DNA of 64,000 bases from Actinomycetota bacterium (GTDB lineage Bacteria; Actinomycetota; Thermoleophilia; Solirubrobacterales; Solirubrobacteraceae), in assembly GCA_005884115.1 (NCBI GenBank), contig VAXW01000003.1:62001-126000 (forward strand), read 5' to 3'. The notes below the pieces were generated by a model. That model had not been told where the DNA came from and searched no databases. It was given only the letters and a program-made list of their open reading frames with translations. A program made the translations under genes and the position numbers. Positions 1 through 64,000 of the stretch are shown here, piece by piece (position 1 is the first letter of the stretch; each line of letters begins with the position of its first letter).

Positions 1-1020
1 GGCGACACGCTGACGGTCTCCGCACGCGGCGGCGGCGCCTCGCGCCCGCCAGGCACGCGCGAGGCGAGCGAGCCACTTCCCGGCTATCGCGAGGTAAAGC
101 CGATGGTGTTCTGCGGGCTGTTCCCGATCGACTCCGACGATTATCCCGACCTGCGCGATGCGCTCGAGAAGCTCACGCTCAACGACGCGGCGCTTGTGTG
201 GGAGCCCGAGACCTCTGACGCGCTCGGGTTCGGCTTTCGCTGCGGCTTCCTCGGCCTGCTTCATATGGACATCGTGCGCGAGCGGCTCGAGCGCGAGTAC
301 GACCTCGAACTGCTGGCGACGATGCCCTCGGTCGAGTTCGATGTGACGCTCTTGGGCGGCGAGGCGCTGGTGGTGCACAACCCCTCCGACATGCCCGATC
401 CGAGCGCGATCGCGGAGATCCGCGAGCCCGTCGTGCGCGCGTCCGTGATCGCGCCGAGCGAGTTCGTGGGCGCCGTGATGGAGCTCTGTCAGCAGCGCAG
501 GGGCGAGCACGCGGGCATGCACTACCTCTCGCCTGAGCGCGTGCAGATGACGTACGACCTGCCACTCGCTGAAATCGTGCTCGACTTCTTCGACCAGCTC
601 AAGTCGCGCACGCGCGGCTACGCCTCGCTGGACTACGAGCTGAGCGCGTCAAAGCCGTCGGATCTGGTCAAGCTCGACGTGCTCCTGGCCGGCGACCCCG
701 TGGACGCGCTGTCACTGATCGTGCACCGCGAGAAGGCATACGAGATGGGACGCACGCTGACCGAGAAGCTGCGCAAGCGCATCCCGCGCCAGCAGTACGA
801 CGTCCCCATTCAGGCCGCGATCGGCTCGCACGTGATCGCGCGCGAGACGGTCAAGGCGTTTCGCAAGGACGTGATCGCGAAGTGCTACGGCGGCGACATC
901 ACGCGCAAGAAAAAGCTGCTCGAGAAGCAGCGGGAGGGAAAGAAGCGGATGAAGCAGGTCGGCCGCGTCGAGGTGCCTCAAGAGGCGTTCCTGGCGGTGC
1001 TCGAGCTCGACGAGGGCTGA
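1..1020 (+). CDS. lepA: Elongation factor 4 (LepA), 3' part only
   Basis: The frame is open from base 1 to the TGA at 1018-1020, giving 339 residues of a protein that normally has about 600, so the GTPase domain lies outside the window. LepA is a ribosome-associated translational GTPase. The family is recognised from the junction [18 protein letters not shown], from the segment [17 protein letters not shown], and from the LepA-specific C-terminal domain with [16 protein letters not shown] near the end. No frameshift is visible. Confidence 0.97.
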
Positions 1021-1051
1021 GGGAGATGCAGCGCCCCGGCAGCGCGCGCTC

Positions 1052-1116
1052 TCACCCTTGCGGGCACAGGCGGGAGCGCTGAGCAGCGATGCCCCTGCCT
1101 GTGCCCGTGAGGGTGC
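1052..1116. repeat. Inverted pair of the dispersed 23-bp repeat
   Basis: Two copies of the same 23-bp unit, at 1052-1074 and 1094-1116, face each other across 19 bases. An 11-bp inner stem (CGGGCACAGGC with its complement) and a 6-bp outer stem could form a hairpin. The second copy covers the first codons of the downstream phosphatase gene. Further copies lie at 1449-1471, 4461-4483 and 56372-56394. The shared core reads CACCCTCRCGGGCAC in one orientation. Confidence 0.8.
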
Positions 1117-1607
1117 TGTTCGTGTGCCTCGGCAACATCTGCCGCTCGCCGACCGCCGAGGGCGTGATGCGCGCGCTGGTGCGCGAGGCCGGCCTGCAGG
1201 AGACGGTCGAGCTCGACTCCGCAGGCACCGGGGGCTGGCACGTCGGCAGCGGTCCCGATCCACGCGCCGCAGCGGCTGCCGGCGCGCGTGGCATCGAGCT
1301 GGGCGGCCGCGCGCGCACGGTCACGAGCGCGGACTTCGAGCGCTTCGATCTGGTGTTGGCGATGGATCGCTCGAACGCGCGCGAGCTGCGGCGCCTTGCA
1401 CGGGACGGGCAGCAGCGCGCGAAGGTGCGGCTGCTGCGCGAATTCGATCCCGCCCGTGCCCGCGAGGGTGCGAGCGCCTCCGCGGGAGAGCTCGACGTGC
1501 CCGATCCCTACTACGGCGCTGCGGGCGGCTTCGAGGAGGTGCTCGACCTCGTGCAGGCGGCGTGCGCGGGGCTGCTCGCCCGCATCATGGAGGGCTCGCT
1601 CGCGTGA
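1089..1607 (+). CDS. Low-molecular-weight protein-tyrosine phosphatase
   Basis: The protein has 172 residues, close to the usual 150-170 of the family. It is a cytosolic phosphatase for phosphotyrosine or, in some members, phosphoarginine. The P-loop VCLGNICRS gives the nucleophile Cys13 and the phosphate-binding Arg19; the general acid is Asp139 in DPDPYYG-like context (DVPDPYYG). Residues 4-11 and about 120-129 are encoded by copies of the dispersed 23-bp repeat, and the second copy looks like an insertion in a loop (ARAREGASA). The stop overlaps the next start by 4 bases (GTGA). Confidence 0.93.
   Translation: MPLPVPVRVLFVCLGNICRSPTAEGVMRALVREAGLQETVELDSAGTGGWHVGSGPDPRAAAAAGARGIELGGRARTVTSADFERFDLVLAMDRSNARELRRLARDGQQRAKVRLLREFDPARAREGASASAGELDVPDPYYGAAGGFEEVLDLVQAACAGLLARIMEGSLA
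1449..1471 (-). repeat. Dispersed 23-bp repeat, copy inside the phosphatase gene
   Basis: This copy matches the units at 1094-1116 and 56372-56394 except at one to three positions. It lies in frame within the phosphatase reading frame and encodes part of an Ala/Arg-rich loop. Confidence 0.8.
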
Positions 1608-2440
1608 GCCTGCCCGACGGCGCCCGCTGCATCGCGCGCGTCGGCGGCGGCGACATCAACGAGGCCTACCACGTCCAGCTCGCGGACGGGCGAGAGGCGT
1701 TCGTCAAGACCAGAGCAGGTGCAGGCAGCGGCGAGTACGAGGCCGAGGCGGCGGGGCTGCGCTGGCTCGCCGAGCCAGGCGGCGTGCGCACGCCGGCCGT
1801 GCTCGACGTCGGCACGAGTTACCTGGCGCTCCAGTGGGTGCCGCGCGGCACCCTCAGCGAGGCCGGCGCCGAGGAGCTGGGAAGGGGCCTCGCGCGGACC
1901 CACCTCGCAGGGGCAGGAAGTTTTGGCGCCTTCGCGAGCGCCGGCGCGGAAGCTGGGTTCGGCTCCCTGCGCCTCTCCAACGAACCGGCGCCCGACTGGC
2001 CTTCGTTCTTCGCGGATCGGCGCCTGCGCCCGCTGGCGCGCATCGCACGCGAGCGCGGCGCGCTCTCGCGGACGGGCGCGGAGCTGGTGGAGCGCGTCTG
2101 CGAGCGCCTGGCGGATCTGTGTGGTCCGCCCGACCCGCCGGCGCGCCTGCACGGCGACTTGTGGGGAGGCAACGTGATGGCCGACGCGCAGGGGCGCGCG
2201 TGGCTGATCGATCCCTCGGCCTATGGCGGGCACCGGGAGATAGATCTTGCGATGCTGAAGCTCTTCGGAGCTCCGTCGGGGCGCATCTTCTCCGCATACG
2301 AAGAGGCCGCGCCCCTTGCCGAAGGCCACTCCGACCGTGTCGGCCTCTACCAGCTGCTGCCGCTGCTCGTGCACGCCGTCCTGTTCGGCGGCTCCTACAT
2401 CGCTGCAGCCGAAGGCATGGCTGCGAGATATGCGGGATGA
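1604..2440 (+). CDS. Fructosamine kinase / aminoglycoside-phosphotransferase-like kinase
   Basis: A GTG start overlapping the phosphatase stop (GTGA at 1604-1607) gives 278 residues, a normal length for fructosamine-3-kinases, which phosphorylate and so help remove sugars from glycated proteins. The N-terminal lobe has GGDINEAY and the lysine region EAFVKT. The catalytic loop is HGDLWGGN at about residues 183-190, followed by IDPSAYGGHREIDLAM, which is characteristic of the family. Translational coupling to a phosphatase suggests a shared role in reversing protein modification; that pairing is inference. Confidence 0.9.
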   Translation: MSLPDGARCIARVGGGDINEAYHVQLADGREAFVKTRAGAGSGEYEAEAAGLRWLAEPGGVRTPAVLDVGTSYLALQWVPRGTLSEAGAEELGRGLARTHLAGAGSFGAFASAGAEAGFGSLRLSNEPAPDWPSFFADRRLRPLARIARERGALSRTGAELVERVCERLADLCGPPDPPARLHGDLWGGNVMADAQGRAWLIDPSAYGGHREIDLAMLKLFGAPSGRIFSAYEEAAPLAEGHSDRVGLYQLLPLLVHAVLFGGSYIAAAEGMAARYAG

Positions 2441-2562
2441 GCGCGTAAGGCGAGGCCGCGCGCGCTGGCTGACGCGCCTGCGCCAGTAGGGAACGCGCCA
2501 GCCGCGAGCACGGGCCGCGCCAGCATCCGTCCCGTATCTCAGCGCGCGTCGGTTAGAGGAGC

Positions 2563-3033
2563 ATGCGTCCCAACACGCTCACCGAGCGCCGACGGCTGTA
2601 TCTGCTGGCGCGCGCGGTCGTGGCCCGTCACTACCGCCGTGAGCTGACTCTCGCGGTCGTCGCGCGTGCGCTGGCGAGCTCGCCGCGGCAGGTGCAGAGG
2701 GCGTATGCGCAGTTCGGCGAGACGTCGTTCAACGAGGACCTGCGCGCGCGGCGCATGTCGGTGGCTGCGGGATTGCTCTTCGAGCAGCCCACGCTGGCGG
2801 TCGCGGACGTCGCGCGGCTGGTCGGCTACCGCCAGCCCGCGCACTTCGCGCGCGCGTTTCGTCGCTGCTACGGCCTGGCGCCGGCGCGCTTCAGGGCGCG
2901 GGCGCGCGTGCACCGGGCGCAGGCGCTCGCAGCGCGCGCTCAGGCCGATGGACGCGCGAGCGCGCTGGCGAGCGCCGTGGCTGAGCCGGTCTGCTGGCAG
3001 GCCCGGCCGGGAAGGCTCGCGAGCACTCGCTGA
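2563..3033 (+). CDS. AraC-family DNA-binding protein
   Basis: The protein has 156 residues and is almost only the AraC-type DNA-binding domain. The first helix-turn-helix spans about residues 28-50 (LTLAVVARALASSPRQVQRA) and the second about 78-100 (ADVARLVGYRQPAHFARAFR). There is no separate ligand-binding domain, so the signal it responds to cannot be read. The tail after residue 115 is Ala/Arg-rich and not recognisable, and runs convergently into the lipoprotein gene, overlapping it by about 90 bases on the opposite strand. The true end of either gene may therefore be misjudged. Confidence 0.75.
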   Translation: MRPNTLTERRRLYLLARAVVARHYRRELTLAVVARALASSPRQVQRAYAQFGETSFNEDLRARRMSVAAGLLFEQPTLAVADVARLVGYRQPAHFARAFRRCYGLAPARFRARARVHRAQALAARAQADGRASALASAVAEPVCWQARPGRLASTR

Positions 3034-3638
3034 AGCCTCCCGTCGATCTCTCCGTGGAGACCGGGGCAGTACACGGGAGGCGGCAGATCGCCTCGGGAGG
3101 AGCCGGGCGCGTTGAGCGGCAGCAACTGGTGGGCTGCGGCCAGCGCGCGGGAGGGGGTATCGGAGAAGACGTCGATCGCGACCCGGCCGCTGTAGAGCTC
3201 GATCGAGCGCCCGCCGTCGTACACCGTGGCGGGCACGCCTCGCACGAGGATGTTGTGCTGAGGGCCGAGCGCGCTGTTGGAGTGAAGGCGGTAGATGACC
3301 GTCGTCACCTGCAGCGGGAGCAGGCAGCTGCCTCCGCCGAAGACCCCTTTTCCGTGCGCGCAGTCGCCGTAATAGACGCTGTCGCCGACCGAGGCGAGAT
3401 AGCCCTTCTGGCCGTCGACCGCCGCGAGCGGGTAGCGCTGAAACGTCGCCCCCACCCAGTACACCGGGAAGTAAGGAAACGTCTGCGCTTCGGCGAGCGC
3501 AGCGTCAGGGATGGGTCGTGGATGCTCGGTGCCGCACCCGCTGGCGAGGGCGGCGGCGCACGCGGCAAGCACCGAGAGCGCTCCACGCACGGCGCGCATG
3601 AGCCTGCCGCGGACCGTTGCAGCTCCCATGCCCGTCAT
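2940..3638 (-). CDS. Putative lipoprotein of unknown function
   Basis: The protein has a typical lipoprotein signal: basic MRAVRG, a hydrophobic Ala/Leu stretch, and a lipobox ending ALASGC. The mature part (about 190 residues) contains Tyr/Gly-rich segments such as YLASVGDSVYYGDCAHG and no motif I recognise. Three in-frame ATGs compete as the start (3638, 3629, 3599). The one at 3599 sits directly before the basic signal-peptide region, so the true start may be there. The gene is divergent from the membrane protein on the plus strand and converges on the AraC-type gene. Confidence 0.7.
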   Translation of the reverse strand: MTGMGAATVRGRLMRAVRGALSVLAACAAALASGCGTEHPRPIPDAALAEAQTFPYFPVYWVGATFQRYPLAAVDGQKGYLASVGDSVYYGDCAHGKGVFGGGSCLLPLQVTTVIYRLHSNSALGPQHNILVRGVPATVYDGGRSIELYSGRVAIDVFSDTPSRALAAAHQLLPLNAPGSSRGDLPPPVYCPGLHGEIDGRLQRVLASLPGRACQQTGSATALASALARPSA

Positions 3639-3792
3639 TATCCCGGCGGTGCCGCGCAGCTTCACAGCGACTTCCCGGCCGCTAAGTGGTTCTCGCAAGT
3701 ACGCGACCGCCGATTCCTCAGCGGTCGGGCCGGGGTCCGGTGGGGTAGCGCACCGGATCCCGGTCGATCTTCTCGCCAACGCGCTGCGCGTC

Positions 3793-5412
3793 GTGCCACG
3801 CACGAGCGCTCTCGCAGCCGCATGCGCGGTGGCGTGGCTTCTGGTGGATCCGCGCACCCCCGATCTCGCCGGGGCTGTCTACCGCGTGCAGCTGTTCCAG
3901 CGCTTCGGCTTTGGGATCTGGGACGAGCACTGGTACGCGGGTCACCTGCTCCCGGGCTACAGCATGCTGTTCACGCCGCTCGCGGCGCTCGTGGGCCTGC
4001 GCGCGCTGGCGGTGATCTCGGCGGTGACCTCGGCGGCTCTGTTCGAGCGGCTCGTGCTGTGCGCGTACGGATCGCGGGCGCGCTGGGGCGCTGCGTGGTT
4101 CGCGCTGGCGGCCGTTGCGGACATCTGGATCGGGCGCCTGGCCTTTGCCCTCGGGGTCACGCTGGCGCTGGGAGCGGTGCTCGCGCTGGCCAACGCGCGC
4201 CGCCTGGCGGCGCCTGTGCTCGCGGCCTTGTGCGCGGCCGCGAGTCCGGTCGCCGGTGCTCTGCTCGTGCTGGTCGCGCTCACGCATGCCGCGACCCGGC
4301 GCTCGCCGCGGTCGCTGAGCGCGCTCGTCGCGCCGGTCGCGCTCGTCCTGGCGTCCCTGGCGGCGCTGTTCCCCGAAGGCGGCTCGGAGCCCTACCCGAT
4401 CCTCTCCTTCGCGGCGACGGCAGCGGTCGTGCTGGCTTTCCTGGCCGTGCTGCCACGCGAGCACCCTCACGGGCACGGGCAGGCCCAGCTTCGCGCCGGC
4501 GCGCTCATCTACCTCGGCGCGTGCCTGATCTGTCTGCTGGTGCCGACTCCCATGGGGAGCAACATCGAGCGCTACGGCGTCCTGCTGGCGGGTCCACTGC
4601 TCGTGTGTGCGCTGCTCTGCAGCGATCAGCCGGCGCACTCGGCGCTCTCGCGCGTGAGCAAGTCTCGTGCGCTGCTCGGGCGCGGTCGGAGCATTGGGCT
4701 TGCGGGCGCGGCTGCGCTGAGCGCGTCTGCGCTGTGGCTCGCTTGGGGGCCCGTGCGCGAGACGCGCGCGGTGGACGGCAACCACTCCACCAGCGCCTCC
4801 TACTATGCGCCGGTCGAACGCTTTGTGCAGGAGCTCGGGCCGGCCCCAGTGCGGATCGAGGTGCCGCTCACGCGCTCCCACTGGGAGGCGGCGCTGCTGG
4901 CGGGAAAGGTGTCGCTGGCGCGCGGCTGGGAGAAGCAGCTCGATACGCGCTTCGACGAGGTGCTGCTGGCGCGCGACCTCAGCGCTTCTTCCTACCTGCG
5001 CTGGCTGCACGAGCAGGCGGTTGCATATGTGGCGCTTCCAGACACGCCACTTGATCCCTCGAGCGCCGCGGAGGGGCGTCTCATACGCGCGGGCCTGCCC
5101 TACCTGCGCGAGGTGCGCAGGAGCCAGCACTGGAGGATCTACGCGCTCGCCTCTCCGACGCCGCTGCTGTCGGGCCCTGCGCGCCTGCTGTCGCTCGGCC
5201 ACGATGGCTTCTCGCTCAGGTCGAGCGCGCCCGCGCGGGTGCTCGTTCGCGTCCGCTACAACAGATACCTGGCCGTGGTGAGCGGCGCCGGCTGCGTGCG
5301 CCGTGCGCCGGGCGGTTGGACGCTCATCGAAGCCAAGCGCTCGGGGGCCCTGACGGTGGCCGCGCGCTTCTCGCTCGAGCGCGCGATCGGCATCGACGGC
5401 GGCTGCAGCTGA
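3793..5412 (+). CDS. Multi-pass membrane protein, glycosyltransferase-like
   Basis: The product (about 539 residues from GTG 3793) has eight or more hydrophobic segments, then a soluble C-terminal portion after about residue 320. The overall layout, with an early aromatic/acidic loop (WDEHWYAGHLLPGY), resembles GT-C polyprenyl-phosphate-dependent glycosyltransferases, but no diagnostic motif settles this. The frame stays open upstream to 3511, overlapping the divergent lipoprotein, so the start is uncertain. A copy of the dispersed 23-bp repeat (4461-4483) encodes a His/Gly-rich loop (REHPHGHGQA) between membrane segments. Confidence 0.7.
   Translation: MPRTSALAAACAVAWLLVDPRTPDLAGAVYRVQLFQRFGFGIWDEHWYAGHLLPGYSMLFTPLAALVGLRALAVISAVTSAALFERLVLCAYGSRARWGAAWFALAAVADIWIGRLAFALGVTLALGAVLALANARRLAAPVLAALCAAASPVAGALLVLVALTHAATRRSPRSLSALVAPVALVLASLAALFPEGGSEPYPILSFAATAAVVLAFLAVLPREHPHGHGQAQLRAGALIYLGACLICLLVPTPMGSNIERYGVLLAGPLLVCALLCSDQPAHSALSRVSKSRALLGRGRSIGLAGAAALSASALWLAWGPVRETRAVDGNHSTSASYYAPVERFVQELGPAPVRIEVPLTRSHWEAALLAGKVSLARGWEKQLDTRFDEVLLARDLSASSYLRWLHEQAVAYVALPDTPLDPSSAAEGRLIRAGLPYLREVRRSQHWRIYALASPTPLLSGPARLLSLGHDGFSLRSSAPARVLVRVRYNRYLAVVSGAGCVRRAPGGWTLIEAKRSGALTVAARFSLERAIGIDGGCS
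4461..4483 (+). repeat. Dispersed 23-bp repeat, copy inside a membrane-protein gene
   Basis: The copy is nearly identical to those at 1052, 1094, 1449 and 56372. It lies in frame and falls between two predicted membrane segments. Confidence 0.8.
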
Positions 5413-5427
5413 GGTAGGGACCGTCCG

Positions 5428-6762
5428 CTAGCGCGGGGCGAGCGCGTACAGGCCGGTGGTCCCGGTGAGGTAGATGTCGACGCCGTCGCTGATCACGGGG
5501 TCAAACTTGCCGCTCGGGAACCGGAATACGAGACGTCCCGTCGAGACCCCGAGCCCGTAGGTGCGGCGATCTCTGAGGTCGGCGAAGTACACAATCCGCC
5601 CGATGACCGTCGCCGAGCCCGAGATGGCCCCGCCGGCGTGGTATCTCCACGCGATCCTCCCGGAGCGCGCGTTGAAGGCATAGAAGGTGCCGTCGTAGGA
5701 GCCGACGTAGACCGTCGGTCCGAGACCCGGCGCGTTGGTGACTGCGGGCGATGCGTACACGTAAGCGCCCGTCTGGACGGCCCAGTCGAGCGCGCCCGTG
5801 CCGGCGTCGTATGCGTACATGCGCCCGTCGGTGTTGCCCAAGAAGACGCGTCCGTAGACGACGGCCGCGGTCGAGTAGAAGTTCCCGCTGCCCAGGAGCC
5901 CGCCGCCGGACCCGCTGACCCACAGCCTGCGCCCGCTGCGCTCGCTGATCGCTTGGACGTGGCCGGAGTAGTCGCCGAAGTAGAGCACGCCGCCGGACAG
6001 CGTCGGGCTGGCCTTGACGGCTCCGGCCGCGTGGTAGGTCCACACAACGTTGCCGGTGCGGGTGTCGAGCGCGTACACGGTCCCGCTTTCGCTTCCGATG
6101 AACACCTTGCCGTCGTCCACCAGTGGCGACGACTCGGTGCGGCTGGAGATGCGGCGCGACCAGCGGATCGAGCCGCGCGCGACGTCCAAGGCGACCATGC
6201 GGCCGGGCAGCAAGACGGTCGCGTACACGGTCCCTCCGACCACCGCCGGCGCGGACGCGGATAGCGACCCTAGTCGATGCGCCCACATGACCCTGCCGGT
6301 GTGCTTGTTCGTCGCTTTCAGAACGGCGTTGTCCGCGAGCTGGAAGATGCGTTCGCCCTGGATGACGCCGGGAAACTCGAGCAGCGAGCCGACCGCATGC
6401 GCCCAGCGGCGCTTGAACGGGGGATGCACCCGCGCGGGCGCAGGGAAGAAGCGCGTGTGGTTCTTGGTGTAGCCGTAGAAGGGCCACGCGAAGCGGTCGG
6501 GTCCGCGTGTCGGCAGCGACGGCGTCGGCTGCGCGATGAAGCGGGCGTGTGGGTGGTAGACGCTCCCCGGCCGACGGTGCTCGTAAAGATAGAGGCCCAG
6601 CCCGGCGCCGATCAGCGCGACGAGAACACCAGCCGCCGCCACACGCTGGCGGGGGGAGCGCGGGAGAAGCCGCTGCAGGAACTTGCGCACCGGGCGCTGA
6701 GGTCTACGCGGCGAGCTTGCGCGAGCCCGAGGAGGCCCGTGAGGAAGCCTCCTCTGCGACAC
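5428..6762 (-). CDS. Membrane-anchored PQQ-repeat beta-propeller protein
   Basis: The protein has 444 residues: a basic N-terminus, one membrane segment at about residues 40-60 (VAAAGVLVALIGAGLGLYLY), then an outside domain made of at least seven PQQ/BamB-like blades. Each blade carries the pattern G-x-V-Y-A-x-D-x-x-T-G-x-x-x-W (for example VYALDTRTGNVVWTYHA and MYAYDAGTGALDWAV). Such propellers are either scaffolds or quinoprotein dehydrogenases. I see no separate dehydrogenase residues, so a scaffold is more likely. The first 58 bases overlap the small gene upstream. Confidence 0.88.
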   Translation of the reverse strand: MSQRRLPHGPPRARASSPRRPQRPVRKFLQRLLPRSPRQRVAAAGVLVALIGAGLGLYLYEHRRPGSVYHPHARFIAQPTPSLPTRGPDRFAWPFYGYTKNHTRFFPAPARVHPPFKRRWAHAVGSLLEFPGVIQGERIFQLADNAVLKATNKHTGRVMWAHRLGSLSASAPAVVGGTVYATVLLPGRMVALDVARGSIRWSRRISSRTESSPLVDDGKVFIGSESGTVYALDTRTGNVVWTYHAAGAVKASPTLSGGVLYFGDYSGHVQAISERSGRRLWVSGSGGGLLGSGNFYSTAAVVYGRVFLGNTDGRMYAYDAGTGALDWAVQTGAYVYASPAVTNAPGLGPTVYVGSYDGTFYAFNARSGRIAWRYHAGGAISGSATVIGRIVYFADLRDRRTYGLGVSTGRLVFRFPSGKFDPVISDGVDIYLTGTTGLYALAPR

Positions 6763-7051
6763 GCGCAGCAGCTCTCGGTGCGTGAAGTAGTGGGGGCGGA
6801 TGCGCCGCTGGCGCGGCGGCGCGACGGCGCGGTCGCAGCAGCGCGATGCTACGCGCGCGGCGCGCGGCCATGCGCAGGAGGCTCAGCACGAGCAGCGACA
6901 GCGTCGCCAGCGCGAGCGGGGGGAGCGTCAGTCCCGCCGCCATCGCAAGCACGTCGTGGTCCCCGCTCAGTGACCAGTTCCACAGCAGGTAGTCACCGAG
7001 GGTGAGCCCCGCGACGAAGACCAGTGGCCTGTGGGACACGGGACAACACAC
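6704..7051 (-). CDS. Small membrane protein, unknown
   Basis: The reading frame encodes 115 residues with two hydrophobic stretches (LVFVAGLTLGDYLLWNW and a longer LTLPPLALATLSLLVLSLL) and an Arg/Ala-rich tail. It resembles small integral membrane proteins of unknown function that are frequent in high-GC actinobacteria. It runs into the start of the PQQ-repeat gene with a 59-base overlap, which is unusually long and leaves open that the tail or the downstream start is wrongly placed. Confidence 0.5.
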   Translation of the reverse strand: MCCPVSHRPLVFVAGLTLGDYLLWNWSLSGDHDVLAMAAGLTLPPLALATLSLLVLSLLRMAARRARSIALLRPRRRAAAPAAHPPPLLHAPRAAARVAEEASSRASSGSRKLAA

Positions 7052-7123
7052 TAGTCGCCGACGGGGACGGACGCACGCTCGATCTTGCCTGCACGCGCCT
7101 CGTGGCGCCTATGATCGCAGCCC

Positions 7124-7984
7124 ATGAGCTTGCGCGACCGTGCATCGCTGGTGTTCGCGCCCGGGCTGCTCGACGGCCAGGTCGCGCTCGTGACCGGGGG
7201 CGGAACCGGTCTCGGAAAGGCGACCGCGCTGGAGCTCGCTCGCTGTGGCGCCACGGTCGCGATCGCGGGGCGCCGCGCCGATGTGCTCGAGCAGGCCGCG
7301 TCTGAGATCGGTCAGATCGGCGCGGTCGACTGGATCCCGGGCGACGTGCGCGAGCCAGACGACGCGGCGCGTCTGGTGCGCGCGGTCCTCGACCGGCGAG
7401 GGCGCCTCGACGCGCTCGTGAACAACGCCGGCGGTCAGTACTTCACGCCCGCTGAGATGATCGCCACGAAGGGCTGGCGCGCGGTCTGGCGCCTGAACGT
7501 CGACGGCATGCTCAACATGGCCGAGGCGGCGTACGAGCTCGCCCTGGGACAAGCGCGGGCGGGCGCGATCGTCAACGTGACGCTCTCGCCGCACCACGGG
7601 ATGCCTGGTATGGCTCACTCGGGAGCGGCGCGGGCATCGGTAGAGGCGCTGACGCGCGAGCTCGCCGTGCGCTGGCGCGAGGCGTGTGTGTGTGTCACCG
7701 CGGTAGCTGCCGGACATTTCGCCACCGAGGTGACCAAGAAGTACCCCCAGGCCGTCAGAGAAGGGGCGGCGCGCTCGGTACCTTTGCAGCGCCTCGGCGC
7801 CGTCGAGGAGCACGCCTGGCTGGTTGCGCTGCTCGCGTCTCCCCTCGGGCGTGCCCTCAACGGGTCGACCGTGACGCTTGACGGCGCGCGCGACAACTGG
7901 GCCGGCCCGTGGCCCCCTCCCGGGCTCACGGACGCTTCTGGCGAGGTGCCCGTGGAGGAGCGCCGGGTCGCGGAGGCAGGCTGA
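7124..7984 (+). CDS. Short-chain dehydrogenase/reductase with atypical active site
   Basis: The protein has 286 residues. The NAD(P)-binding motif is TGGGTGLG at about residues 25-32, followed by NNAGG. The usual YxxxK is not present: the equivalent stretch reads AHSGAARASVEALT, so the catalytic Tyr is missing and the Lys position holds Arg. Similar replacements are known in dienoyl-CoA-reductase-like SDRs, so an acyl-CoA substrate is plausible but not shown. The gene is divergent from the small membrane protein, with the start only 72 bases away. Confidence 0.85.
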   Translation: MSLRDRASLVFAPGLLDGQVALVTGGGTGLGKATALELARCGATVAIAGRRADVLEQAASEIGQIGAVDWIPGDVREPDDAARLVRAVLDRRGRLDALVNNAGGQYFTPAEMIATKGWRAVWRLNVDGMLNMAEAAYELALGQARAGAIVNVTLSPHHGMPGMAHSGAARASVEALTRELAVRWREACVCVTAVAAGHFATEVTKKYPQAVREGAARSVPLQRLGAVEEHAWLVALLASPLGRALNGSTVTLDGARDNWAGPWPPPGLTDASGEVPVEERRVAEAG

Positions 7985-8064
7985 GAGGCGACCGAGCCCT
8001 TGGGCTGAGGCGTGAGCGCCGGTCACAGCGCACGCCGCGCACGCCCGCACAGCGGCCCGAGAAA

Positions 8065-8135
8065 AGCGGCGGACGGGAATCGAACCCGCGTCATCGCCTT
8101 GGAAGGGCGAGGCTCTACCGTTGAGCTACCGCCGC
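8065..8135 (-). tRNA. tRNA-Gly (anticodon TCC)
   Basis: Read on the minus strand, the 7-bp acceptor stem GCGGCGG/CCGCCGC, a D-arm AGCTCAACGGTAGAGC, an anticodon loop CTTCCAA and a T-arm with GGTTCGATTCC fold into a full cloverleaf of 71 bases with discriminator T, as expected for tRNA-Gly. CCA is not encoded. Confidence 0.95.
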
Positions 8136-8260
8136 GCGCGAACGTCGCTCGCTGCCCGTTCGCGCACGATGACAGTTTGCCCAAACGGAACCGCGCTCCG
8201 CCGTCTCACGGAGGAGTGCCCGGGAGCGGACGGCCACGTAGAATCGAGAAGGACCACCCA

Positions 8261-8334
8261 CGGGGAGTGGCGCAGTCTGGTAGCGCACCCGGCTGGGGGC
8301 CGGGCGGTCGCTGGTTCGAATCCAGTCTCCCCGA
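8261..8334 (+). tRNA. tRNA-Pro (anticodon GGG), integration target of the island
   Basis: The acceptor stem CGGGGAG/CTCCCCG, the anticodon loop CTGGGGG with stem CCCGG/CCGGG, and the T-arm CTGGTTCGAATCCAG give a complete 74-base tRNA without encoded CCA. A second copy of the 3' half lies at 35878-35924. The two share an identical 22-bp block covering the anticodon arm, then differ at three positions of the T-arm. Two of these differences are compensatory (CTGG/CCAG here, CAGG/CCTG there). This fits an element that integrated in the anticodon region and replaced the 3' half of the gene. Confidence 0.95.
8290..8311 (+). other. attL core (22-bp identity block)
   Basis: This block covers the 5' base of the anticodon stem to the variable loop of tRNA-Pro and is identical to 35878-35899. 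Crossover inside the anticodon arm is typical of tyrosine integrases that use tRNA genes. Confidence 0.8.
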
Positions 8335-8400
8335 TATCCCGAAAGGCCTCCAAATGGGCCGGCTCGAGGACGTGCGACCGCCGGCCGGGGGAGGCTCTAT

Positions 8401-8418
8401 GGAACAACGATGGAACAA
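8401..8418 (+). repeat. Left pair of GGAACAA repeats, possible integrase arm sites
   Basis: GGAACAA occurs at 8401-8407 and 8412-8418, 11 bases apart in the same orientation (within ATGGAACAACG and ATGGAACAAAC). A matching pair lies at the right end of the element (35779-35797). The placement relative to the core suggests arm-type integrase binding sites. Confidence 0.5.
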
Positions 8419-8521
8419 ACTTTGGGACGGACGTTGAAACCCCGCTCGTTCCCGGCGTGGGTCCTGGCCCCGAACCGGCGGCGCGGGCGCACGCAATGGC
8501 CGATGATTGGGCGACATTGGC

Positions 8522-9004
8522 ATGGTGCTTCCTGACGTGATCTCCCGTGATCTGCGGATCGTGTTCTCCGGAACCGCCGTGGGCACGAAGTCAGCACGGA
8601 CCGGCGCGTACTACGCCGGTCCCGGTAACCAGTTCTGGCCGACCCTTCACAGGGTCGGCCTCACTCCCCGGCAGCTCGTACCAGCGGAATACCAACGGGT
8701 GCTTGAGTACGGCATCGGCTTGACCGATGTGTGCAAGGTCGACGCGGGCTCCGACCGCGCGATCGCAAACGACGGTTTCGACGTGCCGCGACTCCTCGCG
8801 CTGCTGGACCGATACCCGCCCGCGATCGTCGCTTTCAACGGCAAGAAGGCTGGCTCGGTCGTGCTGCAGCGACCCGTCGATTACGGGTCCCAGCCGGAGC
8901 GGATCGCGGGCGCGAGTGTCTTCGTCCTGCCATCTACGTCGGGCGCGGCGCGCGGTTTCTGGGACGAGCGGCACTGGCGAGCGGTCGCGCAGGCCGCTCG
9001 CTGA
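8522..9004 (+). CDS. mug: Mismatch-specific uracil-DNA glycosylase (Mug/TDG family)
   Basis: From ATG 8522 the protein has 160 residues. It begins VLPDVISRDLRIVFSGTAVG, followed by YYAGPGNQFWPTLH and, near the end, LPSTSGAARGFW. These correspond to the two active-site segments of the G/U(T) mismatch glycosylase family. The enzyme removes uracil or ethenocytosine mispaired with G in DNA. A TTG at 8507 is an alternative start but ATG fits the family N-terminus. It is the first gene inside the left end of the element and converges on the ImmA-like gene. Confidence 0.9.
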   Translation: MVLPDVISRDLRIVFSGTAVGTKSARTGAYYAGPGNQFWPTLHRVGLTPRQLVPAEYQRVLEYGIGLTDVCKVDAGSDRAIANDGFDVPRLLALLDRYPPAIVAFNGKKAGSVVLQRPVDYGSQPERIAGASVFVLPSTSGAARGFWDERHWRAVAQAAR

Positions 9005-9044
9005 TACCTGGCTGTCGCGGCGCCAGCCCCTGCGGGTGGGCTGA

Positions 9045-9911
9045 TCATGCCCGCCTAGCGGTCGCGAGGACGACTCGGTTTTCGGTCCCATACGCTTGCG
9101 CCTCGACCTCGAATGGCCCAAGGCGCTCCCCTCCAGGCAGAAGCTCACGGCCGCGTTCGCGCCGCCAACCGCGCCAGGCGCAGCTGAACACGCTCTCGTC
9201 GGCGGCGCTCTTGAAGCGCGGCACGTAGGTATCCACACCGGCGACAGAGCCGTAACGCACTCGTAGCCGCTGGGGAACATCCTCGCCGCGCCGAAGTGCC
9301 GGGCGATCCGCCGGCTTGTGCGACCACTCGAAAACGAGGAACGCGCCGATCCCGGTATAGAGGGACGCGAGCCGGTTTCCGGCAGCCTGGAGACTGACGT
9401 CGGCATCGCTGGCAAGCCGTTCGACGCCTTGGAGGCCCTCGTCCAGGCTGTAAAGGTCCTCGACGAGGTCGCGCGGCATGAGTAAAGTCGCCGCACCAAG
9501 GTCGCACAGGTACTCCTCCTCGGCGTTTCGTGCGTTCTGCCCGGGCTGCTTAGTGTCCAGCCGGTAGCGCGTTTCCTTCCGAAAACCGGGAAACGCGAGA
9601 TGGATGAGCTCGTGTGCGCACGTGAAGCGCTGCCGCGCAGAGCGGTCGTCGTCGTTGAGGTCCATGACGAGTTGGCCGTCTAGGTCGGCGTAGATGCGGC
9701 CCGCGAAGTCGTGTGGAGCGTGACGCGACTCGACCCCCTGGACTGAAGCGACCAGCTCGACGTCGACCGGCAACCTGTCCTGCCCGGCTTGCCGGCGCAA
9801 CGCACCGGCGTGGCGCTCGATGATCTCCTCGGGCGCGCGACCACGATGGCGCTCGATCAGCTTGATTACGAGCGGCTCGCTCCAGGGTCTACTTCTCGTC
9901 GGTCTCGGCAT
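9045..9911 (-). CDS. ImmA/IrrE-family metallopeptidase
   Basis: The protein has 288 residues. The zinc-binding site is CAHELIHLAF (HExxH) at about residues 98-107, with the downstream acidic ligand in EEEYLCDLGAATLLMP, as in the ImmA/IrrE family. These peptidases cleave partner repressors to switch on mobile-element or stress genes. The start overlaps the end of the XRE repressor gene by 23 bases, the classic co-translated repressor/anti-repressor pair. The C-terminal 100 residues are not recognisable and may sense the signal. Confidence 0.92.
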   Translation of the reverse strand: MPRPTRSRPWSEPLVIKLIERHRGRAPEEIIERHAGALRRQAGQDRLPVDVELVASVQGVESRHAPHDFAGRIYADLDGQLVMDLNDDDRSARQRFTCAHELIHLAFPGFRKETRYRLDTKQPGQNARNAEEEYLCDLGAATLLMPRDLVEDLYSLDEGLQGVERLASDADVSLQAAGNRLASLYTGIGAFLVFEWSHKPADRPALRRGEDVPQRLRVRYGSVAGVDTYVPRFKSAADESVFSCAWRGWRRERGRELLPGGERLGPFEVEAQAYGTENRVVLATARRA

Positions 9912-10308
9912 CCGGATCGAGGCCTCGACTGAGGCGCAGCGAGTTGTAGATGTACGCCCAGCGCTCGGTGGAACGCGGCTCGTCGCCTTTGCGAAACTTG
10001 ATGCTAGCCAGGGTCCGCACCTCGGCGCTGCTCAGCGCTTGCTCATCGGCAAAAGCGCGCAGAAGGGGCGCAACGTGGAGCTCGCCTTGATCGACGCGAT
10101 AGCGCGGTCCGCCGAGCAGGTCGGCGACGGTGACATCAAGTGCCTCGGCGAGCCGGCCCAAAAGCTCCAGGGACGGATTGCTGGGCTCGTTCTCGAGGCG
10201 CACCAGGTACGGCTTGGAAATCCCACTCGCGTCGGCGAGCTGCGCAAGCGACATCGCGGCCTTTTCACGCTCGCGGCGGAGACGCTCTCCGAACTGCTCG
10301 GCTGGCAT
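9889..10308 (-). CDS. XRE-family helix-turn-helix regulator paired with ImmA
   Basis: An ATG at 10308 gives 139 residues beginning MPAEQFGERLRREREKAAMS. The helix-turn-helix is LAQLADASGISKPYLVRLEN, typical of the XRE/Cro-cI family. The frame is open further upstream, but the family begins here. The C-terminal half probably contains the site cleaved by the partner ImmA protein. The gene is divergent from the nurA-herA operon across a 267-bp spacer, so it may control both its own promoter and that operon; the second part is inference. Confidence 0.88.
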   Translation of the reverse strand: MPAEQFGERLRREREKAAMSLAQLADASGISKPYLVRLENEPSNPSLELLGRLAEALDVTVADLLGGPRYRVDQGELHVAPLLRAFADEQALSSAEVRTLASIKFRKGDEPRSTERWAYIYNSLRLSRGLDPDAETDEK

Positions 10309-10575
10309 CTGCGGGATCTTAGGTCGGCAAACGGCGTCAAAGAAAACGCAAACTGCAAGCAACCGACATTCCGGTATTGTCTGGTACCATGATTCCCGAC
10401 TATGATAGACCACCTGTGAACACCGAACTCCGACTCTTGGCCAGCCGCGGAGGAACGGCATGAGCGTTCGATCGGGAATCTGCCGCCACTGGTCTCGGTC
10501 AGGCGTCGAGGTCGAGCTCAAACTGGCTCCAGGCGGTTTAAGGTAGAGGGAACAAGAGGGGGAGGTACTTAAGAA
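10309..10575. promoter_or_regulatory. Divergent control region between xre and nurA
   Basis: This 267-bp spacer separates the regulator from the divergent repair operon. It contains an AT-richer patch at about 10330-10410, including the repeated ATGAT in CATGATTCCCGACTATGAT (10388-10406 approximately), a reasonable place for a repressor operator. A purine-rich GGGGGAGG at 10557-10564 precedes the GTG start of nurA by 11 bases and is its likely ribosome-binding site. I could not define -10/-35 boxes convincingly. Confidence 0.4.
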
Positions 10576-11535
10576 GTGGCGCCTGAGGTCTTCGTCGAGG
10601 AGTGGCAGGCCCAGTACGGGTCGCCGATGCTGATCGCGGGCGAAGACCTGCCCGGCGGGACGGTCGAGCTTGCCGAGCAGCTGCCCGCCGACGGCGGTTT
10701 CACGATCCGCCCCGCAACCGCCACCGACCCGGGGTCGGTCGCGTTCGTCGATGGCGTTCGCCGCGGCGACGCGCACCTTTACGTGCGCGACGACGACGTG
10801 TTCGCACACGGCGTCGCCGGCGCGCACGCGCGCGGTGCCGCGCTATGCGACGGCGAGGCGCGCATCGATCATGTGCGGGTGGCGCGCATGATCATCTGGG
10901 GAGGCGGCCAGCAGGTGCCGGTGCCGCAGCTGGTTGGAGGTTGGCAATGGCAGGTGGCCTCGATCCACGACAACGACGCCGACGCGCCGCTGCGCGAGCT
11001 GCAGAACCGCATGCGCCAGGCGGAGGCCGAGCTCGCTGAGCGGCTCGCGGCCGAGGGCTGGCTGGTGGTGGCTGACGGGCCGCTCAGCTTCGTGCGCTCG
11101 CGTGACCTGCCCGTTTGCGGCTACGTGAAGACCCACCACCGGCCGCTGTTGCCGCCAGAGCTGCACCGTCGCGTGCCGGAGCTTGGCGTGGGCGACCGCA
11201 CCCCTCTGTTCGCGATGGGGCGCGAGCGCTACTCCTGCTACACGCGCATCGCCGCCGGCGCCGACCACGCCAGCCCCTGGCATGCGGTCGCCCGGCTCGA
11301 GTTCCCGCAGAGCGCCGGGCTCGAGGCGGCACATGTGACCGCGGACAAGGTGACCTGCATGCTGCCGCGCTATGCGGGGATCCCGCACACGGATCCCCGC
11401 GCGCCCCAGAACCTGCAGCCGATTGCCGCGCTGGAGCGCCAGCTGCGCCACCGGCTCGGCCATCCCGGACTTTCTACCCGCGCGGTGCGTGGAGCCGCGC
11501 GCAACCTGGCTCTCTCCACCGGAAGGAACCCCTGA
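10576..11535 (+). CDS. nurA: NurA-like 5'-3' nuclease
   Basis: The protein has 319 residues from a GTG preceded by GGGGGAGG. It fits the NurA nuclease family. An early acidic motif follows a beta strand (VAFVDGVRRG, about residues 55-64), a central acidic strand reads LVVADGPLSFVR, and the C-terminal segment is HTDPRAPQNLQPIAALERQL. NurA partners the HerA translocase to resect DNA ends. The next gene, which starts on the last base of this stop codon (TGATG), is a HerA-type ATPase, which strongly supports the call. Confidence 0.82.
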   Translation: MAPEVFVEEWQAQYGSPMLIAGEDLPGGTVELAEQLPADGGFTIRPATATDPGSVAFVDGVRRGDAHLYVRDDDVFAHGVAGAHARGAALCDGEARIDHVRVARMIIWGGGQQVPVPQLVGGWQWQVASIHDNDADAPLRELQNRMRQAEAELAERLAAEGWLVVADGPLSFVRSRDLPVCGYVKTHHRPLLPPELHRRVPELGVGDRTPLFAMGRERYSCYTRIAAGADHASPWHAVARLEFPQSAGLEAAHVTADKVTCMLPRYAGIPHTDPRAPQNLQPIAALERQLRHRLGHPGLSTRAVRGAARNLALSTGRNP

Positions 11536-13337
11536 TGACGAACCCGGTTCAGACCCCCACCCGCCTCGGCTTGGTCGACGGCGCTGTGCCGGCCACCTCC
11601 AGTCGCTTCTTCTGCGTGCTCGATGACGACGCAGTAGTGCAGCTCGACGACCTGATCTGCGTCAGCCAGCGGCTGCCGAACGGCGAGGACGTGACCCACT
11701 ACGGGATCGTGGTGGAGGAGTCGGGCCAGATCGAGGGCGCCGAGTGGGCCTCCGACACGCAGCGCATCGCCGACCAGACCATGCCGGGCCAGCCGATCCG
11801 GCGCGCCGAGGTGCAGATCTTGAGGACCGTGCCCGAGCTGTGGCTGGCGCCGCGCTCCGGCGCCGAAGTGCACGCTGCGCGTGGCGCCGAGCGCGAGCGG
11901 GCGCTATTCGCCGACCAGATGACCGAGCGGTTGCCGGTCGGGCTCGACCAGGCCGGTGAGCCGATCTGGGCCGACTTCTCATTCATGAACGGCGAGAAGG
12001 GCGGGCACGTGTCGATCACCGGTATCTCCGGCGTGGCCACCAAGACCTCCTATGCCACCTTCCTGCTCTACCAGCTGTTCGAGACCGAGCATGGCCGCCG
12101 ACTGCTGGGCCAGCAGGCGCCGAACGCGCGCGCGCTCGTGTTCAACGTGAAGGGCGAGGATCTGATGCATCTGGACCGGCCGAACCGTCGCTTCGCTGCC
12201 GATCTGGAGGCGCAGGCGGGGTGGGCCGCGATGGGCGTCGATCAGCCGGGCCAGTTCCGGTCCGTGCGTATCTACGCGCCGCGCTCGCGCTCCGCGCAAC
12301 AGCACGCTACGGCCGCCGACGTGCAGAGCCGGCCGCATAACGAGGTGCGGGTGTACGGCTGGACGCCGTTCGAGTTCATCCGCGACGGGCTGCTGCGCTT
12401 CTGCTTCACCGAGGAGGAGGACCGCCGGACCCAGGTCGGCTTCATAGAGCAGCGGGTGCGCGTGCAGCTGGCGCGCCACTGCTACCTGCTCGAGCACGGC
12501 GACGGCGCGGTGGTGATCGACGATCCGCCGCAGGGCACCTCTTACAACTTCGAGCGCATCTCGCTGGCTGGCCGGCCGGAGCGCAGCGCGGGCGGAGGCA
12601 CCGTAATCCGCGACTTCTCCGACCTGGCCGACTTCCTGGTTACCGTTTGCGACCCGGCTGACGGGGACCCGGCCTGGCAGGCCGGCGTGCAGCAGGGCAC
12701 GCTCGCCGCCTTCGTTCGCCGCGTGCTCGCGCTGCAGCCGCGCATGGGCCATCTGGTGGCGACCGGCGCCGAGCGTGTAGCGCTCGACGAGCACGTCACC
12801 GTGGTCGACATCCACACGCTGCACGACGCCGCGCAGCGGTTCGTGGTCGGCGCGCTGCTGGACGCGGTCTTCGCCGAGAAGCAGGGCGCCGGCCGCGAGC
12901 CGCTCCGCTTCATCGTGCTCGACGAGCTGAACAAGTACGCCCCGCGCCAAGGCCAGAGCCCGCTGAAGGAGCTACTGGTCGACATCGCCGAGCGCGGCCG
13001 CTCGCTCGGCGTGCTCTTGATCGGCGCACAGCAGTCGGCGCACGACATTGATGCGGCGATCTTCCGCAACGCCGCGCTGAAGGTCGCCGGCCGGCTCGAC
13101 GCCAGCGAGGCCTCCGAGTACCGCTTCCTCTCTGCCGAGCTGCGCGAGCGCGCCGCGCGCTTCCTCCCGGGCACGATGGTGCTGGATCAGCCGCTGATCC
13201 CGGCACCGATCCCGCTTCGCTTCCCGTTCCCCTCGTACGCGACCAACGTGGCCGAGGCCGGCGCGGCCGACCCGCAGGCTGCGGCCGCGGCCACCGACGA
13301 TGCCTTCGACCGGGCCGCTGGACACTTTGCCGGCTGA
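11535..13337 (+). CDS. herA: HerA-type DNA translocase ATPase
   Basis: The protein has 600 residues. An N-terminal barrel-like HAS domain (about 1-130) is followed by a RecA-fold ATPase domain. The Walker A region is GISGVATKTS at about residues 161-171, which has Thr in place of the Gly before the Lys, a departure from the usual HerA GxxGxGKS. Walker B is LRFIVLDELNKYAP (about 455-468), and an arginine-finger-like FRNAALKVAGRLD lies near 515. HerA forms a hexameric translocase that drives NurA. It overlaps nurA and sbcD by one base each, implying co-translation. Confidence 0.88.
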   Translation: MTNPVQTPTRLGLVDGAVPATSSRFFCVLDDDAVVQLDDLICVSQRLPNGEDVTHYGIVVEESGQIEGAEWASDTQRIADQTMPGQPIRRAEVQILRTVPELWLAPRSGAEVHAARGAERERALFADQMTERLPVGLDQAGEPIWADFSFMNGEKGGHVSITGISGVATKTSYATFLLYQLFETEHGRRLLGQQAPNARALVFNVKGEDLMHLDRPNRRFAADLEAQAGWAAMGVDQPGQFRSVRIYAPRSRSAQQHATAADVQSRPHNEVRVYGWTPFEFIRDGLLRFCFTEEEDRRTQVGFIEQRVRVQLARHCYLLEHGDGAVVIDDPPQGTSYNFERISLAGRPERSAGGGTVIRDFSDLADFLVTVCDPADGDPAWQAGVQQGTLAAFVRRVLALQPRMGHLVATGAERVALDEHVTVVDIHTLHDAAQRFVVGALLDAVFAEKQGAGREPLRFIVLDELNKYAPRQGQSPLKELLVDIAERGRSLGVLLIGAQQSAHDIDAAIFRNAALKVAGRLDASEASEYRFLSAELRERAARFLPGTMVLDQPLIPAPIPLRFPFPSYATNVAEAGAADPQAAAAATDDAFDRAAGHFAG

Positions 13338-14557
13338 TGCGCGTCCTCCACGTCTCCGACTGGCACCTCGGCATCACCACCTACCGGCAGGACCGGCGTC
13401 CCGACCTGGAGGAGGTGCTGGAGCAGACGCTCGCGCACGCGCGCGAGTGCAAGCCGCATCTAGTGATCCACACCGGCGACCTCTTCCATCATGTGCGACC
13501 CGGGCTCGAAGATGTCCGGCTCGCCTGCGAGACCCTCAGACGGCTCAGCGAGCTGGCTCCGGTGGTCGTCGTCTGCGGTAATCACGACTCGCCCGCGCAG
13601 CTGCGCTTCCTTGACGAGTTCGTCTTCCCCGGCGAGCGCCTGCACTTCGTTGATGTGCCGCGCCATCCGCGTGACGGCGGCATCCTCGAGTTCGAGGCGG
13701 GCAGAGAGCGCGCGCGGCTGGCGGCGATCCCGTTCATCTCCGGCGAGCGGATGGTCGAGGTGTTCGAGGATCCCAAGACCTGGATGACCGGCTACGCCGA
13801 CCGCGTGCGCCGCATCCAGGAGGCGCTAGGCGAGGGACTGCGTGACGGCTACCAGGGCGAGCGCGACATCCTGTTGTTCGCCGCGCACCTGCACGTGACC
13901 GGCGCACAGGTGACCCGCTCGGAGCGGCCGCTGCATGTCTCCGACTCCTACGCAGCGCACGCGGAGGCGATCCCGAGCGTCAGCTATGCCGCTTTCGGCC
14001 ACATCCACAAGCCGCAGCGCCTGCCCGGCAACCAGCTCGGCTGGTACGCCGGCTCGCCGGTCGCGCTCGACTTCGGCGAGGAGCACGACCAGAAGGTCAT
14101 GCTGCTGATCGAGGCGGCGCCCGGCCGGCCGGCGCAGGTCACAGATCTGCCTTACACAACAACCCGCCCGCTGCGGCGTGTGACAGGTACGCTCGAGGAG
14201 TTACTGGCGTTGACCGACATCGGCCACTCGCTCTGCCTGGCCACCGTCACCACCGAGGAGCCGACTTCAGGGCTGGCGGACTCACTACGGGCGGCGTGGC
14301 CGGACTGCACGCTGCTAGAGGTCGTGGAGGACTGCGCGGCGCGGCGCGTAGAGGTGCTGAGCGCCGATCACGCCGAGCGCGACGAGGAGGCGGAGCGTCC
14401 GATGGCCGAGCTCTTCGCCGACTATCTCGCCGAGACCGGCACCCAGATCGCGACCCGTGGCGAGGCGCTGGCCGCCTTCGAGAGGCTGCACGCTGCAGTC
14501 GAGGCCAACGCCGCTCCTGAGTTCCCCGAGCTTGCGGCCGCGGAGGTCACCCTTTGA
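13337..14557 (+). CDS. sbcD: SbcD/Mre11-type DNA exonuclease subunit
   Basis: The protein has 406 residues. All Mre11-family phosphoesterase motifs are visible: SDWHLG at residues 7-12, HTGDLF, CGNHDSP, AAHLHVTG and FGHIHKPQ, which together bind two Mn ions. SbcD with SbcC cleaves hairpins and blocked DNA ends. The start overlaps the herA stop and the stop overlaps the TTG start of sbcC. A usual-length capping domain follows the nuclease domain. Confidence 0.95.
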   Translation: MRVLHVSDWHLGITTYRQDRRPDLEEVLEQTLAHARECKPHLVIHTGDLFHHVRPGLEDVRLACETLRRLSELAPVVVVCGNHDSPAQLRFLDEFVFPGERLHFVDVPRHPRDGGILEFEAGRERARLAAIPFISGERMVEVFEDPKTWMTGYADRVRRIQEALGEGLRDGYQGERDILLFAAHLHVTGAQVTRSERPLHVSDSYAAHAEAIPSVSYAAFGHIHKPQRLPGNQLGWYAGSPVALDFGEEHDQKVMLLIEAAPGRPAQVTDLPYTTTRPLRRVTGTLEELLALTDIGHSLCLATVTTEEPTSGLADSLRAAWPDCTLLEVVEDCAARRVEVLSADHAERDEEAERPMAELFADYLAETGTQIATRGEALAAFERLHAAVEANAAPEFPELAAAEVTL

Positions 14558-17500
14558 GGCCGCTCGAGCTGCGTCTGAAGGGGCTGCGCTCGTGGCGCAA
14601 CGAGCAGACGCTCGACTTCTCGGACCTGGCGCTGTTCGCCATCGTCGGCGACACCGGGGCGGGCAAGAGCTCATTACTGGAGGCGATCGTCTACGCGCTC
14701 TATAACGCGTCGACGTTCTCTGGGCGCGACGTGCGCGCGCTGATCTCGGACGGTCAGCAGACGATGCACGTCTCGCTCGACTTCGAGGCGGACGGCAAGC
14801 GCTGGCGTGTCACGCGCTCCACCTCGCGCGGCAGCTACCCGCCCTCGACCCACCAGCTGGTCTGCCTCTCCGACAACGAAGAGCCGCCGCTTGAGCGCGA
14901 GAGCGCCGTGACACATCGGATCGAAGAGCTGATCGGGCTCGACTACAAGGGCTTCACGAGCGCGGTGCTTCTGCCGCAGGGCCGCTTCCAGACGCTGCTG
15001 ACGGCCACCGACAGCGAGCGCACCGCGATCCTGAAGGGCATCTTTCGCCTCGACGAGCTGGTCAGGGTGCGGGACTCGGCCGATGCGCTGCGGCGTGCTT
15101 TGGAGTCGCCGCTGGCCGAGTTGACCCGTCGGCGCTCGGCTCTGCTGCCCGACCCGTCGGCGACCGCCGCCGAGCAGGCCTCTGCCCTCGCACAGGTACG
15201 CGCTGCAGCGAAGCAGGTCCGTTCGCTGCGCGACCGTTGGGAGTCCGCGCAGCAGGAGGCGAGCGCGCGCGCGACCGAGGCTGAGCAGGCGGGGGCGGAC
15301 GCCGGTAAGCTCCGCCGCCAGCAGCAGGCGGTCCCGGCGCTTGACGATGCCATGAGCGCCGAGGCCGAGCTGGCCGCCGAAGCCGAGCCGCTCGCCCGCG
15401 AGCGCGAGACCCAGCACGCCGCCCACTACCAGGCCCGCGGTGCGCTCGCGAAGGCTGCCGACGCCGGCGAGGGGGTCGACCAGCTGAGCGAGGCGTGTCC
15501 GCGGCTTGACGACGCGGCCGAGCAGCTGCCGCAGCTGCAAACCGCCATCGAGCGGATCGGCGGCGAGCTCGACCAGCATGCACAGCGCGAGGCCGAGCTT
15601 GCGGCCGAGGCCGAAGCTATCGCTCAGGCGCGTGCGGAGCTTGACGCAGCGGCCGAGGCGTGCACGCAGCTTGAAAGCGCAGCCGAGTTGGCCGAGGGAC
15701 AGCACCAGGCGGCGGCGACCGCGCTGGCCGCGATGCGCCGGCGCTACGAGGAAACGGACGGGTGCCGAGCCGCGCTGGCCGAGGCCGAGGAGACCGAGGC
15801 CGCAGCCGTGCGCGCAGCGGGCGAATTCGACGAGGTCGAGGCCGCCGCCAAGGCGCAGCTCGCCTCCGCGCATGAGCGCTTCGACGCCGCGCGCCGCACC
15901 GAGAGCGCCGCCGCGGCCGCCGTCGGGCTCGCCGTCGGCGACGACTGTCCCATCTGCGCGCGCGAGCTTCCCGCCGGCTTCCGCGCGCCGGCCGCGCCAG
16001 ATGTGGAGGCCGCCCATGACGCGCTGCACACGGCCGAGACCGCCAACCAGCAGGCCGCCGGCGCGGCCGCCACCGCGCGCGCCGAGGCCAACATCGCCGG
16101 CCAGCGGACGCACCGGACGCGCCAAGCGCTCGGTGATGCCGAGGAGGCGCTTCGGGCTGCCGAGGCGACGTTCGCGGTCACCGTGCTCGGCAAACCGGAT
16201 CTGGCGACCGGCGATGACGAGCTGCTGGCTCCGCTCGCGGAGGCGGCGCGCGCGGCGCGCAAGGCGGTTAGCGACGCGGCGACCGCCGCCGCCGGCAGCG
16301 AGGCCGCGTTAATGGCGCGCGACGCGCAGCTTGCATCGTCGCGCACGACGCAGCAGGAGACCGCCGCGCGGCTCGCCCGCGAGCAGGCCGAGACCGACCT
16401 AGCGATTGGCCGCCACCGGACGGTGCTAGCGGCGCTGCCGCCGCGCTTCCGCCCCGCCGGCGAGGCTGGCGACGAGCTGGCGGCCGCCCGCGATGCTGCC
16501 AGCGCGCGCCTGGCAGAGCTGCGCACGCTGCGCGACCAGCAGGAGGCCGCCGTGGCCGCGCTCGCGCAACTCGACGCCGCCGAGCGCACGCTGGCCGAGC
16601 AGCGCGAGGCCCGGGTGCTCGGCCCGCGCCGCCAGGCCGCCGCCGCCGTGAGCGCGCTACGGACCCTGCTTGACAACCTGGATCCGCCGCTCACGAGCCC
16701 CGAGCCGCCGGCTGAGCATGCGGCGCTTGCCGACCACGCGGCCTGGATCGTCAAGACGCTCAGCCTCGCCGAGACAGCCGCGGGCGGGCTGGAGACCAAG
16801 CAGCGCGAGCTGACCGAGGCCGCCAAGGCGGCCGAGGCACATGTCGCGGCGCTGTTGGAGGAGGCCGATCAGCTCGATCCGGAGCACGCGATCAGCGACG
16901 CCGCCGGCTTACGCGACGCGCTCGAGGATTGGGCTGGCCGCGAACGTACGGCCGACACACTGCGCCAGCAGGCAGAGGGCCAGATCGAGCCCGCGCAGAA
17001 GCTTGACAACGAGATCAAAACCGTTGAGCGCCTTCGTCGCGCGTGCGACGAAGTGGCCAGACTCCTAGCTGATGGAAAGTTCGTCGGCTGGCTGGTCGGG
17101 CGCCGCCAGCGCGCGCTGCTGGAGGTTGCCTCCGACCGCTTCCGCGAGATCTCGGGTGACCGTTACGGGTTCGCGGAGGACTTCCAGGTGGTGGACCGCC
17201 GCACCGGCCAGCCGCGTTCGGCGAAGACGCTGTCAGGCGGCGAGACCTTCCAGGCGAGCCTGGCACTCGCGCTCGGCATGGTCGAGCTGGCGGCGCGTGG
17301 TGGTGGCCGGATCGACTCGATCTATCTCGACGAGGGCTTCGGCTCGCTTGACCCGAACGCGCTCGACGACGCGCTGTCGGCGCTTGAGCGGCGCGCGCAG
17401 TCCGGGCAGCTCATCGGCGTCATCTCGCACGTGGCCGCGGTTGCCGAGCGGCTGGAGACCGTGCTTCGCGTTAGCACCGGCAGCGAGGGCAGTCGCCTGG

Positions 17501-17571
17501 AGCGGCTCGGCGCGTCTGCACGCGCGCAGATGTTGGAGGCGGAGCTGGCCGAGGCGCAGGCAGCGGCGTGA
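14554..17571 (+). CDS. sbcC: SbcC/Rad50-type ATPase subunit
   Basis: A TTG start overlapping the sbcD stop gives 1,005 residues. Walker A is GDTGAGKS at residues 32-39. A long Ala/Glu-rich coiled coil surrounds a zinc hook CPIC at about residue 467-470. The ABC signature is LSGGE at about residue 893, and Walker B with the D-loop is YLDEGFGSLD near 925. Rad50-type ATPases gate the Mre11/SbcD nuclease at DNA ends. The coiled coil is unusually Ala-rich but intact. It overlaps the next gene by 4 bases. Confidence 0.95.
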   Translation: MRPLELRLKGLRSWRNEQTLDFSDLALFAIVGDTGAGKSSLLEAIVYALYNASTFSGRDVRALISDGQQTMHVSLDFEADGKRWRVTRSTSRGSYPPSTHQLVCLSDNEEPPLERESAVTHRIEELIGLDYKGFTSAVLLPQGRFQTLLTATDSERTAILKGIFRLDELVRVRDSADALRRALESPLAELTRRRSALLPDPSATAAEQASALAQVRAAAKQVRSLRDRWESAQQEASARATEAEQAGADAGKLRRQQQAVPALDDAMSAEAELAAEAEPLARERETQHAAHYQARGALAKAADAGEGVDQLSEACPRLDDAAEQLPQLQTAIERIGGELDQHAQREAELAAEAEAIAQARAELDAAAEACTQLESAAELAEGQHQAAATALAAMRRRYEETDGCRAALAEAEETEAAAVRAAGEFDEVEAAAKAQLASAHERFDAARRTESAAAAAVGLAVGDDCPICARELPAGFRAPAAPDVEAAHDALHTAETANQQAAGAAATARAEANIAGQRTHRTRQALGDAEEALRAAEATFAVTVLGKPDLATGDDELLAPLAEAARAARKAVSDAATAAAGSEAALMARDAQLASSRTTQQETAARLAREQAETDLAIGRHRTVLAALPPRFRPAGEAGDELAAARDAASARLAELRTLRDQQEAAVAALAQLDAAERTLAEQREARVLGPRRQAAAAVSALRTLLDNLDPPLTSPEPPAEHAALADHAAWIVKTLSLAETAAGGLETKQRELTEAAKAAEAHVAALLEEADQLDPEHAISDAAGLRDALEDWAGRERTADTLRQQAEGQIEPAQKLDNEIKTVERLRRACDEVARLLADGKFVGWLVGRRQRALLEVASDRFREISGDRYGFAEDFQVVDRRTGQPRSAKTLSGGETFQASLALALGMVELAARGGGRIDSIYLDEGFGSLDPNALDDALSALERRAQSGQLIGVISHVAAVAERLETVLRVSTGSEGSRLERLGASARAQMLEAELAEAQAAA

Positions 17572-18176
17572 TCGAGTGGTTCGAACGGCTCGGTGACGTG
17601 CCGGGCATCACCTGGCAGCCGCGCGCCGAGGCCGACTCGCGCCTGATCGGGGCTCGTCCGGTCGTCCGCGAGAAGCGCGTCGAAGGCGATTCCGGCATCG
17701 GCTGGGTAGACGCCCAGGGGCAGCCGCTCGCCGACGAGTGGGTGTGGCGCGACAGCCCGGTGACGCTGGCGATCGAGGGCTACTTCGAGGCGCCGGCCGA
17801 GCGGCGGCTGAGACTGGCGCTGGCCGCGCTCGAGGTGCCGGGCACGCGTGCCGACTTCAGCGAAGCGCTGGGTTACGCGCAACAGGCCGTCGAGCAGCAG
17901 GCACGACCCGATTACACACTGCTGGAGTCGCTGCTCTCGGCGCACGTCCAGCTGGTGCTGGCCGATCCGAGCGGCGTGGTCGGCGAGCGCCGCCAGCTTG
18001 ACCGCGCCGGCCAGCCGCTGGCCCTGCTGCTGAATCTGTATCAGCGCGAGGGCTTCCTGCGCGAGGCAGCGGGGGTCGAGCGGCTGCTGTCAAGCCTGCC
18101 GGCCGAGATGCGCCCGCGCTACCTCGCCGAGCCAGGCCCGGCTGCGCTGATCGATGCTCTTGAGGAGCTTCGGTGA
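17568..18176 (+). CDS. Unknown protein of the nurA-herA-sbcDC operon (202 aa)
   Basis: A GTG start overlaps the sbcC stop (GTGA) and the stop overlaps the next start in the same way, so this is certainly translated with the operon. I do not recognise the family. The protein is soluble and acidic, begins VIEWFERLGDVPGITW, has a middle region rich in Ala/Leu helices (about residues 60-190), and contains no cysteine pair, Walker motif or membrane segment. Its fixed place between the Rad50-like ATPase and a large unknown protein suggests a subunit or adaptor of the complex. Confidence 0.85.
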   Translation: MIEWFERLGDVPGITWQPRAEADSRLIGARPVVREKRVEGDSGIGWVDAQGQPLADEWVWRDSPVTLAIEGYFEAPAERRLRLALAALEVPGTRADFSEALGYAQQAVEQQARPDYTLLESLLSAHVQLVLADPSGVVGERRQLDRAGQPLALLLNLYQREGFLREAAGVERLLSSLPAEMRPRYLAEPGPAALIDALEELR

Positions 18177-20248
18177 GCGCGGGTCGCGATCTGATCGAGG
18201 CGCCCGCGGGCCACTGGGTGGAGCTTCACCGCGCCAGGCGCCCCGCGGCGCTCGGTGCCCTCGAGGCCGCACTTGGGCGCCTGCTGGCGAGCGTGCTCGG
18301 GGGGAAGCAGGCAGTGCGGCTCTCGTCCGGGTCACAGGGCGCCGAGGGTCCGAGCCGTGTGGAGCTTGTGGGGCTCAGAGAGGCTGATCGCGCCATCTTC
18401 GCTACGCGGCTGTCCATGCCCGAGAGCGGCCCGCGACACGTGCCGGCCGGTGGGCTCGATCTGGCCGCGATCCGGCTGCCCGAGCTGGTGCGGGCACAGC
18501 CGTACTGGACCATGTCCGCGGCTGGCTTTCGCAACTATCTCGAGTTCACCACGCTCGACGCGGTGATCTGCCAGCGGTTCTTGGCGCCGCTGCTTGGCGA
18601 TCTCGCCTACATCTTTCGGCTGCGGGCCGGCGTGGGCCCGAAGAGTGCCAAGGGGCGCGGCCACCATCTGGCGCGTTGCGCTCAGGCACACCAGGCACTC
18701 GGGCTGGCTTCCGATCAGCTGCAGGCGCTACTCGATCCCGAGCTGAGCGCGGAACAGGTTGCGGCCGCGCGCAGCGCGCTGATCACCGGATGGGCAGCGT
18801 ACCCCGAGGATGTCGGCGAACGCGCGATGGCACTCTTCTCCGGGGAGCTCGCGCAGGCCTACTACGCAAAGGCGCGCAAGGACGGCTCGGTCGAGGCGGC
18901 GCGCGTGCTGACCACCAACGTCGTGCCGCTGCTGGAAATCACGCTCGGCAACTGGCCGACGCTGGTTGCCTACCTGGGCGAGACGCAGGCGCCCGCCGAC
19001 GCAACCCCAGTCGCGACGCCCGAGGTGACGCTGCCGGCGGAGCCGCCGCCGGAGGTCGCGGAGCGGCTTGCCGCGCTGCGCGACTGGTGGGCGATGTACG
19101 ACGCGAGTCACGCTACGCAGCGTGCCGGCATGGAGCCACTCGACGATCTGGTCCCGAAGCGCTGGGATTACGGACTGCCGGACGAGGACGGTGGCGGTCG
19201 GCGCCGTGGACTGGAGCGCCGCGCGCTGGCGCCGGAGCTCTTATTGTCTATTGCGTCGCTCTGGGGCAAGCAGGTCTTGGTTCGCCATCCGGACATGCTG
19301 GTGTGCGAGCCGCGGCCGCTCAGCGTGCTCGCGGAGCTCGTGCAGCCGGCGGCCGGTTTCTGGGACGAGCTCTCGCTGACCGCCTGGTTCCTGTGCTTCG
19401 GTGCATATTCGCGGCACACGCTCGATCAGCTCGAGGAGTTTCAGCATGACACGCGCGACGTGCTCGCCGAGCTTGGAGCACCGGTCAATCCCGGAATCTA
19501 CGGCGAGCTGCTGGCGCTCGCCGAGCGCCACCCGTTCCTGATCGAGCCGGCAGGCCTCGCCATCGGCGTCAGCTTTGAGATCAACCTCGACGACGCGGGT
19601 GCGCCGACCGTCTCGTCTCACATGGTCCAGCCCGAGCGGCGCTCGCACCCGCAGGTGTTTGAGGCGCTGCGCGACATCATCACCCGCCACCGGCGCGCCT
19701 GGCTTGCCCAGCACCTAGACGGATATCTCGACCACCTCTGGCGACGCGACCTAGGCGCGGGCGCCGAGGTCTACTGGAAGCGCTATCGCGGGCGCGGCAA
19801 GGCGCCGACAGTCAAGCAGGCGCTGCCTGATGTGGCCGGACCGGCGCAGCGCTGGTTCGGCGCCGACCACGGTAGGCTCTCGCGACTGCTCGCACTCGAC
19901 GGCCCGATCACCGAGTCGCCGGTACCCTCGCCGCGCGCGCTGCCCGACGATCTGCCCGCGCTCCAGCACGAGGTCGCCGAGCAGCTGCTTAGCGCCGCCA
20001 AGCCAAGCGACGACGGGCGCGACCGGCGCTGGGACGTTGAGCGCTTCGCCCAGCAGGCCGCGACCGTGCTGGTCGCCTGGCAGGCAACCGGCTCCGCGCC
20101 GCCGCGCAGCGCCGTCTTGGGGTCCGGCTACCGCTTCGTGATCGACCAGACCTTCGGCAGCGACCTCGACGACGCCTACCGGCTGCTGGTGGCGGCGATC
20201 CACGGCGCGCTTGAGCGCCGCGGCCATCCGGCTGCGGCCAACATCTAG
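18173..20248 (+). CDS. Large unknown protein of the nurA-herA-sbcDC operon (691 aa)
   Basis: A GTG start overlapping the previous stop gives 691 residues of no family I can name. It is soluble and mostly helical, with a proline/threonine-rich linker at about residues 270-295 that divides it into two parts. Conserved-looking patches include MSAAGFRNYLEFTTLD in the first half and HPFLIEPAGLAIGVSFEINL in the second. No nuclease, ATPase or zinc motif is evident. Its codon and base use match the rest of the operon, so the two unknowns belong to the system rather than being later additions. Confidence 0.85.
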   Translation: MSAGRDLIEAPAGHWVELHRARRPAALGALEAALGRLLASVLGGKQAVRLSSGSQGAEGPSRVELVGLREADRAIFATRLSMPESGPRHVPAGGLDLAAIRLPELVRAQPYWTMSAAGFRNYLEFTTLDAVICQRFLAPLLGDLAYIFRLRAGVGPKSAKGRGHHLARCAQAHQALGLASDQLQALLDPELSAEQVAAARSALITGWAAYPEDVGERAMALFSGELAQAYYAKARKDGSVEAARVLTTNVVPLLEITLGNWPTLVAYLGETQAPADATPVATPEVTLPAEPPPEVAERLAALRDWWAMYDASHATQRAGMEPLDDLVPKRWDYGLPDEDGGGRRRGLERRALAPELLLSIASLWGKQVLVRHPDMLVCEPRPLSVLAELVQPAAGFWDELSLTAWFLCFGAYSRHTLDQLEEFQHDTRDVLAELGAPVNPGIYGELLALAERHPFLIEPAGLAIGVSFEINLDDAGAPTVSSHMVQPERRSHPQVFEALRDIITRHRRAWLAQHLDGYLDHLWRRDLGAGAEVYWKRYRGRGKAPTVKQALPDVAGPAQRWFGADHGRLSRLLALDGPITESPVPSPRALPDDLPALQHEVAEQLLSAAKPSDDGRDRRWDVERFAQQAATVLVAWQATGSAPPRSAVLGSGYRFVIDQTFGSDLDDAYRLLVAAIHGALERRGHPAAANI

Positions 20249-20286
20249 CGCTGGAGCGAGTTACATACCGCGGTAGATTGCCGCGT

Positions 20287-20739
20287 ATGGGCTGGCGTGA
20301 CTGGCTCGGTCGCAGCTCGAAAACGGTGGTGGCGCCACGGAGCATGCTTACGCCGTTCCTCTTAGAGGGTGAGGAGTTAGTGGAAGTGGTCGGCGAGTCC
20401 TTTTACCAGCCGGCCCTGTTGCGCCAGTGCCGTGCGCGCAGGGGCGATCCGGTGCGGTTTCCTTGTCGCGCCTATCTGGTCGCGCAACCGGACAACCCGT
20501 ACGACCGCAACGCGGTTGCCGTGCAGATCGGCGGGCAGCTGGTCGGCCATCTCTCGCGCAGCGAGGCACCGCGCTGGCTGCCGCTGGTGCAGCAGCTCGC
20601 CGCGCGCGGTTACGCCGCCAGCTGTGAGGCGATGATCGCCGGGCGCGGTCGCGAGGGGGAGACTGACCACCTCGGTGTCTTCCTGCATCTGCCCACGCCG
20701 ACCGAGGCGCACGCGCAGGTCGCCAAACTCGCGACATGA
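20287..20739 (+). CDS. HIRAN-domain protein
   Basis: From ATG 20287 the protein has 150 residues. The HIRAN domain spans about residues 35-125, with VVGESFYQPALL at its start, then AQPDNPYDRNAVAV and VGHLSRSEAPRW, the hallmark of the family. HIRAN domains bind 3' DNA ends or damaged DNA, as in HLTF. The gene follows the previous stop by 38 bases in the same direction and is probably the last gene of the operon. A TTG at 20278 is a possible earlier start. Confidence 0.88.
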   Translation: MGWRDWLGRSSKTVVAPRSMLTPFLLEGEELVEVVGESFYQPALLRQCRARRGDPVRFPCRAYLVAQPDNPYDRNAVAVQIGGQLVGHLSRSEAPRWLPLVQQLAARGYAASCEAMIAGRGREGETDHLGVFLHLPTPTEAHAQVAKLAT

Positions 20740-20852
20740 GGCCGTGCAGGCCCATCAAGATCTGCCCGCGGAGCTGGAGGTGTTGAGTCCGCCTTAACGC
20801 CGTACGACCCAGAGCCTTGAGCCGAGTTATGGCGAGGCGGGCGTCATTTCAC

Positions 20853-22256
20853 TCAGGATGAGACCGGGTGGGCAGTCGGCTGGGTTGCTGCGGCCGCGAC
20901 CTGTCCTAGGTATTCAGTTAGCACGCACTCGAAATCGCGCGTAGCGTCGATCGTGCCCGTGAGAGAGTGCGCTGCCTCATGCAGCAATGTTCCGGCGTAA
21001 TCGGCGAACGACTGAAGCTGCCGGCGAGCGATGACTATGGATCGCAAGTCGCTATCCCAAACACCGTTGGTGGTGTCCAAGCCGACGCGCATCGTCTCCG
21101 AGATCTGTACGGGCAGCGCGACCGCCTCATCCGACTCGATTAGGCTCAGAATCTCTCGCGTTCGGTCGAAGACAGCCCGTTCCGCTGGCTGAAGGGCCTC
21201 GGGAGCGACGAACTCGTACTGGAAGCTCTCGTTGTACTCCTGCACAAAGCCCTGGAAGGTCCGCAGGTCGTAGTCGCCAGCTTCGTACTGCGCGTCCAGC
21301 TTTGCTCGATGGTCCGCGCTCACGATGACGACCTCATATCCATCTCGGCGCATGTGATCGATGACATTGGGCGCCTCGTGAATCTCGTCCTCAGTGACGA
21401 AGGTGACTCGTGAACGCGCGCTTAGCAGCGTGTAGGCGCGGTTGGCGATCTCAGTCCACTGCATCTCGTCACACTGTGCCCCTCGTGCGCGTGCGCCGAC
21501 CTGGTCCGCCAGCGCCTCGACCACCTGCTCGGATTCTGCACTGCGCAATATGGCCTTTACGCGATCCGTGTAGGTAGTGCGTCCGACATTGAGCCGCTCA
21601 CGGTTCAGTCGCTTGCGCATCGCCGGCGTCAGATCGGTGATGTTGTACGAAAACAGGAAGTTTGGCTCCTCGTTGGCGAGCACCCCTGTGATGTAAACGC
21701 GAGCTGCCTCGGCTCCGCGCTCCAGGATCTCGCCGTATGTAGTCGACTCGATGCAACGCTCCTCGGCGAAGCGCAGGAACATCGCCTTCGCAGCCGCCAC
21801 CTTCCCTCCAGTGACGCCCTGAAGTTCGACGTCGGTGCCGAGGCCGTTCGGCGCCGAGTCGAAGTCCACATGAAGCGTCTTGATTCCTCCGAAGTCATGC
21901 TTGCTGGCCTCCACCAGGCGGAAGGTGCCGTGGGCCGATCTGATCACAACATCGATACCGCGACGGTGAAATGTCGCCAGCGCATCCTTCAGACCGACTC
22001 CAAACTTCCCGATCACACCCTGGGGCGCTTGCAGCTTCTCCTGGCTTTCATTAAGGGTGAAGTGCTCGATCTGCAAACCACGCCCGAAATCGCGCACATG
22101 CCACGAACCCTGTTGCTCGTAGATCTCGATGTCCCCGGTTCCCGTGAGCGTTTGCTCGTCGAGCGCGTTCGCGATTACCTCGCGAATCGCGTGCTCCACC
22201 TCCCAGTGCTCGAGCACCTCCTCAATGTTCAGGTCAAAGAGGCTCGTCGTTGCCAT
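20853..22256 (-). CDS. GHKL (Hsp90-like) ATPase with C-terminal HExxH domain
   Basis: The protein has 467 residues. The N-terminal half has the GHKL ATP-binding boxes: REVIANALDEQ at about residues 25-35, VRDFGRGL near 54, and GKFGVGLKDALA near 83. The C-terminal part carries LLHEAAHSLTG followed by an acidic residue pair (DFECVLTEYLG), which looks like a zinc metallopeptidase site. This combination in one chain is unusual. The gene is monocistronic, convergent with the HIRAN gene, and of visibly lower GC than the repair operon, pointing to separate acquisition. Its role is unknown; a defence effector is possible. Confidence 0.8.
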   Translation of the reverse strand: MATTSLFDLNIEEVLEHWEVEHAIREVIANALDEQTLTGTGDIEIYEQQGSWHVRDFGRGLQIEHFTLNESQEKLQAPQGVIGKFGVGLKDALATFHRRGIDVVIRSAHGTFRLVEASKHDFGGIKTLHVDFDSAPNGLGTDVELQGVTGGKVAAAKAMFLRFAEERCIESTTYGEILERGAEAARVYITGVLANEEPNFLFSYNITDLTPAMRKRLNRERLNVGRTTYTDRVKAILRSAESEQVVEALADQVGARARGAQCDEMQWTEIANRAYTLLSARSRVTFVTEDEIHEAPNVIDHMRRDGYEVVIVSADHRAKLDAQYEAGDYDLRTFQGFVQEYNESFQYEFVAPEALQPAERAVFDRTREILSLIESDEAVALPVQISETMRVGLDTTNGVWDSDLRSIVIARRQLQSFADYAGTLLHEAAHSLTGTIDATRDFECVLTEYLGQVAAAATQPTAHPVSS

Positions 22257-22615
22257 TCGTCCCCCCTCTTGCCGGCGACCTCCGTGTCGCCCGTGTTCCG
22301 GCAGGTTATACCAAGGATTTGGCTCTGCAAAGAGACTTCAGAAGGCGTCTTCATTCGGCCACCCGTATCTAGCGATGCCTCGCCGACTCGGCATGGCGCT
22401 GTCTGAACTGTCCAAGCCCACAAAAGAGGACGGAGCACCTGCGCTCCGCCCTGGTGCCCCTTGTATGGTTGATCCACCGCAGACGTGTGAGCTGTCGCGC
22501 TTGTCGTCGTGGAGAGCGGCATGTCAGTGACACTCTTCTGCGCGATGCTCGAGAGCGTTCGCGCCTTCGCACCGGCGGTGTGCCTGCACGTCAGAGCACT
22601 GGGCGCCGTCCGGTC

Positions 22616-22669
22616 GGTCATTGACCACCCCCCTCTCAGCTCACGCATCGAGTGGGGTGGTCAATGACC
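22616..22669. promoter_or_regulatory. Perfect 16-bp inverted repeat built of two GGTCANTGACC palindromes
   Basis: GGTCATTGACCACCCC at 22616-22631 is exactly complementary to 22654-22669, with a 22-base spacer. Each arm also contains its own 11-bp palindrome, GGTCATTGACC and GGTCAATGACC, so the region can be read either as a hairpin or as two operators 43 bases apart. There is no T tract, so a terminator is unlikely. Confidence 0.6.
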
Positions 22670-22869
22670 TCCCACCATGGGAGGTGAGAGGGCAGGCAGA
22701 GCGGTTGTTGGGGTACCGGATCTGATTCCCAAGAAGGGATCGAGTTCAAAATCTGATCGAAAGAAAACGCTGCTGCCACGGGTAAGGCCGGCACTGCGCT
22801 GGCGCTCCGCACCAAGCAGGAAGGGGTTTGGTTGCGTCGCTGACGATCGGGCGGCCTTACGGCACGTTA

Positions 22870-22906
22870 TTATATGGCTTGACATATAAACTTATATTGG
22901 TATGAT
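22870..22906 (+). promoter_or_regulatory. Sigma-70-type promoter with overlapping operator
   Basis: TTGACA at 22879-22884 and TATGAT at 22901-22906 are separated by 16 bases, near-consensus boxes in an AT-rich island. The inverted repeat TTATATG...CATATAA (22870-22876 and 22883-22889) overlaps the -35 box and could be a repressor site. The first gene starts about 30 bases downstream. Confidence 0.7.
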
Positions 22907-22936
22907 CGTGGTTTCGTACTCGATCTGGAGGTTGAC

Positions 22937-23293
22937 GTGGCAATAGCAGCCGGCAGTGGCGCGCGCGGAGTCCTCGCTGAGATCGACCAGCGCCTTGCCG
23001 AGATCGAGCGTAAGCTCGAGGGCCATCGTGCCTTGATCTCAGAACGCGATCGCCTTTTCCGCGCGCGTGCGACCCTGCTCGGCGAGCCGGCTGCCGGTCG
23101 GGTCTCCCAGGACGACGTCGCCAGCTATCTGACAGAACACCCCGGCGCGCGCCCGGGCGAGATCGCCAAGGCGCTCGGTGTCGCCTCGGGCACGGTATCG
23201 GCGCACCTGTTCCGGGGCAAGCGCAGCCGCTTCTCGAGCCGTGGCGGCGGCTGGTACGTGCGCCGTGAGAGCGCAGGCGCACGGCGGAGATGA
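22937..23293 (+). CDS. Coiled-coil/winged-helix DNA-binding protein
   Basis: A GTG start gives 118 residues. Residues 10-45 form a coiled coil (EIDQRLAEIERKLEGHRALI). A winged helix-turn-helix follows at about 55-110 (GARPGEIAKALGVASGTVSAHL, then a basic wing GKRSRFSSRGGGWYV). It is the first gene after the strong promoter and overlaps the replication-relaxation gene by 4 bases (ATGA), so it probably regulates or assists the transfer module. Confidence 0.8.
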   Translation: MAIAAGSGARGVLAEIDQRLAEIERKLEGHRALISERDRLFRARATLLGEPAAGRVSQDDVASYLTEHPGARPGEIAKALGVASGTVSAHLFRGKRSRFSSRGGGWYVRRESAGARRR

Positions 23294-23970
23294 GCCGCCT
23301 TCGCATGATCCTTCCCGCACGCCACGGAGTCGGCGCGCGGCGCCCTGTCGCTCAGGGGGATTGCGAGCGCCTGCGGGCGGGCGATCTTCGCCTCCTCGCG
23401 TGGCTTGCCGAGCAGTACGGCGCCGGGGCCGATCAGCTCGGCGTCCTCCTCGGCCGCGGGCCGCGCACCGTGCAGCGCACGATCGCGCGTCTGCGGGTGG
23501 CGGGCCTCATCCAGACGATGCACATGCTTGTCGGTGATCCCGCGTGGGTTATCCCGACGACCTCTGGGATTCGGCTCGCCGGCTACGGCTTTCCCGCCTG
23601 GCGGCCGCGCGTGGGCATGTTGGCCCACGTCGCGGCGGTGAACGACGTGCGCCTGCACGTGCAGCGCCGCTCACCGGACACAGAATGGGTCTCGGAGCGA
23701 CTGCTCGCGCTGGAGCGGGCCCCCGAGGAGCATCTCGCCGACGGTCTCGCGATCACCGCCGGACAACGGGTCGCGATCGAGGTGGAGCTGACCGTCAAGA
23801 GCCTGCGGCGCACGCGTGCAATCCTCGAGGAGCTCTCACAGCGCTTCGACGCGATCGCCTACTTCTGCGCGCCGGGCCCGCACCGGCAGCTGAGCGCGCT
23901 TCAAGCATCCGGGAGCTGGCCGAAGCTGACGGTGCGCGAATTGCCGGCCGGGCGCCGACTGGCTTCGTGA
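23290..23970 (+). CDS. Replication-relaxation family protein
   Basis: The protein has 226 residues. It starts with a winged-helix domain (LLAWLAEQYGAGADQLGVLL and RTVQRTIARLRVAGLI), followed by an alpha/beta domain containing VAIEVELTVKSLRRTRAIL and FDAIAYFCAPG. This is the organisation of the replication-relaxation family found on actinobacterial integrative and conjugative elements, thought to act in strand processing during element replication or transfer. It overlaps its neighbours on both sides by 4 bases. Confidence 0.78.
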   Translation: MSRLRMILPARHGVGARRPVAQGDCERLRAGDLRLLAWLAEQYGAGADQLGVLLGRGPRTVQRTIARLRVAGLIQTMHMLVGDPAWVIPTTSGIRLAGYGFPAWRPRVGMLAHVAAVNDVRLHVQRRSPDTEWVSERLLALERAPEEHLADGLAITAGQRVAIEVELTVKSLRRTRAILEELSQRFDAIAYFCAPGPHRQLSALQASGSWPKLTVRELPAGRRLAS

Positions 23971-25313
23971 GGACCGCGCTCGGAGCTCGCGCTGTGCTCG
24001 GCCGCCGCCATCGGCGGGCTCCTCGGGCGCCTATCGCCTCACCGAGCACCTCGCCAATGCTCGGCGAGGCAGAAGGAGAACGCGGATTCGTCGTCGCGCG
24101 CCGTCTTTCGGGTGAACGCGCGGCGCCCGCCGACGGCAGCCTCGTGCTGCTCTCGCCAAGACGCCTCTGCCGCCACCTACTCGTGTGTGGCGCCACTGGC
24201 TCAGGCAAGACCGAGACCGTGCTGCGCTTGGCATACGCCGTCGCCAAGGGCAGCGAGGCGCCGGTCTTCTACCTCGACGGCAAGGGCGATAAGCACAACG
24301 CGGAGCGCTTCCTGGGTCTGATGGCAGACGCCGGACGGCAGGTCCGCGTTTTTCCCAACGAGCCCTTCTTCGGCTGGCGCGGCGCGGCACACGAGGTCCA
24401 CGGCCGCTTGATGGAGGTGATCGATTACGCGAGTGAGGGCCCGGCCGCGTGGTATCGCGACGTGGCCAAGAACGTCCTGCGCCTGACGTGCGAGCATCCG
24501 GACGGGCCGCCGCGCTCGAGCTCCGAGCTCTTGGCGCGCATGGACCTCGCCCATCTGAAAACGGTCCACGGCGGCTCGAGCGCGCTGGCGGCGCTGAGCG
24601 CCCAGCAGCTTGCGCAGGTCCGTCTGCGCTACGAGGCCTTCTTCGGGCAGGCCCGTGGAGCGCTCGACGGCTGCTGGTCCTGGGAGGACGCCTCCGCGGC
24701 ATATCTCCTGCTGGACAGCCTCGCATTGCACGAGGAGACCGCGGGCCTCGCGCGCTTCCTGTTCGAGGACTTCGCCCACTACTTCAAGGCCCGTAAGCTC
24801 AGGGAGCGCTTCGCGCTCTTGATTGTCGATGAGTTCTCCGGCCTCGCCTCGGCGTCGGGGATGGCCGCGCGGATCGAGCAGGCACGCGGCTTCAACACGG
24901 CCCTGGTACTCGCGCCGCAGGTGATCGCAGGTATGGGCGATGAGGCCGAGGTCGAGCGCATCACGGGGAGCGTCGAGACGGTGATCTGCCACCGCGTCAA
25001 CACGCCCGAGCCGGTCGTCGGCCTGGCAGGGACGCGGAGGGGGATCGAGTACTCCACCCATTTCGGGCTTGAGGGGAGCACCGGCCACGGTTCGGCGCGC
25101 GTGCAGCACCAGTACAAGGTCGACCCTGACAAGGTGCGCTCGCTCGATCCCGGGATCGCCTATCTGATCAGCCGCGGACGCGCGATGAAGATCGCGGTCT
25201 TGCGCGTACCCGACCTGAGGCGTGAGCTTCCGACGCAGAGAAGTTGGAAGGGGGGTGAGAGCGCTGTCCCGCACGACATACGGGTGTCGGAGAGAACAGA
25301 GCTGCCCTTCTGA
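23967..25313 (+). CDS. TraD/TraG-like DNA-transfer ATPase
   Basis: A GTG start overlapping the previous stop (GTGA at 23967-23970) gives 448 residues. Walker A is LLVCGATGSGKTETVL at about residue 70; the aspartate-rich YLDGKGDKHN follows, and Walker B is FALLIVDEFSGLAS. This fits the VirD4/TraG-type coupling ATPases that pump DNA, although no N-terminal membrane segments are seen, so it may be a soluble variant. Coupling with the replication-relaxation gene supports a transfer function. The frame is open upstream to 23544, but the overlap start is the likelier one. Confidence 0.82.
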   Translation: MRTALGARAVLGRRHRRAPRAPIASPSTSPMLGEAEGERGFVVARRLSGERAAPADGSLVLLSPRRLCRHLLVCGATGSGKTETVLRLAYAVAKGSEAPVFYLDGKGDKHNAERFLGLMADAGRQVRVFPNEPFFGWRGAAHEVHGRLMEVIDYASEGPAAWYRDVAKNVLRLTCEHPDGPPRSSSELLARMDLAHLKTVHGGSSALAALSAQQLAQVRLRYEAFFGQARGALDGCWSWEDASAAYLLLDSLALHEETAGLARFLFEDFAHYFKARKLRERFALLIVDEFSGLASASGMAARIEQARGFNTALVLAPQVIAGMGDEAEVERITGSVETVICHRVNTPEPVVGLAGTRRGIEYSTHFGLEGSTGHGSARVQHQYKVDPDKVRSLDPGIAYLISRGRAMKIAVLRVPDLRRELPTQRSWKGGESAVPHDIRVSERTELPF

Positions 25314-25328
25314 GACGGAGATCAAGCT

Positions 25329-26399
25329 GTGCCCTATTCCCTCTTGCGCCTAGCCCGCCGCTTCCCCCCAATCCACGCTCTCGCGCTGTACCTCGCGACC
25401 CAGCTCGTCGAACTGCCCGTGATCCTCTCGCGCATCGTGATCACGCTCGCGGTCGCGGCGCTCGTGCTGCTAGTCAAAGGCGATTCCGTGAGCGGAGCCG
25501 AAGGCATCGCCGAGCTCGCGCTGATCCCCACCGGCTGGGCGATCCTCGCCCTGATCACGCCGTTCGGCGGCGGGCTTTGGTGGCGCACGAACATGGGTGG
25601 CCGACCACCCTCAGAGCGCGAGCGCGCGGCCTTCGAGGATGCGATGGAGCAGCTGCTCGAAGCGAGCGACGCTCGCCTTCGGCTGCCGACGCGCTGGTTC
25701 GTGATCGACGTGGCGGAGCCCGACGCCTCAGTCTGCGGCCACACGCTCGCTCTCTCGCGCGGCCTGTTCGAAAGCGAGTACCTCCCGGCCGTTGTCGCGC
25801 ACGAGCTCGGGCACCTCAACTCCAGCGACGGCATGCTCACGGCGGCGCTGAATCGCCTTGTGATTCACCCGCCGCCGCGCATGAGCGAGAAGGAGCGCGA
25901 GCGGCGAGCGGTTCAGATCCATGCCGACGATCGCGTGATGCTCGGGATCACGGCGATGGGCGCGCTCATATGGCTGATGCGTAGGACGATCGCCTTCGCC
26001 AAAGGCGGCTTCGCTCTGGGGCTGCTCGCTCCGTTCTGGGGCTCCTATTGGCGTGAACGCGAGTACGTCGCCGACCGGTTCGCAGCGAGGCTCGGGGAGG
26101 CTGATGCGCTGGCCGACTTCCTCGAAGTGCATGCGCTGGCCTACGACCACCCTGTTCCGTTCCTCTGGCTTACCGAACACACGCATCCGCCGGCCGAGCT
26201 TCGCATCGAGCGCCTGCGCAGGGCGGCGATCGCTGGCGGGTCGCTAGCGGAGGGGCCTGAACCCGTCAAGGCCGCCCCTGCGGGGCCGCCTGCGGCGGAT
26301 CCTGACGGACCGACCTTGACCGAACCCGGCCCCTCCGCTAGGGAGGCTCTCAGGTCGGCAGGGCGGGCCCTGCCGACGAACAAGGAAGCGAAGCCATGA
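25329..26399 (+). CDS. M48-family membrane metallopeptidase
   Basis: A GTG start preceded by GGAGA gives 356 residues. Two N-terminal membrane segments lie at about 35-50 and 60-82, then the HELGH zinc site appears near residue 160 (VVAHELGHLNSSDG), with a third ligand in WREREYVADRFAARLGEADA. This is the HtpX/M48 layout; such enzymes cleave membrane or periplasmic proteins. The proline-rich tail after residue 310 is probably disordered. Its place 15 bases after the transfer ATPase suggests a role in maturation or turnover of the transfer apparatus. Confidence 0.85.
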   Translation: MPYSLLRLARRFPPIHALALYLATQLVELPVILSRIVITLAVAALVLLVKGDSVSGAEGIAELALIPTGWAILALITPFGGGLWWRTNMGGRPPSERERAAFEDAMEQLLEASDARLRLPTRWFVIDVAEPDASVCGHTLALSRGLFESEYLPAVVAHELGHLNSSDGMLTAALNRLVIHPPPRMSEKERERRAVQIHADDRVMLGITAMGALIWLMRRTIAFAKGGFALGLLAPFWGSYWREREYVADRFAARLGEADALADFLEVHALAYDHPVPFLWLTEHTHPPAELRIERLRRAAIAGGSLAEGPEPVKAAPAGPPAADPDGPTLTEPGPSAREALRSAGRALPTNKEAKP

Positions 26400-26412
26400 T
26401 CGGAGGTGGTAG

Positions 26413-26748
26413 GTGAAGGCCTCTCCCGTACTGGCCGCGAGACGGCCCGTGATCGTGCTGTCCGGGAGTGCGAACCGCCGCGATCCCCATCGCGCTCTGG
26501 GAATCGCCGCGCCGGCGCCGCTCGGCTCCGAGCGCGCCGCCATGGATCCCCTGCTGACGGCCGGAGAAGTCGCGGGGCTGCTCCAGGTCTCCACAGCATG
26601 GGTGTATGCGCAGACGCGTGCGAAGAAGATCCCGCACGTACCGCTCGGGCGTTATGTGCGCTACCGGCGCTCCGCCGTTATCGAGTGGGTGGCCGCGCTC
26701 GAGCAACAGTCGAGCACGTGCGTCGCCGTGAAGCTGGGGGATCGGTAG
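26413..26748 (+). CDS. Excisionase-like helix-turn-helix protein
   Basis: A GTG start preceded at six bases by GGAGG gives 111 residues. The C-terminal 65 residues are a MerR/AlpA-type winged helix (LLTAGEVAGLLQVSTAWVYAQT, then KKIPHVPLGRYVRYRRSAVIEW), as in excisionases. The N-terminal 43 residues are not recognisable, and an ATG at 26542 would give the bare domain. It ends four bases before the integrase start, the standard xis-int arrangement. Confidence 0.85.
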   Translation: MKASPVLAARRPVIVLSGSANRRDPHRALGIAAPAPLGSERAAMDPLLTAGEVAGLLQVSTAWVYAQTRAKKIPHVPLGRYVRYRRSAVIEWVAALEQQSSTCVAVKLGDR

Positions 26749-26752
26749 GTCA

Positions 26753-28057
26753 ATGGCGGAGAGGAGGCGCGCCGGCACGGGCCACCTCTACGAGCGCGTC
26801 GGCGCCTACTACGGGCGCTGGCGCACGCCCGACGGCCGCTTGCTGAATCGCAAGGTGGGGGAGATGAGGAGCTCGGGCGAGCGCAACGGCCTCACGCGCG
26901 CACAGGCAGAGCGCGAGTTCAGGCGGATGCAGGAAGAGGAGGAGCGCACGCCGCGACGCACGCGAGGGGCGGAGAGTCCGGCTGTGGCGGCCGCTGCCGA
27001 TTCGCTGCGGCGCAAGCTGAAGCTGAGTGGCGCGCGGCCTTCCTACCTCGAGAACTGCGAGTCGATGCAGCGGGTGCACATCGCGCCACGGGTCGGCGCG
27101 CTGCCGGTCAGCGAGCTCACGACCGTCCACGTCGAAGCGCTCGCGAGTGCGATGCTCGAGCTGGGGCGCTCGCCCAAGACCGTGCGCAACACGCTGTCCT
27201 TCCTGCACTCGGTTCTTGAGCATGCGATCGACCGCGGCTGGACCCGCGAGAATCCGGTCCGTCGCGTCACGCGACCGGGTCGTCGCCGCCAGGGCGAGAT
27301 CGAGCCCGACCTCCGGTTCCTCACTCTCGCGGAGCTCGAGGCGGTCCTGCGCACGCTCCCCGACGAGGTCGTCCGTCGTACTCCAGCACCGACGCGAAAG
27401 GGACGTCGTGGACCGGCCCCGCCGCCACCACCGGATGTGCTCGGCCCAGCGCTGCGCGTCCTGGTGCTCACGGCCGCCATGACCGGCCTGCGCCAGTCCG
27501 AGCTGCTCGGCCTACGTTGGCGTGACGTCGACTGGACGGCGCAGCGCATCCGCGTACGCAACGTCTACGTGCGGGGCGAGCACTCCAGCGAGGGCAAGTC
27601 CGACCTCTCGACGCGTCGCTCGGTGCCGCTCGCCGATCGCCTCGCGGGCGAGCTGGACCGCCTTTCGCAGCGCACGCCCTACGCCGCGGATGACGATCTC
27701 GTCTTTGCCCACCCGCAGAGTGGCCGCCCGCTCGACCGCGCGAAGGTCACGAGGCGCTTCAAGGCAGCGTGTGGCGAGGCCAACGTGCGCGTCGTGAGGT
27801 TCCACGACCTGCGCCACACGTTCGCTACCCGCCTCGCAGCGTCGGGGCAACCGCTCCGGACGATTCAGGAGTTCCTCGGACACGCCGACTCCACGACCAC
27901 ACAGATCTATGCCCACTACGCGCCGTCGGAGCACGAGGTAGAGATGGTGAACGATGCGTTCGCCGTCAGCGACGAGGTGCATGCATCGCCGGAGCTCACC
28001 GGTACCACACCCAAAAGGACACGCCCTGGAGCAAAGACGACCGGACAACGGGGTTAA
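26753..28057 (+). CDS. int: Tyrosine-type site-specific integrase
   Basis: The protein has 434 residues. An N-terminal arm-binding region (about 1-75) is followed by a SAM-like core-binding domain (about 80-175) and the catalytic domain. The catalytic Arg is in TGLRQSELLGLRW near residue 246, the HxxR box is FHDLRHTFATRLA near 350, and the LGHADSTTTQIYAHY box holds the second His and the nucleophilic Tyr near 387. It is expected to recombine the 22-bp tRNA-Pro core. A His/Pro-rich insertion is absent; a Pro-rich loop (APPPPPDV-like) occurs around residue 220. Confidence 0.95.
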   Translation: MAERRRAGTGHLYERVGAYYGRWRTPDGRLLNRKVGEMRSSGERNGLTRAQAEREFRRMQEEEERTPRRTRGAESPAVAAAADSLRRKLKLSGARPSYLENCESMQRVHIAPRVGALPVSELTTVHVEALASAMLELGRSPKTVRNTLSFLHSVLEHAIDRGWTRENPVRRVTRPGRRRQGEIEPDLRFLTLAELEAVLRTLPDEVVRRTPAPTRKGRRGPAPPPPPDVLGPALRVLVLTAAMTGLRQSELLGLRWRDVDWTAQRIRVRNVYVRGEHSSEGKSDLSTRRSVPLADRLAGELDRLSQRTPYAADDDLVFAHPQSGRPLDRAKVTRRFKAACGEANVRVVRFHDLRHTFATRLAASGQPLRTIQEFLGHADSTTTQIYAHYAPSEHEVEMVNDAFAVSDEVHASPELTGTTPKRTRPGAKTTGQRG

Positions 28058-28140
28058 GGCGCGCCGCCGGCACGGCGCACAAGTCACAGGCCCCGAAGCC
28101 GAGGGCGACAGCCGCCCCATCGCTCTGTCAGTCGGAGCTA

Positions 28141-28605
28141 TCAATCCCGCTGCGTCCGCAGTTTGCGCTGACCGCGAGGTCGATGCTCCTTGCGCCATGC
28201 ACGTCGCGCCAGTTCCCATGCGAGGTGGCTGGCGCCGCGCTCGTCGTTGGGACCGCGCGCCATGAGCTCAAACATATCTCCCACGTTCTGCCAGCACTGG
28301 TCGTAGGTCGGGTAGCCGTTCTCGTCCCTCCACAGGCCTGTGTCGCCATCCCATACGGCGTTTGGCTCGAGGAATGGATGGCGCTGCGATTTCGGTCGCC
28401 GGAGACGACCTGGAGGTCTAGGAGAAGGCGGTGGGGGTTCGGCCGAGAGCGTAGTCTGCATGGCTCGCATGGCGACGGCCGGATCGAAGCGCAGCCGTCC
28501 TCTGGTGTCGCCCCCGACCCTGATTGCGCCGAGATCACGAGCGTGGTCGTAAACGGTGGCGCGGCTCACTCCCAGGAGCTCCGCGAGCTTCTTCGCGTCC
28601 ACCAA
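28141..28605 (-). CDS. Helix-turn-helix protein, possibly lacking its native start
   Basis: Starting from TTG 28605 (GTG 28602 is equally possible) the protein has 154 residues. It opens with an AlpA/MerR-like helix-turn-helix (VDAKKLAELLGVSRATVYDH) and a beta wing (GAIRVGGDTRGRLRFDP). A Pro-rich linker is followed by a Trp-rich C-terminal part (WQNVGDMFELMARG). The frame upstream of 28605 still reads like protein (FDDGQLERLADLIAERLK, to 28680) but has no ATG, GTG or TTG before a stop. The native start may therefore be frameshifted or unusual. It converges on the integrase. Confidence 0.65.
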   Translation of the reverse strand: MVDAKKLAELLGVSRATVYDHARDLGAIRVGGDTRGRLRFDPAVAMRAMQTTLSAEPPPPSPRPPGRLRRPKSQRHPFLEPNAVWDGDTGLWRDENGYPTYDQCWQNVGDMFELMARGPNDERGASHLAWELARRAWRKEHRPRGQRKLRTQRD

Positions 28606-28881
28606 AGTGCGCGGTGGGCGACTCGGCTTCAGGCGCTCGGCGATGAGATCGGCAAGCCGTTCGAGCTGACCGTCATCGAAGGCGGATGAATGCTCGAGTC
28701 ATGGCGTCGCGCGCCTTGAGGTGTCAGCTTAGGATGGGGACCGACGAGGCCGCACGTAGCAGCGGAAATCAGAAGGTACGGATGACCGAAGATGCCCGCG
28801 ACTCATGGAGCCTGGCTTTTGTCGGCTGCGACCACTTGGCGACATGTCTCGACTAGCCCCGCTTAGCGGTCCCAAGGAGCG

Positions 28882-29298
28882 TTAATCCAACAACAGCATG
28901 TTGAGCTCTGACGCAGCCCGCTCCGCTTCGGTCAAGAAGCGCGAGCAGATTTCGAGAAATCCCTCTTCCGTCAGTCCGTGCGCCGACACGACATAGCGAA
29001 ATTTCACATCTCTGTCTCCGTCGAGATCCCATGCGCCGAAGACATGCTCGTGATTGGCCGCAAGTAGCCGATGTGCGGCGCCAGGCGACGCGACAGTGCC
29101 GGGGATCGGCCATGTCACGAACGAGAGCCACACTTTGCCATCTTCGAAACCCCAGATGCTCAGACGCACTAGAGTCTCGCCGGCTCGAAGACTGAACATG
29201 GGCCTGTCTGGGTCGTTTGCGTCCTCACCATATGATCCCGTCACCCATCGACGGACGGATTCGTAGATCGACCGATGCTGGTCTGAGCTAAAGTCCAT
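28882..29298 (-). CDS. YbjN / type III secretion chaperone-fold protein
   Basis: From ATG 29298 the protein has 138 residues; an in-frame start at 29340 would add 14. The pattern is that of the YbjN/CesT-like fold: strand-rich centre (VRLSIWGFEDGKVWLSFVTW), then LLAANHEHVFGAWDLDG, and a final long helix (EEGFLEICSRFLTEAERAAS). Members bind other proteins as chaperones; the partner here is unknown. It stands 256 bases downstream of the large helicase gene on the same strand and could act with it. Confidence 0.55.
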   Translation of the reverse strand: MDFSSDQHRSIYESVRRWVTGSYGEDANDPDRPMFSLRAGETLVRLSIWGFEDGKVWLSFVTWPIPGTVASPGAAHRLLAANHEHVFGAWDLDGDRDVKFRYVVSAHGLTEEGFLEICSRFLTEAERAASELNMLLLD

Positions 29299-29554
29299 GC
29301 TAGGGCGCGCCGTGCTCGTTGCCAGCAGGCAAGATAGCAATACGGGTTCTCGTGCGATGCCTAATCGCGAGACCTTGCTGCCGCCGCGATCGTCCCAGCG
29401 GACACGATCGACAACGCTTGGAGAGCACGGGCAAACATTGGCGTTTTCAAAGGGTGGGACGGCGAGGGCACCGACGAGATCATGCTGTCATCGGCCGCAT
29501 CCATCCCGATTGGTAGCCTCGGCCTGCTTCACATGAGCCGTACGCACGGAGGGC

Positions 29555-32500
29555 TCAGACCCTGAAGCGCTGGCGGCACCGACCGCAAGCGACGAGCCCA
29601 GCTTCCGGCACCCTGTTCCTCGTCCCGCAGTGCGGACACGCGTACGTGGACGCCGTTGCCGACGCTGTGCTCCCGGTACGGTCCGCCACTGCTGGGTCGT
29701 CGGCCCGCGCCGCGGTTTGCTCCCGACGTGCGGTTTCGATCGCGAGTTCAACCCTTGCCACGATCTTCTTTCCGCGGCGCCGAAACCCCAGCTGAGTCAC
29801 GACCTCATCGAGAACTTGCTCCTTCGTGCGCAGCAGGGTGTCGGATTCGATCCACTGAACTAGCCGTGTCAGCTCACGACTCGAGTATTCGCCGATACTC
29901 GCCCGCCCAACACCAACCGGGCAGGGCCCGCGTGCGGGCAGTCCGCCGGGTGCTCGTTGTCCTGCGGACTCGGGCTCGCGTTTCGCGCTGCGGTGGTGCC
30001 GACCATCGCTACTCGGGTCGTCCGTACCGCCGCCTGACGATTCGGCGGCGTCAGCCCGCCGCACCGCGGCGTCGTAGGCAAGCCGGGCGCGTTCGATCTC
30101 GCCCTTCTTGTCGGTGAACCACGACTGCGACCAGATCCGATGAAACTGCCAGCCGAGGCGTTCGAGATGCTCCTGTCTGAGGCGATCGCGGTCCCTTGCT
30201 GACTCCGACGAGTGGTAAGTTGCGCCATCGCACTCAATCGCAAGGACCATGCGGCCAGGTTGGGTCGGATGCTTGGCGGCGAAATCTACCCGAAAGCCGG
30301 AGCTGCCGTACTGGGCAGTGAGCGGGATCCCAGCCCGGACAAGATGGTCGCGGACGTCGACCTCGAACGGATTTAGCTCGGGAATTATCTCGGCGGGCTT
30401 CCCCAGTTGCGTCCCGCTAGTAGAGCAATACTCAAGGTACGCGCGGAGCAACTCAACGCCGCGAGCCCTCGACCTATCTGGATCCATGTCATGGTGGGTA
30501 AAGGCGGAAACGAGGATCATCTTCTCCCTCGCCCTCGTTACGGCGACATTGAGACGTCTGTCGCCACCGTCCTGGTTGATAGGACCAAAACGGTAATAGA
30601 GTCGACCGTCAGCGCTCATTCCATAACCGATCGACAAGATGATCGCGTCGCGCTCGTCTCCCTGAACACGCTCAAGGTTCTTGATAAAAAAAGGCTCGGC
30701 CCGACGTTCGTCAAAGAAGCCGGCGAGCTCCTCTTCGTGCTCATGCAATGCGACTCGCAGCGCCTCATCGATTCGGTCAGCATGCTTTAGACCCATCGCG
30801 ATGACGCCCAAGCTGAAATCGGGACACATTTCGGCGTGCTCGATGATGAGGTCGACGACCGTCTGAACCTCTGCGGAGGCGCTCGTCTCAGATCCAACCT
30901 CGCCCGGAACAAATGGTACGTGCACGTGGCTAATGCAATCTGGCCCGACGACCCCGGGGAATGTCGTCAAACCGCGGTCGTACATGTAGACATTAGAAAA
31001 GGTGATCAGCCGCTCATCGCGCGATCGGTAGTGCCATTTGAGCATGCGAAAGTCGATAAAGGCCCCAAGGGCCTCGAGTATGCTCTCGTAGCTCGAATCG
31101 ACGGCAAGATATGCCGGCTCGGGGTCGTCCGCTGCTTCGGGATTGTTGACTGCAAAGAAGGATGTGGGCGGTAGCTGGCGCTCGTCACCCGCGACCACGA
31201 GCTGTTGGCCACGCAGAATCGCAGGCATGGCCTCTGCAGGACGGATCTGGCTGGCCTCATCGAACACGACGACATCGAAGTAAGGCCGGTCGGATGGTAG
31301 GAGCTGCGACACCACTAGAGGGCTCATTGCCCAACAGGGCTTGACCGCCATCATCACGTCCGGCGCTGCGGAAAACAGCTGTCTTGTAGCGAGGTGCTTC
31401 CGCTTCTTGTTGGCCTCGGCCCGGATAATCGCTGCGGCCTCGGGTGCTTCGTCCTCAGCGCGTACGGCCTGTTCCGCACACAGCCGTCGTACGCGCGCCG
31501 GTGTCGTTTCAATGTGTTCGCGATCCGCGGCTTGAAACTCGGTAACTAGCTCATCGTGTTGGGACCCATCGAACGACCCCAATCGCGGGTCCTCGAGGTG
31601 CAAATGCTCAACCAACGAGGTCAGCCACGCGTGACGGAGAATCGCGGCAGCTTCCGTGCGGTTGATTGGTTGTCCCTCGAGACTCGCTAACAGCTCGGTG
31701 AGCCGAAGTCCGTCGAGCTCGACCCGAAGACGATGGAGCTCGGGCAGCTTGGCAAGCGTTGGCACGTCTGCGAGCAGGGCGTCGAGCTCCGCGACTATGT
31801 GATCCGGTGGACCGTCGATTGAGTCACGACCGACGTGCCCGGCAATCTCTCTAAGACCTGAGCAGATCGCACCGTGACTCGAGCACAGGGCCTCAAGGTC
31901 GCCTGGGCTTGAAGGTGCCGCCTTGGCACCAGCTGCGACGGCTATCCAGTCGTGGCGTAACGCTTGGGCTCGCAACGCCGCCTCCCGCAGCGCACGCGCA
32001 GACAGACGCTGGTCATCCAAAAGCGCGCCACGCAGGGCTTTCTTTGCGGCGCGATATCTCGAATTCGTCAGTGTCGCGGACGCGCGAGAGATTGCCGAGT
32101 CGTGCAGGGGAGCGGCGTCCTCGATGAGTTGATCCAGCGGAAGCTCGTAGACCTCGTCACGCCACGTCGTCGACAAGTCGACGAATCGGTCCCACAGCTC
32201 GAAGCGATCGTTCCATTCGGCCCATGTATTGGGCTCAGCAAGACCTGTTGCCGCGCGCGCTTGGCGGAGCATCGCCAATACTTCGGGAAACTGCCGTCTG
32301 ATTTTCTCGACTTCAAGCTGGCGGCGACTCGCCTCGTCTTGCGAGACTACCTTTGCCGCCGCCCACGGTGAGCCGGATCGGCGAAGCTGAAGGCCTCCTA
32401 ATCCGACGTAGGCTTGGAGGGCCTCGGTCGCCTGCGCGAGCTCTCTCGCTCCTACGGCATTCAGATCCGCGCCTCGGAATCGAGTCTCGCTGCTTGCGTT

Positions 32501-33790
32501 CGGCATCGCCAACAGCTCTGCGTGTGCCTCAAAGAAACTGATTTCCCATGGCGCCCGTGGCTCATGGAGCGCAACCGAGTGCTCGGTCAATCGATCTCTG
32601 CGACTAACGAGTCTTCTATGCAGGTCGGTCATGTCCGGTCGTGCGAGGCTCGCGTTGCGGTTGATGGCCTCATTCAAAGCCTGCGCCACCGTGCGCCGAG
32701 ATGACACACCGCCGTGCAGGTCAAGCACCAGATCGCCGAGTTCAACCTCCTCTAGTCGACGCAGAACGGCGTCGATGGCGGCACGCTTCTCCGCCACAAA
32801 CAAGACACGCTTACCACGCGCAACCAGCGTCGAGATGAGATTGCAAATCGTCTGACTCTTCCCAGTCCCCGGCGGCCCTTTGATGATCAGATTCCTTCCC
32901 GCCAAGACCGCGTTGATTGCGTAGTTCTGGCTCGCGTCTGCATCCAAGACGAGGAACTCGTCGCGCGGCGGAACGTAGTCGGGCGACGGGATAATGACTC
33001 CGCTCCCTATGCCGCGAAGATGTGCCTGCGCCTCGGTACTCCCAGCGAGCGCCGCCACAATGTCGTGCTCTGCCATTGCCTCAGTAGATCCCTCTAGGTC
33101 GCGAACCATCGGCATACGTGCATACGAGAAATTGCCGATCACGAATCGCTCCTCAATTTCAAAGTGCGGCACGGATGCACAGCGCTCCCGCAACCATGCA
33201 AAACACAGAGCAAGCTCCTCTGGCGTATCGATGATCCCCTCGATCCCTGCCGAGTCCAACAGCTCGGCTGGATCACATGCGGTATCGAACTCCGCCTTCA
33301 GCATCTGCAAAAAGGTGGGATTCACCTCAAGCTCACCGGTCACAGAAAGCTCAAACTCCACCTGAGCAGCCCCCTTCGGGGCCAGCCTAACTGGGACTAA
33401 TAGCACCGGCGCCGCAGGCGTAGCGGCGCTCTTCTGCTTTGCCCATGTCGCCATGCCGCATGCCAGATACAACGTTTCGATACCACGCTCCTCAAAATGA
33501 GCGTTGGCCTTGTTTCGAACCGTGCGCGCTCGCTTGACGGCATCTTGGCGCTCCTCGGTGTCGGTAAAAAGGCTGGTCAGCGACACCGAGCGCCCCGTCA
33601 GGACTCCGTATACGAGATGACGTGGCGAGGAGTCAAGGGAGAGTGTTCCCGCGACCAAGTCTCTGTAGTACAGGAGGTTATTGCGACCGGTCAGATCGAC
33701 AAGCTGACCGGTCCAGGTCTTCGTTGCCTGGCGCACCGCTTCGAGGCGGTCACCATCGAGTCGCTCTGTCGCCCTCTCGTCGATGTCCAC
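29555..33790 (-). CDS. Large SF1 helicase with DUF4011 and Vsr/DUF559-type nuclease domains
   Basis: The protein has 1,411 residues. The N-terminal DUF4011-like region (about 20-250, WTGQLVDLTGRNNLLYYRD) precedes an Upf1-like SF1 helicase core with Walker A GPPGTGKSQ near 305-313, Walker B VVVFDEASQI near 850, and LVVAGDERQLPPTSFF. After the second helicase lobe comes a Vsr/DUF559-like nuclease (FRVDFAAKH, LAIECDGATYH, then a basic helix, about 1190-1260). A zinc ribbon closes the chain (CPHCGTRNRV...CGRC). The family is often found in bacterial defence islands. GC is lower than in the nurA operon. Confidence 0.85.
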   Translation of the reverse strand: MDIDERATERLDGDRLEAVRQATKTWTGQLVDLTGRNNLLYYRDLVAGTLSLDSSPRHLVYGVLTGRSVSLTSLFTDTEERQDAVKRARTVRNKANAHFEERGIETLYLACGMATWAKQKSAATPAAPVLLVPVRLAPKGAAQVEFELSVTGELEVNPTFLQMLKAEFDTACDPAELLDSAGIEGIIDTPEELALCFAWLRERCASVPHFEIEERFVIGNFSYARMPMVRDLEGSTEAMAEHDIVAALAGSTEAQAHLRGIGSGVIIPSPDYVPPRDEFLVLDADASQNYAINAVLAGRNLIIKGPPGTGKSQTICNLISTLVARGKRVLFVAEKRAAIDAVLRRLEEVELGDLVLDLHGGVSSRRTVAQALNEAINRNASLARPDMTDLHRRLVSRRDRLTEHSVALHEPRAPWEISFFEAHAELLAMPNASSETRFRGADLNAVGARELAQATEALQAYVGLGGLQLRRSGSPWAAAKVVSQDEASRRQLEVEKIRRQFPEVLAMLRQARAATGLAEPNTWAEWNDRFELWDRFVDLSTTWRDEVYELPLDQLIEDAAPLHDSAISRASATLTNSRYRAAKKALRGALLDDQRLSARALREAALRAQALRHDWIAVAAGAKAAPSSPGDLEALCSSHGAICSGLREIAGHVGRDSIDGPPDHIVAELDALLADVPTLAKLPELHRLRVELDGLRLTELLASLEGQPINRTEAAAILRHAWLTSLVEHLHLEDPRLGSFDGSQHDELVTEFQAADREHIETTPARVRRLCAEQAVRAEDEAPEAAAIIRAEANKKRKHLATRQLFSAAPDVMMAVKPCWAMSPLVVSQLLPSDRPYFDVVVFDEASQIRPAEAMPAILRGQQLVVAGDERQLPPTSFFAVNNPEAADDPEPAYLAVDSSYESILEALGAFIDFRMLKWHYRSRDERLITFSNVYMYDRGLTTFPGVVGPDCISHVHVPFVPGEVGSETSASAEVQTVVDLIIEHAEMCPDFSLGVIAMGLKHADRIDEALRVALHEHEEELAGFFDERRAEPFFIKNLERVQGDERDAIILSIGYGMSADGRLYYRFGPINQDGGDRRLNVAVTRAREKMILVSAFTHHDMDPDRSRARGVELLRAYLEYCSTSGTQLGKPAEIIPELNPFEVDVRDHLVRAGIPLTAQYGSSGFRVDFAAKHPTQPGRMVLAIECDGATYHSSESARDRDRLRQEHLERLGWQFHRIWSQSWFTDKKGEIERARLAYDAAVRRADAAESSGGGTDDPSSDGRHHRSAKREPESAGQRAPGGLPARGPCPVGVGRASIGEYSSRELTRLVQWIESDTLLRTKEQVLDEVVTQLGFRRRGKKIVARVELAIETARREQTAARADDPAVADRTGSTASATASTYACPHCGTRNRVPEAGLVACGRCRQRFRV

Positions 33791-34345
33791 GGTCCGCCTC
33801 CAGCTTCAAGATATCGGCGGGGAACGGTATCGAGTCGGATCGAAGCTCGCAACGATATGCCAGTGAGCTCGAAGCTAACGGGTCCAGCCAGTCCAGCCAG
33901 TCCTGCCAGCCGAGCGCCGAGCGGAGGGGTATGAGGAGGCCGCTCAAGGCGCGTGATCTAATCGCAAGCATCTTGGACGACTACAACGAGGATGAGTACC
34001 GGCGGCAAATGGAGGCGTGGCTTGCCATTGCCCGCCAATCCCTACGGCGAGGCCATGACGCGCGCCTATCGCTATCGCGGGTTCGGGCTCGAGCGATTCT
34101 GGCACTGGCGGCGCTCGAGTGCCGCTATCGTCCCGTTTGAGCCGGCCGTAGGCATGCGCGGCGCGGCGTCTAAGCGTGGCTCTGCGCTCGCTCTGAAAGG
34201 CCGATTCGATACGCACGCGCACGTTACGCGAATCGGTCTAGACGCATAGCGGGTGTCTGCTCCGCCGAGAGGGTCTTTTGGCCCAGCTTGCTCTAGCCCT
34301 TGTCGCGCGATGCGAGCCGCCTTCTCGCGGGCTTCTGCGATTCTT
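33791..34345. other. Gap without a firm gene
   Basis: This 555-bp stretch separates the divergent-looking start of the helicase gene from the end of the exonuclease gene. One small frame (33931-34140) is listed separately with low confidence. I see no tRNA, strong hairpin or clear promoter pair; a direct repeat of CCAGTCCAG-like sequence (about 33885-33905) is the only local structure. Confidence 0.4.
33931..34140 (+). CDS. Possible small protein (69 aa)
   Basis: An ATG after GGAGGGGT-like sequence opens a frame of 69 residues beginning MRRPLKARDLIASILDDYNE, which has a plausible amphipathic, acidic-basic composition. It has no known motif, and a second overlapping frame (33992-34249) competes for the same DNA. 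It may be a remnant of a longer gene. Confidence 0.3.
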   Translation: MRRPLKARDLIASILDDYNEDEYRRQMEAWLAIARQSLRRGHDARLSLSRVRARAILALAALECRYRPV

Positions 34346-35494
34346 CTACGCGGGGAGCATCCTGAGGAAATCGTCCTCTGCTAGTAGCTCGATGGGATAG
34401 CCCGCTGTACGTAGCTCGGCAGCCCTGAGCATCTTGTTGGAGTGTTCGCCGTCGTTGACCTTGTAGGCATCCTGCATCCCGAGAACCAGGTAGTGGACCT
34501 TCTTCGACACGCCGCTGGCCACGCCCCCGCCCGCGTTGACGACGAGCTGCGCAGCTTCCGCGCGAGTTAGGCCGCATGAGAGTGTGCCGGTGAAGACGAC
34601 GATCCGGTTGTTGAAGTCGCTGTCCTCGGGGATGGTGTCGATGGTCGGCGTCAGGTCTGCGAGACGGGGGCGAGGCATTCCGTGCGGCGTCCACGAGGTT
34701 GCCGTTAGGCGGCCCGCCAGCATGCCCATAGCTTTGCTTGCGTCCTCGACGGTGGTGGCACCCGCAACCCCGCAGCAGGCGATCGCGAGTTCTGCCGCGG
34801 TCGCGGCGTCCGCTCCGGGCTCATGGTGCTCGAACTCAAGACCGCACTCGCTCGCCAGGTCCGGGAGCCGGTATGAGAGTCTCCCTGGCCACGCACGGCG
34901 CGCGAGAGCGCAAGTGCAGTAGTAGGTGAGCTCCGGCCAGTCGCTCGCTGTGGCCCAGAGTGAGTGGCGGAGAACGCTGAGGTCGAAGGGGGCGTAGTGC
35001 GCGACAACCGGGCGCTCATCGATCGATTGGAGGACCGCCGGCCACACCTTCGACATCGGCTGGCTGTTGGCTGTCATCTCTGGCGTGATCCCGTGGATCG
35101 CGATGTTGAACTCTTGGTACGTGTTGCCCGGAGGCCGGATGAGCCACCTACCGACCCTCGTGACGCGGCCAGCCTCAACGGCTGCGACAGCCACAGCGCA
35201 GGCACTGTCGTGCGAGGAGGTCGCTGTCTCGAAGTCGAGGGCCACAAACCCACCCGCACCCAGCTGCCGGCCTGCGTCGAGGTCGGCTGAGATGTTGCGG
35301 ACCGCCTCTAGCGGAGGGTAAGACGGGATCGCAAGGACCGGCCTTGAGGAGACAACGGGGCCGTCTACGACGACCCCGACCCGTACCTCGATGTTGCGCG
35401 GAGAGACCCGGTTCTCGGTCTCCGGATGGTCCGCCGCCGCCGACTCCCGCTCAAGGCCGTCGCTGCCGGCCTCGCGCTTGCGTCGCCACAGCAT
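34346..35494 (-). CDS. DnaQ-like 3'-5' exonuclease with C-terminal BRCT domain
   Basis: The protein has 382 residues. The DEDD exonuclease motifs are FVALDFETAT at about residue 85, IHGITPEM, VVAHYAPFDLSVL and the final HEPGADAATAAELA near 228. The C-terminal BRCT domain spans about 290-380 (FNNRIVVFTGTLSCGLTRAEAAQLV, GVSKKVHYLVLG). A similar pairing occurs in DNA polymerase III epsilon-like and CRISPR/defence-associated exonucleases. It is the last element gene before the right end, reading inward. Confidence 0.9.
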   Translation of the reverse strand: MLWRRKREAGSDGLERESAAADHPETENRVSPRNIEVRVGVVVDGPVVSSRPVLAIPSYPPLEAVRNISADLDAGRQLGAGGFVALDFETATSSHDSACAVAVAAVEAGRVTRVGRWLIRPPGNTYQEFNIAIHGITPEMTANSQPMSKVWPAVLQSIDERPVVAHYAPFDLSVLRHSLWATASDWPELTYYCTCALARRAWPGRLSYRLPDLASECGLEFEHHEPGADAATAAELAIACCGVAGATTVEDASKAMGMLAGRLTATSWTPHGMPRPRLADLTPTIDTIPEDSDFNNRIVVFTGTLSCGLTRAEAAQLVVNAGGGVASGVSKKVHYLVLGMQDAYKVNDGEHSNKMLRAAELRTAGYPIELLAEDDFLRMLPA

Positions 35495-35778
35495 GGGATG
35501 AGCCTAACTCCTCTCACTGATGCGAGCAGAGGGCGCGGTGGCCGAGATCGGCCTTCGCCTCCCTCGACGGTGGGTAGGCGGTTCCCGCTGTTGGGACCGT
35601 AGTCTCACGGAGCAGATGTGCTTGCACCCGACGTGGCGAGCCCCCTTGTTTGGGACCGTCGCACGTATGACCGTAGCGTCGATGACCTCGGCTTATGCCC
35701 GATGTGCGGCGAGCGGCCTGCGGACAAGCACGCAGCCCACCGCGTCGCCGTCTCCGACCGACCCGAACAGATGTTTGC

Positions 35779-35797
35779 GGAACAATTTGGGGAACAA
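35779..35797 (+). repeat. Right pair of GGAACAA repeats, possible integrase arm sites
   Basis: GGAACAA at 35779-35785 and 35791-35797, 12 bases apart in the same orientation, mirrors the pair at 8401-8418 near the left end. They lie about 80 bases inside the right core. Confidence 0.5.
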
Positions 35798-35877
35798 ATT
35801 GAGCCAAACTCAGCGCTCCCCTGAACAGGGGACATCAACAAATCCGGGGCTCATCAACTGAGCAGCAAGCGATCCCT

Positions 35878-35924
35878 CGGGCTGGGGGCCGGGCGGTCGC
35901 AGGTTCAAATCCTGTCTCCCCGAT
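35878..35924 (+). repeat. attR: displaced 3' half of tRNA-Pro(GGG)
   Basis: Bases 35878-35899 are identical to the anticodon arm of the tRNA-Pro at 8261-8334. The rest matches its T-arm and 3' acceptor except at three positions, two of which preserve pairing. No 5' half precedes it. It is best read as the original 3' end of the host gene, displaced when the element inserted. Confidence 0.85.
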
Positions 35925-36063
35925 TGAGAATGGCCTTGCGCGTCAACACCCGCGCGCGCCTAGAAGACTTCATGCCGACGGCGGCGGATGCCGTCAAGGC
36001 GGCGCCGGCAGCCGGCTGGCGCCGGCCCGCAATCTTCGCGCTTTTTGCGGTAATACTTCCGGC

Positions 36064-36942
36064 GTGGCGATCGAGAGGGAGCCTCAAGAGGGTCGGAGCG
36101 AGAGCGAGCGCAAGCCTCGTTCGGCGGAAGCGACCCAGAAGCTCGACATCCCCCAGCGCCGGGACAAGGTGCCGCGGGAGATCCGTGATGTGTCCTTCCC
36201 GGTGGCGGTTCGCGGCTATGAGCGCCGCGCCGTCGATGCATACGTGGAGCGCGTCAATCGCGTGATCGCCGAACTGGAGGTCGGCAGCTCGCCGCGGGCG
36301 GCGGTGAGGCACGCGCTGGACCGGGTTGGAGAGCAGACCAGCGGCGTGCTACAGCGCGCGCGCGAGGCGGCGGAGGAGATCACGGCAACGGCGCTGGCGG
36401 AGGCCGAGGAGATCATGGCCAGCGCGAGGGCCGAAGCGGAGCAGAGCTTGGAGGAGGTCAAGCTGCAGTCCCACCAGCTGCGCGGCCGGTCCAAGGAAGA
36501 GGCCGATCAGATCCTCGCCAAGGCACAGGCAGCTGCGGAGGAGCAGTTACGCCACGCGGAGGAACAGACGACGAGGGTGCGCCAGGAGGCCGAGGAGCGA
36601 CTGCGCGCGCTGCAGAGCGACACCGACGCGGTCTGGGACGCGCGCCGCAAGCTGCTCGAGGACCTACCGCGGATGGCGACCGACCTCATGGAGGTTGCTG
36701 GCGCGGCGGCGGCACGCCTCCAGCGGCCCAAGGGTGCCGGCAAGTCGCCGGCGCCGCGCAAGCAGCAGCAGCCGTCGAGCGACTCCTCCGGGCACACCCG
36801 CCCGAAGCGGCCCCCCGCACCGGCGCAGGCTGAGAAGGCGCGGCCGGAGCAGGCCTCATCCGAGCTGGCGGGGGTCGAGAAGGCGACGCTGCAGCGAGCG
36901 ACCGAGCGCAAAGGCGGTTCGGTCTCTTCCACTCGCGCCTAA
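36064..36942 (+). CDS. DivIVA-domain coiled-coil protein
   Basis: A GTG start gives 292 residues. The N-terminal DivIVA signature is at about residues 42-70 (VSFPVAVRGYERRAVDAYVERVNRVI). A long coiled coil covers about 90-210 (AREAAEEITATALAEAEEIM and so on). The C-terminal third is Pro/Lys-rich and disordered. DivIVA-like proteins sit at curved membrane or poles and organise cell-wall growth. It is the first host gene after the element. Confidence 0.85.
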   Translation: MAIEREPQEGRSESERKPRSAEATQKLDIPQRRDKVPREIRDVSFPVAVRGYERRAVDAYVERVNRVIAELEVGSSPRAAVRHALDRVGEQTSGVLQRAREAAEEITATALAEAEEIMASARAEAEQSLEEVKLQSHQLRGRSKEEADQILAKAQAAAEEQLRHAEEQTTRVRQEAEERLRALQSDTDAVWDARRKLLEDLPRMATDLMEVAGAAAARLQRPKGAGKSPAPRKQQQPSSDSSGHTRPKRPPAPAQAEKARPEQASSELAGVEKATLQRATERKGGSVSSTRA

Positions 36943-36983
36943 CGGTGCTTCCGCATCAGAGCCACGAGGCTTCCCGCGTTGCA

Positions 36984-37045
36984 GGGGCCACGCACTCCCT
37001 CCCGCTGGGGCCGGGCGGTTGCAGGTTCGATTCCTGCACGGCCCA
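36984..37045 (+). other. tRNA-like remnant lacking a D-arm
   Basis: The T-arm GCAGGTTCGATTCCTGC and an acceptor 3' strand ACGGCCCA are intact, and a Pro-like anticodon arm CCCG-CTGGGGC-CGGG precedes them. The 5' acceptor GGGGCC is only partly complementary and the D-arm is missing. Total length is about 62 bases. It is most likely a decayed or recombined tRNA fragment. Confidence 0.4.
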
Positions 37046-37191
37046 TGACTGTGATGTCTCCCCGAGCACAAGAAGGGTATGCAAATCCCCGTTGCGACAA
37101 GCGGGCGACAGGACGTCGGCTACCGAGCTGAGACGTGCTCGTCGCGGCTCTGCTAACGATCCATCTCCATCGACCGAGGAGGTTCAGCGCG

Positions 37192-37512
37192 GTGATCATC
37201 ACGACAATGAACGACCTGCCTGGCTACGAGATCGATGAGGTGCTCGGCGAGGTCTTCGGCCTGACCGTCCGCGCGCGGAACGTCGGCTCTCAGATCGGCG
37301 CCACGCTCAAGTCCTTGGTGGGTGGCGAGCTTCGCGGCATGACGAAGATGCTGGCCGAAGGGCGCCAACACGCTCAGCAGCGCCTGGTCGAGACGGCTGA
37401 AGAGAAGGGTGCGAACGCAGTCATCGCCTTCCGCTTCGACACGTCCGAGCTTGGCACGACTTGGACCGAGATCTGCGCGTACGGGACCGCCGTGCGAGCG
37501 ACCAAGCGCTGA
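37192..37512 (+). CDS. YbjQ-family (UPF0145) protein
   Basis: GTG 37192, preceded by GAGGAGG, gives 106 residues beginning MIITTMNDLPGYEIDEVLG, the typical start of the family. GLTVRARNVG and a later GANAVIAFRFDTSEL are further hallmarks. YbjQ proteins form pentamers and have been suggested to bind metal; the function is not settled. It stands alone. Confidence 0.92.
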   Translation: MIITTMNDLPGYEIDEVLGEVFGLTVRARNVGSQIGATLKSLVGGELRGMTKMLAEGRQHAQQRLVETAEEKGANAVIAFRFDTSELGTTWTEICAYGTAVRATKR

Positions 37513-37746
37513 CGCCGCAGGCGCTCGGGCCGGATCAGTCGGACGTGCCTCGGCGCGCTCAGGGCGCCGAGGAGAGCCGGCGAGCGGCTTCGCGGCCCCC
37601 AGAGATCTGGCAGCTCCAAGGACCACCTGGCGGACATAGCGCGATCGAGGCGCGAGAAGCGCTCGGCTCATCGGCTAGCGACGCGACACAACTCGAGCCC
37701 TCCGCGCGTCGCCGCGGACGGTAGAGCTCCTCGGGTAACGTGGCCG

Positions 37747-38250
37747 GTGGTGCCCGAGCGCCGCTACCGCAGCCAGAGCGAGAAGACACCGGCCGATCGA
37801 CTGATGGCGCGCTTCGCCCAAAGTCGACTGGGCGGACTGCTGTTCATAACCGTCTTCCCCGCGATCGACAAGCGGGTGATGCCGCTCACCGGGGGCCGGG
37901 TGAGGATCGGGATGAGACAGCCCGTGCTGCTCTTGCACGCGCGCGGTGCACGGACGGGGCGGCCGCGGGTGACGCCGCTGCTGTATACGCCGCGGGGGGA
38001 GGACTTCGTCCTGGTCGCGTCAAAGGCTGGCGCCGAGCGCCACCCCGCCTGGTATCACAACCTGACGGCGCAGCCCGACGTCGAAGTCGAAGTTGACGGT
38101 GGGCTGATACCTGTGAGCGCGCGCGAGGCCGAGGGGGCCGAGCGTGAAGAGCTCTGGCGCCTGGTCAACGACAACTACGCTGGGTACGACGCCTACCAGC
38201 GGCGCGCGGGCGCGCGCCGGATCCCCGTCATGGTCCTAACCCCGCGCTGA
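37747..38250 (+). CDS. Deazaflavin (F420)-dependent nitroreductase-family protein
   Basis: A GTG start gives 167 residues. The DDN/DUF385 pattern is visible: LLLHARGARTGRPRVTPLLY, then FVLVASKAGAERHPAWYHNL and VEVEVDGGLIPVSARE. These split-barrel enzymes use F420H2 to reduce quinones and nitro compounds. The presence of an F420-type enzyme supports an actinobacterial host. Confidence 0.9.
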   Translation: MVPERRYRSQSEKTPADRLMARFAQSRLGGLLFITVFPAIDKRVMPLTGGRVRIGMRQPVLLLHARGARTGRPRVTPLLYTPRGEDFVLVASKAGAERHPAWYHNLTAQPDVEVEVDGGLIPVSAREAEGAEREELWRLVNDNYAGYDAYQRRAGARRIPVMVLTPR

Positions 38251-38372
38251 ACGCCGACCTCACGCTGGGGCGACGTGGTGCGATGGTCCCGTGATTTGGT
38301 TCGGGCAGGAGACCGCGGTGATCGAAGCCACGTAATTCCCCCTGGCGGCATGCCGGTAGAGCTACCGGAGCT

Positions 38373-39182
38373 TCATGCGAGCTCGGCTATCAGGAGCCGG
38401 TAGCCGAGGTCGATCTGCTCGAGGTCGAGTAGAGCGGCGTTGCGCTCCTGCCAGGCACCGGATGCGAGGTCAGCTTCCAGCCGGCTGACCATCTCGGTCG
38501 TCTTGCGCTCGTCGACGCGGGCGAAGACCGAGATCCCGGCGCGTACGCGCTCATCGAGGTAGGCGTCGGGTCGGCGCCAGTAGGCGTGGTAGAAGCCATC
38601 GCGGCAGTCATGGGGGATCGCCACCGGCTCGATGCGAGCGCCTCCGAGGCAGTCTGCGATCTCCTCGATCGCGAGGCCGAGCTGGCGCTTGGACGCGGGC
38701 AGGTACTCGCGCGTGAGCCAGAACTCCTCGGCGAGAGCTCGATCCCAGGTGAACACGACGACGCGCCGACGGGCGACCCGCCGAAGCTCGCGCAACCCGA
38801 GCGGCCTGTCCTCCCAATGGTGGTCGGAGAGCACCGCCATCGCGGCGTCGAAGCTCGAGTCCGCGAACGGGAGCGCCTCGGCCCGCGCTTGAACGACGGG
38901 TGCCGCGCGTGGGGGGCGCTGGGCGATCATCACCGTCGAGGGCTCGACCGCGACCAGCTCACGGTCGAGCGGCTCGTAGCTTCCGGTGCCGGCACCGACG
39001 TTCAGAACGGTGCGTGCGTCCCCCAGGGCGGCGTGGATCGCCGCGGCGATTCGGGGGTCCTCGACGCGGGTCCGCGTGTAGGTCGTGCCGATGCGGTCGT
39101 ACAGGCCGGGACTGGCCATCGCCCTCACGCGGCTGCGGGCAGCTCCACGCCGATGAGTCGCAGCTTCCTCGTGAGCGCTCAT
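38373..39182 (-). CDS. Class I SAM-dependent methyltransferase
   Basis: The protein has 269 residues if started at ATG 39182, which directly follows the stop of the upstream VOC gene. A second Met at 39119 would remove a basic 21-residue leader. Motif I is VLNVGAGTGSYEP, motif II region LVAVEPSTVMIAQRP, and ALPFADSSFDAAMAVLSDHHWED follows, as in UbiE/Methyltransf_11 enzymes. The substrate is unknown. Confidence 0.88.
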   Translation of the reverse strand: MSAHEEAATHRRGAARSRVRAMASPGLYDRIGTTYTRTRVEDPRIAAAIHAALGDARTVLNVGAGTGSYEPLDRELVAVEPSTVMIAQRPPRAAPVVQARAEALPFADSSFDAAMAVLSDHHWEDRPLGLRELRRVARRRVVVFTWDRALAEEFWLTREYLPASKRQLGLAIEEIADCLGGARIEPVAIPHDCRDGFYHAYWRRPDAYLDERVRAGISVFARVDERKTTEMVSRLEADLASGAWQERNAALLDLEQIDLGYRLLIAELA

Positions 39183-39572
39183 TTAGAAGTCGCGCCGATT
39201 GGCCAGACGCTCGGGGGCGTCGTGCCGCGTCAGCTCGTAGAGCGCGAGGCGCTGAGGTCCAGGGCTGACGAGCTCGACGCCAGGCCCATGAGGGATCTCG
39301 AAGCGCGCGCCGATCTCTACTCCACGATCCTCCAGCTCGGTGATGGCCCGCGCGAGATCAGCCACGCGGTGGACGAGCACCGGCTGGTCGCCCTCGAGAT
39401 GACCCGCGAGCAGCAACGCTGGAGGGTCGGGGCTCAGTCGAACCATCGCCACCCTCGTCCCGAACGCCTCGATCGCAAACACGAGCTCCGCGCCCACCTG
39501 ATCGGTGAAGTGCTTCAGATCGACTGCCACGTCCCGGCTGGGGAGGTAGACGAAGTCGAGCGCGTCGAACAC
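39183..39572 (-). CDS. VOC (glyoxalase)-family protein
   Basis: The protein has 129 residues with one VOC domain: DALDFVYLPSRDVAVDLKHF at the start and a closing LVSPGPQRLALYEL. Metal ligands are not fully conserved, so enzymatic activity is uncertain. The stop abuts the methyltransferase start. Confidence 0.8.
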   Translation of the reverse strand: MFDALDFVYLPSRDVAVDLKHFTDQVGAELVFAIEAFGTRVAMVRLSPDPPALLLAGHLEGDQPVLVHRVADLARAITELEDRGVEIGARFEIPHGPGVELVSPGPQRLALYELTRHDAPERLANRRDF

Positions 39573-39624
39573 GGACGTGAGCCTACGCTTGGCAACCCGT
39601 CTGCCGCGGGCCTCGCAACCGGCC

Positions 39625-40410
39625 TCAGCCCGACCGCGCCAGGAATGCGTCGACGGCGCGGTGGTGCTCGGGGCTTCGCCAGCACTCGCGGATCAGGTCG
39701 TGCTCGCGCCTCTGCACCAAGCGCAGGTCGGTCTCGACTGAGTTCTCGGTTAAAAGCGACTTGATCATGCGCAACTGCGGAGCCGGGTTGGCGGCAATCT
39801 CTTCGGCCAGCTCGATGGCGCTGTCCAGAAGCTCGTCGGGCGGTGTGAGCCGGTCCGCCAGCCCCATGCGGTTGGCCTCGGCGCCGTCGTATAGGCGGCC
39901 CGTCAAGCACATCTCGCTCGCACGGCCAAAGCCCACGCGTTGCACGAGCAGGCGCGTGCTGGCCAGCTCGGGCACGAGGCCCACCCTGATGAACAGCATC
40001 CCGAACTTGGCGCGCTCGGAAGCGACGATCAGGTCGAAGGGCAGGATCATCGTCATCCCGATGCCGACCGCGGCGCCGTTGACCGCCGCCACAAGCGGCT
40101 TGGACTCGCGCGCGAGCTCTACCCAGTTGACGTCCGGGGGCATTCCCCCCGACTCCTCGCTGTCGCCACCCGGATCGACACCGTCGAGGCGCTTCTTGAA
40201 CGTGTCGCGCATGTCGGCGCCCGCGCAGAAGCCACGGCCCGCGCCGGTCATGACGATCGCGCCAACGCTCTCGTCGTCGTTGGCGGTGCGGATCGCGTTG
40301 GCTTGCTCGGATGCCATGCGTGGCGTCCACGCGTTCAGGCGCTCGGGCCGGTTCAGCGTTATCAGGGCAACGGCGCCGCGCGGCTCGTACGTGATCGTCG
40401 AGTAGCCCAC
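39625..40410 (-). CDS. Enoyl-CoA hydratase/isomerase family protein
   Basis: GTG 40410 gives 261 residues beginning VGYSTITYEPRG; the frame extends upstream to 40464, without support. The crotonase pattern is clear: TLNRPERLNAWTP, GAGRGFCAGADM (oxyanion hole), VAAVNGAAVGIGMTMILPFD (second oxyanion region) and LVPELASTRLL, with a Glu at the usual catalytic place. It hydrates 2-enoyl-CoA in fatty-acid degradation or similar pathways. Confidence 0.9.
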   Translation of the reverse strand: MGYSTITYEPRGAVALITLNRPERLNAWTPRMASEQANAIRTANDDESVGAIVMTGAGRGFCAGADMRDTFKKRLDGVDPGGDSEESGGMPPDVNWVELARESKPLVAAVNGAAVGIGMTMILPFDLIVASERAKFGMLFIRVGLVPELASTRLLVQRVGFGRASEMCLTGRLYDGAEANRMGLADRLTPPDELLDSAIELAEEIAANPAPQLRMIKSLLTENSVETDLRLVQRREHDLIRECWRSPEHHRAVDAFLARSG

Positions 40411-40543
40411 GAGCGCATCCTCCCGCGGCGGCGCAGCCCGGTCAAGACCAACCGCGGCCGCCACTCGATGAAGATGCGGCCTTCAAGCGTCACGCTTGTC
40501 GCCTCGCCGGGACGCGCGTCGCGCTGCAAGCTAGTGTCAGGCC

Positions 40544-41278
40544 GTGTTCGACCACGTGACGCTGCGCGCTGCGGACTTGGCATCGTCAGAGCGCTTCTAC
40601 CGCACGGTGCTAGGCGCGATCGAGGTCGATCCAACCCACGCGGGCGAGGGCATCATCGAGTGGGACGATTTCTCGATCCTCGCCGCAGACGACCGGGCTC
40701 CGCCCACGCGGCACCTGCACGTCGGGTTCGTCGCCCGCACCCCTGAGCAGGTCGATGCCTTCTGGCGCACGGGCGTCGATCACGGGTATCGCGACGATGG
40801 ACGGCCGGGCGGGCGCGCGCACTACAGACCTGACTACTACGGCGCGTTCCTGCTTGACCCCGACGGCAACAGCGCGGAGGCCGTCTGTCACGGGGACACG
40901 CGCCGAGGCGGTCACATAGACCACTTGTGGGTCGGCGTGCGCGACCTCGAGGCGGCCGCGGCCTTCTACAGGCTCATCGCGCGCCACGCCGGTCTGCGAG
41001 ACGGTCGCCGCTGGGATGGGGGAGTGCAGTTCCGCGGGGCGTGGGGAACGTTCTCGCTCGTATGTGACGGCCGGCCGGTGACCGAGAACCTGCACATCGC
41101 CTTTCCGGCCCCCGATCGTGAGACGGTCGGTGAGTTTCACCGGGCTGCGACAGGCGCCGGCTTCGCCAGCAACGGCCCGCCGGGCGAACGGCCCGAGTAC
41201 CACCGCGGCTACTACGGCGCGTACGTGCTCGACCCCGACGGCAACAACATCGAGTCCGTGTTCCACGCAGCTCGCTAG
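40544..41278 (+). CDS. Tandem VOC-domain protein
   Basis: A GTG start gives 244 residues containing two glyoxalase/dioxygenase-type domains. The first has FDHVTLRAADLASSERFYRT and YYGAFLLDPDGNSAE. The second has IDHLWVGVRDLEAAAAFY and YYGAYVLDPDGNNIE. Both keep the closing His/Glu pattern of metal-binding VOC modules. The substrate is unknown. It converges with the cupin gene, overlapping by 4 bases. Confidence 0.9.
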   Translation: MFDHVTLRAADLASSERFYRTVLGAIEVDPTHAGEGIIEWDDFSILAADDRAPPTRHLHVGFVARTPEQVDAFWRTGVDHGYRDDGRPGGRAHYRPDYYGAFLLDPDGNSAEAVCHGDTRRGGHIDHLWVGVRDLEAAAAFYRLIARHAGLRDGRRWDGGVQFRGAWGTFSLVCDGRPVTENLHIAFPAPDRETVGEFHRAATGAGFASNGPPGERPEYHRGYYGAYVLDPDGNNIESVFHAAR

Positions 41279-41694
41279 GCCGCGCGCCCCTCGGGGCTCC
41301 CTGCGAAGTACTCCTCGTCGCTGACCTTCTCACCCCAGTAGGCGTCGTTGCCGTTCTCGTCCGCCTCGTGGAGCGCCAGGTGCGTCATGAAGTGACCTGG
41401 AGCGGCACCGTGCCAATGGTCCTCGCCCGCGTCGAAGCGGACCGTGTCGCCGGCACGGATCTGCTCGACGTCGCCGCCACGGCGCTGCGCGAGGCCGACG
41501 CCCTCGGTCACGTGTATCACTTGTCCGTTGGGGTGCTTATGCCAGCCCGTGCGCGCGCCGGGAGCGAAGTGCACCCGGTAGGCGCGCAGCCGGGAGGGCG
41601 AGTCGGTGGGAGCGATCTCGTCGATGTACGCCCGGCCTGTGAACCAGTCCGATGGAGCGCTGGCGGTCTCGGGTCTGCTGCGGATGATCTCCAT
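41275..41694 (-). CDS. Cupin-domain protein
   Basis: The protein has 139 residues. The two cupin motifs are HFAPGARTGWHKHPNGQVIHV and DTVRFDAGEDHWHGAAPGHF, with His residues placed to bind one metal ion. It resembles the (R)-mandelonitrile-lyase-like and carboxymuconolactone-associated cupins of actinobacteria. The reaction is not known. Confidence 0.85.
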   Translation of the reverse strand: MEIIRSRPETASAPSDWFTGRAYIDEIAPTDSPSRLRAYRVHFAPGARTGWHKHPNGQVIHVTEGVGLAQRRGGDVEQIRAGDTVRFDAGEDHWHGAAPGHFMTHLALHEADENGNDAYWGEKVSDEEYFAGSPEGRAA

Positions 41695-41807
41695 CGCGAT
41701 CGCGCGTCTGCCGTGCGGACCGCCGACCGGCGGAAGGAACCCCGCCGACCGGCGTCATGGGGGAGTAGCAGCTCTTCATTACCACTCCCCCTCGAGAAAG
41801 GTACATC

Positions 41808-42956
41808 ATGACTACCTCAGCCAAGCATGCCTCGGGCGTGGATGCACCAGCGACGCTCGCGGAGCCACCTGACGAGTCGCAGCACGGCTTCAGTCGCCGC
41901 TCGCTGCTGGCGAGCGGGGTCGCGGTCGGGGTCGGAGCGGGCCTCGCCTCCTTCGAGTCGGCGGCGAGCGCCCTGGCGACGAAGCCGGCGTCGCACAAGC
42001 TGGGCGAGGGCGATGCAGCGATCCTCAGGTTCCTCGCTACGGCGGAGATCCTCGAGACCGACTTCTGGCAGCAGTACAACGAGCTCGGGGGCGTGCAGGA
42101 CAGCGAGGTGCCGGGAGGCAGCGGCAGCAAACGCTACACCGAAGCTCTCGAAGTGCTCGACGAGGACATGCCGCAGTACATCCACGACAACACCGAGGAC
42201 GAGTTCACGCACTTTACGTTCCTGAACGCATACCTGGAATCGCGAGGCGCGGAAGCGGTCGACCTCAAACAGTTCGCCACGCTGTCTAGCAGCAAAGCGA
42301 CGGGAGCCCAGCAGATCGGACGCCTCACCAACCTCATGGAACTGACCGTCGACACGAGCTGGTGGACGCGCTATCGCAGCTCGTCGAAGAACCTGGACCT
42401 GGGCGACTCGTTCGCGCAGGCCGTGCCCGACCTCGCGAAAGGGAGCTTCCCGGCGATCCCGAGAAGCGACACAGACCTCGCGCCGGAAGACCACATCCAG
42501 GCGATTGCCAACACGGCGGGATTTCACTTCGCGACGATCGAGCAGGGTGGCACGAGCTTGTACCCGTCGCTCGCCCAGCGGGTCAATGACCCCGAGGTCC
42601 TGCGTGTCGTGCTCAGCATCGGCCCCACGGAGGCGATGCACTTCCAGACCTGGGCCGACAAGGCTGGCAACGCCCCGTCCTTGACCGACCCGACAAACCG
42701 CCTGGAATTCCCCGATCTCAACGTAGCGCCGTTCGGTGGCGAAGAATTTCAGACCAACCTGATCATGCCCGAGCCCACGGTGTTCCTACGCAAGAGCCTG
42801 CCGATCGTCTCGATCGTGCGTCCAACGAACACGCAGGGAATCGCCATGGGCGTGGTCGAATTCCTCACCGCCATGGGCCTCTTCAAGGGACAGTCGCAGG
42901 ACTTCTTCGACGCCTTGCACACCCTCGCCGCGGAGGCCGACGCAGCCAAGCGCTGA
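41808..42956 (+). CDS. Tat-exported ferritin-like protein
   Basis: The protein has 382 residues. A Tat signal lies at about residues 29-50 (SRRSLLASGVAVGVGAGLAS). The ferritin-like four-helix region follows (AAILRFLATAEILETDFWQQYNELGG, about 69-95, and EDEFTHFTFLNAYLE), with Glu/His residues at metal-site spacing. The second half is less conserved. It may be an exported oxidoreductase or storage protein. Confidence 0.85.
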   Translation: MTTSAKHASGVDAPATLAEPPDESQHGFSRRSLLASGVAVGVGAGLASFESAASALATKPASHKLGEGDAAILRFLATAEILETDFWQQYNELGGVQDSEVPGGSGSKRYTEALEVLDEDMPQYIHDNTEDEFTHFTFLNAYLESRGAEAVDLKQFATLSSSKATGAQQIGRLTNLMELTVDTSWWTRYRSSSKNLDLGDSFAQAVPDLAKGSFPAIPRSDTDLAPEDHIQAIANTAGFHFATIEQGGTSLYPSLAQRVNDPEVLRVVLSIGPTEAMHFQTWADKAGNAPSLTDPTNRLEFPDLNVAPFGGEEFQTNLIMPEPTVFLRKSLPIVSIVRPTNTQGIAMGVVEFLTAMGLFKGQSQDFFDALHTLAAEADAAKR

Positions 42957-43171
42957 GCTCTGGCACCGCTCACCCCGGGCGCCGAGTCACACTGGGCGAC
43001 CGACGGCCCCTCGCGCATACCCGGAGATGCGCCGAGAGGGCACTCGGCGCCCAGTGCCGGCGCGGCGGCGGCAATGGCGCGCCCGGAGGCCCGTTCGCGC
43101 GCCCCGGTCTGGCCGCGTCTCGGTGTGAGTTCTTGCGGATGCGCCCGGGGCCATCGCATCGACTTACGTCC

Positions 43172-43253
43172 GGCTCGCTCAAGCACCCCCGAAGGGGGTC
43201 GATAACGTTTGCGGCTCGCTCAAGCACCCTCGAAGGGGGTCGATAACGTTTGC
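43172..43253 (+). repeat. Tandem duplication of a 41-bp unit before the GGDEF/HD-GYP gene
   Basis: Units 43172-43212 and 43213-43253 are identical except one C/T difference. Each holds a hairpin ACCCCCGAAGGGGGT (one arm weakened in the second unit) and ends in GATAACGTTTGC, so the second unit abuts the ATG of the next gene. The repeat duplicates the purine-rich stretch that could serve as ribosome-binding site. Confidence 0.85.
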
Positions 43254-44912
43254 ATGAACGGTTCAGAGCCCCGCGGGATCATCGACCCCTCGGTGCTGCG
43301 GCTGCGCGAGGCGACGGTAACGGCGGGCGTGTGGCTCACCTACGTCCTGTGCGCGACCGGTGGCATCTACGTCGTATTGACGTGGAGTCGCCCCAACCGC
43401 ACGCTGCTCGCAGCGCTGTTCGGCCTGGCGGCCCTCTGCGGCGCGGCTGTAGCGCGGCTGCCGCGCGCGCGCATCGTACGCAGCCGCCTGCGCGAGGTCT
43501 TTTTCCTCGGCTGGTCGATACTCGACCTCGTTCTGATCGCTGGCGTCACGCTCGCAGACGGGGGAACCGCGAGCCCGCTCTCTCTGATCTTCTTCGTGCC
43601 CGTCGTATTCGCCGCCACGACGTACCCACTTGCCTCGGTGGCCACGGTAGGCGGCCTCACCGTGTGCGCATATCTGGCGCTCGCGATCGGCGTCGGAGGG
43701 TCGAGCGCGAGTGAGCAGACGCTCTTCACGGTGGTGCTCGCGTGCGCCGGTGCAATGAGCGCCTGGCAGGCGCGCAACCACGACCGCCAGCACAGCGCGC
43801 TCGCAGAAAGCTCGCGCAGCGATCCTCTCACCGGATGCCTGAACCGTCGCGGGTTCGAGGAGCGAGCGGCGGCCGAGATAGCCGTCGCCATGCGACGCTA
43901 CCGGCAAGGAGCGGTACTCGTGCTCGACGTCGATCACTTCAAGCTCGTCAACGACCAGCACGGACACGCCGCCGGCGACGAGCTGTTGTGCTGGGTCGTG
44001 CTAACCCTGCAGCGGTGCCTGCGGCCCAACGACGCAGTCGGGCGGCTGGGCGGCGATGAGTTTGCGGTGCTGCTTCCGGAGATCGAGCCGGCGGCAGCGT
44101 TCCTGAGCGCTGCGCGCATAGCCCGGGCACTCAGCGCGCGCGCCCCGGCGTCGATCGGCGTGGCCGCATTTCCGATCGACGGCACCGAGCTCGAGGAGCT
44201 GATGCGCCGGGCCGACATGCGTCTGTACGAGTCGCGCCGCGGTCGCCCGCAGGGTAGCTCGAGCGGCATGACGGAGCGCCTCAGCTGGGCCACGGCAATG
44301 GCCGAGGCCATCGACATGCGCATGGACAGCCGGCATGAGCACTCGCGGGCGGTCGGCGACTGGGCCGTCGCGATCGCGCAGCGGCTCGGGTGGGAGCAGG
44401 AGGGCTTGGGGCTGCTGCGCATCGCGGCGATGCTCCACGACGTGGGCAAGATCGCCGTTCCCGATCACATCCTGCGCAAGCCGGGCCCGCTCGAGCGCAT
44501 GGAGCTGGAGGCGATGATGCAGCACTCCCACACCGGGGCCGAACTCGTCTCGCGCATCGAGGGGCTCGACCGCATCGTGCCCTGGATCCGCCACTCACAC
44601 GAGAGCTTCGACGGCTCGGGCTACCCGGACGGCCTCATTGGCGAGGCGATCCCGCTGGCGTCGCGCATCCTGCTCGTCGCGGACGCCTTCGATGCGATCA
44701 CCAGCACACGTCCCTACCGTCAGGCGCGCTCGGTGGCTGACGCGCGCGAGGAGCTCATGCGTCACGCCGGCCGTCAGTTCGACCCCGCGTGCGTGCGCGC
44801 CCTGCTCGAACACCTCGAGGGCCTGGAGGAGAGCGAGGGCAGCGGTGCCGGCACAGGCGCCGACCTGCGCGCAGCGGACGCCGCCATGGCGTCGCCCCGG
44901 CTCGCGCCCTAG
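43254..44912 (+). CDS. Membrane GGDEF/HD-GYP protein (c-di-GMP turnover)
   Basis: ATG 43254 gives 552 residues. Five or six membrane segments occupy about residues 20-170. The GGDEF domain (SDPLTGCLNRRGFEE, LDVDHFKLVNDQHGH, GRLGGDEFAVLLP) is followed by an HD-GYP domain (HSRAVGDWAVAIAQRLG, LHDVGKIAVPDHIL, HSHESFDGSGYPDGL). All key residues of both are present, so one chain can plausibly make and break cyclic di-GMP. The tail after residue 530 is acidic and disordered. Confidence 0.93.
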   Translation: MNGSEPRGIIDPSVLRLREATVTAGVWLTYVLCATGGIYVVLTWSRPNRTLLAALFGLAALCGAAVARLPRARIVRSRLREVFFLGWSILDLVLIAGVTLADGGTASPLSLIFFVPVVFAATTYPLASVATVGGLTVCAYLALAIGVGGSSASEQTLFTVVLACAGAMSAWQARNHDRQHSALAESSRSDPLTGCLNRRGFEERAAAEIAVAMRRYRQGAVLVLDVDHFKLVNDQHGHAAGDELLCWVVLTLQRCLRPNDAVGRLGGDEFAVLLPEIEPAAAFLSAARIARALSARAPASIGVAAFPIDGTELEELMRRADMRLYESRRGRPQGSSSGMTERLSWATAMAEAIDMRMDSRHEHSRAVGDWAVAIAQRLGWEQEGLGLLRIAAMLHDVGKIAVPDHILRKPGPLERMELEAMMQHSHTGAELVSRIEGLDRIVPWIRHSHESFDGSGYPDGLIGEAIPLASRILLVADAFDAITSTRPYRQARSVADAREELMRHAGRQFDPACVRALLEHLEGLEESEGSGAGTGADLRAADAAMASPRLAP

Positions 44913-44944
44913 CGCAGCCAGAGGTCGCGCGGCGCGCCCGCGGC

Positions 44945-45706
44945 TCAGCTGTCGCGCTGCGGGGCTCGGCGTGCCAGCAGCGAGGTGGGCATCACGCGCA
45001 GCAGGGGGGCGATGACGTTCCAAGGAAAGCGCGGCACCGTGGCGTAGGCCACGCGTCGCTCTATCAGGTCGGCGGTGATGCGCGCGCCCTTCTCCACGTC
45101 GATCAAGAACGGCCGGCTCCTGACGTCCTGGTTGAGCGGCGTATCGATATAGCCCGGCGCGATCGTGGTAACGGCTATGGGCTCGTCCAGCGTCTCGGCA
45201 CGAACGGACTCGAGGTATGCCCGGACCCCGGCCTTCGACGCGCTGTAGGAGCTCGATCCGGGGAGCCCGCGCACGCCTGCCACGGACCCGATGCCGACCA
45301 CCTGTCCCTCGCCCCCCTGACGCCGAAAGAGCGCGACAGCGGCGTCGATCGTTGCGATCGCGCCGGTCAGGTTCGTGTCGATGATCAGGCGCGCCCTGTC
45401 CACGCCGCCCTCTCCGACGCGACCGGAGTTGCCGACACCCGCGTTGGCGACGACGATGTCAACCCGCCCCAGCTCGGACGCCGCCTGCTCGATCGCGGCG
45501 GTCACCGCGGCGTCGTCCCTGACGTCGAGCTGGCGCACATGGACCCTGCGCTCGGGTTGTCCGGCGTTGATCTCGGTGCGCAAGCCTTCGAGCGCGTCGA
45601 CCCTGCGCGCAGTGAGAAACAGGTCGTAGCCGCGACGGGCGAGCTCGAGCGCCAGCGCGCGGCCGATGCCGGAGCTCGCGCCCGTGATGAACACCGCCTT
45701 GGACAC
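44945..45706 (-). CDS. Short-chain dehydrogenase/reductase
   Basis: GTG 45706 gives 253 residues. TGASSGIG starts the cofactor site, followed by NAGVGN and the intact catalytic residues (GSVAG...SSSYSASKAG). A C-terminal hydrophobic helix (RFPWNVIAPLLRVMPTSLL) suggests membrane contact, as in several lipid-acting SDRs. It is divergent from the peroxiredoxin gene. Confidence 0.9.
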   Translation of the reverse strand: MSKAVFITGASSGIGRALALELARRGYDLFLTARRVDALEGLRTEINAGQPERRVHVRQLDVRDDAAVTAAIEQAASELGRVDIVVANAGVGNSGRVGEGGVDRARLIIDTNLTGAIATIDAAVALFRRQGGEGQVVGIGSVAGVRGLPGSSSYSASKAGVRAYLESVRAETLDEPIAVTTIAPGYIDTPLNQDVRSRPFLIDVEKGARITADLIERRVAYATVPRFPWNVIAPLLRVMPTSLLARRAPQRDS

Positions 45707-45805
45707 GGCGCCACGATACCTTGCTCCGGCGGGCAGGTGCGAAACCCGGCGCCCGCGTGGCATGATGAGTTGGCGCTCACTGAGCCGGCAAGAAAGGAGA
45801 AAGCA

Positions 45806-46465
45806 ATGGCGCTGCAGCTCGGCGAGGAAGCACCCGATTTCGAGGCGCAGACCACGGAGGGGCCGATCCGCTTTCACGAGTGGATAGGCGACTCGTGGGC
45901 TGTGCTGTTCTCACATCCCAAGGACTTCACACCGGTGTGCACGACCGAGCTCGGCTTCATGGCCAACGCGAAGCCCGAGTTCGACCGCAGGGGCGTGAAG
46001 ATCATCGGCCTCTCCGTCGATGCCACCAGCGATCACGAGCGCTGGGCTCGGGACATCGAGGAGACGCAGGGCGCGGCGCCGAACTACCCGATCATCGGCG
46101 ACGAGGAGTTCAAGGTCTCAAAGCTCTACGGGATGCTTCCGCAGAGCGTCTCCGGGGATCCCAAGGACCGCACCCCAGCCGATAACCAGACGGTGCGCAA
46201 CGTCTTCGTGATCGGCCCGGACAAGAAGATCAAGCTGATCCTCGTCTATCCGATGACCACCGGACGCAACTTCGACGAGGTGCTGCGGGTGATCGACTCG
46301 CTCCAGCTCACGGCGAAGCACAAGGTGGCGACGCCCGTGAACTGGCAGCAGGGCGAGGACGTGATCATTGCCGGCTCGGTCTCCAACGAGGAGGCCGAAA
46401 AGACCTATCCCGACGGCTGGAAGGAGCCGCGCCCGTACATCAGGATCGTGCCCCAGCCGAGCTAG
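45806..46465 (+). CDS. 1-Cys peroxiredoxin
   Basis: ATG 45806, preceded by AAAGGAGA, gives 219 residues. The active site is SHPKDFTPVCTTELG with Cys45 as the only cysteine of the protein. NQTVRNVFVIGPDKK and the C-terminal domain with GWKEPRPYIR are those of the Prx6 subfamily. It reduces peroxides with an external thiol reductant. Confidence 0.95.
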   Translation: MALQLGEEAPDFEAQTTEGPIRFHEWIGDSWAVLFSHPKDFTPVCTTELGFMANAKPEFDRRGVKIIGLSVDATSDHERWARDIEETQGAAPNYPIIGDEEFKVSKLYGMLPQSVSGDPKDRTPADNQTVRNVFVIGPDKKIKLILVYPMTTGRNFDEVLRVIDSLQLTAKHKVATPVNWQQGEDVIIAGSVSNEEAEKTYPDGWKEPRPYIRIVPQPS

Positions 46466-46509
46466 CCGCCCGGCCTGGCGAAGGCACCTTGCGGCGGGCG
46501 CCAGGGGTC

Positions 46510-47139
46510 ATGATGTCGCGCGCTCGCGCACGATCCGTCGACCCGCCCGAGAAGGTTAGCGTCGAGCTGGAGCGGTGGCTCGCCGGATCGGGCAGCAAGA
46601 CGCTGCAGAGCCTCAGCGAGCTGTTCGGCGAGAAGACCTTTGCGATCGTTTTCGTGCTGCTGCTCGGCGTGCCGGCGCTGCCGCTGCCGACCGGCGGCGC
46701 AACGCACGTCTTCGAGATCATCGCCGCGCTGCTCGCGCTGGAGCTGATCGCTGGGCGCCGGCAAATCTGGATTCCCCAGCGCTGGCGCACGATCGAGCTC
46801 GCCGGCCAGCGCCAGCAGCGCTTCATCGCGGGGCTGCTGAGGATGATCAGTCGCCTGGAGCGCGTCTCGCGGCCACGCCTACGGTTCCTATTCGATCACC
46901 GCCTCAGCAACCTCGTCTTCGGGCTGCTCGTGCTCGGCGGCACCGCCGGCGCGTTCCTGGCACCGCCGTTCACGGGGCTCGACACGCTCCCCGCCCTCGG
47001 CGTCGTGCTCCTGTCGCTGGGAGTGTTGCTCGAGGACATCCTGATCGTGCTCGCGGCCGTCGTCGTCGGGATCGCGGGCGTGGCGCTCGAGGTGGTGCTC
47101 GGCAGCGCGGCGATCCATGGCCTCGGCGACTTGCTGTAA
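46510..47139 (+). CDS. ExoD-like exopolysaccharide synthesis protein
   Basis: ATG 46510 gives 209 residues. The ExoD-domain pattern is clear: LFGEKTFAIVFVLLLGVPALPLP, then ALELIAGRRQIWIPQRWRT, and a pair of hydrophobic C-terminal segments (LDTLPALGVVLLSLGVLLED). It is an integral membrane protein whose biochemical role is not established. Confidence 0.88.
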   Translation: MMSRARARSVDPPEKVSVELERWLAGSGSKTLQSLSELFGEKTFAIVFVLLLGVPALPLPTGGATHVFEIIAALLALELIAGRRQIWIPQRWRTIELAGQRQQRFIAGLLRMISRLERVSRPRLRFLFDHRLSNLVFGLLVLGGTAGAFLAPPFTGLDTLPALGVVLLSLGVLLEDILIVLAAVVVGIAGVALEVVLGSAAIHGLGDLL

Positions 47140-47241
47140 CCCTCGCTCGCCTGGTTCGGCAACCGCACGAGCGCTTGCAGGCACGCGAGTACGCTAGGTC
47201 CTGACTTCTCGGTGCGGAGCGCGTTTGCCGATATGTGAGTG

Positions 47242-48645
47242 ATGGCAGATATCACGCCTTTCACAGGGGGTCGGGCTGGGCTGCCGCTGGCCGGGCGCCT
47301 GTCGAGCGACCAGCGGCTCGCGAGGCTTGCCTCGCGCGGCAGCGCGCGGGCGGTCGCCCTGCTCTACGAGCGCCATCACCAGGCCCTGTATCGCTACTGC
47401 CTGGCGATCGTCCGCACTCCCGACGACGCCCAGGACGCGCTGCAGAGCACCTTCATGCGTGCCTTTGTGGCGCTGCGAGCGTCCGAGCGCGAGGTCGCGG
47501 TGCGACCGTGGCTGTTTCGCGTCGCCCACAACGAGGCCGTCTCGATCCTGCGCCGGCGCCGCCAGCACGAGTCCCTCGAGGAGCAGCACGAGCCCACGCG
47601 GGACACCGTGGAGGCGAGCGTGGCCCAGCGCGAGCGGATGGCTCAGCTCGTCACGGACCTGCAGGAGCTGCCGATCAAACAGCGCGCCGCGCTCCTGATG
47701 AGAGAGCTCAACGGCCTCTCGATCGAGGAGGTGGCATCGGCTCTTGGGGTCTCTACGGGCGCGGCGAAGCAGACGCTGTTCGAGGCGCGCAGCTCGCTGC
47801 ACGCGTTTGCGGAGGGCAGGGACATGGAGTGTGAGGCAGTCAGGCGCGCGATCTCCGACGGCGACGGGCGCGTCCTGCGTGCTCGCGGCGTGCGCGCGCA
47901 CCTGCGCGCGTGCAACGCGTGCAGCGAGTTCCGCGCGCTGATCGACTCGCGCAGTGCCGAGTTGAAGGCGCTGATCCCGCCTCTGCCCGCGGCGGCGTCG
48001 GCGAGCGTGCTCGCGGGCCTGCTGGCTCACGGCGGCGGCGTGCACGCCGGCGGTGCGGCGGCCACGTCAGCCGCCGGACTCGGAGGCCATGCGGCAGCGT
48101 CGGTCGCGCTCAAGGGCATCGCCGGGTTCGCCGTGGCGGCAGCCGCCGGTGCGGGAGCGGTCCAGCTGATCTCCACGACCGGCGGGCCGACCAAGCATCC
48201 CGCTCACACAAGCCGCGCGCATGAGGTCAGGACCGCGGCCGGCAGCAGTCCCGCCCAGCCCGCGTCGACCTCGAGCGCAGGCGCACCGGTGCCGCGGCAC
48301 AAAGCGCGCGCCCGCTCCAGTGGCCCGCCGCGGGCGGCGCCCGGAGCCGCCGCCAACGGCCGAGCGGACGCTCAGGGCGCTCGCGGCCGGCGCGGCACCC
48401 ATGGCAGCGAAAACGGCCGCGGGCAGGCGGCCAAGGGCGTGCGCGGCGCCACTCACGCAGGCGCGCGCAAGCGCCAGCTCGGCCGCCATCGCCACTCGTC
48501 CAAGCCGCCCAAGCCGGCGCATAAGCCTCACGACAAAGCCCCGAACGTCGTCGCCCCGACGGGCGCACGCAAGGAGAACCCAACGCCGGCGCGTCCGCCG
48601 CTCCTGACGCCGAGGCAACTGCGCCTCCCATCCGAAAGCCCCTGA
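47242..48645 (+). CDS. ECF sigma factor fused to zinc-binding anti-sigma domain and membrane anchor
   Basis: The protein has 467 residues from ATG 47242 (GTG 47239 is possible). Region 2 (ALYRYCLAIVRTPDDAQDALQ) and region 4 (LPIKQRAALLMRELNGLSIEEVASALGVS) define an ECF sigma factor in residues 30-195. A ZAS-type motif HLRACNAC follows near residue 222, then a membrane segment (VALKGIAGFAVAAAAGAGAV), then a long Ala/Arg/Pro-rich outside tail. Sigma and anti-sigma in one chain imply release by proteolysis. Confidence 0.85.
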   Translation: MADITPFTGGRAGLPLAGRLSSDQRLARLASRGSARAVALLYERHHQALYRYCLAIVRTPDDAQDALQSTFMRAFVALRASEREVAVRPWLFRVAHNEAVSILRRRRQHESLEEQHEPTRDTVEASVAQRERMAQLVTDLQELPIKQRAALLMRELNGLSIEEVASALGVSTGAAKQTLFEARSSLHAFAEGRDMECEAVRRAISDGDGRVLRARGVRAHLRACNACSEFRALIDSRSAELKALIPPLPAAASASVLAGLLAHGGGVHAGGAAATSAAGLGGHAAASVALKGIAGFAVAAAAGAGAVQLISTTGGPTKHPAHTSRAHEVRTAAGSSPAQPASTSSAGAPVPRHKARARSSGPPRAAPGAAANGRADAQGARGRRGTHGSENGRGQAAKGVRGATHAGARKRQLGRHRHSSKPPKPAHKPHDKAPNVVAPTGARKENPTPARPPLLTPRQLRLPSESP

Positions 48646-48706
48646 CTTAGACGCCCGCGGAGCGTCTTAGGCACCGAACGGACTCAATCCACCAAGGAGG
48701 CATTCG

Positions 48707-49279
48707 ATGACCGTCCGCAAGACCATGCTTGCCGCCTCAGCAGCGGCGCTCATGAGCACCCCGGTCTGGGCGATCCCGTCCCAGGCGTCCTCGAGCCATG
48801 CCAACGGCCATGCTCCGAAGACGACGCCGGTCGGGCCGCCGAGCAATCGTCCTGCGGACGAGCACGGGCTGGTGAAGGGCAAGAGCGGCGCTCCGAGCAA
48901 TCACGGCAAGTCGCACAAGTGCTCGCCGCACAAGGTGGCATTCATCGTGTCGGGCACGCTCGTCGAACTCATCGGGTTCCACGAAAACACCGACGGCACC
49001 TTCAGCGGTGAAATCAAGCTCACCGTGAAGCGGACCAACCATCACGCGCGCGGCGAGAAAGAAGGGACCGTCGAAAAAACGTACACGCTCACGAACGTGC
49101 ACGTGACCTTTGGCCTCAGCGACGTCAACAAAGACGGCAAGGTCAACCTCGAAGACGTCAAAGCCGGCGATCGCGTCAAGTTGATCGGGAAGGTCACGAA
49201 GATCGCCAAGAAGTGCGACCACACGCATTTCGAAGCGCAGAAAACGATCCGCAAGGTCGTCTTCAACGCAGCCTCGTAG
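48707..49279 (+). CDS. Exported protein with dockerin/EF-hand-like repeat
   Basis: An ATG preceded by AGGAGG gives 190 residues with a signal peptide (MTVRKTMLAASAAALM, cleavage near ATPVWA-like AIPSQA). One Ca-binding-like loop DVNKDGKVNLED is visible near residue 145. The rest is Lys/Thr/Val-rich beta strand with no known family. It is followed by a strong hairpin at 49298-49331. Confidence 0.75.
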   Translation: MTVRKTMLAASAAALMSTPVWAIPSQASSSHANGHAPKTTPVGPPSNRPADEHGLVKGKSGAPSNHGKSHKCSPHKVAFIVSGTLVELIGFHENTDGTFSGEIKLTVKRTNHHARGEKEGTVEKTYTLTNVHVTFGLSDVNKDGKVNLEDVKAGDRVKLIGKVTKIAKKCDHTHFEAQKTIRKVVFNAAS

Positions 49280-49297
49280 GCGTGCGGCAGTGAGGCT

Positions 49298-49331
49298 CGG
49301 CTCCCCTCCGCCTCGCCGGCGAGGGGAGCCG
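49298..49331 (+). terminator. Strong GC-rich hairpin, likely transcription terminator
   Basis: CGGCTCCCCT pairs with AGGGGAGCCG, extended by CGCC/GGCG inside with one bulged C. No T tract follows, so release may depend on Rho or on the stem alone. Confidence 0.5.
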
Positions 49332-49470
49332 TCGCTGTCGCAGGCAGTGCAGCGGCGAGCCGCCTCCCTGCGAGCGCCGACCGGCTCGATCTAGGCGCGC
49401 GGGGGCCGGACTCGCTCTACGAGCGCCGAGCCGATCATCTAGGGTTCGCTGCCACGCAAGCGCACATGCG

Positions 49471-50511
49471 ATGGCACGCGATCTGAAGCTAGGGCTCAAC
49501 ACGGGCTACTGGGCCGGGGGGCCGCCGCCGGGCGCGGCTGCGTCCATCGCCGAGGCCGAGGCGCTCGGCTTCGACTCGGTGTGGACGGCGGAGGCCTACG
49601 GCTCTGACTGTCTCACCCCGCTGGCATGGTGGGGCGCGTCGACCGAGCGCTTGAAGCTGGGCACGGCGATCGTGCAGATGTCAGCGCGCCAGCCAGCGGC
49701 GACGGCGATGGCGGCCATGACGATGGACCATCTGTCAAACGGTCGTTTCATCCTCGGGCTAGGGGTGTCCGGCCCGCAGGTCGTCGAGGGCTGGTACGGG
49801 ATGCCCTTCGCCAAGCCGCTGGCGCGAACGCGCGAGTACATAGGGATCCTGCGCGGCATCTGGGCGCGGCAGGGACCGCTGACGAGCCCGGGGCCCCACT
49901 ACCCGCTGCCCCTGCCCGACGGCACCGGCCTCGGCAAGCCGCTGAAGGCGTCGATCCATCCCCTGCGCGAGGAGATTCCCATCTACCTCGGCGCTGAGGG
50001 GCCCAAGAACGTTGCCCTGTGCGCCGAGCTTTGCGACGGCTGGCTCGCGATGCTGTTCTCGCCTACCCATCAGGAGCTGCACCGGGACGCGCTGGCGGAA
50101 GGCTTCGCGCGCCCCGGCGCGCGGCACAAGCCCGAGGAGTTCGAGGTGGCCGCGACGGTGCCGCTGATCGTCACGGACGACCCCGACGGCGCCATCGACG
50201 CGCTGCGCCCCTTCTATGGCCTCTACTTCGGGGGGATGGGCGCGAAGGGCATGAACTTCCACGCCAATGTCGCCATCCGCATGGGCTACGAGCGCGAGAT
50301 CGCAGAGATCCAGGACCTGTACCTCGGCGGCAAGAAGGAGGAGGCCGGCGCCCGCATCCCGCGGGAGCTGATCGAGGAGATGTCGCTCGTCGGCTCGCCG
50401 GCCAAGATTCGCGACGACTTGGAGAAGTGGCGCGAGTCGATCGTCACCACGCTGCTCATCTCGGGCGATCCAGCCACGTTGCGCGCTGCCGCCGAGCTCG
50501 TACTGGGTTAG
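49471..50511 (+). CDS. LLM-class F420-dependent oxidoreductase
   Basis: The protein has 346 residues with the luciferase-like monooxygenase pattern (GFDSVWTAEAYGSDCLTPLAW, LGTAIVQMSARQPAATAMAA, GRFILGLGVSGPQVVEGWYG) and a closing SPAKIRDDLEKWRE. Such enzymes in actinobacteria commonly use F420. The substrate cannot be read. Confidence 0.93.
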   Translation: MARDLKLGLNTGYWAGGPPPGAAASIAEAEALGFDSVWTAEAYGSDCLTPLAWWGASTERLKLGTAIVQMSARQPAATAMAAMTMDHLSNGRFILGLGVSGPQVVEGWYGMPFAKPLARTREYIGILRGIWARQGPLTSPGPHYPLPLPDGTGLGKPLKASIHPLREEIPIYLGAEGPKNVALCAELCDGWLAMLFSPTHQELHRDALAEGFARPGARHKPEEFEVAATVPLIVTDDPDGAIDALRPFYGLYFGGMGAKGMNFHANVAIRMGYEREIAEIQDLYLGGKKEEAGARIPRELIEEMSLVGSPAKIRDDLEKWRESIVTTLLISGDPATLRAAAELVLG

Positions 50512-50536
50512 CCGGGAAGCCGCCCGCGCTGCGCGG

Positions 50537-51391
50537 TCACTCGAAGTCGGGCTCGACCCAGCCTGGCATCAGCTCGGGCAGCCCGTCGCTCACGCGGTCG
50601 GTGAATCGCGCTGGGCGCTTCTCGAGGAACGAAGTGACCCCCTCAACGGCGTCGGCGGACTGGCCGCGCGCGAGCATGCCGCGCGAGTCGGCCCGGTGGG
50701 CGACCATCGGGTGATCGGCTCCGAGCATGCGCCACATCAACCGCCGCGCGAGCGCCACTGAGACTGGCGCTGCGTTCTCGACTATCTCCGTGGCCAGGGC
50801 GCGTGCTGCGCCGATCAGCTGCTCGCTCGTGTGCAGGCTGCGAACGAGTCCCGCCTCGAGCGCCTCCTGGGAGGAGAAGACGCGCCCGGTCGCCACCCAC
50901 TCCATCGCTCGGCTGATACCGACCACGCGCGGCAAGAACCAGCTCGAGCAAGCCTCCGGGATAATGCCGCGCCGCGCGAACACGAAGCCGATGCGCGCGT
51001 CCTCGGCCGCCAGGCGCACGTCCATCGGGAGCGTCATGGTGGCCCCGACGCCGACCGCCGGGCCGTTGATGGCGGCGATCACGGGCTTGGTGCAGGCGAA
51101 CACCCGCAGCGTGAACTCCCCACCGTTGTCGCGCGCGGGCGCCCCCGCTTGCGCGCGCTTGCGCCAGTCGAACGTGTCGCCTCCGCCCTCCAGGTCGGCT
51201 CCCGCGCAGAAGCCGCGGCCGGCGCCGGTGACGATGATCGCGCCGATCTCGTCGTCGGCGTCAGCTTCGTCGAACGCGGCCATCAGCTCGCCGCACATCG
51301 TGGCGGTCCACGCGTTCAAGCGCTCGGGACGGTTGAGCGTGATAGTCAGGATGCGATCGGCGACGTCGGTGGCGATCTGCTCGTAGGCCAT
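50537..51391 (-). CDS. Enoyl-CoA hydratase/isomerase family protein
   Basis: The protein has 284 residues: TLNRPERLNAWTATM, GAGRGFCAGADLEG, VIAAINGPAVGVGATMTLPMDV and RRGIIPEACSSWFLPRV. All crotonase motifs are intact and it is close in pattern to the enzyme at 39625-40410. It ends near the convergent LLM gene and starts 22 bases after the amidase stop, so the two are probably in one operon. Confidence 0.92.
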   Translation of the reverse strand: MAYEQIATDVADRILTITLNRPERLNAWTATMCGELMAAFDEADADDEIGAIIVTGAGRGFCAGADLEGGGDTFDWRKRAQAGAPARDNGGEFTLRVFACTKPVIAAINGPAVGVGATMTLPMDVRLAAEDARIGFVFARRGIIPEACSSWFLPRVVGISRAMEWVATGRVFSSQEALEAGLVRSLHTSEQLIGAARALATEIVENAAPVSVALARRLMWRMLGADHPMVAHRADSRGMLARGQSADAVEGVTSFLEKRPARFTDRVSDGLPELMPGWVEPDFE

Positions 51392-51412
51392 GTGCGAGAA
51401 GCGCGCCGCTGC

Positions 51413-52831
51413 TCAGGCGATCTGGCGCATCGCGGGACGCCGGTCGGCCCACGGGAGCGCGCTCTCCAACTGTGCGGCCAGGGCGATCAGAGGCCCCTCC
51501 TGCCAGGGGCCTGCGACTAGCTGTACGCCGACGGGAAGTTCCTCCTCGGTGCTGTGCAGCGGCAGGCTGATCGCCGGAAGGCCGGTGACGTTCCCGAAGG
51601 CCGTGAACGACACGCTCGCCACGACCTCCGGCACCGGCTCCTCGGGCGCGGCGTGAGCGGCCTCGAGGATCTTGCCAGCTGGCGGCGGCAGGATAGCGGA
51701 GGTGGGGGTGACGAGCACGTCGAAGTCCCTGCCCCAGCGGGCCGTCTGGAGGCGGCTGATGCGCTCGAGCGCGTTAGCGGCGAGCACGTAGTCGTATGCC
51801 GACGTCTCGCTGCTCAGGCGGCGCTGGTGGGCGATGTGCGGCTCGACCGCCGACCAATCGACGCCGTCGTAGTCGGCGAGGCCACCCTGCGTGAGGACGA
51901 TGAACGGCGCGATCAGCTCCTCGGACACGGTCGGGACCTGCACCTCCTCGACCGCGTGCCCCAGCGATTCGAGCGCCGAGGCGGCTGCGCCCGCGGCGGC
52001 GCTGCAGTGCGCGTCGGTGGGTATCCCGAGCGGCGCCTCGGCCATCAGGCCGATGCGCAACCGACGACGCGGCGTGCGCGTCTCCTCGGCGAACGGGCGC
52101 TCCGGCGCGGGGGCGTTGTACCAGGCTTGCGGGTCGATCCACGAGATCGCGTCGAGCACGACGGCAGAGTCGGCGACGGTGCGCGTGAGCACGCCCTCGA
52201 CGACTGCGCCCAGCCAGCTCTGAGCTAGGCGCGGGACGCGGCCGCGGCTCGGCTTCAGACCCACGAGGCCGCAGTAGGAGGCGGGGATGCGGATCGAGCC
52301 GCCGCCGTCGTTGGCGTGGGCGAGCGGGAACATGCCGGCGGCGACGGCCGCCGCGGCGCCGCCGCTCGAGCCGCCGGGCGAGCGAGCGGGGTCCCATGGG
52401 TTGCGCGTGATCCCGTAGCGCTTGTTCTCAGCGACGGTTATGAGGCCGAACTCGGGCGTGTTCGTGCGTCCGCAGAGAACGAAGCCGGCGCGCTCGAGCG
52501 CCGTCACGACGAGCTCGCTCTCCGCGCTCGGCTCAGGAGGCGCGCTATGCGAGCCGTAGCTCACCGGCCAGCCCGCCACGGGCGTCAGATCCTTGATCGG
52601 CAGCGGTACGCCGAGGAACGGCGCCTGCTCACCCGCCGCCAAGCGGCGGTCCGCCTCCGCGGCGGCGGCGCGCGCGTCCTCGTCGTTTCGCCACACGACC
52701 GCAGCCAGCTCACCGTTGAGCTCGTCGACGCGCTCGAGACACGCGTCAAGCAACTCTACGGCCGAGAGCTCGCGGCGGTGGAGCGCCGCAGCCAGCTCGA
52801 GCGCGGGCGCAGACGGGCCGAGCCGATCCAT
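51413..52831 (-). CDS. Amidase-signature enzyme
   Basis: ATG 52831 gives 472 residues; the frame extends upstream into the alcohol dehydrogenase gene without support. The catalytic triad is visible: Lys in [10 protein letters not shown], cis-Ser in [16 protein letters not shown], and Ser in [11 protein letters not shown]. The family hydrolyses amides; the substrate is unknown. GatA is unlikely because no gatB/C is nearby. Confidence 0.92.
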
Positions 52832-52856
52832 GCGCCGACCATACCAGCGGCGCACA

Positions 52857-53966
52857 TCAGCTGCCCATGACGAGGACCGAGCGAATGCCATCCCGAGCGT
52901 GCATGAGCTCGAAAGCGCGGTTCACGTCCTCGAGCCCCATGCGATGCGAGATCAGCGGCGCGACGTCGATCTCGCCCCCCAGGTAGCGCTGGACGAGCTC
53001 TGGCACCTGGTCGCGTCCCTTGACGCCGCCGAATGACGAGCCGCAGATTCGCCGGCCGGTGATCAGCAGGCGCGGCACCACCTCGAGCATCTCGCCCTTG
53101 CCGGCGACGCCGACGATCGTACAGAGGCCCCAGCCCATGCGCGCTGCCTCCAGCGCTTCGCGCATCACCGCGACCAGGCCGGTGGCCTCGAAGGTGTAGT
53201 CCGCGCCGAGGCCGCCCGTCTCATCGAGCACGCGCTCGACGACGCGACCGTCGGCGCGCCAGCAGTCGGTCGCGCCCTGGCCGCGCGCGAGCGCAAGGCG
53301 CTCCTGGGAGAGGTCCACGCTGATTATGCGCTCGGCGCCCTGAAGGCGGCACCCGGCTACGGCGCCGAGGCCGACGAGCCCAGCGCCGAAGACCACACAC
53401 GTGCTGCCGCTCTGCACCTGAGCCGTGAACATGGCGGCGCCTAGCCCGGTCGAGAGTCCGCATGCGAACAGGCAGGCCGCCTCAAACGAAGCCTCGCCGG
53501 CCACCTTGGCGAGTGCGATCTCGGGCATGACCGTGTACTCGGCGAACGTCGAGGTGCCCATGAAGTGGCGGATCGGCTGTCGCTCGCGCGATAGGCGCGT
53601 GGTGCCGTCGGGAAGGTAGCCCTCGTTCTGCTGCTCGCGGATCGCGAGGCAGAGGTTCGTGCGTGGGCTCAGGCAGTGGACGCACTCGCGACACTGCGGC
53701 GAGAACAGGGTCACCACGTGGTCGCCGGGAGCCAGCGAGCGCACGTCCTCGCCGACCGCCTCAACGATGCCCGCGCCCTCATGCCCGAGCACCGTGGGAG
53801 CGTACCCCGACGGGTCGGCGCCGGAGGCGGTGTACATGTCGGTGTGGCAGACGCCGCACGCTCTGAGCCTCACGAGCGCCTCCCCGGGGCGCGGTCCTTC
53901 AAGATCGAGCTCGTGCACGACGAGCGGCTCGCCGAACTGCTCGAGCACCGCGGCGCGGATCTTCAC
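52857..53966 (-). CDS. Zinc-dependent alcohol dehydrogenase
   Basis: The protein has 369 residues. Catalytic zinc ligands are in CGVCHTD and GHEGAG; structural zinc in CRECVHCLSPRTNLC. The Rossmann motif is GAGLVGLG. The pattern is that of class III-like/NDMA-type alcohol dehydrogenases of actinobacteria. It is followed closely by the amidase and enoyl-CoA hydratase, suggesting a catabolic operon. Confidence 0.93.
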   Translation of the reverse strand: MKIRAAVLEQFGEPLVVHELDLEGPRPGEALVRLRACGVCHTDMYTASGADPSGYAPTVLGHEGAGIVEAVGEDVRSLAPGDHVVTLFSPQCRECVHCLSPRTNLCLAIREQQNEGYLPDGTTRLSRERQPIRHFMGTSTFAEYTVMPEIALAKVAGEASFEAACLFACGLSTGLGAAMFTAQVQSGSTCVVFGAGLVGLGAVAGCRLQGAERIISVDLSQERLALARGQGATDCWRADGRVVERVLDETGGLGADYTFEATGLVAVMREALEAARMGWGLCTIVGVAGKGEMLEVVPRLLITGRRICGSSFGGVKGRDQVPELVQRYLGGEIDVAPLISHRMGLEDVNRAFELMHARDGIRSVLVMGS

Positions 53967-54024
53967 GGCCCGATCGTAGTTGCTTGGCCGGCCCGCCCGC
54001 TCACGTGTGCCCCACGCGCCGGCT

Positions 54025-55359
54025 TCACGCGCCGAGCAGGAACAGCGGCCAGCGGCCGGGGACGCCCTTGAGCTCGTGCAGGCCTCGGTCCTCGAACGTG
54101 AACGGACCCCCTACGACCGTGCCGAAGACGGTTCCCGACACCAGAACCTCGCCCGGGCCCGCGAGGCCGCCGACGCGCGAGGCGAGGTGGACGGCCATCC
54201 CACCGACGTCCTCGCCGATCAGCTCGCACTCGCCCGTATGCATGCCGATGCGGACCTCGACACCGAGCTCGCGAGCCTCGGAGGTGATCGCGAGCGCGCA
54301 CCGCAGCGCGCGCGAGGGCGGGCCATCGAAGGTTGCGAGAAAGCCGTCGCCCACGGTCTTTACCTCACGGCCCCCGAAGCGGACGAGCTCCTTGCGGACG
54401 GCGTCGTCGTGGCGCGCCAACAGGTCGCGCCAGCGACCGTCACCGAGCCCTGCGGCGCGCGCAGTGGAGTCGACTATGTCCGTGAACATGACCGTCAGCA
54501 GCGCCCGCGCGAGGCGGCCGCGGCTGCGGGCGCCGGTGAGGAACTCCTCGATCTCCTCGAGGATCGCGTCCATGTCGCCCATGAACGGAAACGAGTCGCT
54601 GCCCTCGAGCTCGACGTATCGGGCTCCGGGGATGTGCTCGGCGAGGTAGCGCGAGTGGCGCAGGTCCCAGACGAGCTCTCCCCGCCGGTGCATGATCAGC
54701 GTCGGCACGCTGATGCGAGGCAGGTGCTCGCGTACGTCGAGATCGACGGCTGCTCTGGCCATCGCTCGCGCCTCGCCGGGGCTCGCGGCGAGGCGCTGCA
54801 GGCGCGCGAACCAGGCGGCCAGGGCGGGGTCATCTGCCATCGAGGGCGCGAACAGCGCGATCGCGGGGTTGTCGGGCTCGCCCCAGATGGCCACGCCGCG
54901 CTCCGCCGCCTCGATGCGCTCCTCGCTCCCCAGTGCCCACTCGTAGTCGGGTGCCCACGAGGTGCGCGCCACCGAGGCGTACATGATCAGCGCGCCGACG
55001 CGGTCGGGATGCTCGGCTGCGAGCAGCACGCCCACTGGCCCGCCAAGCGAATACGTCAGCAGCGCCGTGCGTTCGCTCCCCGCCGCGTCGAGCACAGCGA
55101 GCGCGTCTTCGGCGTCCTGCTCGAGCGTGTACTCGTCGAGGACCCGGTCGGAGAGGCCGCCGCCGCGGCGGTCGAAGACGATCACGCGGCTGAAGGCTGC
55201 AAGTCGCTCCAGGAAGCGGCGCAGCGCGGGCAGCTCCCACAGGTGCTCGACCTGCGAGATCCAGCCAGGCAAGAACAGCAGGTCGAGGGGTCCGTCGCCG
55301 ATCGCCTGGTAGGCGATGCTCGCCTCGCCGCTGTGCGCGTAGCGGGTGACGGGGGCCAT
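54025..55359 (-). CDS. Alpha/beta-hydrolase fused to class III nucleotide cyclase domain
   Basis: ATG 55359 gives 444 residues. The N-terminal alpha/beta-hydrolase (about 1-280) has LLFLPGWISQVEHLWE and a nucleophile elbow TYSLGGPVG. The C-terminal cyclase domain (about 285-444) has TVMFTDIVDSTARAAGLGDGRW, KTVGDGFLATFDGPPSRAL and VEVRIGMHTGECELIGED. This fusion is known in actinobacteria; whether the hydrolase is a sensor is not settled. It overlaps the NYN gene by one base. Confidence 0.9.
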   Translation of the reverse strand: MAPVTRYAHSGEASIAYQAIGDGPLDLLFLPGWISQVEHLWELPALRRFLERLAAFSRVIVFDRRGGGLSDRVLDEYTLEQDAEDALAVLDAAGSERTALLTYSLGGPVGVLLAAEHPDRVGALIMYASVARTSWAPDYEWALGSEERIEAAERGVAIWGEPDNPAIALFAPSMADDPALAAWFARLQRLAASPGEARAMARAAVDLDVREHLPRISVPTLIMHRRGELVWDLRHSRYLAEHIPGARYVELEGSDSFPFMGDMDAILEEIEEFLTGARSRGRLARALLTVMFTDIVDSTARAAGLGDGRWRDLLARHDDAVRKELVRFGGREVKTVGDGFLATFDGPPSRALRCALAITSEARELGVEVRIGMHTGECELIGEDVGGMAVHLASRVGGLAGPGEVLVSGTVFGTVVGGPFTFEDRGLHELKGVPGRWPLFLLGA

Positions 55360-55736
55360 CAACGGTCCTCGAGCGCTTCGCGGAACGACCGCGCGGCCTG
55401 CACCGTTGCGCCGGCCGCGTGCACACGGTCGGCGAGCCAGTGGTCGGAGGTCACCACGCGCACCCTCGCGGGATCCGCCGCTGCGTGCAGGCGGCGCATG
55501 ATCTCGTCGTCGGCCGAGTCGCGGCGCGGGCGTGGTGCGTGCGCCACCTCGATCACCGTCGAGGTGATGCGCGGAGACGGTGGCTGCTCGAAAACGACGG
55601 TCACGTCCTCGCCGCTTGTAGCGACCCAGCGCTCGAGCAGGTGCACCAGCTTGACCATCGCCGCGTGGCGGTCTCTCCACCACTCATCCTCGGCACGTGT
55701 GCCGATCACGTTCATTCCATCGATGAGCCACCGCAC
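55359..55736 (-). CDS. NYN-domain (YacP-like) protein
   Basis: The protein has 125 residues. The NYN/PIN-like fold is shown by WLIDGMNVIG at the start, TVVFEQPP in the middle, and SADDEIMRRLHAAADPARVRVVTSDHWLADRV. The conserved Asp residues suggest an RNase. It is translationally coupled to the cyclase fusion. Confidence 0.88.
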   Translation of the reverse strand: MRWLIDGMNVIGTRAEDEWWRDRHAAMVKLVHLLERWVATSGEDVTVVFEQPPSPRITSTVIEVAHAPRPRRDSADDEIMRRLHAAADPARVRVVTSDHWLADRVHAAGATVQAARSFREALEDR

Positions 55737-55745
55737 CGGCGCAGC

Positions 55746-56408
55746 CTACGCATCGAGGCTCCGCTGGGCCTCGGCAGCCTCCTCGAGGCGGTCATCGCCC
55801 CAGAATGCCCGCTCGCCTACGACGACGGTGGGCACCCCAAACACGCCCAGCGCGAGCGCCTCATCATTGGCGCCGCGCAGGGCGTCCTTGATGTCCTGCT
55901 GGTGGATCGCCTCGCGCAGCTCATCTGCATCCTCGCCCGCGCGCCTGCCCGCCTCGAGCACGACGTTGAGCTCGCCCAGGTCTGCGCCCTCGAGGAAGGA
56001 GAGCCGCATGGCGACGAGCGCCAGGCGCTTCAGCCGGATCTCGCCTGCTGGCGCGCTTCCCGGCTCGCCAGGTGCGACTCGCAGGGCGTTCGTGCTCGCG
56101 GCGGACACGGCGGTCAGCGCGCGCGCGATGTACAGGTCGTTGGTCGGCCACCGCTCCGGCCAGCGAATGGGGCCGAGCCCGCGCGTCCGGGCGCGCGCCT
56201 CGCAGTCGGCGAGGCCGCGCGAGCGCTCCTCGGTGAGACCCCACGAGTTCCTGCCGTTCGCCTTGAAGAGCCCTCCCAGGAACAGCGCCCGCCAGCGGGC
56301 GCCCGGCAAGAGCGCCTCGACCCGCTCGGCCGCCAGCCACGAGTAGGGGGACATGGCACCGAAGAAGAACAGCACCCTCGCGGGCACGGGCGGGCTGGTC
56401 GCGGGCAC
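55746..56408 (-). CDS. DsbA-family / HCCA-isomerase-like thioredoxin-fold protein
   Basis: A GTG start at 56408 gives 220 residues; alternatives at 56387 and 56456 exist. The pattern FFFGAMSPYSWLAAERV and GVFGVPTVVVGERAFWGDDRLEE is that of 2-hydroxychromene-2-carboxylate isomerase-like proteins; there is no CxxC. The first residues are encoded by a copy of the dispersed 23-bp repeat (56372-56394). Confidence 0.85.
   Translation of the reverse strand: MPATSPPVPARVLFFFGAMSPYSWLAAERVEALLPGARWRALFLGGLFKANGRNSWGLTEERSRGLADCEARARTRGLGPIRWPERWPTNDLYIARALTAVSAASTNALRVAPGEPGSAPAGEIRLKRLALVAMRLSFLEGADLGELNVVLEAGRRAGEDADELREAIHQQDIKDALRGANDEALALGVFGVPTVVVGERAFWGDDRLEEAAEAQRSLDA
56372..56394 (+). repeat. 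Dispersed 23-bp repeat, copy in a gene start
   Basis: The copy is nearly identical to those at 1052, 1094, 1449 and 4461. Read on the minus strand it encodes PPVPARVL at the N-terminus of the DsbA-like protein. The copy at 1094-1116 encodes LPVPVRVL at the start of the phosphatase. Confidence 0.8.
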
Positions 56409-56490
56409 TGCCTCAATGTACTCGTGCGACCCTCGCGCGCCCACGGCGCGGTCCACTCGCGCGCGGCGTCAGCGAGGTAGGGTCTTGAGC

Positions 56491-57765
56491 GTGAGCAAGC
56501 ACGTGCTGCTCGTCTCCTGGGAGTACCCGCCTGTCATCGAGGGCGGGCTCGCGCGTCACGTGCGCAAGCTGGCCGAGGCGCTGGTGCGCCAGGGCGCGGC
56601 AGTCGACGTCCTTACGCGCGCGATCGGTGGCAGCGCGGCGCCGGCGGGCGGCGCGAGGAAGGGTCTGCTCGCGGTCGAAGACGTGGGCGGCGTGCGCGTG
56701 CACCGCGTGCCGGAGCCCGGTTGGCCGCGCGATCTAGATCGCTTCGTGGCGTGGGTTGAGCAGATGAACGAAGACATGCTCGACGCGGGCAAGGCGCTCG
56801 CCGAGGAGGAGGACTTCGACCTGATACACGGCCACGACTGGCTCGTGGCGCGGGCCGCCGCGGCGCTTGCCGATCGCCTGGGCGTGCCTTACGTGACGAC
56901 CGTCCACGCCACCGAGCACGGTCGCCACCAGGGCTGGGTGCAGGACCACCCCCAGTCGCACATCCATGCGGTCGAGCGCTGGATGGCGAATAGGGCAGAC
57001 GCCGTGATCGTGTGCTCCTACTACATGCGCGGGCACGTGGCCGACATCTTCGACATCGCTGAGCGGCGCATCACGGTGATCCCCAACGGCATCGATCCGA
57101 GCGAAATGCGCGCCGTGGGCGACCTGCAGGCGCTGCGGCTCGAGTTCGCGCGGCCCGACGAGAAGCTCGTGCTGTTCGTGGGGCGCCTCGTTTACGAGAA
57201 GGGCTTCCAGCTCGCGCTTGACGCCCTGCCGGGGGTGATCGAGCAGGTCGCCGGCGTGCGTTTCCTGGTCGCCGGCAGCGGCACGCACGAGGCAGAGCTG
57301 AAGGCGCAGGCGTGCCGGCTCGGCCTCTCAGGGCATGGGAGCTTCCTGGGCTGGATCGGGGATGACGTGCTGCACTCGCTGTACCGCATCGCAGACCTGT
57401 GCGTGGTCCCGTCGATCTACGAGCCCTTCGGGCTGGTCGCACTGGAGGCGATGGCCGCGGGGTGCCCGTGCATCGTCGCCGACACCGGCGGGCTGCGCGA
57501 GGTCGTGCCGCGCGGTGAGCGCGTGGGGCTGCGTTTCAACGGGGGTGATGCTGCGCACCTGGGGGTGATGATCGAGCGCCTGCTCGTCGACTCGCGCCTG
57601 CGCGAACGGCTGGTCGCGGAGGCCTCGGAGCACGTGCTGCGCTTCGACTGGGACGACATCGCGGCGCGCACGCGCGGCACCTATGGGGAGCTGGCGGGGC
57701 GCGAGGGTGCTGGCCGGCGCGCGGGCGAGCTGGCGACCCGCCACGGAGCAGGGAGCGGGGGATGA
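56491..57765 (+). CDS. GT4-family glycosyltransferase, glycogen-synthase-like
   Basis: GTG 56491 gives 424 residues. VSWEYPPVIEGGLARHV opens the N-terminal domain, HGHDWLVARAAAAL and TTVHATEHGRHQGW follow, and the donor-binding segment YEPFGLVALEAMAAGCPCIV has the E-x7-E motif of GT4. It probably makes an alpha-glucan. It overlaps the acyl-CoA synthetase gene by 4 bases. Confidence 0.92.
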   Translation: MSKHVLLVSWEYPPVIEGGLARHVRKLAEALVRQGAAVDVLTRAIGGSAAPAGGARKGLLAVEDVGGVRVHRVPEPGWPRDLDRFVAWVEQMNEDMLDAGKALAEEEDFDLIHGHDWLVARAAAALADRLGVPYVTTVHATEHGRHQGWVQDHPQSHIHAVERWMANRADAVIVCSYYMRGHVADIFDIAERRITVIPNGIDPSEMRAVGDLQALRLEFARPDEKLVLFVGRLVYEKGFQLALDALPGVIEQVAGVRFLVAGSGTHEAELKAQACRLGLSGHGSFLGWIGDDVLHSLYRIADLCVVPSIYEPFGLVALEAMAAGCPCIVADTGGLREVVPRGERVGLRFNGGDAAHLGVMIERLLVDSRLRERLVAEASEHVLRFDWDDIAARTRGTYGELAGREGAGRRAGELATRHGAGSGG

Positions 57766-59405
57766 GCGCATCGCTGCGTGGGCTGATGCAGGACGACTTC
57801 CCGCTCACGCTGCACCACATCCGCCGCAGGATGCGCGCATGCAGCCCTGACGCGCAGGTGGTGAGCGTCGTCGAGCCCGGCACCGTAGAGCGAGCCAGCC
57901 ACGCGCAGCTGCTCGAGCGAATCGACAGGCTGGCCAGAGCGCTGCGTTCGCTGGGCGTCGAGCAGGGAGATCGGGTGGGCACTTTCGCGTGGAACACGCA
58001 GCATCACCTCGAGCTCTACTTCGCGATCCCTTGCATCGGCTCGGTGCTGCACACGCTCAACGTGCGCCTGTTCGAGGACCAGCTCACCTACATCGTCAAC
58101 CACGCCGGCGACAAGCTGATCTTCGTGGACGACTCGTTGGTGCCGACGCTCGAGCCGCTCGCGCGGAAGCTGCCTGGTGTGTCTCACTACATCGTCATGG
58201 GGGACGGCGACGCGGGCGATCTGCCCAACGCACTGCGCTACGAGCAGTTGCTCCGGGACGCCGGGCCCGGCGAGTTCGAGTACCCCGAGCTCGACGAGCG
58301 CCAAGCGGCGGCGCTGTGCTACACGAGCGGCACGACGGGCAACCCAAAGGGGGTGCTCTACTCGCACCGCTCGATCAGCCTGCACTCGACCGGGACATTG
58401 ATCTCTGACGGGTTGGGCCTCTCGCGCGGCGACCGAGTGCTGGCCGTCGTGCCCATGTTCCACGCCAACGCCTGGGGGTTGCCGCACGGCGCCGCGCTCG
58501 CGGGTGCGGACCTTATCTTGCCCAACCGCTTTCTCGCAGCCGAGGCGCTCGCCGGTCTGATCGCGTCGGAGCGCCCGACCTTGATGGGCTGCGTGCCGAC
58601 CATCTTCGCCGACCTGCTGCGCTACGCCGACGCGCACCCCGAAGTCGATCTGTCCTCGCTCACCAAGGCCACCTGCGGCGGGTCGGCGGTCCCGAAGGCG
58701 CTCATGCAGGACTTCGAGGCGCGTCACCGCGTGCGCGTATTCCAGGCCTGGGGCATGACCGAGACGAGTCCCGTCGCCACCTTCTCGCGCCCGCGCGAGC
58801 GGAAGCACGACGACGGCTACTGGGATGACCGCGCCAAGCAGGGCCAGCCGCTGCCGTGGGTGGAGCTGCGTCTGGTCGACGACGCCGGAGCCGAGGTCCC
58901 GTGGGACGGCGAGTCCACGGGCGAGATCGAGGTGCGCGGCCCATGGATCGCGGCGCGCTACTTCAAGGACGAATCGAGCGAGGAGAAGTTCGACGCGGGT
59001 TGGCTGCGCACGGGCGATATCGCCGCCGTCGACGAGCGCGGGTTCGTGCAGATCACCGACCGCGCCAAGGACGTGATCAAGTCAGGCGGCGAGTGGATCT
59101 CATCGGTCGAGCTCGAGAACGAGGTCATGTCGCATCCCGACGTGATCGAGGCGGCGGTGATCGCGAAGCCCGACGAGCGCTGGGCGGAGCGCCCGCTGTG
59201 CTGCGTGGTGGTCCGCGACGGCGCTTCGACGACGACCGCCGACATCATCGAGCACCTGCGCGACCGCGTCGCCAAGTGGTGGCTGCCCGACGAGTTCGCC
59301 TTCATGGCGGAGATCCCCAAGACCAGCGTCGGTAAGTTCGACAAGAAGGTCCTGCGCACGAGCCTGAGCGAAGGAACGCTTGAAGGGCGCACGCCAGTGT
59401 CCTGA
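57762..59405 (+). CDS. Fatty-acyl-CoA synthetase / AMP-dependent ligase
   Basis: The protein has 547 residues. The AMP-binding motifs YTSGTTGNPKGVLYSH, GWLRTGDIA, DRAKDVIKSGGEWISS and the final catalytic Lys in KTSVGKFDKK are intact. It activates fatty or similar acids as CoA thioesters. Coupling to a glycosyltransferase is unusual and functionally unexplained. Confidence 0.95.
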   Translation: MSASLRGLMQDDFPLTLHHIRRRMRACSPDAQVVSVVEPGTVERASHAQLLERIDRLARALRSLGVEQGDRVGTFAWNTQHHLELYFAIPCIGSVLHTLNVRLFEDQLTYIVNHAGDKLIFVDDSLVPTLEPLARKLPGVSHYIVMGDGDAGDLPNALRYEQLLRDAGPGEFEYPELDERQAAALCYTSGTTGNPKGVLYSHRSISLHSTGTLISDGLGLSRGDRVLAVVPMFHANAWGLPHGAALAGADLILPNRFLAAEALAGLIASERPTLMGCVPTIFADLLRYADAHPEVDLSSLTKATCGGSAVPKALMQDFEARHRVRVFQAWGMTETSPVATFSRPRERKHDDGYWDDRAKQGQPLPWVELRLVDDAGAEVPWDGESTGEIEVRGPWIAARYFKDESSEEKFDAGWLRTGDIAAVDERGFVQITDRAKDVIKSGGEWISSVELENEVMSHPDVIEAAVIAKPDERWAERPLCCVVVRDGASTTTADIIEHLRDRVAKWWLPDEFAFMAEIPKTSVGKFDKKVLRTSLSEGTLEGRTPVS

Positions 59406-59531
59406 GGCTGCCGGCGCGCGCCGAGCCAGCTGCAAGTCTTCTCTCGCCGCTCAAGTCTCCCTCCCACCGCTTCCGATGGGGGGACAGCGCTCCCGGCACA
59501 TAGGCGCCCACGCGGACTGGTAAAAGCAAAT

Positions 59532-59545
59532 CGAACGCGTGTTCG
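59532..59545. promoter_or_regulatory. LexA/SOS-box-like palindrome
   Basis: CGAACGCGTGTTCG matches the GAAC-N4-GTTC operator of gram-positive and actinobacterial LexA. It lies about 110 bases before the start of the LPXTG gene and about 40 bases before a TAGAAT that could be a -10 box. One such match per window is expected by chance, so support is weak. Confidence 0.3.
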
Positions 59546-59655
59546 CCTTCTGCCAGGGGACGATCCGGTTCACCAAATTGCGATTAGAATCAACCCATTC
59601 AAGGCAAGGAGCCCACGCGGTGGGGGCACAGCGATACACGATCACGGAGGTTGGC

Positions 59656-60141
59656 ATGACTCGGACCAATTTCGTGGCCTCGAGCAGGCCACAGGCGGCA
59701 GGCGCAGGAGCTGGCAAAGGATCGGTGTGGGCGCGCTCGGCCCTTCCGGCCGTGCTCTTTAGCGCGCTTGCGCTCGCCCTTCCGGCGACCGCCGCGGCCG
59801 CGGGCGAAGGCCTGTCGGGCTACAGCCAGACGCCTCCCAGCACGAGCACGACCCCGCCGCCGACGACCACGACGACCGAAACGCCCAAATCGGGAACCGC
59901 GCCTTCGAAAGAAAGCTCGTCCTCGAGCTCTTCGTCGAGCTCGTCATCGTCGTCGTCCTCGTCCTCGAGCGGGGTGGCTCCCTCCAGCGAAGCGACCTCG
60001 CCGTCGAAAGCCGCAAAAGCAACGCTGCCCTTCACGGGCCTGGACCTGCGCTGGACGCTCGGCGTCGGCCTGCTGCTGATCGGCTCGGGTCTTGTGATCG
60101 TCGGCGCCCAGTATCGCCACCGCCGGCGCCTGGACGGTTAG
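59656..60141 (+). CDS. LPXTG-anchored, serine-rich surface protein
   Basis: ATG 59656, preceded by CGGAGG, gives 161 residues. It has a signal peptide (about 25-49, SALPAVLFSALALALPATAAAA), a Pro/Thr-rich region, a run of about 19 serines, and a sortase signal LPFTGLD followed by a membrane segment (TLGVGLLLIGSGLVIVGA) and a basic tail (RHRRRLDG). It is probably a short cell-wall spacer protein. Confidence 0.88.
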   Translation: MTRTNFVASSRPQAAGAGAGKGSVWARSALPAVLFSALALALPATAAAAGEGLSGYSQTPPSTSTTPPPTTTTTETPKSGTAPSKESSSSSSSSSSSSSSSSSSSGVAPSSEATSPSKAAKATLPFTGLDLRWTLGVGLLLIGSGLVIVGAQYRHRRRLDG

Positions 60142-60174
60142 CGAATCGGGCCGCCTTCCGGTTCGGCTGGCGCT

Positions 60175-60978
60175 CTAGCCTGAGAAGTGCGTCGTCGGGC
60201 GCCTGAGGCGGCGCCCGTCGACGCTGAGGTCGACTCGCTCGTTGTAGAACGAGACGAGCCCTGCGATCGGGAGCATGGCTGCGGTCGGGAAGTCGTACGC
60301 CCACGCGATGTCCTCATGCAGCGCCTTGCCCACACGCGCTGACCAGTAGGCGCTGGTCGTCCCCTTATATGGGCATGAGGTGACGGTGCTGGTCGGGATG
60401 AGGTGATCGAAGCTCACCTCGGTGCGGTTGAGGTAGTAGCGGGTGGGCAGGCCCGTCTCGAACAGCAGCACCGGGGAGGAGGACTCGCCGAGCAGCACGC
60501 CTTCGAGCTCGACGCGCACGTGCCGGGTCGAGCGGATCGCGTCCACACGGGCGTAGGGGCTGCGTGGGTGGACGAAAACCTGTTCGTCCTCCTCGAACCA
60601 CGCGTCGAGCGAGCCCCAGTCGAAGCGCACCGTGCCCGACAGCACCTCCAGCGGCGAGTCCGCGAGCACCTTCGCGGCGCGCGGGCGTGTGACCTGGCCA
60701 ACCGAGAGCGCGTGCAGCTCGACGTTTCCGCGGCTGCTCGCCTGCGTGCGCCCTTCGGGAACGAGCAGCTCGCTGCGGACGTCGCCCAGCGGGACGTAGT
60801 ACTGGGGGTAGGCGGGCGACTCCCACACGTACAGGGCGCGGGTCGTGTCGAGCACGAGCTCTCCGGCCAGCCATGCACGGATGCGCCGCGGCACGGGCTC
60901 GACGTGGTCGGCGCGCACGAGGGTCGACGGGTAGGCGGTGTCCGGGAGCTCTTGTGTCTGCCGCATGCCTTCGATCAT
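60175..60978 (-). CDS. Tandem DUF427-domain protein
   Basis: The protein has 267 residues with two DUF427 modules. Each carries the strand pattern LAGELVLDTTRALYVWESPAYPQYYVP in the first and LEGVLLGESSSPVLLFETG in the second, with CPYKGTTSAYWSARVG near the end of the second. The function of DUF427 is unknown. Confidence 0.9.
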   Translation of the reverse strand: MIEGMRQTQELPDTAYPSTLVRADHVEPVPRRIRAWLAGELVLDTTRALYVWESPAYPQYYVPLGDVRSELLVPEGRTQASSRGNVELHALSVGQVTRPRAAKVLADSPLEVLSGTVRFDWGSLDAWFEEDEQVFVHPRSPYARVDAIRSTRHVRVELEGVLLGESSSPVLLFETGLPTRYYLNRTEVSFDHLIPTSTVTSCPYKGTTSAYWSARVGKALHEDIAWAYDFPTAAMLPIAGLVSFYNERVDLSVDGRRLRRPTTHFSG

Positions 60979-61024
60979 GGCGCGAAATGCTCGCCGGCGC
61001 GTTCTCGGCGACCCGCGCTGACGC

Positions 61025-61846
61025 TCAGCCGCAGGGGCCGGCCAAGGCGAGGCGGGTGCGGTAGATGCGCATGTCCGCGCGCTTGAGGTCCGCGTGTGTC
61101 TGAGTTCGAAGCGCGGGGACGTCCTCGCGGTGGTAGGGGCTGGAGAGGCTCTCGTTGTGCCCGATCACGTCGCGTAGGGCGATGTGATAGCCGCAGCGTA
61201 GCCAGCGCACGAGCTTCAGGCTGGCGCTCATCTGCGCGCGGTCAGAGAGCACCTGCTGGTCGCTGAAACCGACGTGCTCGACGCCGATCGCGGCCCAATT
61301 GAGCCCGACGGTGTGCCGGCACATCACGCCCAGGGAGACCAACTGGTGGATGGCGCCGGAGCTGTCGATCACGAAGTGCGCGCACGTGCCCGGCAGCTCG
61401 CGCAGCTCGGGGTCGGGCACGTCGGGGGCGAACGTGTTGTACGTCGCCTGAAAGCTCGGCGTCTCGGTGTAGTGGATCACGATCACGTGCGGGTGAACGA
61501 GCCTGTATGTGGGGGTGATGAAGCTTCCGTAGTGTCGGCGGGCGTACGCGATCATCTCCGCCTTGCGCCGCGGACCGAACGGGATTGGGTCCCAGATGAT
61601 GCGTGGCTCCGAGGGCGCCCGCACGGCGGCCGCCGGCGCCGGCGCTCCTGAGGTCGCGGAAGCGCTGCGGCTCGCAGATGCCGCGTCGCCCTCCGACAGC
61701 GCCGCGGCCGGTGCGGCTGCTGGAGCGAGCGCCGCGGTCTGCCTGATGCTGGCCCTTCGGGCTTCCCCGCAGCCGGTTGACAGCGCGCAGCAGGCTGCGA
61801 CGAGCAGGAGGATCGCGATGCGTGGAGCAAGCCGCGCGGGCGTCAC
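61025..61846 (-). CDS. N-acetylmuramoyl-L-alanine amidase (Amidase_2), lipoprotein
   Basis: A GTG start overlapping the stop of the upstream dehydrogenase (GTGA) gives 273 residues. A lipobox LSTGC at about residue 22-26 predicts a membrane-anchored lipoprotein. The Amidase_2 domain starts near residue 120 (HVIVIHYTETP, CAHFVIDSSGAIHQLV, GVEHVGF and GHNESLSSPYH), with the zinc-binding His residues present. It cleaves the peptide from the glycan of peptidoglycan. Confidence 0.9.
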   Translation of the reverse strand: MTPARLAPRIAILLLVAACCALSTGCGEARRASIRQTAALAPAAAPAAALSEGDAASASRSASATSGAPAPAAAVRAPSEPRIIWDPIPFGPRRKAEMIAYARRHYGSFITPTYRLVHPHVIVIHYTETPSFQATYNTFAPDVPDPELRELPGTCAHFVIDSSGAIHQLVSLGVMCRHTVGLNWAAIGVEHVGFSDQQVLSDRAQMSASLKLVRWLRCGYHIALRDVIGHNESLSSPYHREDVPALRTQTHADLKRADMRIYRTRLALAGPCG

Positions 61847-62862
61847 CGCGTGATCACGAGCTTCGTCCAGCCGCGCTCGAGGAGCGCGTCGGGAGCCTGC
61901 GCCCAGGGCACGACGGCCGTGGTCACGAGCTCTGGGCGAAGCGCCCCGGAGGCGGCCAGCTCGATCACGTGCGGCATGGCGTCTCGGGCGTTGACGCGTC
62001 CGGTTCGAAACGTGATGCCCTTGGTGTACATCTCGAGCAGCGGCATCGGCGGCTGCTCTGCGAAGTAGATCGCGGTGCTCGTGCAGACGCCGTCAGGCGC
62101 TGTCGAGCGCAGCGCGAGCGCCAGCCCATCGGGATCGGCGCTGGCGTCGACGGTGACGGAGTACGGGCCGAGCCGCCTGGGTGTCTCAGCGAGCGTGCCC
62201 GCGCCGAGCTTCGCGGCCGTCTCCCGGCGGCGCTCGTCGGCGTCGACGTACATGACCGATCCCGCCCCGAGCGCCACCGCGAGCCCGGCAGCGTACAGAC
62301 CGATCGATCCGGGGCCTGCGCCGCCGACGACCAGCACGTCGGCGCCAGGCTGCTCGGCAAGCGCCGGGCCGACGGCGCGCCAGGCGTCGCTGAGGTTGTC
62401 GGAGGCGCTCGCGACGGCCGCGGGCTCTAGACCGCCTGGGATCGGCACGAGCATGTGCTCGGCGAAAGGGACGCTGACGACGTCGGCCAGGAAGCCACCC
62501 CATTGCTCGACGGCGGGCCCAAAACCGTACGTGGACATGAATGCGACGCCGCTGCAGTTGGCGGTCCGGCCGGCGGCGCATGCCTCGCACGCGCCGCAGG
62601 AGATCTGGAAGGGGACGCTCACGAGCTGGCCAGGCTGTAGCGACCCAACCCCGTCGCCCACGTCGAGGATCTCGGCGACGCATTCGTGGCCGATCGCGAA
62701 TGGCGGCTGAAATGGCGAGGCCCCCGCGATGATCAGCGCGTCGAGATCGCACGTCGCGACCGCGAGCGGGCGCACCAGCGCGGCACGATCGGAGTGCAGC
62801 CGCGGCTCGTCGACATCGCGCCACTCGAGCGCGTCGGGGCCGGTGAATGTGAGCTGCTGCAT
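61843..62862 (-). CDS. Zinc-dependent alcohol dehydrogenase family protein
   Basis: ATG 62862 gives 339 residues. Catalytic zinc ligands are in ATCDLDALI and GHECVAE, structural zinc in SCGACEACAAGRTANC, and GGAGPGSIG is the cofactor motif. The frame runs further upstream into tRNA-Leu, which is not credible. It overlaps the amidase gene by 4 bases. Confidence 0.9.
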   Translation of the reverse strand: MQQLTFTGPDALEWRDVDEPRLHSDRAALVRPLAVATCDLDALIIAGASPFQPPFAIGHECVAEILDVGDGVGSLQPGQLVSVPFQISCGACEACAAGRTANCSGVAFMSTYGFGPAVEQWGGFLADVVSVPFAEHMLVPIPGGLEPAAVASASDNLSDAWRAVGPALAEQPGADVLVVGGAGPGSIGLYAAGLAVALGAGSVMYVDADERRRETAAKLGAGTLAETPRRLGPYSVTVDASADPDGLALALRSTAPDGVCTSTAIYFAEQPPMPLLEMYTKGITFRTGRVNARDAMPHVIELAASGALRPELVTTAVVPWAQAPDALLERGWTKLVITR

Positions 62863-62880
62863 GCGGACTCCGATCGGTGA

Positions 62881-62965
<85 letters not shown>

Positions 62966-63106
62966 GCGTCAGCGAAGAGCGAAGATAGCGCACGCGCACT
63001 CCCGTTCTGCGGCGTTGGCAGCCGGCCGTGCGCCTACACCGTGGCCGGAGGGCCGACGGGCGTTTCTCGCTCGAGGCTCTCTGCTAGCCTCGTGCCGTTC
63101 ATCCGC

Positions 63107-63179
63107 GCCGCTATCGTCCAGGGGACTAGGACGCCGCCCTCTCATGGCGGAAACCCGGGTTCGAATCCCGGTAGCGGTA
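63107..63179 (+). tRNA. tRNA-Glu (anticodon CTC)
   Basis: The acceptor GCCGCTA/TAGCGGT (first pair G-T), the anticodon stem CCGCC/GGCGG with loop CTCTCAT, and the T-arm CCGGGTTCGAATCCCGG give a complete tRNA. CCA is not encoded. Confidence 0.95.
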
Positions 63180-63189
63180 CTTGACCGAG

Positions 63190-63210
63190 CGCCCGAGAAA
63201 TCGGGCGTTT
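63190..63210 (+). terminator. Terminator after tRNA-Glu
   Basis: CGCCCGA and TCGGGCG pair across a GAAA loop and are followed by TTT, a compact intrinsic terminator 10 bases after the tRNA. Confidence 0.7.
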
Positions 63211-63382
63211 CGGCGTTTCAGGAGCCCGGGTGCTAACAGGAGTGCAAACACGACTTCGCAGGTTTGGAGGGTGCGCGCCAGCGGATGCCGCTACGGGGAA
63301 ACCGACTATTCGCCTAACAGGGCCGCGATGGCGGGCCGCGCTTGTTTGACGTACTGCAACATCGCGTCGTAGCCGCGCTCGA

Positions 63383-63823
63383 TCAGATCGGCGATCTCGG
63401 TGAGCCGGTTTGGTCCTGGCGGTTGTGAGTCGCGCGGCTGACCTGCATTGCGACCAGGGCTGAGCGAACGATCGTGATCGCTTCGACCATCGACTTAGTC
63501 GACTCATCGGCGACCACGAGAATCGCCTCAGGGGCGTGAGGCCGCATCCGCAGTCGGGCAACCGAGGCTCGGGCTCGTTGGAACGCATCTTCCCCTTCTT
63601 CCACGAGCGGCTCGACAATGTTTGGCTCCGGCCCGACCACGAGGGCCACCCGCCGCATCCTGGCGGCGCTTGCGCCGAGCTCCTCGAGTGCAGTGGCCAC
63701 ATCGTCGATCCGTGCGATGAGGTCGTCGCTCGCCTTTAGCCGCTGCTCCTGGCGGAACCGCCGACGATCTGCGATCCACGCCGCCCCGTAGCCGAGAGCC
63801 GGCCCGACGACGCCGGCCACCAC
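63383..63823 (-). CDS. Hypothetical protein with N-terminal membrane segment
   Basis: From GTG 63823 the protein has 146 residues. A short hydrophobic N-terminus (VAGVVGPALGYGAAWIAD) precedes an Arg/Glu-rich helix (RRRFRQEQRL) and a helical remainder. I do not recognise it. This small anchored-coil layout occurs in mobile-element and phage proteins, and the gene sits beside tRNA-Glu, but no integration site was seen. Confidence 0.6.
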   Translation of the reverse strand: MVAGVVGPALGYGAAWIADRRRFRQEQRLKASDDLIARIDDVATALEELGASAARMRRVALVVGPEPNIVEPLVEEGEDAFQRARASVARLRMRPHAPEAILVVADESTKSMVEAITIVRSALVAMQVSRATHNRQDQTGSPRSPI

Positions 63824-64000
63824 GATCCCGACGATGGCTGTGGATGAGTCAGTCGTCGAGGCTCCGAGTGACTAAAGGTCCGTGTCTAGGCGGCGCGCGT
63901 CATCGCGCATCCTCTTGCGCAGCACGCCGATCCTCCGGCTTGCGTTCGGGTTTGGCCCAATCCGCGACCCACTCATCCGCAACACCTGCGCGCTCTCCTT
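63824..64000. other. Window end, no gene supported
   Basis: I see no convincing gene, RNA or repeat in the last 177 bases; a reading frame entering from outside cannot be excluded. Confidence 0.4.

Follow-up and report, generated by a model that had tools for sequence, protein, structure and literature searches.

An operon within the 64,000-nucleotide stretch of Actinomycetota DNA analysed here (the window) encodes NurA, HerA, SbcD and SbcC together with two further proteins, UnkA and UnkB, and lies on a mobile element. This raises the question of whether it acts against foreign DNA, repairs DNA breaks or serves the element itself.

Gene content of the operon

Comparison of the coordinates confirmed that six forward-strand genes, in the order nurA-herA-sbcD-sbcC-unkA-unkB, overlap by 1-4 bases (successive junctions: -1, -1, -4, -4 and -4 bases), and that a HIRAN-encoding gene follows 38 bases downstream. 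The NurA nuclease (10576-11535, +) and the HerA translocase (11535-13337, +), whose genes are coupled through the 1-base overlap, are of the Deinococcus type, with neither showing a significant Pfam match. NurA matches its D. radiodurans counterpart (7f6d_H; E=3.6e-12) and retains 34 of 36 near-invariant positions, while HerA (7f6d_B; E=6.5e-101; Walker A: GISGVATKTS) retains 132/136, including K170, T171, D463 and E464. Alignment to drHerA identifies these residues as the Walker A K-T and Walker B D-E of the FtsK-HerA kind, which are named for Deinococcus HerA in the available text of PMC9960219.

The Mre11-type nuclease SbcD (13337-14557, +) matches Metallophos (1.1e-16) and, above the model cut-off, TIGR00619 (3.8e-31). 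The Rad50-type ATPase SbcC (14554-17571, +) carries a CPIC hook and matches AAA_23 (1.5e-20) and TIGR00618 (2.6e-57), the latter at 194.5 bits and thus below the cut-off of 478.5. Phosphoesterase motifs, Rad50 heads and the CxxC hook that characterize SbcCD/Mre11-Rad50 are all present, with C465, C468 and the Walker and signature residues of SbcC retained, so that conserved residues are kept in all four enzymes. The matches to 7f6d, TIGR00619 and TIGR00618 bear out the original prediction of a NurA-HerA plus Mre11-Rad50 set composed of bacterial-type proteins, the nearest models of SbcD and SbcC also being bacterial.

The predicted HIRAN-domain protein (20287-20739, +; ATG start, with a TTG at 20278) is a borderline match to PF08797 (1.9e-5; 24.8 bits, cut-off 24.7). 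It had been counted as part of the block, but is not recurrent: among 180 loci, tblastn located HIRAN solely in the window's own genome (L130). It was therefore ruled out as a system component and is probably incidental.

The integrated element and the divergent gene pair

The operon and the HIRAN gene lie inside a 27.6-kb element flanked by a 45-nt repeat of tRNA-Pro. The left attachment repeat (8291-8335, +) constitutes the 3′ end of tRNA-Pro (8261-8334) and shares 93% identity with the right repeat (35880-35924, +). Together with a tyrosine integrase (26753-28057, +; Phage_integrase: 4e-33), these repeats substantiate the proposed tRNA integration. In the genus relatives that contain both element flanks (G011, G012, G014 and G023), the flanks are located on separate contigs and thus do not demonstrate an empty site. 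The description of the element as full of defence-like genes holds in part, for a DUF4011 helicase-nuclease (29555-33790, -), which matches the phage-defence candidate PDC-S37 (1.5e-285) and MTES_1575 (2e-32), and for a match to a DEDDh exonuclease model (34346-35494; 1.3e-24). Also encoded on the element are an ATPase with weak matches of the TraD/FtsK/HerA kind and, below cut-off (E=0.005), a Replic_Relax-like protein.

Divergent to nurA is a gene pair encoding an IrrE/CapP-like M78 metalloprotease (9045-9911, -; Peptidase_M78: 8.4e-12; capP: 9e-20), with a HELIH motif of the HExxH form in its translation, and a CapH/ImmR/DdrO-like HTH repressor (9889-10308, -; HTH_3: 3.8e-14; capH: 2.6e-12), for which 10308 is the presumed start. 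The pair ends less than 2 kb from the left attachment repeat and is 16.4 kb from the integrase. The intergenic region (10309-10575), presumed to hold operator and promoter, contains one sigma-70-like match (10377-10406; 0.1 expected) and no palindrome of at least 8 bases per arm. By its gene content the pair appears CapH/CapP- or ImmR/ImmA-like, and pairs of these types are established DNA-damage switches. The available text of PMC13373217 describes ssDNA binding by CapP, cleavage of CapH by this protease and the regulation of adjoining immune operons by pairs of this kind; that of PMC10233336 reports HTH-M78 pairs as switches of mobile elements as well. The pair may hence govern excision rather than the operon.

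Distribution of the four-gene core

Contrary to the original proposal, the core was not rebuilt in the window. At least 523 HerA relatives were confirmed, and NurA, HerA, SbcD and SbcC are all present in 64 of the 80 relatives fetched. A search of viral contigs confirmed no HerA relative. Shared neighbours surround the core in L032 and in L031, L038 and L040, which are labelled Acidimicrobiia, as well as in L136 and L137, two genomes of the same genus. The four-gene core is thus widespread in bacteria and not special to the element, with conserved neighbours in some lineages. The portion of PMC9960219 available states that NurA-HerA exists in only a few bacteria, such as Deinococcus-Thermus, and calls the role of the end-resection set in bacteria controversial. 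Even if the operon serves repair, the many loci found here contrast with the former statement.

The HerA block of the window is accessory, occurring in 3/61 genomes (its own counted) and in none of the 23 other genomes of the genus, some of which are incomplete. Profiles of UnkA and UnkB matched 0/86 further HerA loci, which rules out a fixed six-gene system. The findings that the original prediction named as speaking against it are half borne out: the two proteins are missing from these 86 loci, and the chromosomal surroundings of the core are conserved in some lineages. Flanks of the window's HerA branch were compared across 29 loci, comprising 27 of the 28 tree rows (window excluded) and two loci picked by HerA identity (L063 and L074). 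These yielded 76 genes of at least 200 aa, of which 73 were scanned; three L020 genes were dropped as L017 holds near-copies. With a threshold of E<=1e-15, each PADLOC model matched at most 3/73 neighbours, and the top models were all helicases (raw, uncontrolled counts). Defence enrichment around this branch is weak at best.

The UnkA-UnkB module

UnkA (17568-18176, +; 202 aa) and UnkB (18173-20248, +; 691 aa) show no significant match in Pfam, NCBIfam, PADLOC, PHROGs or PDB sequences, in line with their earlier description as proteins of no recognizable family. Profile comparisons nevertheless indicate that both are real, forming the first and second halves of a two-gene module that occurs with other DNA-processing partners. 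The UnkA family has eight members, each refound at E<=4e-18 when left out, while the UnkB family has seven, of which the long members were refound at 5e-194 to 5.7e-124 and the short form of G028 at 4.7e-8. A single-sequence structure prediction for UnkB was unusable (mean pLDDT: 43). A match to UnkA in G703 (E=3.2e-4) was rejected as a family member, since it falls inside a repeat protein that looks TPR-like by eye; it hints at best at a TPR-like C-terminus of UnkA.

UnkA is followed by UnkB, either directly or with a helicase between, in all eight loci examined, which were drawn from ten, the other two being Streptomyces records with equal scores. Their neighbours are NurA-HerA-SbcDC (two loci), a Mre11-like/Rad50-like pair (one), a nuclease-helicase (four) and a PLD protein (one). 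The two genes overlap in six of the seven tabulated loci (L133 lies outside the table), the exception being G394, where a gap of 121 bases, and a Mre11-like gene 226 bases further on, indicate loose coupling. In G671 the PLD protein is merely a converging neighbour. The HerA proteins of the window and G028 are separated by a supported split in the HerA tree, which implies that the module met this core twice. Defence-system matches near the module include GajA/GajB in L134, a DUF262 protein in L133 and a type II methyltransferase in L135.

UnkB was found in 5/349 genomes of the class and 2/396 of the phylum (own counted), and no relative was confirmed in viral contigs or phages. Searches with single sequences recovered only the window's own UnkA among the 396 phylum genomes and confirmed no UnkB in genome contigs. 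The UnkB profile later found G394 in the same 396-genome sample, showing that single-sequence searches miss members.

Proposed function and alternative explanations

We give about an even chance to the operon being a mobile, DNA-damage-gated, DNA-degrading system against foreign DNA, with UnkA-UnkB as an interchangeable adaptor or licensing pair. Repression of the divergent nurA operon by the HTH protein would last until a phage infection or the entry of a plasmid produces ssDNA or damage; this would activate the M78 protease to cut the repressor. SbcC-SbcD could find and open blocked or hairpin ends, and HerA could drive the duplex into a NurA dimer for cutting, while UnkA and UnkB, which match no enzyme family, would recruit or restrain the particular nuclease that the locus carries. 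This reading draws on the short overlaps, retained residues, accessory distribution, attachment repeats and integrase, and on the other defence candidates of the element. It also draws on the four kinds of UnkA-UnkB neighbour, some with defence matches nearby, and on the two encounters with the core. The defence role originally predicted thus stays plausible through the module's other DNA-processing partners, the accessory HerA block and the damage-switch-like capH/capP matches divergent to nurA. More tentatively, and with well under even confidence, UnkA-UnkB may be a partner-swapping module that licenses or aims various DNA-end nucleases (NurA-HerA-SbcCD, the Mre11/Rad50-like pair or the nuclease-helicase) against mobile DNA; the window's version would have taken over a complete end-resection set under a damage switch, and a TerD fusion hints that some versions respond to a nucleotide-like or other small molecule.

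The wide occurrence of the core, whose chromosomal neighbourhood is conserved in certain lineages, weakens the defence reading and fits accessory repair, in which a horizontally moved end-resection core, induced by damage, would aid survival of double-strand breaks. Deinococcus NurA-HerA resects DNA ends in vitro (PMC9960219, available text), and the Deinococcus damage response is controlled by an IrrE-type switch, as the available part of PMC10904395 relates. We nonetheless regard repair as rather unlikely, given that the block is missing from all 23 other genus genomes (some incomplete) and sits beside other defence candidates, and that UnkA-UnkB otherwise accompanies nuclease-helicases, some near defence-system matches. 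The defence reading is also weakened by the possible control of excision by the HTH-M78 pair, the lack of an operator palindrome in the intergenic region and the thinly defence-like flanks. The pair, the integrase, the weakly matched ATPase and the sub-cut-off Replic_Relax-like protein would suit an operon that processes the element's own DNA in transfer or replication, or excludes rival elements, under an ImmR/ImmA-type switch; such switches occur on elements that integrate into tRNA genes (PMC10233336, available text). This appears improbable, as the core often occurs among conserved chromosomal neighbours, and inspection by eye of the 19 kb around UnkA-UnkB in G654 recognized neither an integrase nor a transfer gene.

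The defence reading loses further weight through the loose coupling in G394, the converging PLD protein in G671 and the absence of confirmed viral or phage relatives. That UnkA-UnkB belongs to an unrelated system and was dropped behind sbcC by chance would accord with its absence from the 86 further HerA loci, but is very improbable in view of the 4-base overlap of unkA with sbcC, the pairing with NurA-HerA-SbcDC on separate HerA branches and that with the Mre11-like/Rad50-like pair in G394. Should the defence reading be correct, an archaeal-type end-resection set would have become a mobile weapon switched on by damage, with UnkA and UnkB, two new protein families, as its interchangeable aiming or safety parts. 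This would show how a repair nuclease might stay off the host chromosome and provide a testable role for UnkA/UnkB in plasmid-borne Streptomyces loci.

Comparison with known systems

Judged from the genes alone, the pair divergent to the operon resembles CapH+CapP, ImmR/ImmA and DdrO/PprI in combining an HTH protein with an HExxH M78 protease. Components of the Rad50/SMC-like defence systems Lamassu and MADS match proteins of the operon (SbcC to mad3: 6.9e-20, and to LmuB: 5.1e-15; HerA to mad8: 3.2e-16), but the window's SbcC is an SbcC with SbcD alongside. LmuA and LmuC are absent among the matches listed for the ten proteins (25 of 55 matches for SbcC). MADS contains, besides MAD3 and MAD8, methyltransferase and kinase components; among the Pfam and PADLOC matches listed, the block has no methyltransferase or kinase, and the HTH protein matches mad1 weakly (0.047). 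Similarly, neither the SIR2 of SIR2-HerA nor the DUF4297 of HerA-DUF4297 was found by Pfam among the ten proteins, and HerA matches antiphage HerA models weakly (NF042944: E=0.35; best PADLOC HerA: 2.4e-7). The link to TerD systems lies in UnkB of the Streptomyces plasmid L133, whose C-terminal end is a TerD domain (E=5.3e-24); the L134 UnkB tail is 69% identical to it. Pfam gives no TerD match for UnkB of the window.

NurA and HerA resemble D. radiodurans NurA-HerA (PDB 7f6d) in sequence, with the ATPase K/T and D/E residues retained; bacterial NurA-HerA is further characterized by end resection in a 6:2 complex. D. radiodurans is described without Mre11-Rad50 in the available text of PMC12977600, while the window operon adds SbcD-SbcC and UnkA/UnkB and sits on a mobile element. 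The same text describes archaeal HerA, NurA, Mre11 and Rad50 as four functions in a single operon, an arrangement that the window shares. It differs from the archaeal operon in its Deinococcus-type NurA and HerA, its SbcC and SbcD nearest to bacterial models, its additional UnkA-UnkB pair and its mobility.

Integrative element and insertion site

The operon is carried by an element of 27.6 kb, the span between two 45-nt repeats of the tRNA-Pro 3′ end (8291-8335 and 35880-35924; 93% identical), which also encodes a tyrosine integrase (26753-28057), a DEDDh exonuclease and a DUF4011 helicase-nuclease (29555-33790) matching the phage-defence candidate PDC-S37 (1.5e-285). The right flank found some match in 22/24 genus genomes (own included), in many of them covering little beyond the 45-nt repeat, suggesting that the insertion point is a favoured site. 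No clean empty site was demonstrated among the genus genomes compared. HerA is encoded in three of the 61 genomes searched, namely the window's own and those of the relatives G028 and G035, and in none of the 23 other genus members searched, some of whose genomes are incomplete. A third, partial tRNA-Pro 3′ end copy (37007-37036; 30 nt; 90%), located just past the right att repeat, may mark an older insertion.

Gene content and integrity of the operon

Re-reading of the block bore out the seven plus-strand genes of the original prediction: the NurA-HerA-SbcD-SbcC core (10576-17571), UnkA (17568-18176; 202 aa) and UnkB (18173-20248; 691 aa), two proteins without known family, and a HIRAN gene (20287-20739). 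Overlaps of one base occur at the NurA/HerA and HerA/SbcD junctions and of four bases at the SbcD/SbcC, SbcC/UnkA and UnkA/UnkB junctions, while 38 bases separate UnkB from the HIRAN gene, whose Pfam match is borderline (24.8 bits; cut-off: 24.7). NurA and HerA, for which no significant Pfam match was found, are of the Deinococcus type, matching the respective chains of the Deinococcus radiodurans structure 7f6d (7f6d_H; E=3.6e-12 and 7f6d_B; E=6.5e-101). SbcD scores above the cut-off of its subfamily model; SbcC matches its own at 2.6e-57, yet falls under the cut-off. Judged by sequence, all four core enzymes look intact, since near-invariant positions (conserved in ≥93% of aligned relatives) are nearly all retained in NurA (34/36), HerA (132/136), SbcD (35/36) and SbcC (51/52). 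For the protein encoded on the minus strand adjoining the block (20853-22256), Pfam weakly matches an HSP90-like ATPase at the start (4.1e-4); a SprT-like match towards the end is insignificant (0.21).

Distribution of the four-gene core

A HerA alignment of three rows, run against 84,980 genomes, found at least 591 stretches, at least 523 of which encode HerA relatives. At the loci of the best 80 of these relatives, tblastn located NurA in 76, SbcD in 73 and SbcC in 67, with all four core genes present at 64; several of the remaining loci end at contig edges. Within the window's class, HerA matches occur in 41/349 genomes, with E<1e-50 in just 14 and the others weak and partial. The block is bordered by shared gene families at L032 and at three loci titled Acidimicrobiia (L031, L038 and L040), while at two loci from genomes of one genus (L136 and L137) the neighbours of the core share 52-91% identity and keep their order, as expected of a chromosomal operon inherited by descent. 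In G035, of the same family as the window genome, genes for a DrmD-like SNF2 helicase (8.2e-87) and for a restriction-methylation enzyme of type IIG (2.8e-297) come after NurA-HerA-SbcD-SbcC (L005; 3-5959). The original prediction named absence of the two unknowns from most related NurA-HerA-SbcDC loci as an outcome that would refute it; profiles of UnkA (eight members) and UnkB (seven members) matched none of the 86 other HerA loci, some of which are short contigs, and for the core this counts against the prediction.

UnkA and UnkB as a mobile pair

The UnkA-UnkB pair is real and moves independently of the core. Beyond the window, UnkA occurs in the genomes G028, G654, G671, G582 and G394 and on Streptomyces plasmids, with UnkB at the same loci. 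Each left-out UnkA was recovered by a profile of the remaining seven at 4e-18 or better, and in the equivalent UnkB exercise the long proteins were recovered at 5.7e-124 or better and the 140-aa G028 protein at 4.7e-8; against 1139 called proteins, neither profile matched outside the family. The pair is rare, with UnkB present in 5/349 class genomes, 2/396 phylum genomes and 1/14 genomes of the family of G394 (centre counted in each), and in 4/72,556 plasmid records; none was found in 50,697 phage records or confirmed in viral contigs. No match to either protein exists in Pfam, NCBIfam, PADLOC or PHROGs, save for the TerD end of Streptomyces UnkB (Pfam, PHROGs): the L133 reading has a TerD domain (E=5.3e-24), and the L134 tail is 69% identical to this TerD-bearing tail. 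Titles and abstract openings in the open literature yielded no published description of the pair, or of a bacterial NurA-HerA-SbcD-SbcC operon with extra proteins. The absence from these databases and this limited survey suggest that UnkA and UnkB are new.

The neighbours of the pair vary between loci. It follows SbcC in the window, while in G028 UnkA and a short UnkB precede NurA-HerA-SbcD-SbcC. The latter UnkB (L006; 8168-8590) aligns to window UnkB residues 19-114 and weakly (E=0.002) to 655-690, as if its middle had been lost. In G394, UnkA and UnkB are followed by a phosphoesterase resembling Mre11 (Metallophos; 6e-12) and an ATPase resembling Rad50 (AAA_27; 1.8e-9), which we take to be YhaO-like and YhaN-like, with gene gaps of 121 and 226 bases and no overlaps. 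A nuclease-helicase lies between UnkA and UnkB in G654, G582 and two Streptomyces plasmids, the four proteins sharing 59-84% pairwise identity; the G654 and L133 copies have ResIII, Helicase_C and DUF559 above and MTES_1575 slightly under the Pfam cut-off. Upstream in G654 are genes for an SMC-like ATPase and for a large helicase-nuclease. In G671 the pair is convergent with a protein whose PLD match is weak (4.6e-5) and does not reach the cut-off. Integrase-like genes were recognized by eye in the G671, G582 and G394 stretches, and a two-gene pair near UnkA-UnkB in G671 (L124; 10515-11389) resembles, again by eye, a RES/Xre toxin-antitoxin system.

A HerA tree was built from 81 rows; the quick method and the longish end branches of the window and G028 proteins leave their exact placements unsure. 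The window protein falls within a side of 28 rows (support 99), and the G028 protein on the opposite side, in a group of 15 rows (support 100). The split itself is supported, and as the two proteins lie on opposite sides of it, UnkA-UnkB probably joined the NurA-HerA-SbcDC core on two occasions and another Mre11/Rad50-like pair on one. Such recurrent association with end-processing machines is the strongest evidence for a functional link.

Proposed function and regulation

Divergent to NurA are genes for an HTH protein (capH model; 2.6e-12), whose inferred start lies 267 bases from NurA, and an M78 protease with a HELIH motif (capP model; 9e-20). We propose, as the likeliest course and at about even confidence, that damage or invading DNA would lift the repressor, SbcCD would prepare blocked or hairpin ends, NurA-HerA would degrade the duplex, and UnkA-UnkB would decide where or when this takes place. 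One report describes nicking of closed-circular DNA by drNurA alone (PMC9960219), which would suit plasmid attack. That the core instead serves repair is a doubtful but serious alternative; upkeep of the element is unlikely, and co-location by chance is very improbable.

For DNA degradation under a damage switch, the divergent genes offer candidate regulators. According to published work, CapP is activated by ssDNA and cleaves the repressor CapH, with pairs of this type governing adjacent immune operons (PMC13373217), Deinococcus PprI is activated by ssDNA too (PMC10904395), and integrative elements are controlled by ImmR/ImmA pairs (PMC10233336). Single-stranded DNA made by NurA-HerA could keep the M78 protease active. 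By analogy, the HTH-M78 pair may exert control of the CapH/CapP, PprI or ImmR/ImmA kind, three known systems with any of which its sequence is compatible.
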